Shown one piece after another: positions 1 through 64,000 of a stretch of DNA of 64,000 bases; positions within the stretch are counted from its first letter, which is position 1, and every line of letters starts with the position of its first letter. A program made the position numbers and the translations under genes. The notes beneath the pieces were generated by a model. That model saw only the letters and a list, made by a program, of their open reading frames with translations. It made no database searches and was not told the DNA's origin. The DNA lies in the NCBI GenBank assembly GCA_903813345.2, contig CAIIXF020000010.1, forward strand, positions 9,416,349 through 9,480,348. The letters are read 5' to 3'. The DNA is from Owenia fusiformis. Taxonomy: Eukaryota > Annelida > Polychaeta > Sabellida > Oweniidae.

Positions 1-1130
1 AGGACACAGATGGTTCTTCACTTTTACTAATCACATTTCACTTAACCAGTCAATGTTAACTGAACAACAGAGCTTAAGGGTGAATAGCCAGAGATGGTTT
101 CTAGGTTTATCTTGCCTATTTTGTATATATTTATGAATTTTTTTAATTATAAAAAAACTAGACAACGGCACGGCACACTGGGGTAAAGCAAACCCAATTG
201 CATTGATTGTGTTATCAAATGGCAGGTAAAGAGTAGCCATTGTCAAGAGACCTAGAACGGGTATAGAGAATCATTCCATTACTTTCAATTATCAAAATGA
301 TAAAATACTATCTTCACATATAAAATATTAATCAAATCAGTAAAATATCCACCAAAATAAAATTGATGGTTATTGTTTTCAGGAAACCATTACATATATA
401 TACAGGTAGAAAAATTTCTGTATATCCTAGATAAGTTACAGAACTAATCGCAGAACTAGTACAAAACAAAATAACAAATCTAAACTGTAATATAAAACAT
501 TTAACTGTTCTTAAACTGTTATAAATTATTTACCTGTTCTTTTCAAATCCAGACCAAAACTCATGATTTTTCATTTAAATGGGTTCTCGGGTGAGTGCAA
601 GTATACTTTCAAAATCTAGGGTAGGTGCAGCACGTACTTGCTCTAATGCTGCGGAGATGACTGTAACAGTCTGACATTAAATATAATAAATGAATAATAT
701 CAGGTTTATAAATGATTTCATTTGACTCTTGATACACTTTTGATTAATTACTTCTGGTATTTTAATTGCACTAGAAAACTAACATTTATCTCATTTTGAC
801 CCGCTGTTATAACTTGTAATAAGTACTACCTGAGACCCACAGGTCTCGCCTATAAGTTGCCATAGAAACGAAGATGTCATGCCTGGCTACATTTAGCACA
901 ATTTCCGACATTGACATCACATTAATATGTACCTTTACAAGGATTATGTTTCTAAATAAAGATGAAATTAAGAGAAATCAAGATACATATAAATACCAGG
1001 AAAGATATTTTCTTTGTGATCTATGTATTTAACCAGGCGTGAACCTGACAATAATTTATTACTTGCTTGCAATTATGATATTTGTTCCAGACATCAACCA
1101 TAGTTCTACCAACGCTGACCAAGCACAAAC
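1..1130. other. AT-rich non-coding stretch
   Basis: No gene, RNA or clear repeat is recognised. The sequence is AT-rich with stops in all frames. Confidence 0.5.
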
Positions 1131-1280
1131 TAGACAAGGTATTAATCTAACAAAATGTCACCACCTAGTGACACACAAAATTGTCACAGACGCCGATCAC
1201 CAAGCACCATCACAAAAAATGGAGACCACAACAATTTGTCACATATATACCACCTTTTGGTAGTGACATAAAAATCAGTA
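1131..1280. repeat. Dispersed repeat, copy 1 (caccacc...gtggtgacataaaa family)
   Basis: This short repeat opens near a GGTATTAA/GGCATTAA motif followed by 'aaaatgtcaccacct', runs through 'gacgccga' and 'ggagac', and closes with 'ggtagtgacataaaaa'. The same order of blocks recurs near 9527-9662 and 15149-15311 and, in part, near 24205-24310 and 20860-20885. It is a low-copy dispersed family in this window, MITE- or SINE-like. Its class cannot be settled by eye. Confidence 0.55.
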
Positions 1281-1281
1281 A

Positions 1282-2056
1282 GTCCGAATGAACAAAACAT
1301 AGTACTATTTTATGATATCCCACATCATTTGAATGAACAAAACATAGTACTATTTTATGATATCCCACATCATTTGAATGAACAAAACATAGTACTATTT
1401 TATGATATCCCACATCATTTGAATGAACAAAACATAGTACTATTTTATGATATCTCACATCATTTGAATGAACAAAACATAGTACTATTTTATGATATCC
1501 CACATCATTTGAATGAACAAAACATAGTACTATTTTATGATATCCCACATCATTTGAATGAACAAAACTAATAGTACTATTTTATGATATCCCACATCAT
1601 TTGAATGAACAAAACATAGTACTATTTTATGATATCTCACATCATTTGAATGAACAAAACATAGTACTATTTTATGATATCCCACATCATTTGAATGAAC
1701 AAAACATAGTACTATTTTATGATATCCCACATCATTTGAATGAACAAAACATAGTACTATTTTATGATATCCCACATCATTTGAATGAACAAAACATAGT
1801 ACTATTTTATGATATCCCACATCATTTGAATGAACAAAACATAGTACTATTTTATGATATCTCACATCATTTGAATGAACAAAACATAGTACTATTTTAT
1901 GATATCCCACATCATTTGAATGAACAAAACATAGAACTATTTTATGATATCCCACATCATTTGAATGAACAAAACATAGTACTATTTTATGATATCCCAT
2001 ATCATTTGAATGAACAAAACATAGTTCTATTTTATGATATCCCACATCATTTCAAA
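1282..2056. repeat. 45-bp minisatellite, about 17 copies
   Basis: Head-to-tail copies of a 45-bp unit containing 'gaatgaacaaaacatagtac' and 'tattttatgatatcccac'. Copies differ by single substitutions (tatctc for tatccc), and one copy near 1570 has a 3-bp insertion. Because 45 is a multiple of three, the array is open in several frames on both strands and yields long artificial repeat ORFs. Nothing flanking it looks like a start or splice context for a real protein. Confidence 0.95.
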
Positions 2057-3127
2057 CATTTCACGATTGAAATAATCAGGCAGGAGTATTGTCTTCTTTT
2101 TGAAAAGTCTAAACCCATGACACAAAATGATACTATACTAGAAATTCATTTTCCAGGCCCCATAACCCATGAGACATCTTCCAATAAAATATGGATGAAG
2201 CAGTCGAAGCACATTACATTTCTTCTGAAAAAAGCTGTGGAAAGAGAGCCTATACATCACCACAAAAATATGTTAGAATACTATACCTCTTTTAATAGGT
2301 ATACCTATATATGATACCACTTCATTAAAAGAGAACTTCATCTTATAAATACAAGCTTTTTAACATCAGGGTAACATTAGAATTATAAGAATTTTTATAA
2401 TTAAAAATCAAAATGTTTCAATTGAACTACCCGAATGCTAGAATGCAGATTCAACCGTGTTAGAATAACATGTAACATCATATTTTTCTGTAATTTCAAA
2501 CATATTAATCTCAATAAGTTGAAACTGAATAAGTTTTTTAATATCATTTCTGTGTCATATATTGTCTAGTCACAATTTGATACATCAAATGTTTTTCTAG
2601 CTGTCTTCCTCTAACCCCTCTTTCCATACGGGTGTCGACTTTTGGCTTGCAACTGAAGATACCTCAAGAAAAGCCGGAGATTGCTGAAGGTTTTCGTTGC
2701 AAACACAGTTGACCGAGGGTACCACGAATGTGAAGAGGACGTCTCTAATTGGTCAAAAAGAGAGGCTCGGCATTCTCCATCAGATTGAATCGGCAAAATT
2801 CGGTTGTATGGCTTACCTTTGGCTGCATGGCCCAACCTCGATTGAATGGAAAAGATGCCGTTCCATTCTCATACAGATAGGTGTATATAATTTCTACTAC
2901 ATGATATACATATTTCCCAACAAAATTGTCCCTTGGTTTATGCCCCTCTAAATATACAATCCCTGCCCCAAATCTAGTTCTATATCCTGCATAGGCATGT
3001 ATATTAGAATTACTAAGGCTTACACTAAACGAGTAAACAAGAACACCTCCTTAAGTTAAACACTTTTTCCTGGTCTCATGACCAAATGTTTTAATGTTAA
3101 ATGAACATCTCATAAGTAGAACATTTA
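2057..3127. other. Non-coding, unrecognised
   Basis: No gene is recognised. A slightly more GC-rich part at 2610-2870 is open on both strands for 70-80 codons and may be a decayed transposon fragment, but no domain or motif is visible. Confidence 0.4.
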
Positions 3128-3305
3128 CAGTAAAACCTGTCTTCGTGAAGTAACCTGTCTTCTCTAGTGAAGACCTTCTTCCACAACACTCAGCGGACTT
3201 CTATAAAAATTGCCCTCTCTGGAGTGAAAACATACCAACACTGAACATTTTTACTTTGCAAAAATATTCAATATATAAAGATTAACTATACTCAGGTTTT
3301 ACTCT
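3128..3305. repeat. Small TA-flanked MITE (cagtaaaacctgt family), copy A
   Basis: The left end reads TA followed by 'cagtaaaacctgtc'. The right end is a decayed inverted copy ('caggttttac'). The interior is made of the imperfect palindromic 'gaacatttttact' type sequence seen in the copies at 5345 and 17655. Confidence 0.6.
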
Positions 3306-5344
3306 TCATGGGCTTGGTACAAGATTATTTACCTATAGATGACCCTGTATTATCTCATATATATGTGACCCTGTTACCAGATCAAGAGTCAAAACAATAG
3401 CATTGAAATAAATGTTAAATGTGACATTAATTACAAACAAACAGCCGCAACAGGTCAATGTGACAGCTTACAGCTTACAGGGTGGCTCATCAGACTCACC
3501 ATACTAGAAATAACTACAGGTACCTCGCTTTGTCAAACAACTACATCCTATCTCCAAACAACTACCTCTCTTTGCCAAACAATTACATCCTATCTCCAAA
3601 CAACTACCTATCTTTCTGCCAGAAGTTTGGTGAAAAGAGAACAAATCTACGATCAAACAGAGGAGAGTTGTAATAAGTGACCTTATTAGAGTTTATGATA
3701 CTCTATTAGTGCGGCAATCATTTTCTGATCATATTGAACATTAATGTAGATATTGTTAACTGTTTGGAGACCTTGCAGATCTTACAGAGCACAACAAATC
3801 TAAATGAACTAAAACATATCATACGAAAGATACAGGTAAATCAGTTAAAATTCTGACCAAATCCTAAATGAAATATACATGTGTGACTGTGTGTTCATTT
3901 TGTGTTTTTAAGTTTATTATGAAAATAAATGATTACAGAGTAAAATATTCATTAACTGTATAACAAAGTTCAATATACTTCCTCAAACTGCAATATATGG
4001 CGTCATAGATTCTATAGAAACACCACTTATCGTAACATATTGATCCTCTACCTTCACTTTCCTAAACCCTCAGTGCTATAGCAAGTTTGCATCCCATCAA
4101 TTAACCGACTTTCATGACCAACCTTGATTGCAGGTCAAAAGAACCATCAATAAACAAGCCATTCTTATTGTTACGTGTTATGAGTATCAATAGTTTTGTA
4201 CTTTCCAAATGTCACATTAACATAGATTTTTATTATCATCTCTAACCTCATTAAGCAAGTAACTCCCCTGTTCTTTGACAAAAAGAGGAATAAGGGCCTA
4301 ATGCAAGACTATGTCTCATAAAAACTGTATTATCAAACTGCTACAAAAGGCACCAATTGAAATATGAGCTAATTAGCTTATGATTAGATACATGTTTGAG
4401 AGAAATTGTATCTCTTGATGTAATAAATCAAACTGTCTTTAATGATTCACATAGTTGTTACCAAAATGTCTTAAAAAGTGCCAACAGCAGAACAACAGAT
4501 GTAAACAAGATATTTGCCAGACTTTTTCAAAGACTTTTTCAAAGACTGTTTTATTGGACTAGCCTAATCTAAGTGACCTGAGACCCAAATGTAAATGATT
4601 TGAGAGATTAAAAACACAGGAACAAGTAAATACTTGTAAGTATCAAATGTGTTCAAGATATTACATTTAAAGAAATAGTGTTTAAAGTAAATTAAGGCAA
4701 AAATATACAAAGCTACTTACCATGAACAAGTGTTTCCTCTAAAAATAACCTATATCTTATATCAAAAAAAAGTACAAAGAGTTCATAATTCCGAGTTATT
4801 TGAGATGACCCCCATTCTGGCTATTCTCCAAAATATCATCTAATGTTACCATTATGGTACAACCAATCAAATTAGTTAAAAGTCACAGTTTAGGAAAATG
4901 AATATAAAAACATTCCGCTGGTACAGTCTCAACAGTGAACAAGTCCACCCCTACTTATACATACTCTCGCATGTCAAGGGGGTCAATGATTATTTGTAAT
5001 TTCCCTTTGAAGTCAAGTGACAATCTTCATCATTCTCCTGTGATGTGATTGGGAAAAGTGTGACATTAACTCATTAAATCAAACATTAAAGGTATAAATA
5101 TCCGAAGTGATTTTTCATGAATTGAACCCACCTAAAAATCAGTTTCGTGTTGTTGTAGGCATGTAGATATAAACAGTATATACAGATTTGTAATTCTTCT
5201 AATTTTATTAAACCTATAATATGTGGATCTATGAGACGGTTCTTAAGTCTCTAACTTAACGGTTAGTTTTTGATCAGGTTTGGAATGAAAAATAGTTATT
5301 CTCCAGGATCATACCCTACCAAAGTAAAAACAAAAATAAATATA
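3306..5344. other. Non-coding, with short local tandem repeat
   Basis: No gene is recognised. Positions 3530-3620 contain two imperfect copies of a CAAACAACTA-rich segment. A possible 18-bp minus-strand micro-exon (4725-4742, between a CTAAAAATAACC-type acceptor and an ACTTAC donor, both read on the complement) is too short to support. Confidence 0.4.
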
Positions 5345-5506
5345 CAGTAAAACCTGTGTATATTGAACACGTGTTCTTTAGATAAAAATGTTCAGTGTTA
5401 GTAGGTGTTCATTACAGACAGTTATCTATACAGATATCAGTAGAGGAAGGTTCGCAAGAGACAGGTGTTCTTTAGAGAGGGGTGTTTACTAAGACAGGTT
5501 TCACTG
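5345..5506. repeat. Small TA-flanked MITE (cagtaaaacctgt family), copy B
   Basis: Best preserved copy: TA, then 'cagtaaaacctgtgta', and at the other end 'agacaggtttcactg', then TA. Terminal inverted repeats with a TA duplication fit a Tc1/mariner-type non-autonomous element. Confidence 0.75.
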
Positions 5507-6508
5507 TATCCCCAAGAATTGTTTGATATAAAGACTGCTTGAATTCACACTTCATTACGAAACATCATTATTGGTGATCTTACACCTTGTCATGTAACCA
5601 ATGCTATATGTCATGAGCCCAGCATGAAGTTTCATGTTGAACATAGCATTAAAACTTGATCTCAAAATCAAAAGGTTGAAATAAGAGTGACACAATTATA
5701 TTCAGTTGATTAATTCTAAAATGTCAGAATAACTCTCAAGAGGAGAACAGATCAACTTTCTGCACTATCAGCAGAATTGATAAACTATATTCAGCTTACA
5801 GCACAGCTTCAGGAAATCCCCTAACTCATCTATAGCTTTATATTGTACAATACCAATTCTGTGCTTTCATCAATGCCGTCCAACATTACAAAAACACAAA
5901 AAGATATTGATGGATTCGGAAATAGAAAATCACTGCGGCCCATGGACGCAGGGTAAGTCATATCCAAAAAATATCTGGATGAATGTATTGATAAAGATCT
6001 TACCTTCAGCCTTTTATTTGGTCAAAGGCCGCAAGATTAACGAAGAATATTCTATAACCTAGAAATATAGCAAATCTATAGAGTTGCAAATGTCATAAAA
6101 TAAAGCATACCTAACATCAAAAACTTAGCACCTTGATTTGAGTGTTTAATTGATAATAAACCTATTAAACATTTTTTTAATATAACAATGACAATTTCTT
6201 ATAAGAAATCATGGCTAATTTAAATTCAACAGCCATATTGTAAATCTACCTACAAACAGGGGTCCTGTGCTTTTTAAGGCACCAGCATATACAATGAACC
6301 AGATCCAACAATAGGTATTTGAGTTATCCCCTAGATAAACAAACAGGCAACTGAACTAAGAGCAATCTTCATTAAGTATCCTTGCAACAAGTCCTCTCAG
6401 ATTCTGGTCATATATTAGATGATAAGTACCCTTTGCATTCGTTTGACTTCACTTCTTAATAGAGAGCTTCGTCTTCACTCTTTCAAACTAAAATAAACCT
6501 GTGAACTC
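5507..6508. other. Non-coding, weak exon-like segment
   Basis: No gene is recognised. Positions 5872-5951 on the plus strand hold an ATG-initiated open stretch of about 27 codons that ends at a good donor (CAGG/GTAAGT), with a pyrimidine-rich AG near 5834. No partner exon was found. Confidence 0.3.
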
Positions 6509-6790
6509 ACCGCGCCAATCAGTGTTCGTCGGCCAAATTTGACCGATGTTCTATATATGGTCATTCCTTCTGATGTCATCGTTGAGCCCGGAATTGACCA
6601 ATGACATGCGCATATTTAATTAGAATGCATTTCGCGTATGTTTCTTCAAGCTTGCTGATTGGTGGAAGAAAGGTCAGCGCGTAGGTCAAAGGTGATTTAT
6701 TTCCCAAACTGTCACCAGTACCCGTCGTGGGGGCGGGGCTACTAAACTGTAATATGGTCTCTACTAGGCAGAGTGTAGTTAAACTAGACT
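6509..6790 (-). promoter_or_regulatory. Possible promoter / first-exon region
   Basis: This block is more GC-rich than its surroundings. It holds a GC box ('gggggcgggg', near 6728), CCAAT/ATTGG motifs (near 6514 and 6656) and a TATA-like 'ctatatatgg'. On the complement a good donor (GCGCG/GTGAGT) lies at its lower edge, so it may be the untranslated first exon of a minus-strand transcript running left. No coding exon was linked to it. Confidence 0.3.
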
Positions 6791-9700
6791 CTGCACGCAG
6801 GGTAGATGATAAGCGCTAGACAATTTAATGGTGTCATCTATCTTTTAGCCAGTGTTTTTTAAACATCCTGGCATTGACTTCATATTAGACGCACAGGCCT
6901 ATCATGCATCAAAATGTCAAAATATTGTCCTTTCCTGTTTACAGAATATCCCAGCTGCTAATTAACATTTAAACAATAAATCTGTACAAAATATGATTTA
7001 TTTCTGTGTTAACGAATTGAAGTGATTGCTCACAATCAATGCCCTTCAAGTCATACCGATCAAATAACATTAGTATATAAACAGATTCACAATAACTGAG
7101 ATGAAATAATGCAGTAATATAAACATGTAAAGCATAAATCAGGATGGTTGACCTCTCTGTTAGTGATCTCACAAGCATTGGTACAACTGAGTTCAGCACC
7201 GTGTTAACAGTGTAAGCCCTAAGAGCCGCTCCACTGGTTACCAGGTTACTTTTGATACGGACCAGTTAATTTTTTCACTGGGTATGGGAAAATAACATTG
7301 CAACTGCTCTGTAATGCTGGTTTGACTGACATGTTTCAGATCCTTAGGGCCTACACTGCTTGTTAACTGAAAATATGAATATTACATGCTACCCTACGAA
7401 AGGTCTACTTGCAAGCTGCAGTGAAGAACGAGTGTCCAAAGATGGCTGTCAAAGGCGTGGAATATTTTAACAAATACAAGTAAAAATTAGGATTTAGCAA
7501 GCACCCTGTCTTGCTTCAAGTATCTTGACACTTCCATCTTATCAACTTAACATTACATGTGAAGAGATTTGTAGTTAGGGGGGGGGGCTCATCAGGGCTA
7601 AAGCAAGACTAAACAAAAAAGTGAGACGCCAGCCAACCGCTGTCTACCGCCCGCTAAACTGATGACAATATCTTACCCTTTTTAGGTACGATAAAAGTAA
7701 ATCATAGGGAGATCACTACCAATGCATATCAGCCATGCTACAAAGATTGATATGCCGTGAACAGTGACAGATGAGGCTATTATCATAATTATTCTTGAAA
7801 CATAATTGGAAAGTACTTTCTAGATATAAATACACATATGTATATATCATCAAAAAACAATTTTTTGTTTCATTTTTCAATGAGTCAATGCACTTTGAAG
7901 ATAAGCTTTTCTGAAATATGTCTGACCTTGTTTCATAAGATAAGATATCAATAACTTAAAATCAGATGAATGAAATATTCATTAATAAAAATATAATTAA
8001 GGTCAATATCAAGTTAATGACTTCAAAAGATTACTTTTACGTGCTTATGGTGTTAAGAAATCTCAATGCCTTGGTTTAATATTAATGCAATGGAATGTTT
8101 TTTTCACAAAGATAAAGAATTAGAAAAACAAATAAATAAAAGTTCATATATTATATTAGGTATCATCATTAAAGCGCAGATTAAAAAACTACCCTACTGC
8201 AACACTACTATAACATCAATATGTGTCTATATCAGAATAATGACAGAAATACAACTTTGATTACATAATGCAGAAAGAATCATAAAATTAGTTACTGTTA
8301 TACATCCCATGTAACTCCCACTATCAAAAATTATTTCCTGTGCAAATAATGTGTCCTTACACAAAGGAAGATTCAATAGCAAGTTGTTTTTAACTCTACT
8401 TGACATAATAATTTTTGAGATATTCATATATCCTGTTTTTACAGTATATTTTTTTAATATAAAAACTAGGCCCTGGGTTTGATGCAAGTTTAGACTATAT
8501 CACGTTGTGAGCTGGACTAAGATGCATAAACATTTCATTATTGTGTGGTACTGCATATAAATATAATAGTGGCATTGAATAAAAATTATAACAATGGTAT
8601 TGCATAAACATTTCTCAGGAATATAAACCAGCAAACAATAGGGAACATTTCATTTTACAATATTAATCAATTTTTAGAAAATTAAAAAATAATGGTTAAT
8701 GAATATATCTATTGATCGCAGCCTTTCAAGAATTTGGCCAGAGCCCAAAACCTTGAATTTTATGTATGAACATACACAATATATGCCGGTCTTACAGCTA
8801 ATCTGTTCAACACCATCGAGATATATAATCATTTTTATCCATTTTAAAGTGTCCTGATAAATTAACATCGAAAACAATTCAACATTATCATTATTCAATA
8901 TCTCCAGACTTGTTACAATTTGTGACGCAAAGCCCCATCTATTAGCTAATTTTCCAAATCAATTATGTCTAAGCTTGTTTTATTTTATTGGATTTACTGT
9001 TATTCTGAACAACATGTTGCTTGGTTCATAACAGGTCAAATATTTCATCAGGGGGTAATATGGTAGAGAAATCTGACACTAAGCCCAAAAAAATTGGATT
9101 GTTTTTTTTCTTCAGGTGTGAACCAAACTTTATGACATAAAGCGATGCCTTGAACAGTTGAATTATCAGAGATAGATTATCTGATTATGCATATGACACT
9201 TATCTTCATTTTCTTCTCAATAACTTAAGTGTATCTCATTAAGTTCTTCCGCTTGACTAAATGTTATAATATAAGAACCAATAACACATTACGTTTCAAG
9301 AATTTTGCAGATATTAATTTAATAACTAGCTGATTTATGACAACTTTTAGTATTGTTATATCCAAGACACATTTAATTAAAAGACAACGCAGTGTTTTAG
9401 CATAAGCAAAAAGGGGCAGATTTTGACAATCTTTTTGCAACTTACTGAGAAAAAAGCCTTATACTGTGTATATCATGTTAAAAATTTACCACTTCATTGA
9501 AATTCATTGAAAATCAAACAAACCCGAGGCATTAACATGCAAATTGTCACAACCTGCCATTTGTTACAGACACCGACTACCAACAGCCAAACACCATCCA
9601 CAAAAAAGTTGGAGACTATAACAATATGTCAACACTTCTGGTGGTCACATAAAAAGTCAGAAACATAGCTTAAAAATATGGCTTAAAACTCTTTAAGAAG

Positions 9701-10440
9701 GTATGTCTTAAAACAGTTGAACGTGAGGTATAAGAATTGAGAGACCTAAGATATTTGTTTGATTTTTTTCAAATACTGCTGTTGTTCTACTCTGATACTT
9801 TGCCAGAATCATTTTGGTATTGTATTTGACAACCATCATCATGACAACAAGAATCTCTAGCATATTTTACATCATGTTATGTCATTCAGGCTAGCAAATA
9901 TATTAATTTTAAATTCAGCAAATTAGCACCTTGATATTTGAGACTGAGTCTGATAGTTGGCTAGTGGCCCAGGATGTATAGATAATTAAACATGATTCTC
10001 AACTCCCGCTGAAATATAATTAAATGTTGTTTCGCCATTAGACTTGTCATACCTAAAACTGAGGCAAAGGGCAAACATGTAATTTACCCAGTATCCTCAG
10101 ATCTTGGCACTATAGGTCTGTTCTTACATCTGTAAGTTTCAAGTTGAACGGATCAACAGTTTTCCTGGTATTTTGATGATAAGAATCATGTGGCCCCCTA
10201 CGTCACCCCCCCCCCCCCCCCAGCAGCATCAGACGATGACAATATTGCACTTTTATTAAAAAGTTGATGCGATAAAAATCGCTCTCGGTGCCTAGGTAAC
10301 AGAGAGATTACTTCCTCAGTGAATAACACTGCCTGCAATTTTAGAATATACTGTACTTCAAGTCATTCTAATACGCAAGAAAAGCCAATGTAATATCAAA
10401 GTAGACTATAACATATACAGAGTAACTTACCTTGTAAGTT
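6791..10440. other. Long AT-rich non-coding stretch
   Basis: No gene is recognised in about 3.6 kb. It contains a second copy of the caccacc...gtggtcacataaaa repeat at 9527-9662 and homopolymer runs (G near 7580, C near 10206). The ORFs of 60-90 codons here are AT-rich, have no recognisable content, and look like chance. Confidence 0.5.
9527..9662. repeat. Dispersed repeat, copy 2
   Basis: Runs from 'aggcattaacatgcaaattg' through 'cagacaccgac' and 'ttggagactataac' to 'ctggtggtcacataaaaag'. It shares block order with the copies at 1131 and 15149. Confidence 0.6.
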
Positions 10441-10530
10441 CTTCGTTCCAGTTGCAGAAATTTTCTAAGTGAAAGATTTGGGGGTTGAAAAGTTTAGAAA
10501 AACTTTCTGAAGTTGTTGTCAATCCAACAC
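10441..10530 (-). CDS. Orphan exon candidate, minus strand
   Basis: Read on the complement, a pyrimidine-rich acceptor (CTTTTCTTGCAG) precedes a 90-bp segment that ends in a strong donor (ACAAG/GTAAGT). One phase stays open throughout and starts VGLTTTSESFSKLF. It lies about 1.8 kb beyond the stop of the SLC5 gene on the same strand. It could therefore be an alternative 3' exon of that gene or an exon of a separate gene running left. The peptide is not recognised and no partner exon was found. Confidence 0.3.
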
Positions 10531-11861
10531 CTGCAAGAAAAGTCAGAGTCTTAATACAAATAACTGATAATGCAGTTTATTGACATTATTCGAGGACTAA
10601 ACATTTGAAAGAAAAGTCAACATATACTCGTAAAATAATTTACTTTCTTGACTTGACCTTCGAAATGCCTTCCTCTGAAACTTACCACCATTTTTACTCG
10701 TAAATGTCCACTAAAATTGCAAAATGAATGTATCATTTACACATACAATCCTTCCGTTCTTCTACAATAGTATTGTATTATTTGAATTTCGAACCAAAAT
10801 CAGATCATCAATTGAATAAAAATAACTCTATAGTTTCTATTTTTACTGACCAGTAAGAACTTGCTTGGCAAAAATGAGGATGATGTTCTATTTTTGGTCT
10901 TGGGAAAGACTGTGTATCGACCGTCTCACCACTGCGCTATATCAATCCGCCCTCCAATTAGTAAATGATATTCAGGAATATACTTGAAAAATTAGACGCT
11001 CTAAGTATTTAGATTACAATAAATATATCGTATATTTTTTACTATTTTGCGTCATTTAAGATGATTACTCTAGATATTCATGTGTCGAAAGGAGGATTAT
11101 TTTACTAGCTCAAGAATCAATCTGAACTTCCTGAATCAATCAAATATGTTAATGAGCAATTGACGTCATCAATCTAAACATTGGAAAAAACACGTTTTTC
11201 GGATCAAAAATGAATATGTTTGTGCTAAAACACAGATAAGGAGCAGCACATAAAACCGTGTTATACATATAACGCAAAATTGACAATTGGCAAACCATGT
11301 GTATAAGGAATTATACTGGAATTCCACGATGATTCAAATTGACGTCATTCCAGAAGACCTCTTGTGGTAAAACTTTGTACTATAAATCATAACAATCAAA
11401 TTTCAACTAACTTGCTAACATGCCATCTATAAATTATACCCTTTACAAATTGATCTTGTCGACGTGTGGATTTTGATTAACATGATCCTTATAAGAGTAA
11501 ATGCATCCTTGGCCCAAGAGTAATTCATTGCCATAGGTTCTGGGCCGATATAAAGATGGTAGCACCAGAAAGAACCCAGAATTATCTTTTTCTCTGGTAA
11601 TAAACTCATATCCAATACCCTAAATCCAAGTGTACAAGGTGAACAAGGGAGAATACTGACTACGGAATGTTTAAAAATAATGGATTGTTAGTTCTTTACT
11701 TGTTACTGTCCTTTCAGATATAAAAATCAACACTTCTGGAACAGTTCTGGAATAAATCACTTACTTTAATTTTCAAACATTCTTTGGAAAATATATGTGA
11801 AACATAGATAAACCCAGATCGATTACCATGTCATCTTTATTTCAATTTCTATCGACCTTAG
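10531..11861. other. Non-coding, with shared repeat fragment
   Basis: No gene is recognised. Positions about 11535-11565 ('ggttctgggccgatataaag' and on) match 19660-19690 almost exactly, so a dispersed repeat fragment is present at both sites. Confidence 0.4.
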
Positions 11862-12059
11862 CCTATGTTCATTGAGAGCAGTGAAGAACCGTTCTTGAAG
11901 GATGGAGTATATGGACTTTCAAAGGTTTCCAAGCATTGTGTTAATTTGGATTTAGCCGGATCTTCTTCAGAAATCGTTGATGAAAAAAATGGTAAATTGC
12001 TGAATTGGTATTTCAGTAGAGGGACCGTGCATTTAGATGACCCAAACCTTTCCAAAGTG
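11862..12059 (+). CDS. Orphan exon candidate, plus strand
   Basis: A polypyrimidine tract and AG (TTTCTATCGACCTTAG) precede 198 bp that stay open for 66 codons (PMFIESSEEPFLKDGVYGL...) and end in AAAGTG/GTGAGC. Composition and the two splice-like borders suggest a real exon, but the peptide is not recognised and there is no neighbouring plus-strand exon. It overlaps the likely 3' flank of the SLC5 gene in antisense. It may be an exon of an overlapping gene or a captured gene fragment. Confidence 0.3.
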
Positions 12060-12184
12060 GTGAGCATAATAAAACGATGGATACATATGGACTACGAATG
12101 GGAATATTTTAGCTGGAGTATAATTCAAATAGCTTATATGACAAAAAACATCAACAAGTTAGGCTATTCAAAAACAGTCATCTG

Positions 12185-12190
12185 TTTATT
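12185..12190 (-). terminator. Polyadenylation signal for the SLC5 gene
   Basis: TTTATT on the plus strand is AATAAA on the minus strand, about 115 bp after the SLC5 stop codon at 12306-12308. Confidence 0.55.
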
Positions 12191-12305
12191 CATTTCATTT
12201 TTGTATTAAAAGTACAATTTATTTGTCCAACCTACTCATTGTCCGATGTTTACGGAATATGGAATATCTGAATGTAAGACCAGCAGATGTAATAATAATT
12301 TTACA

Positions 12306-15300
12306 TCAAATTGAAGCACTCGTTGTGTTATAGCCATTCGATTCGTCTGGAATATACTTCCAAGTTGACCAAAATATATACATTCCAGTGCCGAGAGCAA
12401 GAATGACAATAAGTCCGAAATTCAGACAATATTTCGCCATTTTGTCTTGCTTGAGACTTGTGATTATAAGTATTCTTTGCTTCTCTTTGGTTTGTGATTC
12501 TTCCCCGATGGAATCAAACCCACACAGCCAGTCCTTCAAGGACATTGGGCACCATTTCTGTTTATCCCCATCACCACCTGCAAAAACATCGTTATACTGG
12601 ACTTAAAATTAAATTGACGTAACTAGTACCCATTCACGAGTGCGTCATCTCCAGCGTAGTGATTGAAGGAAAAGAATTGCAGATACAAATCGACGGAGGA
12701 TACCAATCATATCATCAATAGAAAACATCTGGCAAGAGTGAAAATTATAAAATAAGTGTAAAATTTTGTTCCAAATGTCAAGCGCCAAACACCGAACACT
12801 GGTTTCAGAAACGAGGGCTATAAAATGTGACAAAATATAGGATGTTCATTGGCATTTTGTTCTGTTTATCAAAGCGGCCTCAGAAAATCTCATGATCAAT
12901 CGCATGCTTAGGTGAATAATCAACTTAACATAACAATTTGTATACAGTTGGGAAATAATCATCGGGCTCATATGACATCACTCAAATGACATCATATTAC
13001 ATGACATTACTCCGTGCATATTATATCCCACATATTTAATCCATTCTAGGAAATAATCAATTCAGTTAATCAAAACACAGAAATGAAATCTTTTAACGTT
13101 TTAACCAACAACTTAGGTCTTGCTTCAAGGTCCCTGAACCCCCTCCCACCCAACAACAGGTTTCTGAAGTTAATAAGGGGGTCCAGAGTCTTGAATCATA
13201 CTAATAATAACTACATCAGGTGAGTATTAATATCTATCTGGTCGGTGAAACAATGAGCTCATTCTACCTTGTGTTGGTTGTTCCTCAACATCTTCACTTG
13301 GAGTTGTCCACACCTTTTTCCCATTTTCCTAAAATACAATATCACATCTGATTTTTCATTTTAGCATAATAGTTACTTTACAATACTCTAGTACTTTATC
13401 AAACATTTAAACTAATAAATAACGTTTGTTCATGTGTTTATTATAAAGCATAATCCGCACTCTATAATCGTTGGAGTATAGTGCTGTACAGTTCCGTACA
13501 CCCGGGGTCGTGCGGTACCGTACAGAACCGTACAATACCATTTCCAAAACGGTACCGTATGGTGCTGTTGCAGATTTGCTGTGTAGTCATTTTCCGATTG
13601 AAATACCTTTAGTTCAACGTCATCCACACTTAAAGTTGGGTTATCAATCCCTCTGGTGTCATTGGCGTCATCTCCTTGGCTTTCTTTAAGCTGATCCAGT
13701 GTAACTCCAGCTCTTACTTGCTGCAGAGTTCTAGGATCATGGCGACTCCAGAATGTCGTTTTCCATGTCTGGATATTCCAAAATAGATGTAAATACGATT
13801 ATAACAATTTTAACAAACAACCAGATACCATTAAATGTTGACTTCTGTACAGAATGAACATACAGAATGAAGGAAAATGACGGTGAACCTGACCAGTGCT
13901 AAGAGGTTCGAGGGGCATTCCTTTGAGACTGTCTGCTTCTGTTAAAGGCCCCATATAAAGTTTAAGTGAATGATAAAAACATATTTTCAAACTGCATGGC
14001 GCCTTTAAGACGTTTTTATATGTTACATCCAGTAAAGCTATGCATACCTTCTCTGGTGGAAGTGGGGCAGTAAGGACGCTGATGACAACACATACGATGG
14101 TCGTAATCCAGTAAAGTAGCATTGCAAAGTACATATAATGAAAATCTTTCAATATGGCTGGCCTCGTATCTTCCTCCCCACATTGACCCGGCGGTCGAAA
14201 AATGAATATGAGGATCAATCGTGCCAGTCCCGTCACAAACCCAGCCATTAGCCCCCAAAATGCTCCCTAAAAGAACAAAACAGTTTAGTATAGTTAAAAA
14301 GTATGGACGGATCACTCATTAGAGGTTCAATCGATTTAGGCTTCGTTTGCTTTGTTTGTATTTTACCTGTTCATTAGCCCTTGGCCAGATGACCCCAATG
14401 ACAAAGACAGCTGCAATAGGTGGAGCAAAATAATTTGTAATCTCTTGAATATAGATAAATACTTGTCCACCTTGTGTTTCCTTGACAACGGGAACCCAAG
14501 CAATAGCCACGCCCATCATCACCAATATAAACACCCTGAAATAATGTGTATCTTCTATCATCACCATGATTTTGATAAAAATAATATTTCAAAAATTTAT
14601 ATCATCAGGAATATTATGGGTCTAAATCACCGTGATGTTTTTAGAATCGCGATCAATTTCCCGCTGAAATCGCAAGCAAAATAAAGAAGAGTATAACCCC
14701 GCAGCTTAGAAAATCTTAACATTCACCAAAATTGAAAAAGTCAGCAAAAAGTCTTTTTTCATATGTTGAAAGAATTAAAGTTCATAAGCTGGTCGGAATT
14801 GATACGGGTACTATCTTTCAACCGACTCCCTCGGTCAGATATTATAAGAACCATACAATCCCTCCCTATGGATACGTAACCTTTCCTTGTTAACTTTTCT
14901 CACCTTCCAACAATCATTTGTTCTTTTGTCCCAGCCTTCTTCCTTATTTTCTTCCAAATGTCAATCGTGAACAACGTACTTGCACTGTTGAAGATGGAAT
15001 CCAAATCACTCATCAACGCTGCGATCATTACTGCCATCATGAGACCTTTTAGACCTGGACATAACATAGACTTCAAGAGATAGAGTATTCATAAAATATG
15101 GCAGTGTAGCACACCTGATTATACATCTTCCTCACCAACATCTTTATACAAGGCATTAACATGCAAAATGTCACCACCTGCCATTGGTTAGACGCCGACC
15201 GCCGAACTCAAACCGCCGAACACAAATCGTCAACCGCCGAACACGGTCACACAAAATTGAAGACTATAACAAGATGTAACCGATTCTGGTGGTGGCATAA

Positions 15301-18300
15301 AAAGCCTAAAACATATGGTGAGAATGCTCGTACAAATGACAGTCGATTGAGATGAATCTCAATGGTACAATGCAAAGGGTAGAGCATGGGATGTATAGGT
15401 ACAATCAGTCGGTACAAATCACATAGCTAGTCAAGTACAACTGTACAAACTGTTAAAATGATAACTCCAAAAATCTCCAGAGCAATGGATACAGAACCAA
15501 CTAAACTTGTTTCTACCTGTGGGCATTAGTCCAAGAACAAGTCTTGGGTATGCGATGTTTGTGCAACCTGCATAGCTCTGGCAGTATTTGTAGCATTCAT
15601 CAGGGTCGACACAAGCTACTTCGTCTGAAATATAAGAGAAAATGAAGTTAAGATGAATGGGTCAAATTGATTATGATACTATATTTCTTCGTTGATTCGT
15701 CTGCACTCAGTTTTTGAGATAAATGTACACGTGTTCTAAAGGCTCGGATTGACACTGCTCTCCAAAAGTTTGGCATGGCAACGCCGAATTTACAATTGAA
15801 GCCAGTCTGCAAATAACGAGCCAGAGCGGGGAGTATGCTATATATACAGTATTGTACCCCCATGGGCACCGACTCACTTGGGTATTTGATTCTGCTAATC
15901 ATTCCTGGCATCACCATAATGAAGAGAGGCAGAACTTTAATGAAGCCTGCCATAAGCGTCGCACCCTGAGCATGGGATAGACTTTTGGCTGCAAGAGCAC
16001 GCTGGACAATCACCTGAGGAAATTGAAAATACGTTTTATTTGTACAATTTACTGAATAACCTTCATTCCTTTTATGAAATAGAAAAGGCAATGAAAAGTA
16101 TTAATATGACAATGCCCAAGGAAAAGAAGACAACGATGCAATGAGAATGTGACAATGAGTCAAGGAAAAGAAGACATGCAATGAGAATGTGACAATGAGT
16201 CAAGGAAAAGAAGGCAACGATGAAATGAGAATGTGACAATGAGTCAAGGAAAAGAAGACAATGATGCCATGAGAATGTGACAATGAGTCAAGGAAAAGAA
16301 GACAATGATGCCATGAGAATGTGACAATGAGTCAAGGAAAAGAAGACAATGATGCCATGAGAATGTGACAATGAGTCAAGGAAAAGAAGACAATGATGCC
16401 ATGAGAATGTGTGACAATGAGTCAAGGAAAAGAAGACAATGATGCAATGAGATTGTGACAATGAGTCAAGGAAAAGAAGACAATGATGCAATGAGAATGT
16501 GACAATGAGTCAAGGAAAAGAAGACAATGATGCCATGAGAATGTGACAATGAGTCAAGGAAAAGAAGACAATGATGCCATGAGAATGTGACAATGAGTCA
16601 AGGAAAAGAAGACAATGATGCCATGAGAATGTGTGACAATGAGTCAAGGAAAAGAAGACAATGATGCAATGAGATTGTGACAATGAGTCAAGGAAAAGAA
16701 GACAATGATGCAATGAGATTGTGACAATGAGTCAAGGAAAAGAAGACAATGATGCAATGAGAATGTGACAATGAGTCAAGGAAAAGAAGACAATGATGCA
16801 ATGAGAATGGGACAATGAGTCGAGGAAAAGAAGACAATGATGCAATGAGAATGTGTGACAATGAGTCAAGGAAAAGAAGACAATGATGCAATGAGAATGT
16901 GACAATGAGTCAAGGAAAAGAAGACAATGATGCAATGAGAATGTGACAATCAGTAACGGTTAAAGACAATGATGTATTCAGAATATGGCGATGAAAGGAA
17001 AATATGATTATGAGGGAAGGGAAAGTCGACAATGAGAGGAAGGGAAAGATGACGCCAATGATGAGAAGACATATGAAAACACGACAATGAGAAAAGGAGA
17101 AAACACCAATGAAGAAATAAGAATACGACAATAAGAAAAGAGGATGACGGAAATGAAGGAATAAGACAATAAGAGGATACAATTATAAAGTAAGAAGACG
17201 ATAATGAAGGAAAAGAAAATAAGGTAAAGATGGTTGACACAAGACGTGCAACTACTTTTAATAAGCGCGATATTTATAATTTATTTTTTTAATTTTGTTT
17301 TTGACTACATATTCTTATAATTCAAAGAGTGCAGATAAGGTCAAGATCTTGCAAAGTGTACCTGGTCAGCACACCAGTACCATATAGAACCCGGTGTTTG
17401 CCCCAACAGGAACCCTGGCCAGGGCATATCAGGATCAGCAGGACCTCTCAACATTTTGAATGCATTCTCAGATGGCTTGTGACAGTCTTGTCCAGGTACA
17501 GTGACATTGGTCATTGCGAGTGGATACTTTCGGACCAATCCGTCGTACCCTCCGATATCAATGAAACCTAAAAGGATGCCAGTAACAAAACAAGGTGTTC
17601 ATTTACGGATAATTATGCTTTAGAACTCCATTTCATGGCAAAACAATTGCTATACATTGAAACCTGTAAAGTGGAACTCCTCCAGAAGTGAAACACCTCT
17701 GTTAGTTGAACACTTTTCAGAGTCCCAATTGACTAATTGTCACATGGGCATCTCTAAGTGAAATACTTTTTAGAAGTACCAAAGGTGTTCCACTTAGACA
17801 GGTTTTACTGTACGACGAGGACAAGTCATTTAGAAATGTTATAAATATATTTATTCTCAATATAAGAATATACTCTGTAGTACTATATATTCTTGGATAA
17901 CAAACAAGAATATTGTATCAATTCCATCCTATGTCATTCTCACCCATTATCATTAGGACAATAGCACCACCAACCATCAGGAAAGCCTGTAGAGTATCCG
18001 TGTATATGACTGCTGTTAGTCCACCTGATGAGTAAAAACATATTATCAACTATTCTGAAACTACATGATATTTTATAGAAAGGGCCGATCACGACCAAAA
18101 CGCGAAAATTAAATAAATCCAATTAGCTTTGCAGAAATTTTGATCATCGAATTTTCTACTCTGTAAGTCTATAGACCTTTACCTGTAATTGTCAAAACTG
18201 CTGTGATGGCGATTAGAATGAAAATGGATAAGTAGAGATCCCACCCAAGGGACTGTTGTATGAACAATGCACCTGTGTACAGATCCACCTACAATATTAG

Positions 18301-21300
18301 AGACCTTAGCTGGTATTTTTTACAACGTGAACAGAAAGACTTAGTGTATTTGTACCACATAAATCATAATATAATATTGCTGATTGAATTCTCAAAATTC
18401 AAATTTAGTTATACAGGCCATCGTATTTCGATCAACAGAGCGATCCTTGGCATTCAAGATAAACGTATGTACAATGCCAAACAAGATTAAACTATAAATA
18501 ACATATATAAACTGATTTAATAAATGTATAGAAATTCCAACAGGAAAATGATGTTAAGAGTCTCTCGAATTCCAACACGTTTTAGATACAGTTTTGTGTC
18601 AAGTTAGAAACCTTACCGAGCATTTCGTAAATATGTACAAGACAAGCGAAAGTAGGGCAAAATACACCCTCAGTCGCGAACCGCCAAACCGTTTAGACAG
18701 ATACTCAGGCATTGTGTATGTCTGGAAATAAAAGTACTCAAGATGAATTAGATGCATATGGTCATACCACATACAGGAATGTACATATTGAGTTATGCAA
18801 ATGTACATAGTTTCAACGAGTTAAATGTTCTTAACTATTTTTATTTCTGTTTGTTGTTCTTTTAAAAAGATCTAAATTCTTTAACAACTTACAGCACACG
18901 CGATGTAGACAGGAATAAATACCCAGCCCAGCAACTGAAGTAAAAGGATGGCCTATAAAATATAAAATAGCATTATCACTTACATGAGCCATGGTAGATT
19001 TCGTTAAAATAATCGATGACCTACGACTTATATTCTACTCATAACAATTCGATTTAATAATATTGGTGTAGGAAACTAGATTATTAGTATAGTAAGATGT
19101 TATTATTATCAGGGAAGCCACACGCATTTCAAGACAACTTATACGTGAACGTGCAGAATTGAATAATAGTTAAACGATTGGTTCTCCCCTTTCGATTTGT
19201 ATTATTCATTTTCCAGATTGAGAATAGATAGGAAAAAGTTATAGGAAAATAAAAGATCCTTGGGACAATTGATAGAGGGACTGTAATTCCTGGGTGTCAT
19301 GACACGTCCACGTACACTTTATCTTTAAAACGCGCATTTTAACCTCCCAATAACCTCTGTATTGTCTATACTCACATTGAACTCCCAAGCTCCTACTCCT
19401 ATTCCCCCGGCTGCCCCCGAACCAGACAGCCCTATGAAGTGCTCACTGCCAATGTTGCTGACAAACAGGGAAGCCCCAACCTAGAAACATAGAAATCATC
19501 TTTGTAAATAATAAACTTAAGAATGCGGTTCGTTCTTTGCATTGTTACAGATTTTGTCAACAAAGAACCAAAAACGGAGTCATAGGTTTTGGGTCATCTT
19601 CGCACGCTCGGTCTTCACTGCGTTTATCATCGACCGACGGGAGCCGAGTGAACGAAGATGTTCTGGGTCGATATAAAGATGGTAGCACATTAAAAAGAAT
19701 ATTTCTATCCTTTTATTTAGCCTAAGTAGAGTATGGATGTAGTGCGCTGCGAGAAGATTCAAAGAAAATGTAATTTTACAATACTTTTAGGATTGGGAGG
19801 AAAACGTTGTTGTAATCTGAAAAACTTGCTCCCAGCATTTTACGCCCTGTTTAGTTAGAGTAAATAGTCCAGGGTCTTGAAGCAAGACTAATTCATTCAT
19901 TAATTCTCAATTTGTGCATTTTGCATTTTGACCCGATTATGTCTGAAATTTTCTATTGGATTGTGTGGCACTAATTCCATATTTTTACATTAGTTTGATT
20001 TTTACTCAACAAAGAGACTCTTTTACAGAACAAATTATATCAGAAAAATATCTAAAAAGGAAACTTACCGTAACCCATACCATATTCCTTCCGGCGAGAA
20101 AGTAGCCACTCAGTGTCCCTCTGCTTGCGCGACATGATGCCTGCAATATATATTCCTAATTTTACAAATCAACAGGAGGCATGACACCACAGTGTACTTA
20201 TACTACATCGTAGTCTGCTACTGGCAGATCCTCTCCAAGAAAAAACTCTTGGAAGCTATTGGGGACGTAGAGTGGATTGGTTGCTTACGTCCAGGGGACA
20301 AGGAGAGATATATAAAGATGTCTCTGGGACAAGTTAGTAAACAAATCCATGGGACAAGTAAACGATACAAGTAATCCAAGTAAATAAACTGGAAAGGGAG
20401 AACTAATCCCCAGAGGACCACATTTCTACTGGTTAACGTAAGTTCTCTTAAAAGCGTAGCTTAATCTCCCTATTGAAGAATCGTACGCACTCATTCTGAT
20501 ACTCAGACCATCTCTGCTATGCACAAGAATGCATTCTAGAAGGAAACTGAGAGAAGGCTGTGATATCTCACGATGGTACGCACTATGTTAAAAGAAATCA
20601 TCAAGATTTTAGTTAGAGTTTTGAGGGGAGGGAGAAATGATTTTTTGATACATTCAACAACAAACTACCGATCTTGTTCCTGAGAGACACTTTCTTCCTT
20701 GATTAATAATTTGTATTTTGTTTTGATTGCAGTTAAAATGATTGCCATAATTTAATGGTTTGCTCAAGATGCTCTATTATAGAGTGAAACATATTTATCA
20801 ACTCCTACACACCCATTGGAACAGATTTATGAGTATACTAGTAAACAGCCGAATCACAATGTCACCTGGTCACATAAAAAAACTCAAGTGAACTTATAAT
20901 ATTATTTTATGTAGTAAACAAACGTAAGTACAAAATGTCATCGACTGTATATTCAATGTACTGGGAACTGTTTGTGTTTTAATGCTCGGAGCTCTAAATA
21001 AATTCATGTTGACTATATAATGCCTTGGTCACATAGGCTCCGATTTTCACTACGGCGCCCGGCCGATGAGTATTTTGTTCAAAATCGGCCGGCGAGCCCG
21101 GGCATCGTACGGGCGCCGGGCGATGATCGCCACTCATCGGCCGATTTTTAGACATCGTACGGGCGCCGGCAGAGTTTTATCGCGGAGATAAAAGTTGCCG
21201 ATGTCTTGGCGATTTTTTCTCAACCAAAGTCATCGGTACCTACCCGGCCGTGTCCCGTCCGGTCATCGTACGATTATCTTACGGCGCCCGGTGGCATCGC

Positions 21301-22780
21301 ACGGTCATCTTGGGATTTTGCGTGCTGATAATAATGATTACTTATTAATTAAGTGATATAAAGGTTTTAAAATTAATGAGGTAAGGAATTATAATTACTA
21401 CACACTGTCAGAGATTTTTTATAAAACATAAATGGAACGATTAGGCTAAAAATTTGAATGGCTGGATGGGTGGGTTGGTTGATCTAGTCGTTCTTATATT
21501 GACATTAATCGTGTATGTCTGCCATACGCATTGAATAGAGTGATACATTTTTATGCGCATATTCACTCATGCATATACCATTACAAATCATTTATTTTAA
21601 AAATCTTCTGAATGTTTTTGTGAGTACAGTATTTTCAAGGGTCACAATTTTAATACGAAAGTTCACTGTCTCAATTACAGTTAATATGCCAAAGGCTAAG
21701 GATAGAGGGGATAAGGCCAATGGGCCATATAATTTCATTTATTTATTGTACCAATAATCCCTTAAGGGCAAATGTATATGATATAAATATGAGGAAGGCC
21801 TTGGGAAGACAGGTGGAAAAAGAAAATAACAATGCTAGTGAGCTGGTGGATTATGAAGATTTAGGTCCACTTGAAATAGAAGAAAAAATGCCAATTTCTT
21901 TGAAGATAGGCCATATTTTTATGACCAAACAAATTCTCCTTACGAGAACAGACAAAAGAAAGATGCAGAAATATGGAATTTTGCTTATGGCATCGGATGG
22001 ACAGGTAGACATAGTATTTGTTTATATGAAAGATCTAAAAATTAATTAAGGTCAGGGTGCACTTTGATGAAAAGACCACGTCCAGTATGGCAAGTGATTT
22101 TAGACGGTCATATCTTTCACCATGAGTACTTTCTGGGCATAAATACAGTGTTTTTATTAAAACAAGATGTTTTCTTTCAATTGAAGTACCCATGATAGTA
22201 AAAATATCAATCAAACAATTTGAAAAATTATGAATAGGGACCCAATGTCAGCATTTTTTTCTAAATATTGAACCTATTTACTCAAAAGAGGATCTTCTTT
22301 TTCTGATTTTTATTGCATGGAAACATTATTATCCTGGAAGTCCTGTCTATCGAAGTATTTCGTTTTCAAATCTTGCATTCACGCCATGTGGAACAGTCAT
22401 ACTGGGTCATACAAGAATTTAGTATAAATCTAGAGGCCTGTAGATCGACCGATGTCCTGGCGGGTGCCGTACGGCCATCGGCAGATAGCCTTGCGATACC
22501 CGTGCGATGTCTTTCAGATTATATTGATTGCGGGCGCCGTACGATGCCTGTACTAATGTGACCATACTCACGATTAGATCAAGACATCGGTGAAAAGTCA
22601 CCGGCGCCCGGTCGATTTAGAAATCGGCCGATGACTACTCATCGGCCGGCGCCCGGCGGCTATGTGACCTAGGCATTAGGTATCGTCAACTGTACGTACC
22701 GTTATTCCTATGCCAATGACGAGGACAAAGTAAACTATTACGACGACAAGGTCCCAGGTTTCCAATCGTTGCTCATTCAT
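12306..22780 (-). CDS. SLC5A3: Sodium/myo-inositol cotransporter-like protein (SLC5 family, SMIT1-like)
   Basis: Sixteen coding exons join to 2,094 nt (697 aa), all with GT-AG borders and matching phases: 22700-22780, 20069-20140, 19376-19480, 18893-18952, 18617-18721, 18183-18288, 17944-18024, 17362-17567, 15878-16013, 15517-15624, 14904-15054, 14367-14535, 14048-14266, 13607-13768, 13268-13328, 12306-12577. The start is the first ATG after an in-frame stop. SLC5 signatures include [51 protein letters not shown] and NIAYPRLV. The TM8 sodium-site region reads [15 protein letters not shown], with SDLDS as in SMIT1 rather than the SLTS of glucose carriers. IAWVPVV and a last membrane helix before the C terminus also fit the 14-helix SMIT/SGLT fold. 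Expected role: plasma-membrane Na+-coupled uptake of myo-inositol or a related polyol or sugar. The family is certain; the substrate is inferred. It is divergent to the M6PR-like gene. Confidence 0.93.
13465..13570. repeat. Palindrome-rich cggtaccg segment
   Basis: Just beyond exon 14, in intron 14 of the SLC5 gene, the motif 'ggtaccgtac/gtaccgtatgg' occurs in both orientations with 'gtacagttccgtac'. It is an imperfect inverted-repeat cluster of unknown class. Confidence 0.4.
15149..15311. repeat. Dispersed repeat, copy 3
   Basis: 'aggcattaacatgcaaaatg' ... 'gacgccgaccgccgaac' (repeated) ... 'ctggtggtggcataaaaag'. Same family as 1131 and 9527, with an internal 'cgccgaac' expansion. It lies in SLC5 intron 10. 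Confidence 0.6.
16108..16965. repeat. 44-bp minisatellite with higher-order structure
   Basis: About 19 copies of a 44-bp unit ('gagtcaaggaaaagaagaca' followed by 'atgatgcaatgagaatgtga') lie inside SLC5 intron 8. Variants carry ATGCC for ATGCA, GAGATT for GAGAAT, or an extra GT (46 bp). The block of variants at about 16288-16491 repeats exactly at 16510-16713, so a 222-bp set of five units was duplicated as one. A degenerate purine-rich continuation runs to about 17220. Confidence 0.95.
17655..17810. repeat. Small TA-flanked MITE (cagtaaaacctgt family), copy C
   Basis: 'cattgaaacctgtaaag' at one end and 'agacaggttttactg' plus TA at the other, in SLC5 intron 7. Same family as 3128 and 5345. 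Confidence 0.65.
19560..19700. repeat. Dispersed repeat fragment (gggtcgatataaagatggtagcac)
   Basis: In SLC5 intron 2. The block 'ggtcgatataaagatggtag' is shared with 11545-11570. Nearby inverted GGTTTTGGGTC / GATGTTCTGGGTC segments suggest a small foldback repeat. Confidence 0.4.
21020..22676. mobile_element. 1.66-kb GC-rich foldback element
   Basis: The left end is ATGCCTTGGTCACATAG and the right end is its inverse (ctatgtgacctaggcat), flanked by TA on both sides. Both subterminal regions are very GC-rich for this locus and are packed with 'cggccgatgagt' and 'gggcgccgg' motifs in both orientations. The AT-rich interior (21310-22430) has short ORFs of no recognisable content. It looks like a non-autonomous TA-target foldback transposon in SLC5 intron 1. 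A small hairpin at 35539-35677 shares its motif style. Confidence 0.7.
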
Positions 22781-23873
22781 ACTCAAATCAAATCTCGCGA
22801 TGCTCCTCCAGACAACCAGCTCTGGATCGCTCTGCAACTTGCACCTCTCGGATCTCGCTTAGTTCTACTTCATGTGGATGTTACTCCAAATCTACCTCAA
22901 GGGTTTGATGTTTGATTCGCACTATGCTAATGGTATACAAGGATGGTGTTAACGATGGTGGTTTACCTGCATAATTCAGCGCGTGAATCTCTTCGAGAAT
23001 GTTCAAGGCGAAATGCTGCTAGTTGTATTTGTCAATACTCAGTTTCGTAGTGTCATTTATTCAGGTTAAACCTACATAAATGCATATTGATCAAATAAAG
23101 CCTAATATTACAGTTTTTTGTACCTTGTCTTCCCAACTATAATATCTGAACTTCCCAATTATGATATCAGGATTTATGAGACATTGAGAGAAAAGATGTT
23201 CTCATAATTTTGCAATTGTTTACAGTGCTCATTTCGTTCTCATGCCTATTTTGAAAATCTTTTTTTAATCCAGGTTATGGTTTTAAGATAACTTAAAGAT
23301 CCTGAACATACAAACTTTTTTTTTAATTTTAGTGAATTTGAATTTCTTTTATTCTGCTAATGTTTCATTTAACTTCAATTCCTTCCATAACATACACGGA
23401 CATATATTTTGAATTTTTAGATAATTGGATTTTGTAGGGGACGCATTAGCACTTTTTATTGTTAAGACTATCAAGTCCTACACTTGTTCACTCTTAAAAT
23501 ATTTAATCATGCAGCACGTATATTTTCGAGTGTTTGCCGTTTTTATTTATTTTTTTATGTTTTTATGTTATAATTGCGGTATGTTCACTTTCTCTCATAT
23601 TGGCAAAAAATATTTTTAAAAATCCAAATACTTATTGAACGATTCGCATAATTGATATGCTTCTATTAACTGATATTCTAAGACAGATCTGGGCGACCTC
23701 TATTTTAGCAAAACATTGATTCTCTCAATAATAACTTGATAGATCTTAAAAGTAAAAGACACTCCAGAGAATCATATGATCAGTGCTGACTTTTGACCTA
23801 AACAAACAGATAACATTGTTGTATATTATGTTGTCAAAATCTCACGTGTATAACAGATAATGACACTCGCAAA
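22781..23873. promoter_or_regulatory. Divergent intergenic region, probable shared promoter zone
   Basis: These 1.1 kb separate the start codons of the minus-strand SLC5 gene and the plus-strand M6PR-like gene. Both 5' untranslated regions and promoters must lie here or in upstream exons. No TATA box or CpG cluster stands out, and nothing else is recognised. Confidence 0.4.
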
Positions 23874-26551
23874 ATGAAGCACTGCAAAGTTAAACAAATA
23901 TGTGCATTTTTGACATTTATATATTTCTTGGGAGTCGGGGGACAACATGGTGAAATAGCGGTTCCCTCTGATGGACCGATCATCTCTATATGTGGTATCC
24001 CAGGATATGACGTCAGTAATCTCACGAGGTACGTAGGCTATTTGACGTTTAGTAAAGTTTATGTTCTTTTTGTAAAACTTATGTAGTAAAATTCGATTGA
24101 ACTGAAAGTTCAGTGCTGGCATCCCCTTCCCCACCACCCCATTTTCAATTTGTCCCTGGGATACTTGATATGATGGGATTTTGACGGGATTATGGACCGA
24201 GGCTTGATCCAAAACCTATAACCTCCTGGTGGTGGCATGACCATTACAAATTGGAGACATACGCGTTACAGTCTCCGACGTCCAATCTTGGTGGTGACAT
24301 AAAACGCATCTACTCATTCATTTCCAGGGCAGATTTCTGGGTATTTGCTCAGAGCGGTGTTTGCCTAGGGGGCAATGCAACGGACTATTGTGCCTTCTAC
24401 TTGGCCTTTTGTAAGCCATTGCTCTTGGACACAAATTGTTCTGGAGAGAGTGCTTGTCAGCAAAACTCAAGTGGGGCATTCAGCATTGGAGGCTACGATG
24501 TAACGGGCCCATTCAAGGAAAGTAATGGTGAGCTTATTTAGTTCAGTGCAAAATGTTTTACTGTCCCCGGGGATAACTGTCCATCCAACTCGTATGAGCT
24601 GTGCATGAGGTTCAAATTGATCATGATGATCTGCCTTAATTCCTTTCAAATAAAATGCCAAATCATGAAAAATCTTTTTTTCAGATTATGAGGGCTTCTA
24701 CACAAAATTCACAAATGGTGCACCTACGCACAACAGCAACCATGAACCCTGCAACGTCTCGAGTACAATACAATTTTCATGTAATAGGGATGTAGGGTGG
24801 CTGCCCATTGAGAGACCTGGACCTAACCCAGTGCCCTCCCAAGTACCTGGGCAGATCTACGTGTATTATAACCACGAAACGTGCAATGTAAGTTCAATAG
24901 AGGCTTTGCTATAAAGATTTGAAATCTCGTTGTAGTCTCACTTTTATTTAGATTTTATGAAATTTGCATATTGTATATGATTCACACGGGCGTAGCCAAC
25001 TTTCAGTCAGGGGGGGGGGTGCGATCGGCAAAAATGTTGGTTTTCAGTCGATTTTGGCATTAACAAGAGATTTGTTTTGAATTGATGCAACTTCCTTCAA
25101 AGTAGAGCTAGAAGCTTCAAGTAAAAAGCATTTTAAAGCTCTTTTCTTCTTCTATCTCATGGCTATGCGTCATAAACTGTCCATTGAATGCCATGTACGT
25201 AGTTATGTCAGGCTATACATTTTTCAAGAGTTTGTTTTGCTCTTATAAAGAGTCGTCTTTATCCTAATCTACGAGACTCTGACCCTCATTTAGTCAGGCT
25301 ATACAATTAAGTTGAAATATGAAAAGGGAACACATAACTTTAATATCAATCAGTCAATCAATTATAAACAGTTCTTAACAAATATTTTGGGAACTTATTT
25401 TGGGTTCTATAATCGTTTATCATTTTGCCCAATGTTATTTCTTGGGTCCTATATGTGATTGTCGTCCTCTGCTCTTAGGAGTTAATTCATTATTAATTAT
25501 TTCAAAGTATTTTTGTTTTAGTATTTAATGACATTTGAGTTTGCTGGGGCATGCTCTCTAGTACCTTTGCCCGTCAGGTTTCTGAGCATTGGGTCCATGC
25601 TTATCCTCATGTAAGTATTTCTCAACATTAACGGATGGTGCTGCAACTTTTGGATATAATAGATACCACTTTAATTGCAATATATACACAATTTCAGCTG
25701 ATTTGAAGAATATTATATCTATAAACTTAGAGCATATAGTGCATTGCTTCTCGGACAACCCTCGTATATGTGTTTGTATGGGGTATTGGGATAATAGCTT
25801 CCAAAACATAAGGTATAAATTCTCAAAAACCTAAGGTAGAAGGTATAAAGATTTTTCAAAACAAATTCATGTATAGTTTGTGAAAGCTCATATGTTTGTA
25901 GATTTAAGACATTACAAACGTCTCTCTCTCTCTCTATGTTGTTTCGTTACAGGTTTTGTACCTTGTAGTTATTCTCGAAATAGCCTTACGTTGGAGGGAG
26001 GGGGTGAAACGCAAGAAATTAATGCGTGACTACTAAAACAACATTTTAAAACATTTTTCAATGTCATTATCATCCATATTCATGCGATTTGTGTGAATGT
26101 CCAACTTAAAAAATGTTTAACATGCTAAACTGTTGAAATGGCGTGTGATAATCTGTTTTATTTGTATGTGCTTCTAGCTGTCTTGCAAGTTTTATATTAT
26201 ACTTCTCACTTGGAGCTCTGTATAACTCACTCCGAGGAAAAACAGGAAGAGACGTTCCGCCCAATGCTGCTTTTTGGGACGACCTTCCATATTTGGTTTG
26301 GGTAAGTTGCCTTGATCCTCTTTGTAAAACTTTAATGGATTCTATTAAAATATTTTTGATGCACCCCCTTTCTAACGAAAGAAAGTAGTTTTTGAATTTC
26401 ACACAATCCTTATTTATTCGCAATTTCAATGGACTTGCTAATAATATTTTGTTTTCCATTTCAGGATGGGGTGAAGTTCTCATATAGTTCTATCAGAAAC
26501 ATTGGGAACCACAAGGAACAAACAAAATATGAACCGATAGAGGGAGACTGA
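23874..26551 (+). CDS. M6PR: Cation-dependent mannose-6-phosphate receptor-like protein
   Basis: Six exons with consistent phases join to 858 nt (285 aa): 23874-24028, 24328-24527, 24685-24887, 25522-25610, 26178-26301, 26465-26551. The protein has a signal peptide (about residues 1-24) and a cysteine-rich lumenal domain of the MRH/M6PR type. That domain includes IQFSCNRD (the arginine side of the sugar pocket in this family) and MTFEFAGACS, matching the last lumenal strand. One membrane helix follows (about VRFLSIGSMLIL...ASFILYFSLGALY), then a tail with the family hallmark FWDDLPYLVWDG. The tail ends in KYEPIEGD; YEPI fits a YXXPhi sorting signal, and no dileucine is seen. Expected role: binding mannose-6-phosphate glycoproteins in the Golgi and carrying them to endosomes. 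Length is close to vertebrate M6PR (277 aa). An Mrl1/ATG27-type relative is the alternative. Confidence 0.83.
24985..25190. repeat. gggcgtagccaac / gtgcgatcg MITE fragment
   Basis: In M6PR intron 3: 'cgggcgtagccaactttcag', a G run, 'tgcgatcggc', then 'gatgcaacttccttcaaag' and 'agaagcttcaagtaaaaagc'. The same order recurs at 45848-46126 and around 35470-35800 and, inverted, near 36060-36415. Confidence 0.65.
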
Positions 26552-26782
26552 TGTAGCATTAGCAGTTGAAAGCCATGCTCAAGTTCTCAAGTACAATCCA
26601 AATGTAACATTCGAACCCTTAAATGAACAATTCGAGTGAGTTATGCAGTATATAGAGTACATCATGTAGTATTTCATATCTCGGACACTAAACCATTTTC
26701 AGGATTCTACGAAATTATGTAAATATGTATTATAGTTCTTTTTTGTAATAATGTTAATATTTCAAATAGAGGTTGTTTAACG

Positions 26783-26788
26783 AATAAA
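26783..26788 (+). terminator. Polyadenylation signal for the M6PR-like gene
   Basis: AATAAA 232 bp after the stop codon at 26549-26551. Confidence 0.55.
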
Positions 26789-26825
26789 AATTATTGTGGA
26801 TCTTATTTAGAGGTTAAATATTATA

Positions 26826-27061
26826 CAGGGTGGTCAAAAACTGCAGCCCTGCATTTGTCCTGATATCTTTGTCATTTTGCTATTTGGCACATTCGTATCT
26901 CATTTAGTTTGAAATTGTATTTAGGGAATACACTTCATTGTAAATGTTATGGTCATGGAATATGTAGGATGGTAGGTTAACTGAATGATGTACAAATGTA
27001 CCAAATATTTTTGAGTAATTTCCTAAGTTGATAAAGATATTCGAGTTTCTTGTCCACCCTG
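26826..27061. mobile_element. Mariner-like MITE, 236 bp
   Basis: Starts 'cagggtggtcaaaaactg' after TA and ends 'tgtccaccctg' before TA. The interior shares 'atatctttgtcattt' with the related element at 59946-60529. A TA duplication and CAGGGTGG ends fit a Tc1/mariner-type non-autonomous element. Confidence 0.75.
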
Positions 27062-27129
27062 TATTACAGAAGAAACGCCATCATATCGACCAAGGATTTA
27101 GACCGATTGTCAATTTGATTGAGGATTCG

Positions 27130-27503
27130 GAAATGGATATGATACGGTATTAATTACAAGTTTTGGTAAAACCAGAATTGAATCAATCGAACATTTTCTT
27201 TGTCATTGTGAGTTGTATGTTGAAGAAAGGTTAGCACTAAACGAAATCTATGAATATAACGATACAAGTAGTGTTAAAGATCTGATCTTAAATTGTACAA
27301 ACAACGATCTTGCATTGCAAACTGTCTTAATAATTCATTCAATGTATATCAAGAGACAAGCAACGCTCACAACTTCGCTCATTTCATAAACATGAGCAAA
27401 TAATTTATCTATTTTCATATTTATGTATTAACTCCCAATTAATGTACAATTGTTACTCTCTTATATAAGAGGTAAATAAAGAATACAATACAATACAATA
27501 CAA
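27130..27503 (+). mobile_element. 3' end of a LINE retrotransposon, 5'-truncated
   Basis: An open frame around 27173-27389 reads TRIESIEHFLCHCELYVEER..., the H-x3-C type sequence found at the end of LINE ORF2 proteins. It stops at 27387-27389 and is followed by a short 3' UTR and a tail of repeated 'aatac' units (27482-27503). Only the last fraction of the element is present. Confidence 0.7.
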
Positions 27504-29779
27504 GAATTTTAAAATGTTGATTTTATTCGTATTTCCCAGGGAAAAGTCGTATTCATACAATCACCCTTCTCTCGAGGTCAAATAATTGTATTTTCCTCGA
27601 CAAAGGGTAATGTTATGTTCCTCACTTAACGCATATCACTGTGTTTCAGAAAATTCCATATACACTCTAAAAAAGCATCCTTCGAACTCAGGGATCTAGA
27701 CGTCATCCATTCTGTTACTCCCCTCTTAGAACAGAGTGGATGATCTCCCCGCGATCGGAGAATGGAAAAACTGTTTTTTCTGTATGAGGAAATTATACGT
27801 TTTCGCATATTCTTATGATACTTAATCCTGATTGGCCGTTTCCTTGCCAACCTAGTTGCAATTGTTTGTTTTTGCACTTCAGCAAACCGACCGGACTTGA
27901 TAATCACGATTGTTTCTCAAATTAGAATCCCAATCGTCTTTATCAAATAATTATCCAACGGGACTTCAGATACGTTTGTCATGAAGAGTGTGTGCCAGGT
28001 TCCGGAATAGACTTGTTAAAGGGGTTTTCTCATGAAATATGAACGTTGGAGTAATTTTTACAAGGATAAGGAATTTACCTTATGCCGTCTCTAGACCCCC
28101 TCCTCTCTTAAACGAGGCTGTATTTAAAAATGGCTAAGGATACTTTCAATAAAACATATTCGACATAAATAACATGATAAGTTCTTGCCTATGCATGACA
28201 TATACAAAATATACAAACGAGATTTTGAAACGTTCCCCGTATGGTGACAAAATGTATAGAATTATACAACTAAAGTTGAGCACCTGGCCTGGAACTTATC
28301 ATGTGTTACATTATACCGATATGATTCTTTATCATCGTTTATCACAATTATTGCATCTACTGCTAGATCAGACCAAACTAATCATCGAGACAAGAACATC
28401 TAGTCTTTGACGCTCCAATTCAACATTAGGGCAGCGTTTCAAGAAGCTGGAAGGTAAGATATTTTATAGTCATCGTCTTTAGCTAAAAGTCTTTTAAATG
28501 ATTGAAGAAACACATTTTTGATGGAGGCCTATGACAGATGGTGCAAACAATTTTAGGCAGTCATATTTTTGTCAGTGTATATCTTGTGACCATACATTCT
28601 CTTCGAGAAAGGTAATGAAATTATTTCGAAACGTAAATTAAACCCAAGATTATACAATACATAGATAACATATCTACTTTTTCCAAAATGTCGTATCTAT
28701 TTTCTGGAAAACTCTGGAAAACAAATTTTTCCAATTGATATTCAAAATGTTTTAGAAATGATAATTAGTAAATCTTGGTATAATAACAAAGCGGACTATC
28801 CATGTATTATTTAGACATAAAAGTTAAATGCTGATTCAAAGTATTGATAACAATAACAATCAAAATTAAATTGTTGTAAATGCAAAATGACGTAAAATAT
28901 GGGCCTTGTAAGAAAGACCTTTTCAGAGGTTGTGCCAATTTAATACATAAAATACAATAAATAACATTGAAAACGAAACATCGATTGGGGAGACACAGTC
29001 CATGGTAATTTCGGTATGGTTATACATGTACAGTCAGTTTTTGCTTTTGATTATTTAAAATTCACACAGTGATTACATCACGACTACAATAAGTTTGTTA
29101 CAATTAATATGGATGGAAGATAGCATCGGGGTAATGTAATGGGCTCAATGTTTTGAACGCAATATAATTAATAATTTTTCTGATATTTTGCATGTTACGT
29201 TATATTCTCCTCATTTTCATATTTGATTCTTGAACTCGTTAACACGGTGGTTAAGGAGAATGCATTTTAAATGTTATAGGGAGCCAGGGCGAATCATAAA
29301 TAATTCGTTTTTTCCCATACTGAGCGTCTGTAGTTGACTGTGAAACGCACTTGACGACTTAGCCTTATCTCATATGTTCTAACACCTAATCATGGAGACG
29401 AGATTAATTCTAAATTCGGTGTCCTACTGTTTGTTCTCCCATTGATTGAATAACAATGTAAGCAACACTTTGTAATCAAGAGATAACCAACTGACGATGT
29501 GTGGATCACTTCAGGCCCACCCTGTCGCACAGCTTCAAGAAATGCTCCAATTTTAGGCGACTCCTCAATTCATTTTGATAGGCCGACTCGCTTATTGCAT
29601 CCACCAAGAAATTTTGAAGCTTTGCGTATAATTGTTTTTGCTATTTATTCTTATAACCTCATGCATTTCCTAAAGTTGCCTAAAATTCGGATCTTATTTT
29701 GAGACCAGCGTTTGGAACCTCTGCACAAAACAATAGTAAATAGCATAATACTGATTTTTCTCAATTTTATTTTGTGCAG
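27504..29779 (+). other. Upstream region of the NRPS-like gene
   Basis: No coding gene is recognised. A good donor at 28453/28454 (GGAAG/GTAAGA) could end an untranslated first exon spliced to the acceptor at 29778-29779. The minus-strand open stretch 27626-27907 has no recognisable content. Confidence 0.35.
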
Positions 29780-29800
29780 GTGTTCCAAGCAACGGTTACT
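29760..29800 (+). promoter_or_regulatory. Splice acceptor and 21-nt leader before the NRPS-like start
   Basis: A strong polypyrimidine tract and AG (TTTTATTTTGTGCAG, ending 29779) precede ATG GCA ACA at 29801 by exactly 21 nt. An upstream in-frame ATG at 29774 overlaps the acceptor, so 29801 is taken as the start. The paralog at 41692 has the same 21-nt spacing. Either both genes have a 5'-UTR intron or these are trans-splice sites. Confidence 0.65.
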
Positions 29801-32800
29801 ATGGCAACAAAATGCGTAGTCATTGGAGATGGTCTTCCTTTGTTGGACTGTATCCGGATTATCCATACGAGTGGTTTAAAAGTACTCGCAACATTCAGCA
29901 ATTCAACTGATGTCCAGAACTGGTGTCAACAGCAAGGAATCAATGTTTTCTTACGGGATGCTGACCTGTTCGAAAACCTCAAGAACGAGAGATTTGATTA
30001 CTTATTCAGCGTGTTTAATCAGCGAATTTTGACCGAGGATGAACTCCAGCTTCCGGCTAAATACGCCATCAATTACACCAATGCGCCATTGCCGAAATAT
30101 GCCGGGGTCCATGCTAGCTCTTGGGCCATTCTTAATAATGAGGTCACCCATGGCGTAACTTGGCACCTCATGGACAAATCAATCAATACTGGAGATATTG
30201 TGATTCAGGAAACTGTCCAAATATCAGAAGATGATACGGCATTTAGTCTCAATATCAAATGCCAGGGTGCCATGAGGTCCTCACTCCAAGCTCTCCTCAT
30301 AGATATCAAGGCCGATCATTTGAAGTGCACTCCCCAAAACTTAGCGAAAAGGTCATACCATTCATTTCGAGACTCACCAATAAATGCGGCAGTTATCGAT
30401 TTCAAAACTACATCAGAAACTATCCACCGATTAACCAGAGGATTGGATTATGGCCAAGGAGAAAATGACTTTACAAATCCAAAGATTGTGACACCAAACG
30501 GACACGTTTTGATAGTTTTGTCTTGTGCATTGCTCAGTGGTGATAAAGGCGAGTCAAAACCTGGTGTTGTACGATCTATCGAAGGAGATTGTATTGTTGT
30601 TTCCACCCAGGATTCACATATCGAGCTGACATTGGGAGAGCCAGATGGTAGGCCCATCAAGACAGATGGTATCAAAGTGTATGGCGTCCATGTTGGTACT
30701 GAAATGCCCTCACCGAACATCTCAAAACTGGATGAACTTGGTTTACTGCAAACTACTGAACCGTACTGGAGATCGATTCTTGATACCTATCAACCAACCG
30801 AGTTCTTTCGACAGCAATACGTAGACCACACGGAATTTAAAGATGCCGATATGTACACGGAGACAATTTCTACATCAAATGAAGCGATGGAACTCTGTAG
30901 GAAACTTAAAGTATTAGACAGTAGTGACGCCATAAAGGGGGCGCTTGTGACATACATTGGCCGTGTGTGTGGTAAACATGATATTAATATTGGCTTAGGG
31001 TCAATGGACAGACAAGTTGATGTTGATTCTAGTATCAAGACGCTCTACGCAGAAATAGTTCCTTTTTTGTTCTCTGTGGAGAATTGTTCCGAGAAGACAA
31101 TCGTTGATGCAATCAGTGACGTAAGCATCAAGATAAACAATGCTTTGAAACAAGGATCGTACGCACTTGATGTCTACAAGCGCTTTCCGAGGCTAAAATA
31201 CAAAGATCGAATCCCAAGACATAATATTGTGTTAGCAACATCAACTGATGAAGTCAAAGCACAAAAGCAGGCCAAGAATTTACTCAAATATTCAAGGCTA
31301 GTGCTTACTATCTTGCCTGGCGGTGATATCGTTGTTAACATCAACAACACTATACTCCAAAGTAACCCATTCATCATTGAGCATATGAGACGGTTTAGAT
31401 TCTACATACAGAATATCATGGCCCTTGACAACGATGCAAAACTCCCGGATGTACACCTTCTGAATGCAAAGGAGCTCAATGAGTATCTGACCAATGTAGC
31501 AATGGACCCTCCCCAAGAAGCGATAGATCAAACTCTCGATAACATGTTCCTCGAACAGTGTGAGAAAACTCCAAATGCAACAGCTGTTGTATCGAACGAA
31601 AAAATGGCAACGTATGCCCAGTTGCGAGATGCTTCAAAACCCTTATCAAAGTTCATACAGCCGATATTTGGAGACACTTCTAAGGAACGCTCAGTTATAG
31701 GACTGTATATTCCAAACTCATGCGAATACGTTGCTGTCCAGCTCGCTGTTCTAATGAGTGGCCATGCGTTTCTGCCTCTTCCTGTAGAATATCCCCAGGA
31801 GAGAACTGAATTCACAATCAATGATGCCAAAGTGAAGCATGTCATTACCCTGCGGAATTTATACACTGACGTCATCTCTAATTTCAAATCATGTCATGGA
31901 AAAATGACCGTTGTACCAAATTTCGGCATATGCGAGGACTTTGTTATTCTTACACGTGATAACGTCGACAGGGAAACAGAGGAGCTCTGCCAAGCCAGAG
32001 TGAACCAAAAGTTAGCATATGTGATTTATACTTCTGGGTCGACCGGCGTCCCTAAAGGTATCCAGATATGTCATTCTGGTGTCTGCAACGCCATTGATTC
32101 ATGCATTCGGGTCTTTGGCATGAGCTCTAGTGACACAGTAGCTCAGTATGGCTCGATCGGTTTTGATGCTTCCATAGTGGAGATCTATATAGCTTTGGGA
32201 GCAGGGGGAAAGATTGCTATCTTCAATGATCAACAACGAATAGGAAATGGCTTTATTGAAGCAATGAAAATATTTCAAATCACGACAATTGCCATGACTC
32301 CTTCTACTTTGAAACTCTATGATCCCTCGGATTTTCCAGACTTGAGGGTGATAATATCGTCGGGGGAAGCATGTGACAGGCAGACAGGGGAAGTGTGGTC
32401 TGGACCAAATAGAACACTCTATAACGGCTATGGACCAACAGAAGTATCAATTGGAGCAACCCTATATGGGTACAACCCCGAGACATCAGCTGAGTACAAC
32501 GATCTACCCATTGGGAAACCCTTCTCAAATGTTTCTATTTTCCTGCTAGACGATTGCCATAAACCAGTACCCGAGTATGTTCCTGGTGAACTACTTGTTG
32601 GCGGAATAGGAGTGAGTCTTGGATATCTAGGTCACGCTACTGATAGAAACAAAGACGTCTTTGTCCCCAATGTCCTAGGACCAAAACCCAAATATTTGTA
32701 CAGGACTAACGACGTAGTATTTCAAGATAAATATGGCGATGTACTTTATGTTGGCAGGAGGGACAAGATGATCATGTTTAGAGGTCAACGAATTGAACTG

Positions 32801-33433
32801 GGAGATATTGAAAGAGTCTTTATGCAGCAGACAGAAGTCGAGTCAGCTGTTATAGTTCTTCATGATGGAAAACAACAGGGGGACGAACCGTTCTTAGCTG
32901 CATTTGTGTCACCAAGTCACGTGAATATAGCTAAACTGAAACTATCTGTGTCCCAAACATTACCACCAGACACTCGCCCGACCGTCATCAGACCAATTAA
33001 TGTGAACGAACTGCCCAAAACTGTGAATGGAAAGATTGATAGAGATATGTTGGCCAAAGATGGGAGTGTTTACAACTTTGTGAATGCAGCTGATGACGCT
33101 GAGAAAGATAACATGGGAGAGACGGAAGAGGGAATTGCTAAGATATGGAGCAAACTCCTGAAACTACAACCTGAAGATGCTGCTGGTATTAATAAAGACA
33201 GTAGTTTCAGAGAGTTGGGTGGAAACTCGTTGTCTCTCATTCTCTTACAAAAAGCTATCAAGAAGGAATTGGAAACTGATTTATCATACTTCGAACTGAT
33301 AAGCTCGGACATTCTTGGAGCACTTGCGACTAAAATCAAGGAAAAACGAATTGAAAAACCGAGCGAATCTGATGACCTTCAAAACATGCCAGTCGAATTG
33401 AAGAAAGAGCTTCTGACACTGCGTCAAATGTGA
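29801..33433 (+). CDS. NRPS-like synthetase, F-C'-A-T part (interrupted before the reductase domain)
   Basis: As an uninterrupted ORF it is 1,210 aa. Residues 1-190 form a methionyl-tRNA/10-formyl-THF formyltransferase-like fold (NAPLPKYAG, THGVTWHLMD) followed by a formyltransferase C-terminal-like region (about 200-300). Two of the three usual catalytic positions (Asn-His-Asp) are changed: the His site is Thr93 and the Asp site is Asn129. Residues 320-555 resemble only the second lobe of a condensation domain (EPYWRSIL...), with no HHxxxDG. The adenylation domain (about 585-1085) has YTSGSTGVPKG (from Tyr743), FDAS, YGPTE (Tyr877), GRRDK and the catalytic-lysine motif VNGKIDR. The carrier domain has LGGNSL with Ser1143. 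Expected role: ATP activation and thioester loading of an unknown carboxylic or amino acid. The stop and last codons (from 33417) come from the inserted transposon at 33417-39427. The original protein continued into the reductase at 39428. Confidence 0.92.
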   Translation: MATKCVVIGDGLPLLDCIRIIHTSGLKVLATFSNSTDVQNWCQQQGINVFLRDADLFENLKNERFDYLFSVFNQRILTEDELQLPAKYAINYTNAPLPKYAGVHASSWAILNNEVTHGVTWHLMDKSINTGDIVIQETVQISEDDTAFSLNIKCQGAMRSSLQALLIDIKADHLKCTPQNLAKRSYHSFRDSPINAAVIDFKTTSETIHRLTRGLDYGQGENDFTNPKIVTPNGHVLIVLSCALLSGDKGESKPGVVRSIEGDCIVVSTQDSHIELTLGEPDGRPIKTDGIKVYGVHVGTEMPSPNISKLDELGLLQTTEPYWRSILDTYQPTEFFRQQYVDHTEFKDADMYTETISTSNEAMELCRKLKVLDSSDAIKGALVTYIGRVCGKHDINIGLGSMDRQVDVDSSIKTLYAEIVPFLFSVENCSEKTIVDAISDVSIKINNALKQGSYALDVYKRFPRLKYKDRIPRHNIVLATSTDEVKAQKQAKNLLKYSRLVLTILPGGDIVVNINNTILQSNPFIIEHMRRFRFYIQNIMALDNDAKLPDVHLLNAKELNEYLTNVAMDPPQEAIDQTLDNMFLEQCEKTPNATAVVSNEKMATYAQLRDASKPLSKFIQPIFGDTSKERSVIGLYIPNSCEYVAVQLAVLMSGHAFLPLPVEYPQERTEFTINDAKVKHVITLRNLYTDVISNFKSCHGKMTVVPNFGICEDFVILTRDNVDRETEELCQARVNQKLAYVIYTSGSTGVPKGIQICHSGVCNAIDSCIRVFGMSSSDTVAQYGSIGFDASIVEIYIALGAGGKIAIFNDQQRIGNGFIEAMKIFQITTIAMTPSTLKLYDPSDFPDLRVIISSGEACDRQTGEVWSGPNRTLYNGYGPTEVSIGATLYGYNPETSAEYNDLPIGKPFSNVSIFLLDDCHKPVPEYVPGELLVGGIGVSLGYLGHATDRNKDVFVPNVLGPKPKYLYRTNDVVFQDKYGDVLYVGRRDKMIMFRGQRIELGDIERVFMQQTEVESAVIVLHDGKQQGDEPFLAAFVSPSHVNIAKLKLSVSQTLPPDTRPTVIRPINVNELPKTVNGKIDRDMLAKDGSVYNFVNAADDAEKDNMGETEEGIAKIWSKLLKLQPEDAAGINKDSSFRELGGNSLSLILLQKAIKKELETDLSYFELISSDILGALATKIKEKRIEKPSESDDLQNMPVELKKELLTLRQM
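33414..33416. repeat. Left 3-bp target duplication (TGA) of the CACTA-like element
   Basis: TGA lies directly before CACTGCGTC and again directly after the right terminus (39428-39430). A 3-bp duplication is the EnSpm/CACTA hallmark. Confidence 0.85.
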
Positions 33434-34010
33434 AATTCCAAGCAATTTCTAGACGTGCAAAGATAGTCTAGGAACTCCGCGTATCTAGAGATTCCAAGAC
33501 GTGTCAAGAGGTGCAAAGACCTCGCGTGTAAAGAGCGTGTCGAGAGTTTTGATATCTCTTTGCACAGTCTTATCAAAACAAACAGTATAATTAGACCGGC
33601 CACATGTTGTTATGCCCTATAGTCGCGCTTAATTATACTTTACTAGGATTGGAATATAACAATCATTTTAATTTCGTGTTAATAATAATTTGTGTTTTTT
33701 AAATCATTATCAAAATAAAATTAATTTAAAAGTATGCGTGTGCGTGTAAGTATAGGCAATAGCTTAGTCGAAATGAGTAGATGTGTGCAGATAGAGATCG
33801 CCTATGTATTTTGCTAAATCTGACATTTTTACAGGATCATGTTAAAGATCAAATGAAAACAAGAAATGTGTTTTTCTTAGGTTTATCTACCCTGATTTCG
33901 AGTGATTTTAACTTGGACGCATATTCCTAGATATTAAAACAGTTTGAATAATTAACAAAGTCCACTTTGAACCGTGTCAATCAAATTGTCAAATATGTAG
34001 ATAGCACATG

Positions 34011-34209
34011 CAGGCCCGAATACAGGGGGGATAGATTGGTTCTAGCGACCCCCCCCCCCCTCCGTGACCAAAATTGCATTTTTTACCCCATACTGAGCAC
34101 CTTTTAAATTATTTTGCTCATTTTTGAACTAACATTGCCAAAAGTAAACTCCCCCTGGAATTTCTTAAAAAAGTAACACACCCCTTGGCAAATCCTGGCT
34201 ATGGGTCTG
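34011..34209. repeat. caggcccg...gggtctg MITE copy inside the CACTA-like element
   Basis: 'caggcccgaatacagggggg' to 'ttggcaaatcctggctatgg gtctg'. It shares ends and interior with 62841-63012 and 51121-51230. Confidence 0.6.
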
Positions 34210-35538
34210 AAACGCCTGAAACATGCTCTGATATAATGAGGCATATTCTGTGATCTGAGCATATCAGATGGGAAGAGTTATGAATGTCAATAAGTGTGAT
34301 TGTTATCATGTAATCATCTACCTTAATGTCAATACATTACATAATGTAGTAAGGCATTGTACATGTATTTAACAACAGGCACATCCTTCTTCAAAGGACT
34401 TCATTTATACTTGTAAAATACCCTTCCAGTGAGGATGCAACAGGCACAGTTACACAAGTTTTATGACCCCAATTAGATGAAATATGAGCTGGGATGAAAG
34501 ATCTCAAAAATCAAGGGCTGGGAAGATTTGAGATGTCATGGTTTACTATCATGACGCTGAAACATGTGTCGCTTATTGTCACCTGTATTGATCATGATGG
34601 GGCGACGGCAGTGCCCCGAGTCTTTTTGATCTGTTTAATCTTATTAGTTACTATTTAAAATTGAATAATTTAGGACCCCGGAAGCAAAACAACTCTTTGT
34701 TATGAAAGGAATACACCACCCGGACAGAACCCCTCATGTAAACCATCTATAAATACCTTTGAAATCAATTTGATTTTCGATCTACATCTGAATCTCAGAT
34801 GGAGAGTACTCTTTGACAAGATCAACATTTAAAAGTGTAGGAAAGTTTTGATAAAGATGTTTAATAGCTAATTATTCAGACATATTGTTCTTTCATGTTG
34901 ACGATGATGATATTTGCAATTTTGAATTTTGAATTATTTTGAATGCAAATGTACTCAAGTCCCGGGACTCAAGTACTATATCCTGAGTTCTGCCCGGATC
35001 CCCGAAAACGTTTAAAATCAAACTCGATTATTTAGCTAGACTTCAAAATAAGGGATTCAATAGAAACATGAAATCCATATCACTGTATAGATTGTGGAAT
35101 TTCTAGTAATTTTTAGACGTGCTTAGCCGGTCTAGAAACTCTGCGTATCTAGAGATAGAGGAGGGGAGAGAGGGCTAATTTTATAGCTGAAATTAAAAAT
35201 AGCTTATGATCTATAAATATAATATATGGTTGTTCTTATAATGAACAACTATTGGTTTAATATCTGATATGTGGACGGATATTTCTTGATTTGGTTTAAA
35301 AAGAAACTGAATGTAGGGTTGCAAAAATGAGGGAGACAAAGACGTTCGAAGGGTGGGGGTAAAATTTAATTAAAATCAAGCTAAGATAGAATGAGAATAA
35401 ACATATCTGTTAGTTGCTCATGTAAACGAAAACAAATTAGAGGGTTCATTAGCACCGCAGACCAGATTTGCAAAATTGGGGGAGTGCATTTTCCCAGGAT
35501 TTCAAACAATACTATATCTAAAATGTTGCCCCTCATAT

Positions 35539-35677
35539 GCCTGGGTCATATTTGCTCCGATTCATCGGCCGGGGGCCGGCCGATTGAGTGTTTTTTCAAA
35601 CATGAAAACAATTTTAAACAAAATACTCAATCGGCCGGAGGCCGGACGATGAATTTGAGCAAATGTGAACCAGACAT
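35539..35677. repeat. Short cggccg hairpin element
   Basis: 'gggtcatatttgctccgatt catcggccg' is mirrored by 'cggacgatgaatttgagcaaatgtgaacc'. The arms contain 'atcggccgg' in both orientations. Related in motif style to the 21020-22676 foldback element. Confidence 0.55.
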
Positions 35678-35679
35678 TG

Positions 35680-36420
35680 CAAATTCCTTCAAAATTGAAC
35701 TAGAAGTTTCAAATGAAAGCCATTCAAAGCTCCTTTCTTCTTCCTTCTCTATTGGTTAAGCAGGGGGGGTGCGATCATTCACGAATCGCACCCCCCCCCC
35801 CCCTGGTTACGCCTATGTGTTAAAACTTTACACAATATCAATATTTAAAACTGTATCTTGTAAGTGGCTTATTAAGCATCAGATCAATCACTAAGAACCC
35901 CTCTTATCTGCCGTTTGCGTTTGGAAGGATAAAGACAAAGGGGACGCGGCTACATGTATATCGCGATAACGTGAAATCTTTATGACATATCCCTTCACCC
36001 TCTACACCAATATTCTTAACACCACTTATTAAAGGATGTATGCATCAAGGGGTAGACATCATTCAAAAGACATAAACATGACCGGGTCGGTCAGGGGAAG
36101 GTTTGCATACGATGCAATTTGTACATGCAAGCTCATTTTTCACATATAAATTAATAAAGTCGATTCCTTGGGAATACGTTATTGGGTTTATTAGCGTAAC
36201 GAGGAGAAGCGGTGGGTTCGCACCCTCTCCTACAAGCAATAAAAGGTACCATAAGGTAGAGGAAGAAAAGAGCATTAAATTGATTTTTTGTTTGAAGCTT
36301 CTAGCTCAGGTTTGAAGGAAGTTGCATCATTTTCGTAAAAATTCAAAACGACTGAAAACCTAAAATATTTTGGTGATTGCATCACCCCTCCACCCGACTG
36401 AAAGCTGGCTGCGGCCCTGG
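35680..36420. repeat. gtgcgatc / poly-G MITE fragments (two, opposite orientation)
   Basis: 35690-35815 has 'aaattccttcaaaattgaac tagaagtttcaaatgaaagc', a G run, 'tgcgatcattcacgaatcgca' and a C run. 36280-36415 carries the same blocks in reverse order ('gaagcttctagctcaggttt', 'gttgcatcattttcg', 'gactgaaagctggctgcggcc'). They match 24985-25190 and 45848-46126. Confidence 0.55.
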
Positions 36421-37229
36421 GGTTTTATCGAAAACTATATCGTCAACATTTTATCATTATGCGGAAAGTCCAATATGAAATCTTAAATGGTAAATATGTT
36501 GCATTTATGGAGGGAATTCCACTGTAAACTATAATGTGAATGTTTGATATGAATACTTCCATACAACCATCAATATCCATTCTTTTGAAATAAGATGTTA
36601 CAACAAAGGGAATATTGAAAACTACAGTGGTAAGAGCATCTTTCTGACTGCTAATTATGTGTATCAACATTTTGATTGCACCTCAGCTGGAGATTAAATC
36701 TTATAATAATTTGATCAAAGGGATTGTAATTTTCCCCAATTCGCTTTCCTATGTTACAATCTGTATACTTGTTATATTGTGAGCGGTATGTGTTGATAAA
36801 CCAAAAAGATATGTTTTTTGGATATCAACATTTAGAAAAAAGTGTAAGATACCATTCTATATGTTTATCTTAGTGTTTAGCATAGGTAAGAATGGGGGAT
36901 GGGCTGGCGGGGGTCCGTCTTTGAATAATTCCAAGGGTTCATATATTATCACAATTTTGCTACAAAATCACTTGGAAAGTGCATGATTTGAACGATTATT
37001 TGGCCAAGGCGTCCGCTATTAACATGAGTATGAATTTTATAAAAAAAATTACTTGAATCAAAATCGAAGAATTCCTTGCCCCGTGTGTTCACCATTCACC
37101 CCGGGGGTTCACACTCGGCTCAGGTGGGGCACCTTTTTTACATTTGGTATGTCAAGCCAATGGACCCACATTTTAAGACAGATTTTTCCATTTTCTGGTA
37201 TAAGAATCGGTGTGGAAAATATGTTACCC

Positions 37230-37465
37230 CTCAATTGTGGTACGGCATTGGTCCCGGGGCATTGGTCTAGTTGTTACACATATCCTTCATTTGAGGTTGT
37301 TTATGATCATTTTACTCAAAGATCTGCCTTCTTCTCGGGGCATTCGATATTTCGAATGGCATTGGTCTTATATTCTGGATATTTGGTACCCGGGGGTATG
37401 GCATTGGTTCTATATTTGGATGTTTGACATGGCATTGGTCTTGTGTTTGGACATTTGATATGGCT
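37230..37465. repeat. Degenerate 'ggcattggtc' tandem repeat
   Basis: Five to six loosely spaced copies of 'ggcattggtc' with 'tggatatttggta'-like spacers, roughly 30-50 bp apart, inside the CACTA-like element. Confidence 0.45.
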
Positions 37466-39427
37466 TTTTGGGGTTTATTTTAGTTTATATGAGAACACAT
37501 TTAATGCCACCCCCCCCCCAAATTACAAATCTACATCTATTCTCTCTATCCCAAAGGTGGATCGGAATCATGAAAAACAGATGCAGACTCGGGACAGTTG
37601 CAAGGGGGGCTATAATGGAGAAATTCGTTTTGATTTTGAGTCTAACTGAAATATTTTGTCACAAATATTAATTAAATACGCAAATAGCCTGTTTTATTAA
37701 ATGAGACTAGGGCAAAAAATCTATTCATTAAATCTAAAGCCTAGACGATATCTTCTGTAATCAAGGTGGTTTTGGTACACTTCCGCAATTATAAAAACAA
37801 AAACATAGACTAAGTTATTAATCTTTTGTTATCATATCAGATTAAGTCAGTTTTGTCTCCGATTGTTATGCAGGTGTGTGTATCGACTCCAGTGAACAAC
37901 ATTAAGTGAATCAATCCTTGAAATTCCCAAATTCATTCCAAATTCTGGCCGTTAACCCCCCCCCCTCCCCCATGTCTCTTAATTACATTTATTTTGCAAA
38001 TGATATATAAATTATAGATTAAAATATTTCATTTTCGAATTTCGAATTTAATATCAATAGTCAAACAAATTAAGTAGTATGCTACAGTTGGTTATCAATC
38101 GGAATTCACGACCTATTGATTACTCTTTAATACAAAATTTAACCATTTTAGAATGGGTAACTCACACCCCCCCCCCCGTCCATGTCCATGAAGTGCGTAG
38201 ACTGACATAATAGTGTCATTTATTAATTAAACATCACTGATTTATGTTGAGACATTCAGTGCGATTGTTTCATTTCTTTGTTCAAAAAGTTAAAGCACCA
38301 ATTAAATACATATTTTTATCACACAAAAGGGGCAGAATACTTGACCTTGTATCAATTTATATCCCGATAATTCTTTACAAGGGAATGTTTCTTATTAAAA
38401 CATAAGCAGCGCCTAGGCGTCGATTGGGGGGGGGGGTCAATCCGGTGTTCTCAGGCTATGTACAGCCAAGTATCCTGTTTATGTAAAAACCCTACGTTCC
38501 CGAATCACAATCAGACAATTAATTAGTATATTTGCTGTGTCTAGCAATTGATCATAGAATTAGATGTTGCGAAAACTATGGGAACTTGTACCTGTCTGTT
38601 TATGGATAGGCTGGGAAAGAACAGCAGAGAGAATGGTACATTCGATTGAATATGCTTGTTTTGCCCAATTGTGTATTAAAATGCCCCTCATTTATCATAT
38701 ATTACAAGTTAAGTCGGCGATAATTTGTATTGACTTAACTTGAAACAAATTACTCCGAAATCCAAATACTCATCGAAAAGTAAGGTTATCTTTATATTAA
38801 GCTAATACAAAATAAATATATAAATAGGCCTGATGTATCAGTGTTTTCAAAGTTTATTGCACGTTTTATCCTTGAAACGCCTTTCTTTTTCTTATCATGA
38901 TATGTATTTCCTTCAGTTAGGATCAATGCGTCGATTAGCATTGCCTGTAACTGATTTATATTTTCAAAAGGCGCCATGAAATTGCCAAAATGTTTAAATA
39001 AGTCAATATGTCAGCGTACATACAAAATAGTCTGTTTAATATTTGCTACATGTACTTGTTCCAAACAGTCTGCGAAAGAATGATTAAAAATATATCAATT
39101 AAAAGTATCAGAGAAAATACTTGCAATCGTTAAAATACTGTATGTATTGCTATTGGTAATTAGGTTAGTTGTTTACACATAATTATGTTGTTCAGTGTGC
39201 CAAGAGCGTGTCAAGAGATTCCATTAATTGTCACAGGGCGTGTAAAGACTTTTTGACATGGTCTTTACACGTCTTTGCACTGCGTGTGCCAAGAAGTGCA
39301 AAGAGGTGTAAAGAGTTGAATTCATCGCGTGTCAAGAGGTGTAAATAATTGGCACGTCTAGAAACCCGGCGTGTAAAGACCAGTTTCTAGACGTGTCAAG
39401 AGTTGGAATCCCATATTTCACGCAGTG

Positions 39428-40614
39428 TGAAGGACTCCACTCTAGACGTGAATGCGATTGAATCCTTGGCAGATAAAGAAAATGTAGTTGGCCCTCTTCA
39501 GTTGACAACCGATCCAATCAACATTCTCCTGACAGGCGCTACTGGATTTCTGGGGTCTTTTATCTTACATGGGATCATGGAATCTACAAATGCAATGGTC
39601 TACTGCTTAGCTCGAGGAAAGACTGATTCAGATGCGTTTAGTAGAGTGAAATCTGCGCTTGTAAAGTTCAGCAACTGGAAGGACGAGTACGAGGCTAGAT
39701 TAGAAGTGATCAAGTCAGATCTTGCTGATGTCAACTTGGGGCTAACGTCTTCTCAATATGAGAAACTCTGTCTTAAGATTGACGTTGTCTTCATTAATGC
39801 TGCAAAGATGGACTTCAACTCCCCATACAGTGATCATAAAACCGCTAATGTTGAAAGTACATTGTCTCTTATTAAGCTAGCGGCCACCCACCACAAAAAG
39901 TTCCTCTTCTCTGTCTCCTCTCTGAATGTATTCCTCTTCCCATGTACCAAATATAAGGACTCGGCAAATGGTATGCCTGTACTAAAGGAGACAGATTTCT
40001 TCGAGGATCCGTCAACGCTAGTCGGTGGATATGGCCAGAGTAAATGGGCATCTGAAAGGCTGGTTCAGCAAGCTCTTAAGGTGCTTCCTGGTGGTGCCAT
40101 CTTTCGACCAGCTAGAATAACCGGAAGGTCAACAGATGGAGCAGGTCCGACCAGTGATTTCTTCGCACTTTTCCTAAGAGGTGCCATTCAGTTGGGTTCC
40201 TATCCAACAGTCCAGTTCCCATTTGACTTGACGCCTGTTGACTATTGCGCCAAATCAATCACCCATATTATGACCAAAATATGCACCGACAGTACACATC
40301 ACCCAACTGTCTTCCACCTAAACAACACCAGAGTCATCAAATTTCATGAACAATTTCAAGGACTCGGGCTGAAAGCATTGCCATTGGAGGAGTGGTGTGA
40401 CGAATTCGACAAAACAGCCACTGAGAAGAATCCACTATACGCCCTTGGGCCATTTATCACAGACGCCTTCAGAATTGCAGATGGATACCGTTGGCCATTG
40501 TTTGATGATGAAAACACAATGCAAATATTGCCACGGGATATCAAAAACATTTTGAAACCAACCAAAGAACTTTTAGAAATCTGCTTCAAATTTTTGAATA
40601 TTTCTCGTCGTTAA
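39428..40614 (+). CDS. NRPS-like thioester reductase (R) domain, 3' part of the interrupted gene
   Basis: About 394 codons in the same frame as the pre-insertion upstream ORF. It is a short-chain-dehydrogenase-type NAD(P)H-dependent reductase of the NRPS terminal class (NAD_binding_4). The nucleotide motif is TGATGFLGSF, the serine is in SVSSLNV, and the catalytic Tyr/Lys are in GYGQSKWASE, with RPARITG and TPVDYCAKS further on. The linker reads KDSTLDVNAIESL, of the LDxxI type seen before R domains. There is no ATG before the nucleotide-binding motif (the first in-frame Met comes about 15 residues after TGATG), so it is not a free-standing gene. It must be reached by splicing or it is now untranslated. 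Expected role: NAD(P)H-dependent reductive release of the carrier-bound thioester as aldehyde or alcohol. No frame damage is seen. The CACTA-like element immediately precedes it. Confidence 0.9.
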
Positions 40615-40864
40615 AAACTTATGTTTGGATGGTCACACTTGTCTCTATGTGAGCTCTTATAGTAGCTAGATCATTTGATTGATGATACTAATCACAGTGT
40701 ACAATGAGGATAGTAGTTACGGTTTTTATTCACCGCATGTACACATTTCAAAATATGAACTTTATAAAATGGGATGAGCAATCCTTTCAGAGTTGATTCT
40801 TTTAATAATGTTTTTGTCACAATTCAAGTTATGTTTCCTGCATTTGCTGCATTCCTATTTCTAA

Positions 40865-40870
40865 AATAAA
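40865..40870 (+). terminator. Polyadenylation signal after the reductase exon
   Basis: AATAAA about 250 bp after the stop codon at 40612-40614. Confidence 0.55.
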
Positions 40871-41670
40871 GCTAAATAATAGGCATATGGTGCATTAATG
40901 GGGAAATATTAATGTCAGTCTTATTATATACTATCTAGTAACAATTACTTTTATTAAATATGGCCTATCAATTCTTCAAAAGGGAAAAATAATTTACGAC
41001 TTTTTATTTGTGTGAAAAGTTTTTTTGTATTTCGGAATTGTCAATTTTTGTTGCACTTATACTTGTACATTAAATAATATGCTTTACCCGTGTAAAATAA
41101 ATAAAACACTTAAAATAATGCATATTGACTAATTATAAACAATAAGTAAAGCATTGAATATTCCGGATAATATCAGAGAAAGATAGTTACGTTTCCAATG
41201 TGTACAATTAGAAAGAAAAGTAGTTCTGAGTCTAAATCTACATATTTTTACATGACACTTGGGGATAACCACCAACCAGGCATGTGGCTACCAAGGCAAC
41301 TGCCTCGCCAAAGTTTTTGTAAATTCACACATGGATAGGTAATGTGTGTCCGATTCCAGCCAATCCGAGCATAGAACTTTAACATGACAGCAGTGCATGA
41401 AATCATCAATAACGCATTTGTTGTGTATGGTTGTTAAGGTGATGAGATTGCAATTGATGCTTTAGCCAAAGACTCATTCAACTTCATTCAATTCAGGGGT
41501 TGTTTCCTAAACTTTGCATTCCCGCTGCGAGGCAATGCAAAGGTTTGGAACAACTCATTCATGGTATGATTCGGCAAATAATGCGTCCTTCAATTAAAGT
41601 CCAATGACATCAGATTCATCAGATATTCAGATTATATGCAATCTTAAAACACATGTTTTTGTCATTTCAG
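40871..41670 (+). other. Spacer between the two NRPS-like genes
   Basis: AT-rich with no coding content. The promoter and any untranslated first exon of the second gene should lie here. The region ends in the acceptor TTTTTGTCATTTCAG (41656-41670), 21 nt before the start codon. Confidence 0.4.
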
Positions 41671-41691
41671 TTGCTTGTAAAATTACAAATC

Positions 41692-44409
41692 ATGGCTGAC
41701 AGCGACTCGCCATTATCCAATGGCGTCCAAAGTCAACAACAGTCAAAAGGAACGCCGAGTGTTACAAACACAAATGGAAAGCTCGAAACCACAAATCACG
41801 CAAATGGAACAAAAAGGCTTGATAATTGTACAGAATGGTTAAATGGCCTTAACAAATATGAACCTACGACGTTCTTCCGACAGGGCTATTATGAAGATAA
41901 AGAGCATAAGACGAATCTGACAAAAAGCGAAGATATTAAAAGCTTGACATTTGATATCCCAGCGGTTGGAGGAGAGCAATGCGAATATGCAATGGATACA
42001 CTGAGTGCCACAAAAGGTGCCTTCATTGGGTATCTGTCAAGAATATGTGCAAAGACTGAAATTCACATAGGGGTCGAGGCAGATTTAGGATCGGTGCCCG
42101 ATGATGAAAGAAGCAAATATTCTGAAATTATTCCCGTGAGTTTCGTGATAAACCATATGATGTCCATCAACAGCGCTTTGAAAGAATACGCATCGAAACT
42201 CAATGAAAGTGTTGATGTTAATATTGAGAATGGTGAATTAAACAAGAGAGCAAACCTTAGAAAGAACAATGAGGAACCAGTGCATAATATCGTCATTGGT
42301 CCGGGCGCTAAACCTAATACAGCTTTGCTAGCAAACTGCAAGATTGTTTTGTTCTTCAACTTAGAGGGAACAACGTTCACTGTATTTTGGGATGATAGAA
42401 GGTTCCTAACAGAGCATAATAAAAATGGTGAAAAAATCTCCAGTTATTTCGGACACTTTCAGAGCTACCTGAATAATCTAATATCCCTTGGGTCAAAAGG
42501 TGATATGAATCAAATTGAACTGCTTGGTACCGATGAGAGAAATGCTATACTGCAAGTGCCAGCGTTTGAAGCTCCCAATAGTTTAGTTGCTATATTCTCT
42601 GCAACATGTGCAAGATACCCTAACTCGACTGCGCTTGTCTCTGGCAGCAAACAATTAACATATAGCCAACTAAAAGAGGTTTCTGAAACCATTGCTAAAG
42701 AACTTGAAGCAAGAATACAAAGTGATAGTACAAGAAAAGTCGTCATTGGACAATATTTGCAAAATTCTATTGGGCTGATAACAAGTCAGATTGGTATTCA
42801 CATAGCGGGGCATGCATTCTTGCCTTTACCCGTTGAAAACCCGAATGAGAGAACATGTTTCACAATAAAGGATGCAAAGGCCAGATATATCATAACTGAT
42901 AATGAGAGTTTTGAGAATATCAAAACTTTGGACATCTACTCCTCGGGGAGTAAGGTTTCTACTATAGACGATCATGAAGGGTTGGTGCTTATTGAATTCA
43001 CTTCTATTGAATCTGATCCAAAACTTGAACAATATCACAAAAATGAAGATCTGGCGTACGTGATGTACACATCAGGTTCGACAGGGGTGCCTAAGGGTAT
43101 TCAGGTTACACATCGGGGAGTGGCTAATTGTATCATGGGATTTGCACAAGGTTGGGAACTGACATCTTCCGATATCGTTGCTCAATTTGCGTCAATATCG
43201 TTTGATGCATCTATCATGGAAACGTATTGCGCTTTTTTTGCTGGGTCATCTCTGGTGATTCTGGATAAATCACAACGTATCGGGAAGGGTTTTATCGATA
43301 CTATGAACAAGTATAAAATAACTACAATATCCCTTACCCCATCGGCGTTAAAGCTTTATGACCCAACTGATTTCCCATATGTTACCAAAGTTATATCAGC
43401 TGGTGAGGCGTGTGATCGTCAAACGGCCGGACGCTGGCATTCAAAATCCGCTGTCTTCATGAACGCCTATGGCCCAACAGAGATTTCCATCGGTGCAACA
43501 TTGCATCGATTTAACCCAATGAAATCAAATGTCAACAACAGCAATGATCTGCCAATAGGTTCTCTATTGCCAAATGTCAAGGGGTATATTCTTGATGAAT
43601 GTGACAAGCTGGTCCCAAAAAATACAGAGGGTGAGTTGGTCTTGGGAGGCCCCGGGGTTGCTCTCGGATATTTGGGACATGCGGCCCCTAGAAACAAAGA
43701 ATCATTCATATCTGATTTGTGTGAGACAAATGATAGCATGTTTTATAGATCCGGGGATATTGTGTTCCGGGATGATAATGATGACATTGTGTACGTGGGA
43801 AGGAGGGATAAGATGGTCAAATTGAGAAGTCAAAGGATTGAGCTTGGGGAAATTGAAAGGGTCTTTCAACAAAATGAGAAAGTTGAACAGGCTGTCGTTG
43901 TGCTTCATAGCAAATGCTCCATGTCCCATCCTGATTCCATCGTTGCTTTTGTCACCCCCATTGATGTAAATGTCAATGAAGTCAGAGCGTTTATAACAAG
44001 ACTACTTCCAAATTATATGATCCCAAGCGTTATAAAGGAAACCAACACTGCTGATTTACCCGTAACAATAAGTGGGAAAATTGACCGACTTGCACTATCT
44101 AAAGATGAAACGATACATGCAGGTGGCGCTTCTCAGATAAGTAATGGGGACAGTGATGGGTTAGATGATTTCCAAAAACAGGTTGCCATCACTTGGATAA
44201 AAGTTCTCAAATTAGACAACGATTGTATGAGTAAAATAGGCAAGGAAACTTCATTCAGGGAGCTTGGAGGAAACTCCTTAACTATGATTAACCTCCAAAA
44301 ATCTCTGAAAGTTGATTTAAATGTTGAGTTGACATACTTTGAATTAATGAGTTCTGATACATTGGGAAAACTTGCTGATCTTGTGCAATCGAAAATAACA
44401 ATATCCTAG
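41692..44409 (+). CDS. NRPS-like synthetase paralog, C'-A-T
   Basis: 905 aa, one coding exon. The start is ATG GCT GAC at 41692; the in-frame ATG at 41653 lies upstream of the splice acceptor at 41669-41670. Domains: a short low-complexity leader; a half-condensation-like region (about 45-270; WLNGLNKYEPTTFFR, FIGYLSRI, no HHxxxDG); an adenylation domain (about 295-790) with YTSGSTGVPKG (Tyr459), FDAS, YGPTE (Tyr593), YRSGD, GRRDK and SGKIDR; and a carrier domain with LGGNSL and Ser862. It ends right after the carrier with no reductase, thioesterase or transferase. It is clearly homologous to the 29801 gene through C', A and T but lacks the F and R domains. Expected role: activation and covalent loading of a substrate, perhaps delivering it to another enzyme. 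Same strand, 1.08 kb after the reductase stop, consistent with tandem duplication. Confidence 0.92.
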   Translation: MADSDSPLSNGVQSQQQSKGTPSVTNTNGKLETTNHANGTKRLDNCTEWLNGLNKYEPTTFFRQGYYEDKEHKTNLTKSEDIKSLTFDIPAVGGEQCEYAMDTLSATKGAFIGYLSRICAKTEIHIGVEADLGSVPDDERSKYSEIIPVSFVINHMMSINSALKEYASKLNESVDVNIENGELNKRANLRKNNEEPVHNIVIGPGAKPNTALLANCKIVLFFNLEGTTFTVFWDDRRFLTEHNKNGEKISSYFGHFQSYLNNLISLGSKGDMNQIELLGTDERNAILQVPAFEAPNSLVAIFSATCARYPNSTALVSGSKQLTYSQLKEVSETIAKELEARIQSDSTRKVVIGQYLQNSIGLITSQIGIHIAGHAFLPLPVENPNERTCFTIKDAKARYIITDNESFENIKTLDIYSSGSKVSTIDDHEGLVLIEFTSIESDPKLEQYHKNEDLAYVMYTSGSTGVPKGIQVTHRGVANCIMGFAQGWELTSSDIVAQFASISFDASIMETYCAFFAGSSLVILDKSQRIGKGFIDTMNKYKITTISLTPSALKLYDPTDFPYVTKVISAGEACDRQTAGRWHSKSAVFMNAYGPTEISIGATLHRFNPMKSNVNNSNDLPIGSLLPNVKGYILDECDKLVPKNTEGELVLGGPGVALGYLGHAAPRNKESFISDLCETNDSMFYRSGDIVFRDDNDDIVYVGRRDKMVKLRSQRIELGEIERVFQQNEKVEQAVVVLHSKCSMSHPDSIVAFVTPIDVNVNEVRAFITRLLPNYMIPSVIKETNTADLPVTISGKIDRLALSKDETIHAGGASQISNGDSDGLDDFQKQVAITWIKVLKLDNDCMSKIGKETSFRELGGNSLTMINLQKSLKVDLNVELTYFELMSSDTLGKLADLVQSKITIS

Positions 44410-44501
44410 AGCGACTTGGTTGTCTGATACAATCACGGGGGTCATCGAAAGATTTGTCCAGTTTGGGGTAGCATGCTTTTTATAAAAAATTATTTTATTT
44501 A

Positions 44502-44507
44502 AATAAA
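44502..44507 (+). terminator. Polyadenylation signal of the C'-A-T gene
   Basis: AATAAA 93 bp after the stop codon. Confidence 0.5.
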
Positions 44508-45680
44508 TTGTACATGTTAGACCAATCGTTATTGAACTTCAAACACAAGTGAACGTTATCATCAAATGATATACTCATTATATTGAGTAGTTCATTTGGT
44601 ATAAGGAAACATATGAGTTAAAAAAATAATTTGTGATTTTTTTAGTGTTTTGTGAAAAATAGCTTGGTCCCCAAAGCTGGACAAATGTTTTGATTACAGC
44701 CTGTGATAATATGCGTTACAAGTTTTGCCCAGGTGTAGCTTTAGATAAATAAGTCAAACTGTAAAAGGCCACGCAATGTGCTCATGTAAACATCCTATGT
44801 CACATTGTCTCGAAACTTGAAAATTAGGTGCTTATTGGGCACATACAATAGTGTACATTATACAATAGTGTATTATACTAAGTCTATATACATATAATAA
44901 TTGTATATAGTATAATAATAATAATGATATATACATTTAATAATTGTTCTGTCAAAACATGAATAAACAATGATAGAAAAAAACATATCTGTTTACTTGT
45001 TTTTCATACCTTAAAGAATGACTATATTCCAGCTCATTGAAAAATTCAAAGATCATTGTTTTTAATGTAAATCATATAGGAAAACGTGCTTTTTTGCTTT
45101 ATTCAAGAGGTTGTAGTACAGGGTGATTCATAATGACCGCACCCCATCCACAACGCTATATATTCGCTCAAACATCTTTGTAAATTGCCTAAAATAAACC
45201 ATTACTTTGGACTTCAAAAGAGTTTTGTAAGATTCTGGATCTTAAGTTGAGTATTTTATTCCGAGATTGTGAATGCATTTCATAACTATAAGAATTCTTT
45301 TTTATACATAATTTCGTGTCATGTTATTAAACGTGGAATGTTGCAGGAAATACATAGAGGTTATTTACTGGGACCATGGGCTTTCAATAGCCCATGCTGG
45401 GAGGGATTGAATGCTCTCCCTCGGTCAATATCATATTACTCTCCGGTCAATATTATATTGTCCCTCAGAATAAAACCCATATCCAAACCCGACCAGAAAT
45501 AACCGATCTATTCCATAATACATCTAAAATGTTACATTTGGATAATGTACATGTTATACGAACGATTAAAAATAAACGAAAATGAAAAATGAAAATGAAC
45601 GGAATGCTTTTATCAATTAGTCAAGGCAGAGACATATAAGACTGGTCAAGGTTCAAAATAATTGGGAAACCAAAATAGGT

Positions 45681-45800
45681 TAATACGCTCCAATACGATT
45701 TTTGCCGGGAACAATACGATTTTTTCATGTAATACGCTCCAATACGATTTTTCCCAGGGACAATACGATATTTTCATGTAATACGATTCATTACGATTTT
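45681..45800. repeat. About 51-bp tandem repeat (aatacgctccaatacgatttt)
   Basis: Two and a half copies of a unit made of 'aatacgctccaatacgattt', 'cccgggaacaatacgat' and 'tttttcatgt'. The same 'aatacgctctatacg' resumes at 46133 after the MITE at 45848-46126, so the MITE probably inserted beside or into this array. Confidence 0.65.
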
Positions 45801-45847
45801 TTATTCCTTCATATTTCCCTGGAAAAACAGTAGTATATAGAATACAG

Positions 45848-46126
45848 GGGCGTAGCCAGCTTTCAGTCAGGGGGGGTGCGATCGCCGAAAATTTTTCAGT
45901 TTTCGGTCAGGGGGGGGGGGGTGCGATTTTGCCATAAGCAACACAAAAAATTAAGATTTCTTTTGAATTTTACAAAAATTGATGCAACTTCCTTCAAAAT
46001 TGAGCTAGAAGCTTCAAATAAAAAGCATTTTAAAGCTCTTTTCTACCTCTATCCAATGGTCATATTTTCAAAGGTTATGGGGGGGGGGGTGCGATCGCAC
46101 CCATCGCACCCCCCCTGGCTACGCCC
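45848..46126. mobile_element. gggcgtagccag MITE, complete
   Basis: Starts 'gggcgtagccagctttcag' and ends 'ccccctggctacgccc', a perfect 12-bp inverted terminus, with G-run/C-run and 'gtgcgatcg/gcgatcgcac' motifs inside. Best copy of the family seen as fragments at 24985, 35690 and 36280. Confidence 0.7.
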
Positions 46127-46610
46127 ATGGAATAATACGCTCTATACGTTATATTATTGAATGTTTCTTCCTCGTGATTATTTTCTCTCTATACTTGTTA
46201 CAGTTATACTGTTTTCTTTAGGTCTCGATCAAAATAGTCTCGATCAAACAGAGACATTGTTTTATATGTCTCTGGATCAAATAAGAATTCTTTCAAATAA
46301 GAAACATATTGTCTGGTAACCTAAAAAAAGTTCCAAGTAATGTTACACTTTAAAAAAACCTTTCCAAACATCTTTACACTATAAATACCCTACATAGTAA
46401 AAATAGTAAAAATGAACACAGGAGATGAACCTCTTAATATTAATTATCATTCTGGGATGTCCATCCCCCGGTGTCCCTACTCTCAGTCTGACAATACACT
46501 CACTACTTTTGGCTATAGCGGTTATTAACTTAAATTATGTCTCCTGGCTGTTCTTGAAAGAAAATGATAGATTTCGACCAATCAAAGTAGTTTTAACAAA
46601 CCCGTTTGGA

Positions 46611-49600
46611 ATGGCGACCGATTTCAAGTAAGTTTTTGTCTTTACTAAATAAATTGCTCGTTGAGGTACATTCTTGATGATTAAGTCGTATAATTTGAAT
46701 CACTGATGTAATTAATAGTACTCGTTTTGTTTTCCCCACTTCAGAATAACGCAACCAGTGGAATTCTACCGAAAGTTCTTGGTGAGTATATTTTGGGCGA
46801 TAATAGAGTGTAGGCATTTTATTTTCGAAAGTAAAACCAAAAATATAAGGAATCAAAAGATCATAGTGCTGTGATGTTTGTTGTGATGCATGTTTCTGAA
46901 TTCCAATTATGCGCATGCATCATATTTTAAAATTAGTCTACTACTTTTTGCAAGGCCTGACTTCGTCGCTAACATGCTAAATATAAGAGTTAGCTGACGT
47001 TTGGGAGTCTGACTTACCTTCTAAAGGTTAGAACCTGAATCTTAATGAAACCATATCACCTTTGTTCCGTCAACCATGGAGCATTTGCCACAACATCCAA
47101 GAGGTAAATCATGGACCGAGAAAATGAATGATTTCCTTGTAAGTTCCGGAAGTTTCAATACGAAAAATTACCGAACATATATGAAAACCGAATATTTGTT
47201 CGTTGTTTTCACGATTTACAGGTTCGTATGTTCTTCAATGTTTTGGTCTAAATTATAAAGCATCACCAACAGGTCTTACTCTATTAATCGACTAATACAG
47301 CAGACGGCTCATATTTCTACGTAGCATTTCGTTCAGTGGGACTGTAGATCACGCAGTTTCGTTCGTTGCGTACTTCACTCGAAATTGGTAATTTTATATT
47401 GGCTACTTCACTTAGCTTGGCGGATGTAGAACATTGCTTAATATTCTTTTAATTTTCACACCAGACATGCTTGGTTGACACGTCAACAAAGTAAAGTTCA
47501 AGGGTCAATGCGTTATTTCGTGATAACTACAACGCCTTCCCGAAAGTCAACATTGATGAAAAATGAAAAAGTCGGAAAAGCATTTACACTAATTTCTATC
47601 AAATGCTATGTTTATGCATCATCATCGACGCAACAAAGGTGATATGGTTTCATTAAGATTCGGGTTCTAACCTTTAGAAGGTAAGTCAGACTCCCAAACG
47701 TCAGCTAACTCTTATATTTAGCATGTTAGCGACGAAGTCAGGCCTTGCAAAAAGTAGTAGAGTCAAATCGCTTATTCTGGTAACCAGTTCATATGGTTAA
47801 AATAACGAAATGATGTGATGTTACCATGTGTCTACTTACCAGTTTGTTCTATGTCATCCATCGGACTAGGTAACATTGTGGAACTCAGCCAAACACGACA
47901 CTGAAGGCAGTATTCTGAGGTTATGAAATCTAAATCTAAAAAATTTCCCATTTGCAGCCCCTTGGAGATTTTCGGAATTGAACAAAGTAGCGAATGTTGC
48001 GATCTTTCAACTTTAGTTCGTTGTTTTTCACCACTTAATGGGTAGTGTTTTCATTTAGGAGGCGGTCTTATTTGAATGCTTCATTTCAGGTCTTTATGAA
48101 TCAATAGATCAATAAGCAGACTAAAATACAATTTAGCATTTTCGTTGAAGAAAACTGATTTGGAAAACGCAGTGACTTTAGCAGCCCTCCCTACAATGTT
48201 TGACATTGCTATCTCTGCGTGTCCTCTTCTACATCATTTCGTTATTTTAACCATATGAACTGGTTACCAGAATAAGCGATTTGAGTTTAGTATATGACAA
48301 TAGAATGATAGATCAAGTACATGATGAGATCCCTACAACTGTAATAACTAATAAAATTTAGTGACAGCTTCAGATAACTTACATTCATGTTAAGGTTAAT
48401 CAAGTTCAACCAACCAAGACACCCTTATTTATTTCTAGGAGAAAGATGTTCGTCCTGATGGCAGAGAACTTGGAGAAACTAGACCAACCATACTTAATAT
48501 AGGTATATATTATACATGTGACACACTTCAATTTCATTTTCAAGTTTTTAATGTATAGTACCTTAATAGCTCTGATCCTAAAATAACTTGCACCATCGAT
48601 AGACTTTCATGACAAGTTTCTTTTACGTTGATTATCAGCAGTATACAGTAGAACATTTTTACATACATATTAAATGACTAAATTACTAGAGATTTCACGG
48701 AACAAAAAAAAATCAGAGCGGTTCAGTTCGGAACATTTTGCCTTGGAACGGAACAATTTCGGAACAGAGTGACTGCGTGTATAAGATTAAAATAATTTGA
48801 TCATCTAGGTCAATTTGTAGCGAAAAGCTCTTCAAAACTCTTCAATGAGAGGGAGTGAAAAGAATGAACCTCTTTTGGTGCAAAATATTGAAAGAAAAAT
48901 GCTGTTTCGTGGCGATTTAAGGGCCAAAAGTTGTGAAAGGGTAAATTGTTCTTGTTTCGGAACTGAACCGAAATTCTCAATTTGTGTTCTGTGTTCCATT
49001 CCGAGGGCATAATTCCGCGGATCGGAACAAAATCAGGTATCCGTGACACCAAATCCATGTCAATGTAAAGATTAGATATATGAAATAATTTTGTTACAAA
49101 AAATCAGCGAAAAATTGTATCCATTTTTTTATTTTCAGCCATTTTAGTTAACATTGATTTGTCTATCTGACTCGCGAAATCCACTTTCTGTGGCACGTTT
49201 TAAAACCTCTGTCGATAGGATTCCTGTTTTAAGTTATTTCTGTTCAACATCAATTCAGAAAACTCCCCTATGACTCGTGGTTCAAAAACTCGCCTATTTT
49301 CAAAATGGCTGCCATTTTTGTCTCGCGAAATTCACTTTTGACCCATTTCCTAGCTTTACAAATAATTTCAAGTGTCCTATATTGTAAAAATCCATGTCAA
49401 TGTAAAGAGTAGATGTATGAAATAATTTTGTTACGAAAAATCAGCGAAAAATTATATCCATTTATTTATTTTCAGCCATTTTAGTTAACATTGATTTGTC
49501 CATCTGTCTCGCAAAATCCACTTTTGGACCATTTACCTTAAACCCTCTGTAGATAGGATTCCCATTTTAAGTTAATTTTGTTCAACATCAATACAAAAAA

Positions 49601-52600
49601 ACTCTCCAATGACTCTTGGTTCAAAAGCTCGCCTATTTTCAAAATGGTTGCCATTCTTGTTTCGCGAAATTCACTTTTTGCCCATTTCCTAGCTTTACAA
49701 ATAATTTCAGCTGTTCTGCATTGTAAAAAGCCATGTCACTGTAAAATGTAGTTGTATGAAATAATTTTGTTACAAAAAATCGGCAAAATATTATATCCGT
49801 TTTTTTTATTTTCAGCCATTTTAGTTAACATTGATTTGTCCATCTGTCTCGCGAAATCTTCTTTTGGACCATTTGCTTAAAACCTCTGTTGATAGGATTC
49901 CAGTTTCAAGTTATTTTTGTTCAACATCAATACAAAAAACTCCCCTATGACTCCTGGTTCAAAAGCTTGCCTGATTTCAAAATGGTCGCCATTTTTGTCT
50001 TGCGAAATTCAATTTTGGCCCATTTCCTAGCTTTACAAATAATTTCAGGTGTCTTGCATTGCAAAAAGCCATGTCAGTGTAAAGAGTAGTTGTATGAAAT
50101 AATTTTGTTACAGATTATTGGCAAAAAATTATATCCGTTTTTTTCAGCCATTTTAATTGACTGAGAGACAGATGGCTTGAAATAATTTTGTAACAATAAA
50201 TCAGCACAAAATTATATCCGTTTTTTTCTGTCACCATGGGAGCCCAGTACCCACGGTACTAATTTTTTAGATTACATGCATAAAATGTGCATTTACTTGT
50301 CATGTTGTTTATTTAAGACAAGACTAAGCTTGCATTTGCAAATGCAAGTAACGCCTATTGGCTACAGGATTAATCTCCTTTTTTATGGGCTACTCATTTA
50401 TAAATATGAATAGCACCTGCCACTATTCCATTCTATTTTGAAGGTTCAGTCAGCACAGCTAATGGATCAGCTCTTGTTAAACAGGGAAATAGTGCAGTAA
50501 TCTGTGGTATCAAAGCAGTAAGTTTTATATGTATTTTCAAAAGATTTTATTTATTTTATATTGGGTCCATCATACATCTGTGGGTATGTAAGGCCTTAAA
50601 TTTTGTGCCAATGTTATTCCTTCTTTATTGATAGAAGTAAAAAAACTATTTCATTAGGCCTAGCATTTAAATTGTTATGACAAACCTCTAATTCTGTTTT
50701 GTAATTCTAATTTTGCTAAGGTCAAGAATCCCAGCAGGATCCAAAGCCCAATCAAGCGAACATATCTTATTATCCCACCAATTATTAAGAAGCTTTGTTC
50801 AAGAATTTTTTTTTCAAGATGGCGACTATTTTTCAAAATATGTTTTGTTCAGTAGTATTTGCTCCTCAGTGGAGTTGCTGTTTCCTAGTATTCAAATATA
50901 GTAGTATTTATTGCTATGTGTGTTTCCTTTCTATAGGAACTGTGTAAGCCAAAGACAGAGTCTCCTCATGAGGGGTTTATTATTCCAAACATTGACCTGC
51001 CCGCACTCTGCTCCCCCAGGTTTAAACCAGGTCCTCCCTGCGACCAGGCACAGGTTTACTCACAACTTGTAGCAGATGTTATACAGAAGTAAGTGCAGTT
51101 TATGAGTTGTGTCTAACTTTCAGGCCCATAGCCAGGGATGGAGGTCAGGGGGTTTGCCAAAAATTATTTTAAAATCATGCAGCTTTTCACCATTCTGAGC
51201 ACTTTTCACGTGATTTTGGACCAAAGTTGTCAAATTTGTTTCCCTTACCTTTATAGGTCTTATGAGGTCTTATTTAAATTAATACTTAAATATATATCCT
51301 ATTTTGTACCAAATGTCCTCGATTATATACATTCTAAGCAAATATCAGATGCAATTTTTTAATTTTTACAAGGTTTCTTTTTGTGACCCTGAGGATATCA
51401 CTGTATCATTTTGTATTTTGTTTACCACCAATTAAGGTGAGCAATACCTCTTGGTATATTCCATATATATGGTCATAATTTACGTAATTAACTGTAAACA
51501 GTGAACATATATGTTTGAATAGGTATGGTAGACAAACATGTTTCTTTTATGTTTCAGCTCTAAATGTGTCAACCCTGAGGATCTCTATAATAAAGAGGTT
51601 GATGTAAGTATACATTTACTAACATATACCCTTAATAACGCAGATGCCAGTTTCACCACCAGGTGGCCTCGTTCGGGTCAGATAGCCTGGCGGGTATAGG
51701 TGAAAGTTCCCTTTTACTTAAATTAGATCTGTTTTAGTGATTCAATTTTCATATAACCTTTATGTATCTAATAGATTAGTTATAAAAATTAAAATATCTC
51801 CAGTAAAAGAAAATGTATTTTACTTTTTGTGATTTTGTAACATGGGTTCTACGGGGAATCAACCCGAACTAGAAAGTTCAAAAGTTTCAAACTTGATCAT
51901 TTTCAATTCTAAATGTACTTTTACATGATTTCAAATATGACATCACTTTGAATTTTGAATTGGAATCTAGAATTGATGAGCTTTTGGGCATGATGGGTAG
52001 ATCTAAAAAGGAAGCCAATTTTTTATTTCTAGGTACAATATTTTTTTACTGTGTGTTTTGTTTTAGATGTCTTGGGTCCTGTACTGTGACATGATGTGTC
52101 TTGACTATGATGGGAATATTCTTGATGCATGTATTTTAGCACTTATGGCTGCCTTAAAATCATGTAAGTTTTGTGTGGGAAAATATTTTCAGACCTTAAT
52201 GTATATTTTACTTTTAGGAGAAAACATAATATGTTTCAATCTATGCAAGTGAAAATGTTTATAAGTATTTATTGCTGCCCATTAATCATGATTTGTGAAA
52301 TTCTTATGACTGTTTTTAAATCATTTTAGTTTATGCATGTATTGCTCAACAATTTAAAATGCATCATAAATAAATAGTCATGTTGTTCATTGAATATATA
52401 AATTCCTTTTATTTGGCATATTGGATCCACTAATATTAATTTCTCACTATGACATCACTATATCCATGGTAACAACATTGATTTACTATAATGGCATTCT
52501 TAGCATTACAAAGTTTCTTACCTAGTGATGATGTTAACAAAGTCTGACCTAGTGATGATGTTATTTGATTGAAGGCAAGTTACCCACTCTGGTATTAGAT

Positions 52601-55600
52601 GATGATGGGCGTTTGGAAGTTGACACTGGGAAATTGGTTCCTCTCCAAGTACACACATATCCTGTGGCAACAACATTTGCTATCTTTGATGAGTAAGTTC
52701 CTTCCCCATTCTCCACCTTTCTCATTCACTCTTTATTTATTTATTTTTTCAATCACTCTTTATAATGTAGAGAAAGTTGGAAGATTGAATAAAACACTGC
52801 TGCCTTTTTGATAAAAAATTTTAAAATGCACTTTTGCTTTAACTTAAATACTGTATAATTCAAATTTGCTGCCATTTTCTGAAAAAATGCCTCTGATCTG
52901 AGGCTTTCCCACATTGGTCAAATTTAATAATAATAATGTTAATTAGGCGTATGACCATTAGGGTGGTCCAAAATATGGTGAAAAACCAACTTTCTTTCGG
53001 ATCATCTTCCTCATTTGACTTACTGTTGTCCATGACCTAAAACACCTGCACACCAAATTTTGAGACCCAAATCCCATGGGAAATTTACCCACGCTTGGAC
53101 TGAAAAATTCGGTTATTTCATGATTTTTTGCTATTTTCGATAAATTGCCATCTCCTTTTTCCTGGTATAAAATGTTTCTATTTTTTCATAATAAACATTT
53201 CTGTAGGACTCTTTATTACTTCATAATACTAGGAGCCCAAACACCAAATTTTGAGACCCAAATCCCATGTGAAATTTACCCATGCTTTGACTGAAAATTG
53301 TGATTTTCACAGTTTTGTCCGATTTTCAATAGATTACTGTCTCCATTTTCCTGGTATAATATGTTTCTATTTTTTTCATAATAAATATTTTTGGATGACT
53401 CTTTATTACTTCATAATACTAGGAACCCATACACCAAATTTTGAGACCCAAATCCCATGGGAAATTTACCCATGGTTTGACTGAAAAATTGTGATTTTCA
53501 CATTTTTTCCGATTTTCAATAAATTGCTGTCTCCATTTTCCTGGTACGATATGTTTTTATAATAAACATTTTTGAGGACTCTTTATTACTTCATAATACT
53601 AAAAACCCATAAGTAGTATAGGCCGCAACTTTCGACCTGCAACCGGCACCGGTACTTACACTTACACCGGAAGTTACACTTACACCGGAAGTGACGTCAT
53701 AGGTCACATGGTTACTGATATGACTGGTCAAAGATTAGTAGTAGTATAGGCCGCAACTTTCGACCTGCAACCGGCACCGGTACTTACACTTACACCGGAA
53801 GTTACACTTACACCGGAAGTGACGTCATAGGTCACGTGTTCCACGTTCCACCGGAAGTGACGCACATAACTGGTCAAAGGTTACTGATAATTGATAAGAG
53901 AGGAGTTAACTGATAAGATAATCAAACAAACTGGTCAAAGGTTACTGTTAACTGATAAGAGAGAGCTCAATTGATAAGATAATCAAACAAACACTGTTAA
54001 GGTAACCTGGTGACTATGTGATAAGCTATCTATCCACTTCATGGATGTTTCATGGTTATAGACCAAAGGTGGATAACAAACTGATTAAACAGTAAAAAAG
54101 ATAACTGCAGAACCATTTCAGCCAAACAGATTTTAACTTGCAGAATTATGTTAACCAATCAGAGTACAGTATATTTGAATCAATCAGGTTTCGAGATGCA
54201 GAATCATTTTAACCAATCAGGAAACAGTATGTATGGACTGTTTGAACCAATCGGGGGACAGTATATTTTCATCCAATCAGAAAACAGCAAAATCAACCAA
54301 TGAGAGAAATGTTCCAACAATCAGATTATGACTTGCAGAATTATTTTAACCAAACATAGTACATTATGGTAGAAATTTGACAAATTAGAGATATGTTCCA
54401 CCACTAAACCAGTTCAGACCCGTATCAAAGTATCAAAATTATAAATGCCAGTTCAGACCCGTATTGAAGTTTTATAACCAAAAAGTCTCCTGAGTTATTT
54501 AAGAATATTTTTTAAATTGTCATTGTTGATCAATTTCTGCTTATTTTTTCACCAAACAGTCACTTGTTTCTTATTTCCGAGTCATTTTAGAATATTTTTC
54601 CAATCTTCACGCTTGAGTAATTTTTGCTTATTTCTTGAGTTTGAGGTATTTAATCACCAAATGGACACTGTATTCTTACTCCCGATACATTTAAGAGCAT
54701 TTTTACAATTTTTACGCTTGAGTGATTTTTGGTGATTCCTGGAGTTTGAGGCATTCTTTTACCAAATGATCACTTGATTCTTACTCCTGGGTCATTTTAA
54801 AGTATTTTTTAAGTGTCACGTTTGGGCGATTTCAGTAACTGTTGATCGATTTCTGCTAATTTTTGGAGTTTAAGGCATTTTCACAAAATAGACACCCACC
54901 CACTATACAAAATAACACCCTTTAATAGGCATCTGTTAATTTAACATGCAACTGATAAAAATATAAACCCCTACAAAATAAATAAAAAATGCTAACGTTA
55001 ACAGTTTTACAGCAGAACATTTTCGACCAATCAAAGTGTATATGCAAATGAGCTGCAGAAGCATTTCAATCAATCAGATCAGATTTTTGCACTCTTTGAC
55101 CCCACCGCCGCCGCCACCGCCGCCGCCGCCGCCGCCACCGCCGCCACTATCAACAACAACCCAACAATAACAGTAAAATGCATTTTAGTGCTTTAGTTGT
55201 TTATTTAATATACATATTGTCATTTATACAAATTATTTCATAGTCCATTGTTAATGATCACTGTCTGCGTTGGCGTTTTCCAGGTGGGCCAGAATAAACC
55301 ATAACATCCCTCTTTTTCTTAGGTTTCTTAAAAAGTCTATTCATCACATTTCCATTATAGGTGTGGTCAAAGGAATCATTGTCACTCATTTGTCTGTAAA
55401 CTCTCTTTGATGGCCGATCCCGTTCAGCCATTTCTTTCTGCTGCTTGTCAATTTCTGCCTTTGCTCTCTGATAAACAGCTTCAGTGGGACTGACGTGTTG
55501 AACAATTGGTTCGCGGACTGATGACACTGGTATCCACTTGAGTTTTCCTCGCTTACCATAACCAGCATGTTCGATGACTCTGCCTTCTACCTGGGCTCGT

Positions 55601-58600
55601 ATAAACTTCTTCCACACTTCTGGGTCATCCACATAAGGCACTATCTTAGGCATTGTTGCTTCCTCCGTTTCTCTCAAACTTCTGATGCCCATGACTAAGG
55701 TTTCTCTTTATATTCTCATCGTAGTGACGAAAAGGGTCTACCAAACGTTCATTCACAAAATCTCACTACATTCTTCTTCCATCTCACCAGATGTATCTGT
55801 ATCTTCTGAATCATGTCCGTCAATAGACTCCTCATCGTTAAACATTTCATCAGCTATATAAGAATATTTGGCCAAAGTTTTTCTGATAGCTCTCGACAGA
55901 GACATGTCTTGATCAACTAAGAATTCAATTTCTTCTACTATTTCTCGATGTACATCAGCATCTTTGACTTCAATAAATAACCTCAGAATTTCACCATAGT
56001 CATTTAAAAACTCAGATTTTGCTTTGGGATAAAGTTTTGCTTTGAGCTTTTGAGTAATTTCCTTCTCTGGTAATCCCCTGGTAGTGTATTTTTCATACAA
56101 AGTGTCAGCTTCTTTTTTCAATACATCCAACACGTTCTGCTTCAGAGTAGAAAATGTATAATTTTCCTTCAAATCTTCAGCATGGGGTTCACTTTTACCA
56201 GAGTCTTCATATTGGCAATATTTTTGATGTATGTCTGCATGTTTTGTGGTAATCAACACTGTTCCACAGTCTTTACAATGGGGGAGATGTAAAACGGAGG
56301 GGTTTCTTAGAGTAACATCATCCATTGGACCTGGATACGTAGCATCCATCTGAGTTGGTTGAACAATGGTATTTGGTCGGAATTCCGACATATCTTGCCT
56401 CTGTTGAGCAGGGGAGCTCCCTGCCGTGTTATAAAAATGTTGAAATGATGTATATGGAACACTTTCTGCAACTTGCTGCAATGCATTAGGCTTAAGCCTC
56501 GAACCATCTTCAGTTTCTTGCTTCAGATCCACCACTAAGTAACCAAATGGATTTTCCGTAGCTTGTCTGTAAATGTCAAGTAAAGTATGTGTCTTTCCAG
56601 GATACATTTGAGATGCCAAAACACTTATCTGTCTTTGATCCCTCGGGTTCTTGAATAGAACCAAGTAATGGCTGTTTAAGCTCATTGTTCTGCTTTCTCC
56701 ATTGGGTGGGAAAATATTTTGTTGTAACGTGATAATGGATATATTTTTGTGATGAGAACCCGCTGTGTATAGCAATGTAACTGCCTTGTTAAGGTCCGCC
56801 ATGAGATCATCTATCACAACCAAATTGGTCACATTTCCATCGAAGTAATCGGGCTTCATCAAGTCATCGCAAAGTCCCATAACAAACTCGATATGAGGCT
56901 GTTTTCTCTTTATTTCTGCATACAAAGGCTGCCATTGTTTGAAGAACCATACTATTCTTTGTGGTGGTGGATTGATTAATTGTTCGGCTCTATCAATAAG
57001 GTCGACAACATAGGTTGTCTTTCCACATCCAGTAGGACCTGCAACAATTTTAGTAAATGGATGCCTGAACTGTATAGGTGAGTCGAGATCGAAGTTAGTC
57101 TCATCTTTTTGTGAATGTTTCTCATATGTCTCAGAAGAATATCCTTCCTGGCAAATGTGCCAGAACACACAGAGCAAATATAATCCATGTTGCCACGTAG
57201 ATGAGGTTGCGCTGAATGAATGAATCAAGCCTGCTTTTCACTTATATAGTTTTAATACATCCCTCTGTTGAATAAAATATGATAAAGGCACAAAAGGTGG
57301 CAGCGGGGGTGGCGGTGGTGGCGGCGGCGGTGGCGGTGGCGGCGGCGGTGGGGTCAAAGAGTGCAAAAATCTGATCTGATTGATTGAAATGCTTCTGCAG
57401 CTCATTTGCATATACACTTTGATTGGTCGAAAATGTTCTGCTGTAAAACTGTTAACGTTAGCATTTTTTATTTATTTTGTAGGGGTTTATATTTTTATCA
57501 GTGGCATGTTAAATTAACAGATGCCTATTAAAGGGTGTTATTTTGTATAGTGGGTGGGTGTCTATTTTGTGAAAATGCCTTAAACTCCAAAAATTAGCAG
57601 AAATTGATCAACAGTTACTGAAATCGCCCAAACGTGACACTTAAAAAATACTTTAAAATGTTCCAACAATCAGATTATGACTTGCAGAATCATGCAAATG
57701 GTGGTGGCGGCGGCGGCGGCGGCGGTGGCGGCGGCGGTGGGGTCAAAGAGTGCAAAAATCTGATCTGATTGATTGAAATGCTTCTGCAGCTCATTTGCAT
57801 ATACACTTTGATTGGTCGAAAATGTTCTGCTGTAAAACTGTTAACGTTAGCATTTTTTATTTATTTTGTAGGGGTTTATATTTTTATCAGTGGCATGTTA
57901 AATTAACAGATGCCTATTAAAGGGTGTTATTTTGTATAGTGGGTGGGTGTCTATTTTGTGAAAATGCCTTAAACTCCAAAAATTAGCAGAAATCGATCAA
58001 CAGTTACTGAAATCGCCCAAACGTGACACTTAAAAAATACTTTAAAATGACCCAGGAGTAAGAATCAAGTGATCATTTGGTAAAAGAATGCCTCAAACTC
58101 CAGGAATCACCAAAAATCACTCAAGCATAAAAATTGTAAAAATGCTCTTAAATGTATCGGGAGTAAGAATACAGTGTCCATTTGGTGATTAAATACCTCA
58201 AACTCAAGAAATAAGCAAAAATTACTCAAGCGTGAAGATTGGAAATAAGAAACAAGTGACTGTTTGGTGAAAAAATAAGCAGAAATTGATCAACAATGAC
58301 AATTTAAAAAATATTCTTAAATAACTCAGGAGACTTTTTGGTTATAAAACTTCAATACGGGTCTGAACTGGCATTTATAATTTTGATACTTTGATACGGG
58401 TCTGAACTGGTTTAGTGGTGGAACATATCTCTAATTTGTCAAATTTCTACCATAATGTACTATGTTTGGTTAAAATAATTCTGCAAGTCATAATCTGATT
58501 GTTGGAACATTTCTCTCATTGGTTGATTTTGCTGTTTTCTGATTGGATGAAAATATACTGTCCCCCGATTGGTTCAAACAGTCCATACATACTGTTTCCT

Positions 58601-61600
58601 GATTGGTTAAAATGATTCTGCATCTCGAAACCTGATTGATTCAAATATACTGTACTCTGATTGGTTAACATAATTCTGCAAGTTAAAATCTGTTTGGCTG
58701 AAATGGTTCTGCAGTTATCTTTTTTACTGTTTAATCAGTTTGTTATCCACCTTTGGTCTATAACCATGAAACATCCATGAAGTGGATAGATAGCTTATCA
58801 CATAGTCACCAGGTTACCTTAACAGTGTTTGTTTGATTATCTTATCAATTGAGCTCTCTCTTATCAGTTAACAGTAACCTTTGACCAGTTATATCAGTAA
58901 CCATGTGACGTATGACATCATTTCTGTGCATTGGGCATATTACTCAAACCTATGTTCTTTTATCAATTATCAGTAACCTTTGTTCAGGTATATCAGAAAC
59001 CATGGTAGTTATCTTTACCACTGTCTTATCAGTTTATTATCTCTCTCTTATCAATTATCAGTAATCTTTGACCAGTCATATCAGTAACCATGTGACCTAT
59101 GACGTCACTTCCGGTGTAAGTGTAACTTCCGGTGTAAGTGTAAGTACTAAGTACCGGTGCCGGTTGCAGGTCGAAAGTTGCGGCCTATACTACTCCCATA
59201 CACCAAATATCCACCAAATTTTGAGACCCAAATCCAATGAGAACGTTACTCATGCTTTGACTGAAAACTGGTGCTTATGATAGCTTATGATGTCTGTTTT
59301 AGGGGCATAATATGTTAATAAACATTATGGTAATTCCTGCTTAATCCAAAGAAACACCTAAATATCAAGACTTTAAGTCTCATTGAAAGGTGACAAATTC
59401 AGTAGTTTGGGGGAAATTTAGGATCTTTTACTTGTACATTTATATACTGTGGTTAATATTAAGAAGTGATGACTCGACAGCAACTCAAATGCCTTGAAGA
59501 TTTGGTTTGTTGGTTTCAGTAGGGATACATCACAGGACCTTGTTTGGATTTGTGTGAGATGTCATATTTTTCTCACATCTTTGCAGGGTAAGGTCAAATA
59601 TCAAATCTGATTTTCTTTGAAGAAATGATTTTTTGATTGATCAATGTATCAATGGCATGGTCTCTGTTGTAACCAGTAAGCCTGTACCAAATCCTCAAGG
59701 GATTCGAGCTTCCACTGAGCTTTGTCATTTCTCTGAAAATGTTCATGCCCTGAAAGTACACAATGTAGAAGATAGGAAGAGCAATGAGAAACACTTAAGG
59801 TAATTCTGTATGTTCAGAAATTTTAAGTGGAGTCCAATGTTATTTCTGGAACTCGTTCCATACTTGGTCAGCTCTTTCAATTTTACACTGAGTTCAAATA
59901 TGTATTTAGATTATTAGTTGATGGTTAGTAATTTTCTATAATGTACAGGGTGGTCAAAAAAATGGAAACCCTGTCGCCATTTTCCTCATATCTTTGTCAT
60001 TTTAAGACATTACTCCCTGATATTCACCACATTTGTACATCATTCAATTTCCCACCGGCCTACCATATTTCATGACCATCAAATTGATAGTCACAATATT
60101 ACAGCACTTTAAATAACATGCTCCAGTGGCCAATATTGCACTTTCGGAAATCCTGCACCTATCATCCAAAATGTCCCTACCTAACTTCACCCTGTGGTAA
60201 TACACCAAAAAAGAGTGTACGAGAATAACCCCAGGACAACTACATACCTCAAAAAGCAGATCATCCATGTCATTCAGGCCATACTTACTGAAAAATGTAG
60301 TCAGATCATTGACAACCTGTCCAGATTTGCCAATAGCGCGATGGTGGCCACACTGAGGCATCTTGTTCAAAGTGCTGTACCATTGTGACTATCAATCTGA
60401 TGGTCATGAAATATGATTAGCTGGTAGGAAATTGAATGTTGTACTTATGTGTCAAATTTCAGGGAATAATTACCCAAAATGGCCAAGATATGAGGAAAAT
60501 ACAGGGTTTCCATTTTTTTGACCACCCTGTACTATGTGCTATGTTTATACACTGTTTGTGCATCTGAATGGAATGAGTTATGTGTTCCTGATAAAACACG
60601 GGGCTCCAATTAGGAAGCCATTAAAACTGAAAATAAGGAATTACCTTAAAGTACTATATAACCATCTTTCACGATGTAACGTATGTAAGGCCAAACAGGA
60701 TAATTAAGACAACGTGTAATACAATTTATTACAAATTGCACATCACACAACAATGATATGGTGCTCTAAACGACAAAAATCAAAAGTATATGATCAAAGC
60801 AAACGTGAATTTCCCATGGGGTTCAGGTCTAAACATTTGGTACATATAAAATGTATGGGTTCCTAGTATTAAGAACGTATTAATGTCCTCCTAAAATGTT
60901 TAAAAACTAAATATAAGATTAATGTTGATCTATTGAAAATTCAGGAAAATTCGCAGAAAATCACAAATTTTTGATTGAATCATGAATTAATTTCTCATGG
61001 GGCCAGGGTCTCAAAATTTGGTGCATATTTGGGGTATGGGTTCCTCCTATTATGAAGTAATAAAGAGTCCTCCCAAAATATTTATTATAAAAAATAGAAA
61101 CATATAATACCAGGAAAATAGAGATGTATTGTATTGTATATGAAATAACCCAATTTTTCAGTCGAAGCGTAGGTAAATTTCCCATGGGATTTGGGTCTCA
61201 AAATTTGATGTATGGGTTCTTAAGTATTATGAAGTAATAAAGAGTCATCCAAAAATATTTATTATGAAAAAACATCTACCATTTTATACCAGGAAAATGA
61301 AGATGGCAATTTATCGAAAATAGCAAAAAATCATGAAATAACCGAATTTTTCAGTCGAAGCGTGGGTAAATTTCCCATGGGATTTGGGTCTCAACATTTG
61401 GTGTATGGGTTCCTAGTATTATGAAGTAATAAAGAGTCCTACAAAAATGTTTATTATGAAAAAATAGAAACATATTATACCAGGAAAAGGGAGATTACAA
61501 TTTATCGAAAATAGCAAAAAATCATGAAATAACCGAATTTTCAGTCGAAGCGTGGGTAAATTTCCCATGTGATTTGGGTCTTAAAATTTGGTGTGCAGGT

Positions 61601-62503
61601 GTTTTAGGTCATGGACAACAGTAAGTGAAATGAGGAAGATGATCTGAAACAAAGTTGGTTTTTCGCCATATTTTGGACCACCCTAATGACCATTCTCTCC
61701 TAGAGGTAATTTTAATAGAAGTGGCTGCTCACATCATATTTGGAATTTTTTCTCTTTGGCTGCACCAATGGGTCACTTGATAAAATATGTTTTTTTGATT
61801 GGGTTCGCTAGTTGTTGCTTTTCTATTCTTGCTCTTCATAAGACATTAGAGGCAACACTAAGTTTCAGAAATAGAATTCAACAAGAAAATATACATTTTA
61901 TTCCTAATTGTTTTCAGTCGAATCTTGTTTGTTGACCCAAATAGTGAAGAAGAAAGCATAGCAACAGGGCAGATAACCATAGTAACAACTGAAGATGAAC
62001 AGATCTGTCTCCTGCATAAACCAGGTTTGGCCATTAATATTCATTACTGACTTTATGAAAATAATTTTGATATCAATTTAAACTCAGCTCTCTGTAATAT
62101 TTGTTGAAAACCATAATTATTTAAGTGAAAACAACATTGGTGTTGATGATATATCTACAATTGTGTTACATTCACTGATATGCCAAATGTTACTTCATGA
62201 TTTAAGTAAAATAAAGAAATGAAATTATTGTGCCCAAGAAAAAAATACATTTAGTACAACAATAGCATTTTTCGTATTGTATGAGTCGCCAATCCAGTTT
62301 ATATGTTCTGAGGAAATTAAGTGATCGTAATAAAGAAGGTTTGACTATGACACAGGCCCCCCTTATAATCTTCAGGTGGAAGTGCCATATCAGATGATAA
62401 AATGCAGGATGCCCTCACCAGATCATTAATTCGGTCACGTGAAGCTCGAACATTGATAAACAATACAATAGACAGTATGTCAGATAACAGTGCTGAAAGA
62501 TGA
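46611..62503 (+). CDS. EXOSC8: Exosome complex component RRP43 (EXOSC8)
   Basis: Ten exons, all GT-AG with matching phases, join to 840 nt (279 aa; human is 276): 46611-46627, 46745-46781, 48439-48502, 50444-50517, 50937-51088, 51558-51603, 52067-52163, 52575-52692, 61918-62024, 62376-62503. It is an RNase PH-like fold: MATDFK and PVEFYRKFL at the N terminus, [68 protein letters not shown], and CLLHKPGGSA in the C-terminal part. In the eukaryotic exosome this subunit is a catalytically inactive member of the six-subunit ring that threads RNA to the nuclease subunits in nucleus and cytoplasm. Intron 8 is 9.2 kb because of nested transposons; other introns hold inverted and tandem repeats. None of them touches an exon. 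Confidence 0.96.
46938..47760. mobile_element. 823-bp foldback element in EXOSC8 intron 2
   Basis: 129-bp arms (46938-47066 and 47632-47760) are near-perfect inverted copies, beginning 'ctactactttttgcaaggcc' and ending '...gcaaaaagtagtag'. The spacer has no coding content. Structure fits a MITE or foldback transposon. Confidence 0.75.
47763..48284. mobile_element. 522-bp foldback element directly next to the previous one
   Basis: 54-bp near-perfect inverted arms (47763-47816 and 48231-48284): 'tcaaatcgcttattctggta' ... 'taccagaataagcgatttga'. It starts 2 bp after the previous element ends, so the two are tandem or one is part of a larger composite. Confidence 0.7.
49053..50228. repeat. About 339-bp tandem repeat, 3.4 copies
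   Basis: In EXOSC8 intron 3. The block 'ccatgtcaatgtaaagagta' followed by 'gaaataattttgttac' starts near 49053, 49391, 49731 and 50069. Each unit also has 'gccattttagttaacattg', 'ctcgcgaaat' and 'tttcctagctttacaaataa'. The last copy is truncated. Confidence 0.85.
51121..51230. repeat. Partial caggcccrtagccagg MITE
   Basis: 'caggcccatagccagg' followed by 'gccaaaaattattttaaaat catgcagctttt' and 'gagcacttttcacgtgattttgg', in EXOSC8 intron 5. Same family as 62841-63012; the right end is missing. Confidence 0.6.
53606..53611. repeat. Left 6-bp target duplication (CCCATA) of the Polinton-like element
   Basis: CCCATA occurs at 53606-53611 and again at 59195-59200, right beside the two termini. Joining the flanks through one copy rebuilds the 'acccatacaccaaat' sequence of the surrounding hAT repeat unit. 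Confidence 0.85.
53612..55145. repeat. Left inverted arm of the Polinton-like element
   Basis: Inverse of 57700-59194, with scattered mismatches. The outermost about 127 bp ('tataggccgcaactttcgac' through 'gtgacgtcataggtcac') occur twice in tandem here (from 53612 and 53739) but once at the right end. It includes repeated 'acttacaccggaagt' blocks, a TGACGTCA palindrome and many 'aaccaatcag' motifs. Confidence 0.85.
55104..55146. repeat. (CCG/CCA)n microsatellite at the inner end of the left arm
   Basis: Pure GCC/ACC trinucleotide run. Its inverse counterparts lie at 57299-57350 and 57702-57740. Confidence 0.9.
55258..55692 (-). CDS. Small basic protein of the Polinton-like element, unknown function
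   Basis: 144 aa, not recognised. The N-terminal half is mixed ([19 protein letters not shown]), the middle is a charged helix (about residues 68-95) and the C-terminal third is very basic with nuclear-signal-like clusters ([16 protein letters not shown]). That layout suits a DNA-binding or virion-core-type protein, but no family is identified. It lies 60 bp downstream of the ATPase ORF on the same strand, so the two may be co-transcribed. An internal Met at residue 14 is an alternative start. Confidence 0.6.
   Translation of the reverse strand: MGIRSLRETEEATMPKIVPYVDDPEVWKKFIRAQVEGRVIEHAGYGKRGKLKWIPVSSVREPIVQHVSPTEAVYQRAKAEIDKQQKEMAERDRPSKRVYRQMSDNDSFDHTYNGNVMNRLFKKPKKKRDVMVYSGPPGKRQRRQ
55753..57228 (-). 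CDS. Packaging-type (A32/FtsK-HerA-like) P-loop ATPase of the Polinton-like element
   Basis: The open frame covers 491 aa. Walker A is GPTGCGKTT (about residue 67) after the PFTKIVAGP strand. Walker B is LVVIDDLM, and a downstream QQNIFP segment follows as in A32-like packaging ATPases. A CKDCGT...HADIHQKYC zinc-knuckle-like motif lies near residues 317-337. The C terminus is helical and ends in a strongly acidic tail. An N-terminal C2H2 zinc finger ([18 protein letters not shown]...H) is encoded just upstream, in another frame (57105-57188, minus strand), so the zinc finger and ATPase are separated by a frame break in a short A-run. Expected role: ATP-driven DNA packaging or handling for the element. 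The exact family is inferred from motifs. Confidence 0.75.
   Translation of the reverse strand: MIHSFSATSSTWQHGLYLLCVFWHICQEGYSSETYEKHSQKDETNFDLDSPIQFRHPFTKIVAGPTGCGKTTYVVDLIDRAEQLINPPPQRIVWFFKQWQPLYAEIKRKQPHIEFVMGLCDDLMKPDYFDGNVTNLVVIDDLMADLNKAVTLLYTAGSHHKNISIITLQQNIFPPNGESRTMSLNSHYLVLFKNPRDQRQISVLASQMYPGKTHTLLDIYRQATENPFGYLVVDLKQETEDGSRLKPNALQQVAESVPYTSFQHFYNTAGSSPAQQRQDMSEFRPNTIVQPTQMDATYPGPMDDVTLRNPSVLHLPHCKDCGTVLITTKHADIHQKYCQYEDSGKSEPHAEDLKENYTFSTLKQNVLDVLKKEADTLYEKYTTRGLPEKEITQKLKAKLYPKAKSEFLNDYGEILRLFIEVKDADVHREIVEEIEFLVDQDMSLSRAIRKTLAKYSYIADEMFNDEESIDGHDSEDTDTSGEMEEECSEIL
57105..57188 (-). pseudogene. C2H2 zinc-finger start of the ATPase gene, out of frame
   Basis: The ORF starting ATG at 57186-57188 ([12 protein letters not shown]...) encodes one C2H2 finger, then runs into the ATPase coding region in the wrong frame. 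The two frames meet at a run of five A residues. A one-base indel there would explain the break, as would programmed frameshifting or a sequencing error. Only the break is described here. Confidence 0.5.
57299..57695. repeat. Partial extra copy of the inner right arm
   Basis: 57354-57660 repeats 57743-58049 in direct orientation, 389 bp apart. It is joined to a short arm-derived piece ('ttccaacaatcagattatga cttgcagaat') that normally lies elsewhere in the arm (near 54308). An internal rearrangement of the right arm produced it. Confidence 0.8.
57700..59194. repeat. Right inverted arm of the Polinton-like element
   Basis: Inverse of the left arm. It starts with a GGC/GGT microsatellite and ends at 'gcggcctatactact'. 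Near 58900-59060 a small extra segment breaks the symmetry with the left arm. Confidence 0.85.
59195..59200. repeat. Right 6-bp target duplication (CCCATA)
   Basis: Second copy of the duplication at 53606-53611. Confidence 0.85.
59946..60529. mobile_element. Mariner-like MITE, 584 bp, nested in the hAT-like element
   Basis: Ends 'cagggtggtcaaaaaaatgg aaaccctg' and its inverse 'cagggtttccatttttttga ccaccctg', flanked by TA. The interior is also largely self-complementary ('tatttcatgaccatc', 'ggtaggaaattgaatg'). Same family as 26826-27061. Confidence 0.8.
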
Positions 62504-62581
62504 GCTCAGGAAAACTTATTGGTGTATGTTTTAAAGTGTTGTTAAATATTCAATTATGGGAAATCATTACTGTTTCAAAGA

Positions 62582-62587
62582 ATTAAA
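62582..62587 (+). terminator. Polyadenylation signal of EXOSC8
   Basis: ATTAAA, a common variant, 79 bp after the EXOSC8 stop codon. Confidence 0.5.
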
Positions 62588-62840
62588 CATTATTTTATAT
62601 ACTATAACTTCAGTTGTTTGTGTCATTGATAATTTCCAATGCCAGCCAAATACATCAAATATTCACTGGACATACATTTGTACAGTAGCAACGGAACAAT
62701 TATAAAATAGCAATAATTTTATCTAAAACAGACCTCACATCTAGTATTGTTTGATGTAAAGCAGAAAAATCATTTCTGTTATGTTAATTTTATTAACATT
62801 TTTATTTCATAATGATATCATACACATATATTTCCATTTG

Positions 62841-63012
62841 CAGGCCCGTAGCCAGGGGGGGTTCGCAGGGTTCGGGCGAACCCCCCCTGGCCAAAAATTC
62901 TTTCAAAATCATGCAGTTTTTGACCATTTTGAGCACTTCTCTAGTGATTTTAGCCTAATTTGGAAATTTTTGAAAATTGAACCCCCCTTGGCAAATCCTG
63001 GCTACGGGCCTG
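62841..63012. mobile_element. caggcccgtagccagg MITE, complete, 172 bp
   Basis: Perfect 16-bp inverted ends (CAGGCCCGTAGCCAGG and its inverse) with a G run/C run just inside. A short ATTTG is present on both sides. The interior 'aaaatcatgcagtttttgac' matches the partial copy at 51121. It is a common type of non-autonomous DNA transposon in marine invertebrates. Confidence 0.8.
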
Positions 63013-63323
63013 ATTTGTACTTTGATTAAAGAACATTGTCAATAAGCAATGTAATATTTACAATAAACTATATGTGTGCAAACAAAATAATATTAGAAAA
63101 TGCCACAAGTTTGACAGGTGATCAAATGTTATTACATACAGTGAAAACTGTATTTGATGTTCCATAACAAGGATTACATGTTAAGAGTAATTTGCAATAA
63201 ACTTTGTATATAACTGTTACTCTTTGATAAGTCTCTAATACCTTACAAACCTTACAAGCTTTACAAACAAAAAGCATAACTGTACCGTAATACAAAATTG
63301 CTGAAATATGCAAATGGGTGTTA

Positions 63324-64000
63324 CGAGGCCCGATCAGAAAGTAAGTAACCAACTGCTCTCATTTCTTCATACTTTATTAAATCACATTGAAATTTTCACA
63401 GATGATGCAGAAAATATTAACCTATTAAAGAAGACCAAGGACAATGGGTTAGCGTTAATTCCATTGTTATTGCTGTTGCTATGGTGACAATTGTTTTGGG
63501 TAGGTGGGGCACCCTGTTTGAAGTGGCGTTTGAGATAATTTGTAGAGTTTTTCTACATGTTGTAATACCTCCAAATATATCAAATTCAAATGTGAGACTA
63601 CATTTTAACACATAGTCCTTCAAATTAATTGCCACCAAAGTCAATGCAGTTAAGACAATGTTTCAATCCGTCCTTAAAGAAGTGCAACATGGCGCCATTC
63701 AATGACTGCAAACTGCCATTGAAAGCTTTAATGATGGCCTTATTTCTGTCCAAACGGACTCTCCATAACAACATCTTTGCATTTGGAAAGAATATAGTCA
63801 CGTGGAGCCAGGTCTGGGGAATAGTGAATCTGGGGTAGTTGTGGTGCCATGGAAAATGCTATATCTACTGTATCTTTGGTAATGTTGACTCTGTGGAGGT
63901 GGACCATTGTCATCATGCCAGTAAAACCCCCCTTCAACAACATTTGACTGGATTGAAACTGTGACTGAATCATGACCATCATTATGACAGATATACCCTC
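63324..64000 (-). pseudogene. Decayed mariner-like transposon, cut by the window edge
   Basis: An end sequence CGAGGCCCGATCAGAAAGTAAG follows TA at 63322-63323. On the complement, broken frames encode mariner-type transposase pieces, including the C-terminal signature HYSPDLAPRDYIL (63740-63982) that surrounds the last catalytic Asp in this family. The frames are shifted and interrupted, so it is inactive. The other end lies beyond 64000. Confidence 0.7.

Follow-up and report, generated by a model that had tools for sequence, protein, structure and literature searches.

A probable presence/absence allele formed by a CACTA/EnSpm-like insertion with splice-like ends in a single-exon gene of Owenia fusiformis

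The interrupted gene and the inserted element

The window, a 64,000-nt stretch of Owenia fusiformis contig CAIIXF020000010.1, contains a single-exon formyltransferase/adenylation/carrier/reductase gene that is split by a non-coding DNA transposon (Table 1). Every stop-to-stop frame in the window element is shorter than 150 aa, and its terminal inverted repeats pair as 26-nt arms that are 85% complementary. The insertion point falls in the linker between carrier and reductase, a variable interdomain stretch, and the upstream gene part ends with three bases that form the left copy of the target duplication.

Table 1. Positions in the window of the gene parts, the element and the candidate splice sites.
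Feature	Position	Strand	Basis or remark
5′ part of interrupted single-exon gene	29801..33416	+	Formyltransferase PF00551, AMP-binding PF00501, carrier PF00550; Pfam
Target site duplication TGA, left copy	33414..33416	+	Read directly
Non-coding DNA transposon, 6,011 bp, ends CACTGCGT...ACGCAGTG	33417..39427	+	Ends common to sibling copies
Left terminal inverted repeat	33417..33441	+	Inverted pair I4
Candidate splice donor AAT/GTGAAA	33430..33431	+	13 nt inside left end; score -0.61
In-frame stop TGA	33431..33433	+	Reached if element stays in message; 1,210-aa product ending TLRQM
Left subterminal repeats, CGTGTCAAGAG / GTGTAAAGA type	33436..33549	+	Families D1, D2, D6, D10
AATAAA polyadenylation-type hexamer, sense	33714..33719	+	Hexamer match only
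Internal copy of left terminus, 78%	35081..35156	+	Family D4
Right subterminal repeats	39197..39408	+	Families D1, D2, D6, D10
Right terminal inverted repeat	39403..39427	-	Inverted pair I4
Candidate splice acceptor CACGCAG/TG	39424..39425	+	2 nt inside right end; score -0.59
Target site duplication TGA, right copy	39428..39430	+	Read directly
3′ part of gene, thioester reductase PF07993	39431..40614	+	Pfam; frame intact

CACTA/EnSpm elements have termini of the form CACTR...YAGTG. The window element shows this termini motif together with a 3-bp duplication and subterminal repeats at both ends. The same termini were found in 16 of 20 fetched siblings, and the 3-bp duplications matched in 16/16 fetched copies with both ends found; in the other four, the 9 kb that were read contained no exact match to the right end. 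A matching 3-bp duplication was also seen for the L064/L107 copy. A search with the 23-nt left end returned 97 exact genome copies (control, 0), so that at least 97 places carry this end, and the count stayed at 97 when the two donor letters were freed, only about one variant being expected at this divergence. Six of the 20 siblings (L009, L010, L016, L017, L025 and L028) align over almost the full length at 96–99%, and comparison with eight siblings left the window copy with 34 private substitutions and nine private indel events (∼0.6%). A profile search for the CACTA-type transposase (PF02992) identified 14 genome places; the four of these loci that were read had neither the element's ends nor the searched subterminal motifs within 3.4–3.5 kb. 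The element is probably a non-autonomous member of a young CACTA/EnSpm-like family of multi-copy DNA transposons and recently jumped into the only exon of the gene.

Only one of the 97 copies, that in the window, lies clearly within a host coding exon, as judged from the longer exons and longer open stretches in 600-nt left flanks. As a candidate for another host gene with an insertion in sense, L064 was rejected, its left side holding the C-terminus of an LTR integrase (PF22938). The joined L064 frame reaches a stop 11 codons further along, beyond which lies a below-cut-off C2H2 finger match, and this flank was treated as repeat sequence. The antisense open flank of L017, likewise rejected as a host gene, is an LTR-retroelement reverse transcriptase, and that of L041 matched an endonuclease/reverse-transcriptase family weakly, with a score below the cut-off. 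Antisense flanks of L067 (a shortened sequence) and L069 matched no family in the profile search and so need not be repeats, and the flank of L061, open in sense for 330 nt, matched DUF1280 (PF06918). Stretches of 309–360 nt are open at L075, L087, L092 and in the L064 antisense frame, and a 201-codon antisense frame runs across the empty site of L026.

An insert-free form of the gene

Joining the gene across the empty site gives a product of 1,599 aa that is identical to the O. fusiformis database protein P0121; each part is identical to P0121 over its extent, with no amino-acid difference in the reductase frame. No single GT-AG or GC-AG intron at this location yields P0121, and the four single cuts that do yield it have the ends TG..TG, GA..GT, AC..TG and CA..GA, none of them canonical. 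Since P0121 equals the empty-site product and is unobtainable through any single intron of these types, there is an insert-free form, and the insertion is most probably a polymorphism, going by this one protein record. Both P0121 and P0262, from a second window gene, are recorded on a contig of 37,473,021 bp, a size found for none of the genome's 12 large contigs (C1–C12). A paralogue or second haplotype contig was ruled out as a control, the reductase having one match in the genome (E 0.001 or better).

It is very improbable that P0121 was annotated on a chromosome with the insertion, using other animals' transcripts and a gap lacking canonical splice sites, or that the insertion in the window is an artefact of assembly. 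The published O. fusiformis annotation combined transcriptome evidence, among it Trinity transcripts placed with GMAP, and was lifted from one assembly to another, which favours such an origin, as does a P0121 record consisting of protein and contig size only. The annotation variant would, however, still require insert-free transcripts, and the artefact variant is at odds with the flawless target duplication and with ends that match sibling ends exactly.

Were every private change of the element younger than its insertion, simple arithmetic would predict ∼6.7 substitutions together with ∼1.8 indels over 1,182 neutral bases. Set against this expectation, the absence of any reductase amino-acid difference must be explained by a more recent insertion, by recombination or by selection that has continued. 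Intactness of the reductase as an argument for splicing was rejected, given an insert-free form and a young copy: with such a form on record, an intact downstream frame is no proof of splicing.

Candidate splice sites near the element ends

A first-pass annotation had proposed that the ends of the transposon may act as splice sites and turn it into an in-frame intron. The positions it gave for GT and AG relative to the two termini were confirmed by direct reading, and the join of 33429 to 39426 does keep phase, adding 18 nt, or six open codons (TLRQIV), to the insert-free sequence for a protein of 1,605 aa. The interval it gave, 33430–39425, corresponds to the 5,996-nt candidate intron, the element itself being wider (33417–39427), and the pyrimidine-rich tract it described before the acceptor is present but modest (CCCATATTTCACGCAG).

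Both sites were scored, as had been proposed, with matrices of human splice-site frequencies rather than a calibrated model. The acceptor falls inside the range of seven introns mapped in a window gene (-3.1 to 7.8), whereas the donor, which has no G at -1 or +5, falls below all seven, a comparison confined to one gene. With the sites themselves counted, 12.3% of 3,386 GTs in the window match or beat the donor and 13.7% of 3,327 AGs match or beat the acceptor; inside the element, 49/334 GTs and 40/300 AGs score equal or better. For a chance expectation, 600 random window stretches of 3–4 kb, taken as non-coding, were placed at the insertion site. In 186 of them, at least one GT..AG pair lying no more than 30 nt from the respective ends was in frame and free of stops; both sites were as good as here in three, and the score sum was equal or better in 12. 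Because so few random inserts equal the two sites or their sum, the arrangement is better than chance, with a donor that is weak in absolute terms. The GT and AG are fixed end sequences of the family, the AG belonging to the CACTG terminus, and they are not an adaptation at this gene; these end sequences are common to at least 97 genome places. The geometry proposed earlier would restore the frame, but through a weak donor and sites that are family-wide.

Fate of the carrier transcripts

The explanation we favour as probable is that a recent CACTA/EnSpm-like jump into the single exon created a presence/absence allele. Carrier transcripts would for the most part read into the element and meet the stop TGA at 33431, and the carrier allele most likely yields chiefly a truncated protein that would lack the reductase. 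The reductase frame (39391–40614) has no usable start codon, as noted earlier, because its first Met comes only after the GATGFLG motif. The further claim, that splicing is the sole route to reductase expression, holds for the carrier allele alone; the insert-free protein is on record. With a GT and an AG close to its two termini, the element permits an in-frame removal, which may occur at a low level. The rarity of equally good random inserts and the fully intact reductase frame count against the favoured explanation.

These same two observations, with the exact phase, the stop-free join and an insertion within a variable interdomain stretch, favour efficient removal of the element as a spliceosomal intron, so that the carrier protein would have TLRQIV in the carrier–reductase linker. 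We consider this unlikely in view of the donor, the many equal or better sites inside the element, an AATAAA (the first of five there) 297 nt into it, and the known protein P0121, which is without TLRQIV. All four aligned homologues lack at least five of these six residues, in favour of the first explanation. Less probable again is a mostly disrupted allele with leaky splicing and a little full-length protein, for which the sites look weak but usable. Leaky splicing is known for plant transposon alleles, which speaks for such an outcome.

Menssen et al. (1990) reportedly found that a maize En/Spm (dSpm) insertion in A2 is spliced through sites at its own termini. That arrangement, also a CACTA-type element creating a novel intron in a gene, favours efficient removal and by analogy makes some splicing of the present element possible; it differs in having a plant rather than an animal host and in that splicing was reported there and is predicted here, where the donor is weak. 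Kilobase-sized CACTA elements with a 3-bp duplication and subterminal repeats (PMC2613891) are described in soybean genes (PMC4219821, PMC2613891), and splicing of such an element is a subject of PMC4219821. These resemble the window element in size, genic location, duplication and repeats, but are located in introns rather than an exon. Introners, as described by Gozashti et al. 2022 (PMC9860276), are DNA transposons with terminal inverted repeats and target duplications, some with both splice sites, that supply many introns per genome with family median lengths of 30–654 nt and in Aureococcus add whole codons (12 bp). The window element shares the inverted repeats, the duplication, whole-codon addition and GT/AG near both ends, although with a weak donor, and is unlike them in its length of 6 kb, in its splicing, which is a prediction, and in its family, in which many copies serving as gene introns were not found. 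No animal CACTA-derived intron was found in the consulted portions of the open-licence papers searched.

Because the exon footprint consists of 13 + 2 nt and the 3-bp duplication, its length can in every case be divided by three, and its 18 nt are free of stops in two frames, and in the third unless the duplication begins with A. It is rather doubtful, though conceivable, that an animal CACTA-like family whose copies begin with a donor on the left and finish with an acceptor on the right is becoming an introner, with an O. fusiformis intron-presence/absence polymorphism caught at birth. If the junction is absent from carrier RNA, this is an ordinary gene-disrupting insertion that is intron-like on paper. 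The origin of new introns in animals is poorly documented, and were the emerging-introner reading true, the insert-free allele would be at hand as a control; carrier RNA showing the junction would make the locus a natural experiment with both alleles within one species.

Reading frames and the insert-free form of the gene

The window lies on contig C10 of a genome of 498,259,871 bp and holds a gene with formyltransferase, AMP-binding, carrier and reductase domains that is split by a 6,011-bp element. The first-pass annotation proposed that the element may be removed as an in-frame intron; its coordinates hold as borders of that proposed intron, but not as those of the element. The predicted join 33429/39426 does keep the frame open, giving 1,605 aa against 1,599 aa for the insert-free join (element and one TGA duplication removed), the added residues being TLRQIV. 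The point of addition is a variable stretch of the carrier-reductase linker, and at least five of the six residues are absent in 4/4 aligned homologues. With the element retained, a stop ends the product at 1,210 aa. No Met precedes the GATGFLG motif in the downstream reductase frame, as expected from the earlier claim that this ORF has no usable ATG, and the observation is therefore right from the frame arithmetic and the Met-less downstream frame.

Features of the window (window positions; strand where recorded)
Feature	Position	Strand	Description
Cotransporter-like gene	12309-15917	minus	sodium/myo-inositol type, multi-exon, seven introns mapped
Interrupted gene	29801-40614		formyltransferase, AMP-binding, carrier, reductase domains
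Spliced join	29801-33429 + 39426-40614		open frame
Element	33417-39427		TGA on either side
Proposed intron	33430-39425		
Stop on retention	33431-33433		
Internal left-end copy	35081-35156		left terminus of the element repeated at 78%
Hairpin	35537-35677		large, imperfect, 67-nt arms, within element
Tandem neighbour gene	41608-44409		single frame with AMP-binding and carrier domains, without reductase
494-aa frame	55753-57237	minus	P-loop

Searching protein records with the 5′ part of the interrupted gene brought up P0121 from Owenia fusiformis, annotated as 'unnamed protein product'; its 1,599 aa take in the reductase. The empty-site product is identical to P0121, and an insert-free form of the gene exists at the protein level. 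Four single cuts in the window can yield P0121, with borders TG..TG, GA..GT, AC..TG and CA..GA; all are non-canonical, and therefore no single canonical intron yields this protein. The simplest reading of the P0121 record is that the insertion would be a presence/absence polymorphism. The published O. fusiformis assembly (505.8 Mb) is described in PMC9977687 as derived from one male's sperm and made haploid with purge_haplotigs, transcriptome evidence having gone into the annotation.

A reductase search of the genome gave one match. The 494-aa frame weakly resembles ATPases of the viral packaging type (adenovirus IVa2, poxvirus A32), with scores below the cut-off. The 3′ part of the cotransporter-like gene is covered by the Owenia protein P0262, and translations alone suggest more exons to ~22.9 kb.

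A CACTA-like element

The element begins CACTGCGT and finishes ACGCAGTG. The element is CACTA-like: its termini are CACTG, its duplications measure 3 bp and subterminal repeats lie at both ends, all of them features of CACTA/EnSpm elements. A 221-base left-end query gave 40 scored matches among 309 candidates, 39 of them elsewhere in the genome at 97-99%. The genome holds 97 exact matches to the 23-nt left end (47 forward, 50 reverse; control matches 0) and 117 to the 13-nt right end (control matches 9). Twenty copies were fetched, with 9 kb read each; 16 have the exact right end, with matching 3-bp duplications in 16/16. Six siblings (L009, L010, L016, L017, L025, L028) align over nearly their full length at 96-99%, and the remaining 14 either carry sizeable gaps or insertions or have diverged further, with identity as low as ~90% over long stretches; L018 has little in common with the element except the ends. 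Relative to eight siblings, 34 substitutions and nine indel events are private to the window copy (~0.6%), and the insertion is young.

No frame of at least 150 aa is present in the window element. The CACTA transposase family PF02992 has 14 matches in the genome, and the element's ends are not present at any of the four PF02992 loci read. A PF02992 gene with a 608-aa open frame (L109, L110 and L111, on contigs C1 and C6) scores equally at nine places, and the three loci read are identical across 3,492 bases, suggesting that another CACTA-type element may have amplified very recently. The internal left-end copy would point to a terminus that was nested or duplicated long ago.

The ends as candidate splice sites

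The donor GT is present in 97/97 left-end copies, being itself part of the search pattern; with its letters freed the count is still 97, which is little informative at this divergence. The acceptor AG, which sits two bases in from the right terminus, is the complementary reading of CACTG and therefore comes with the transposon type. Splice-site scoring, as the first-pass annotation had advised, used uncalibrated human frequency matrices. Scores were -0.61 for the donor (AAT|GTGAAA) and -0.59 for the acceptor, values equalled or exceeded by 12.3% of GTs and 13.7% of AGs in the window. Against seven introns of the transporter gene mapped with P0262 (donors 0.5 to 6.7, acceptors -3.1 to 7.8), the acceptor is within range and the donor below all seven. 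A comparison with 600 random inserts, made after the fact, points the other way: 186 had any in-frame, stop-free pair near both ends, 12 a score sum as good, and only three both scores as good. In antisense, a single GT falls in the terminal 30 nt, scoring -5.2.

Other copies and the predicted product

Left flanks of 600 nt were read for all 97 copies, a design in which short exons would escape detection. Frames open for at least 400 nt up to the element were found in two sense (the window, L064) and four antisense cases (L017, L041, L067, L069). L064 adjoins an LTR integrase end, L017 lies inside an LTR reverse transcriptase, and L041 bears a weak likeness to a retroelement endonuclease; L067 and L069 gave no family match. 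Among the 97 left flanks, judged mainly from frames open for at least 400 nt, only the window's copy clearly interrupts a host exon, and general introner behaviour of the family is not supported. Some introners (PMC9860276) carry both splice sites and add codons, as the proposed intron would.

The carrier allele would mostly give a protein without the reductase, because translation would meet a stop starting 14 bases past the left border, the donor scores poorly and an AATAAA follows 297 nt into the element. Some in-frame splicing of the element is nevertheless quite possible, since maize dSpm is reported to splice through its own ends (Menssen et al. 1990), and the candidate splice sites of the window element would act alike.
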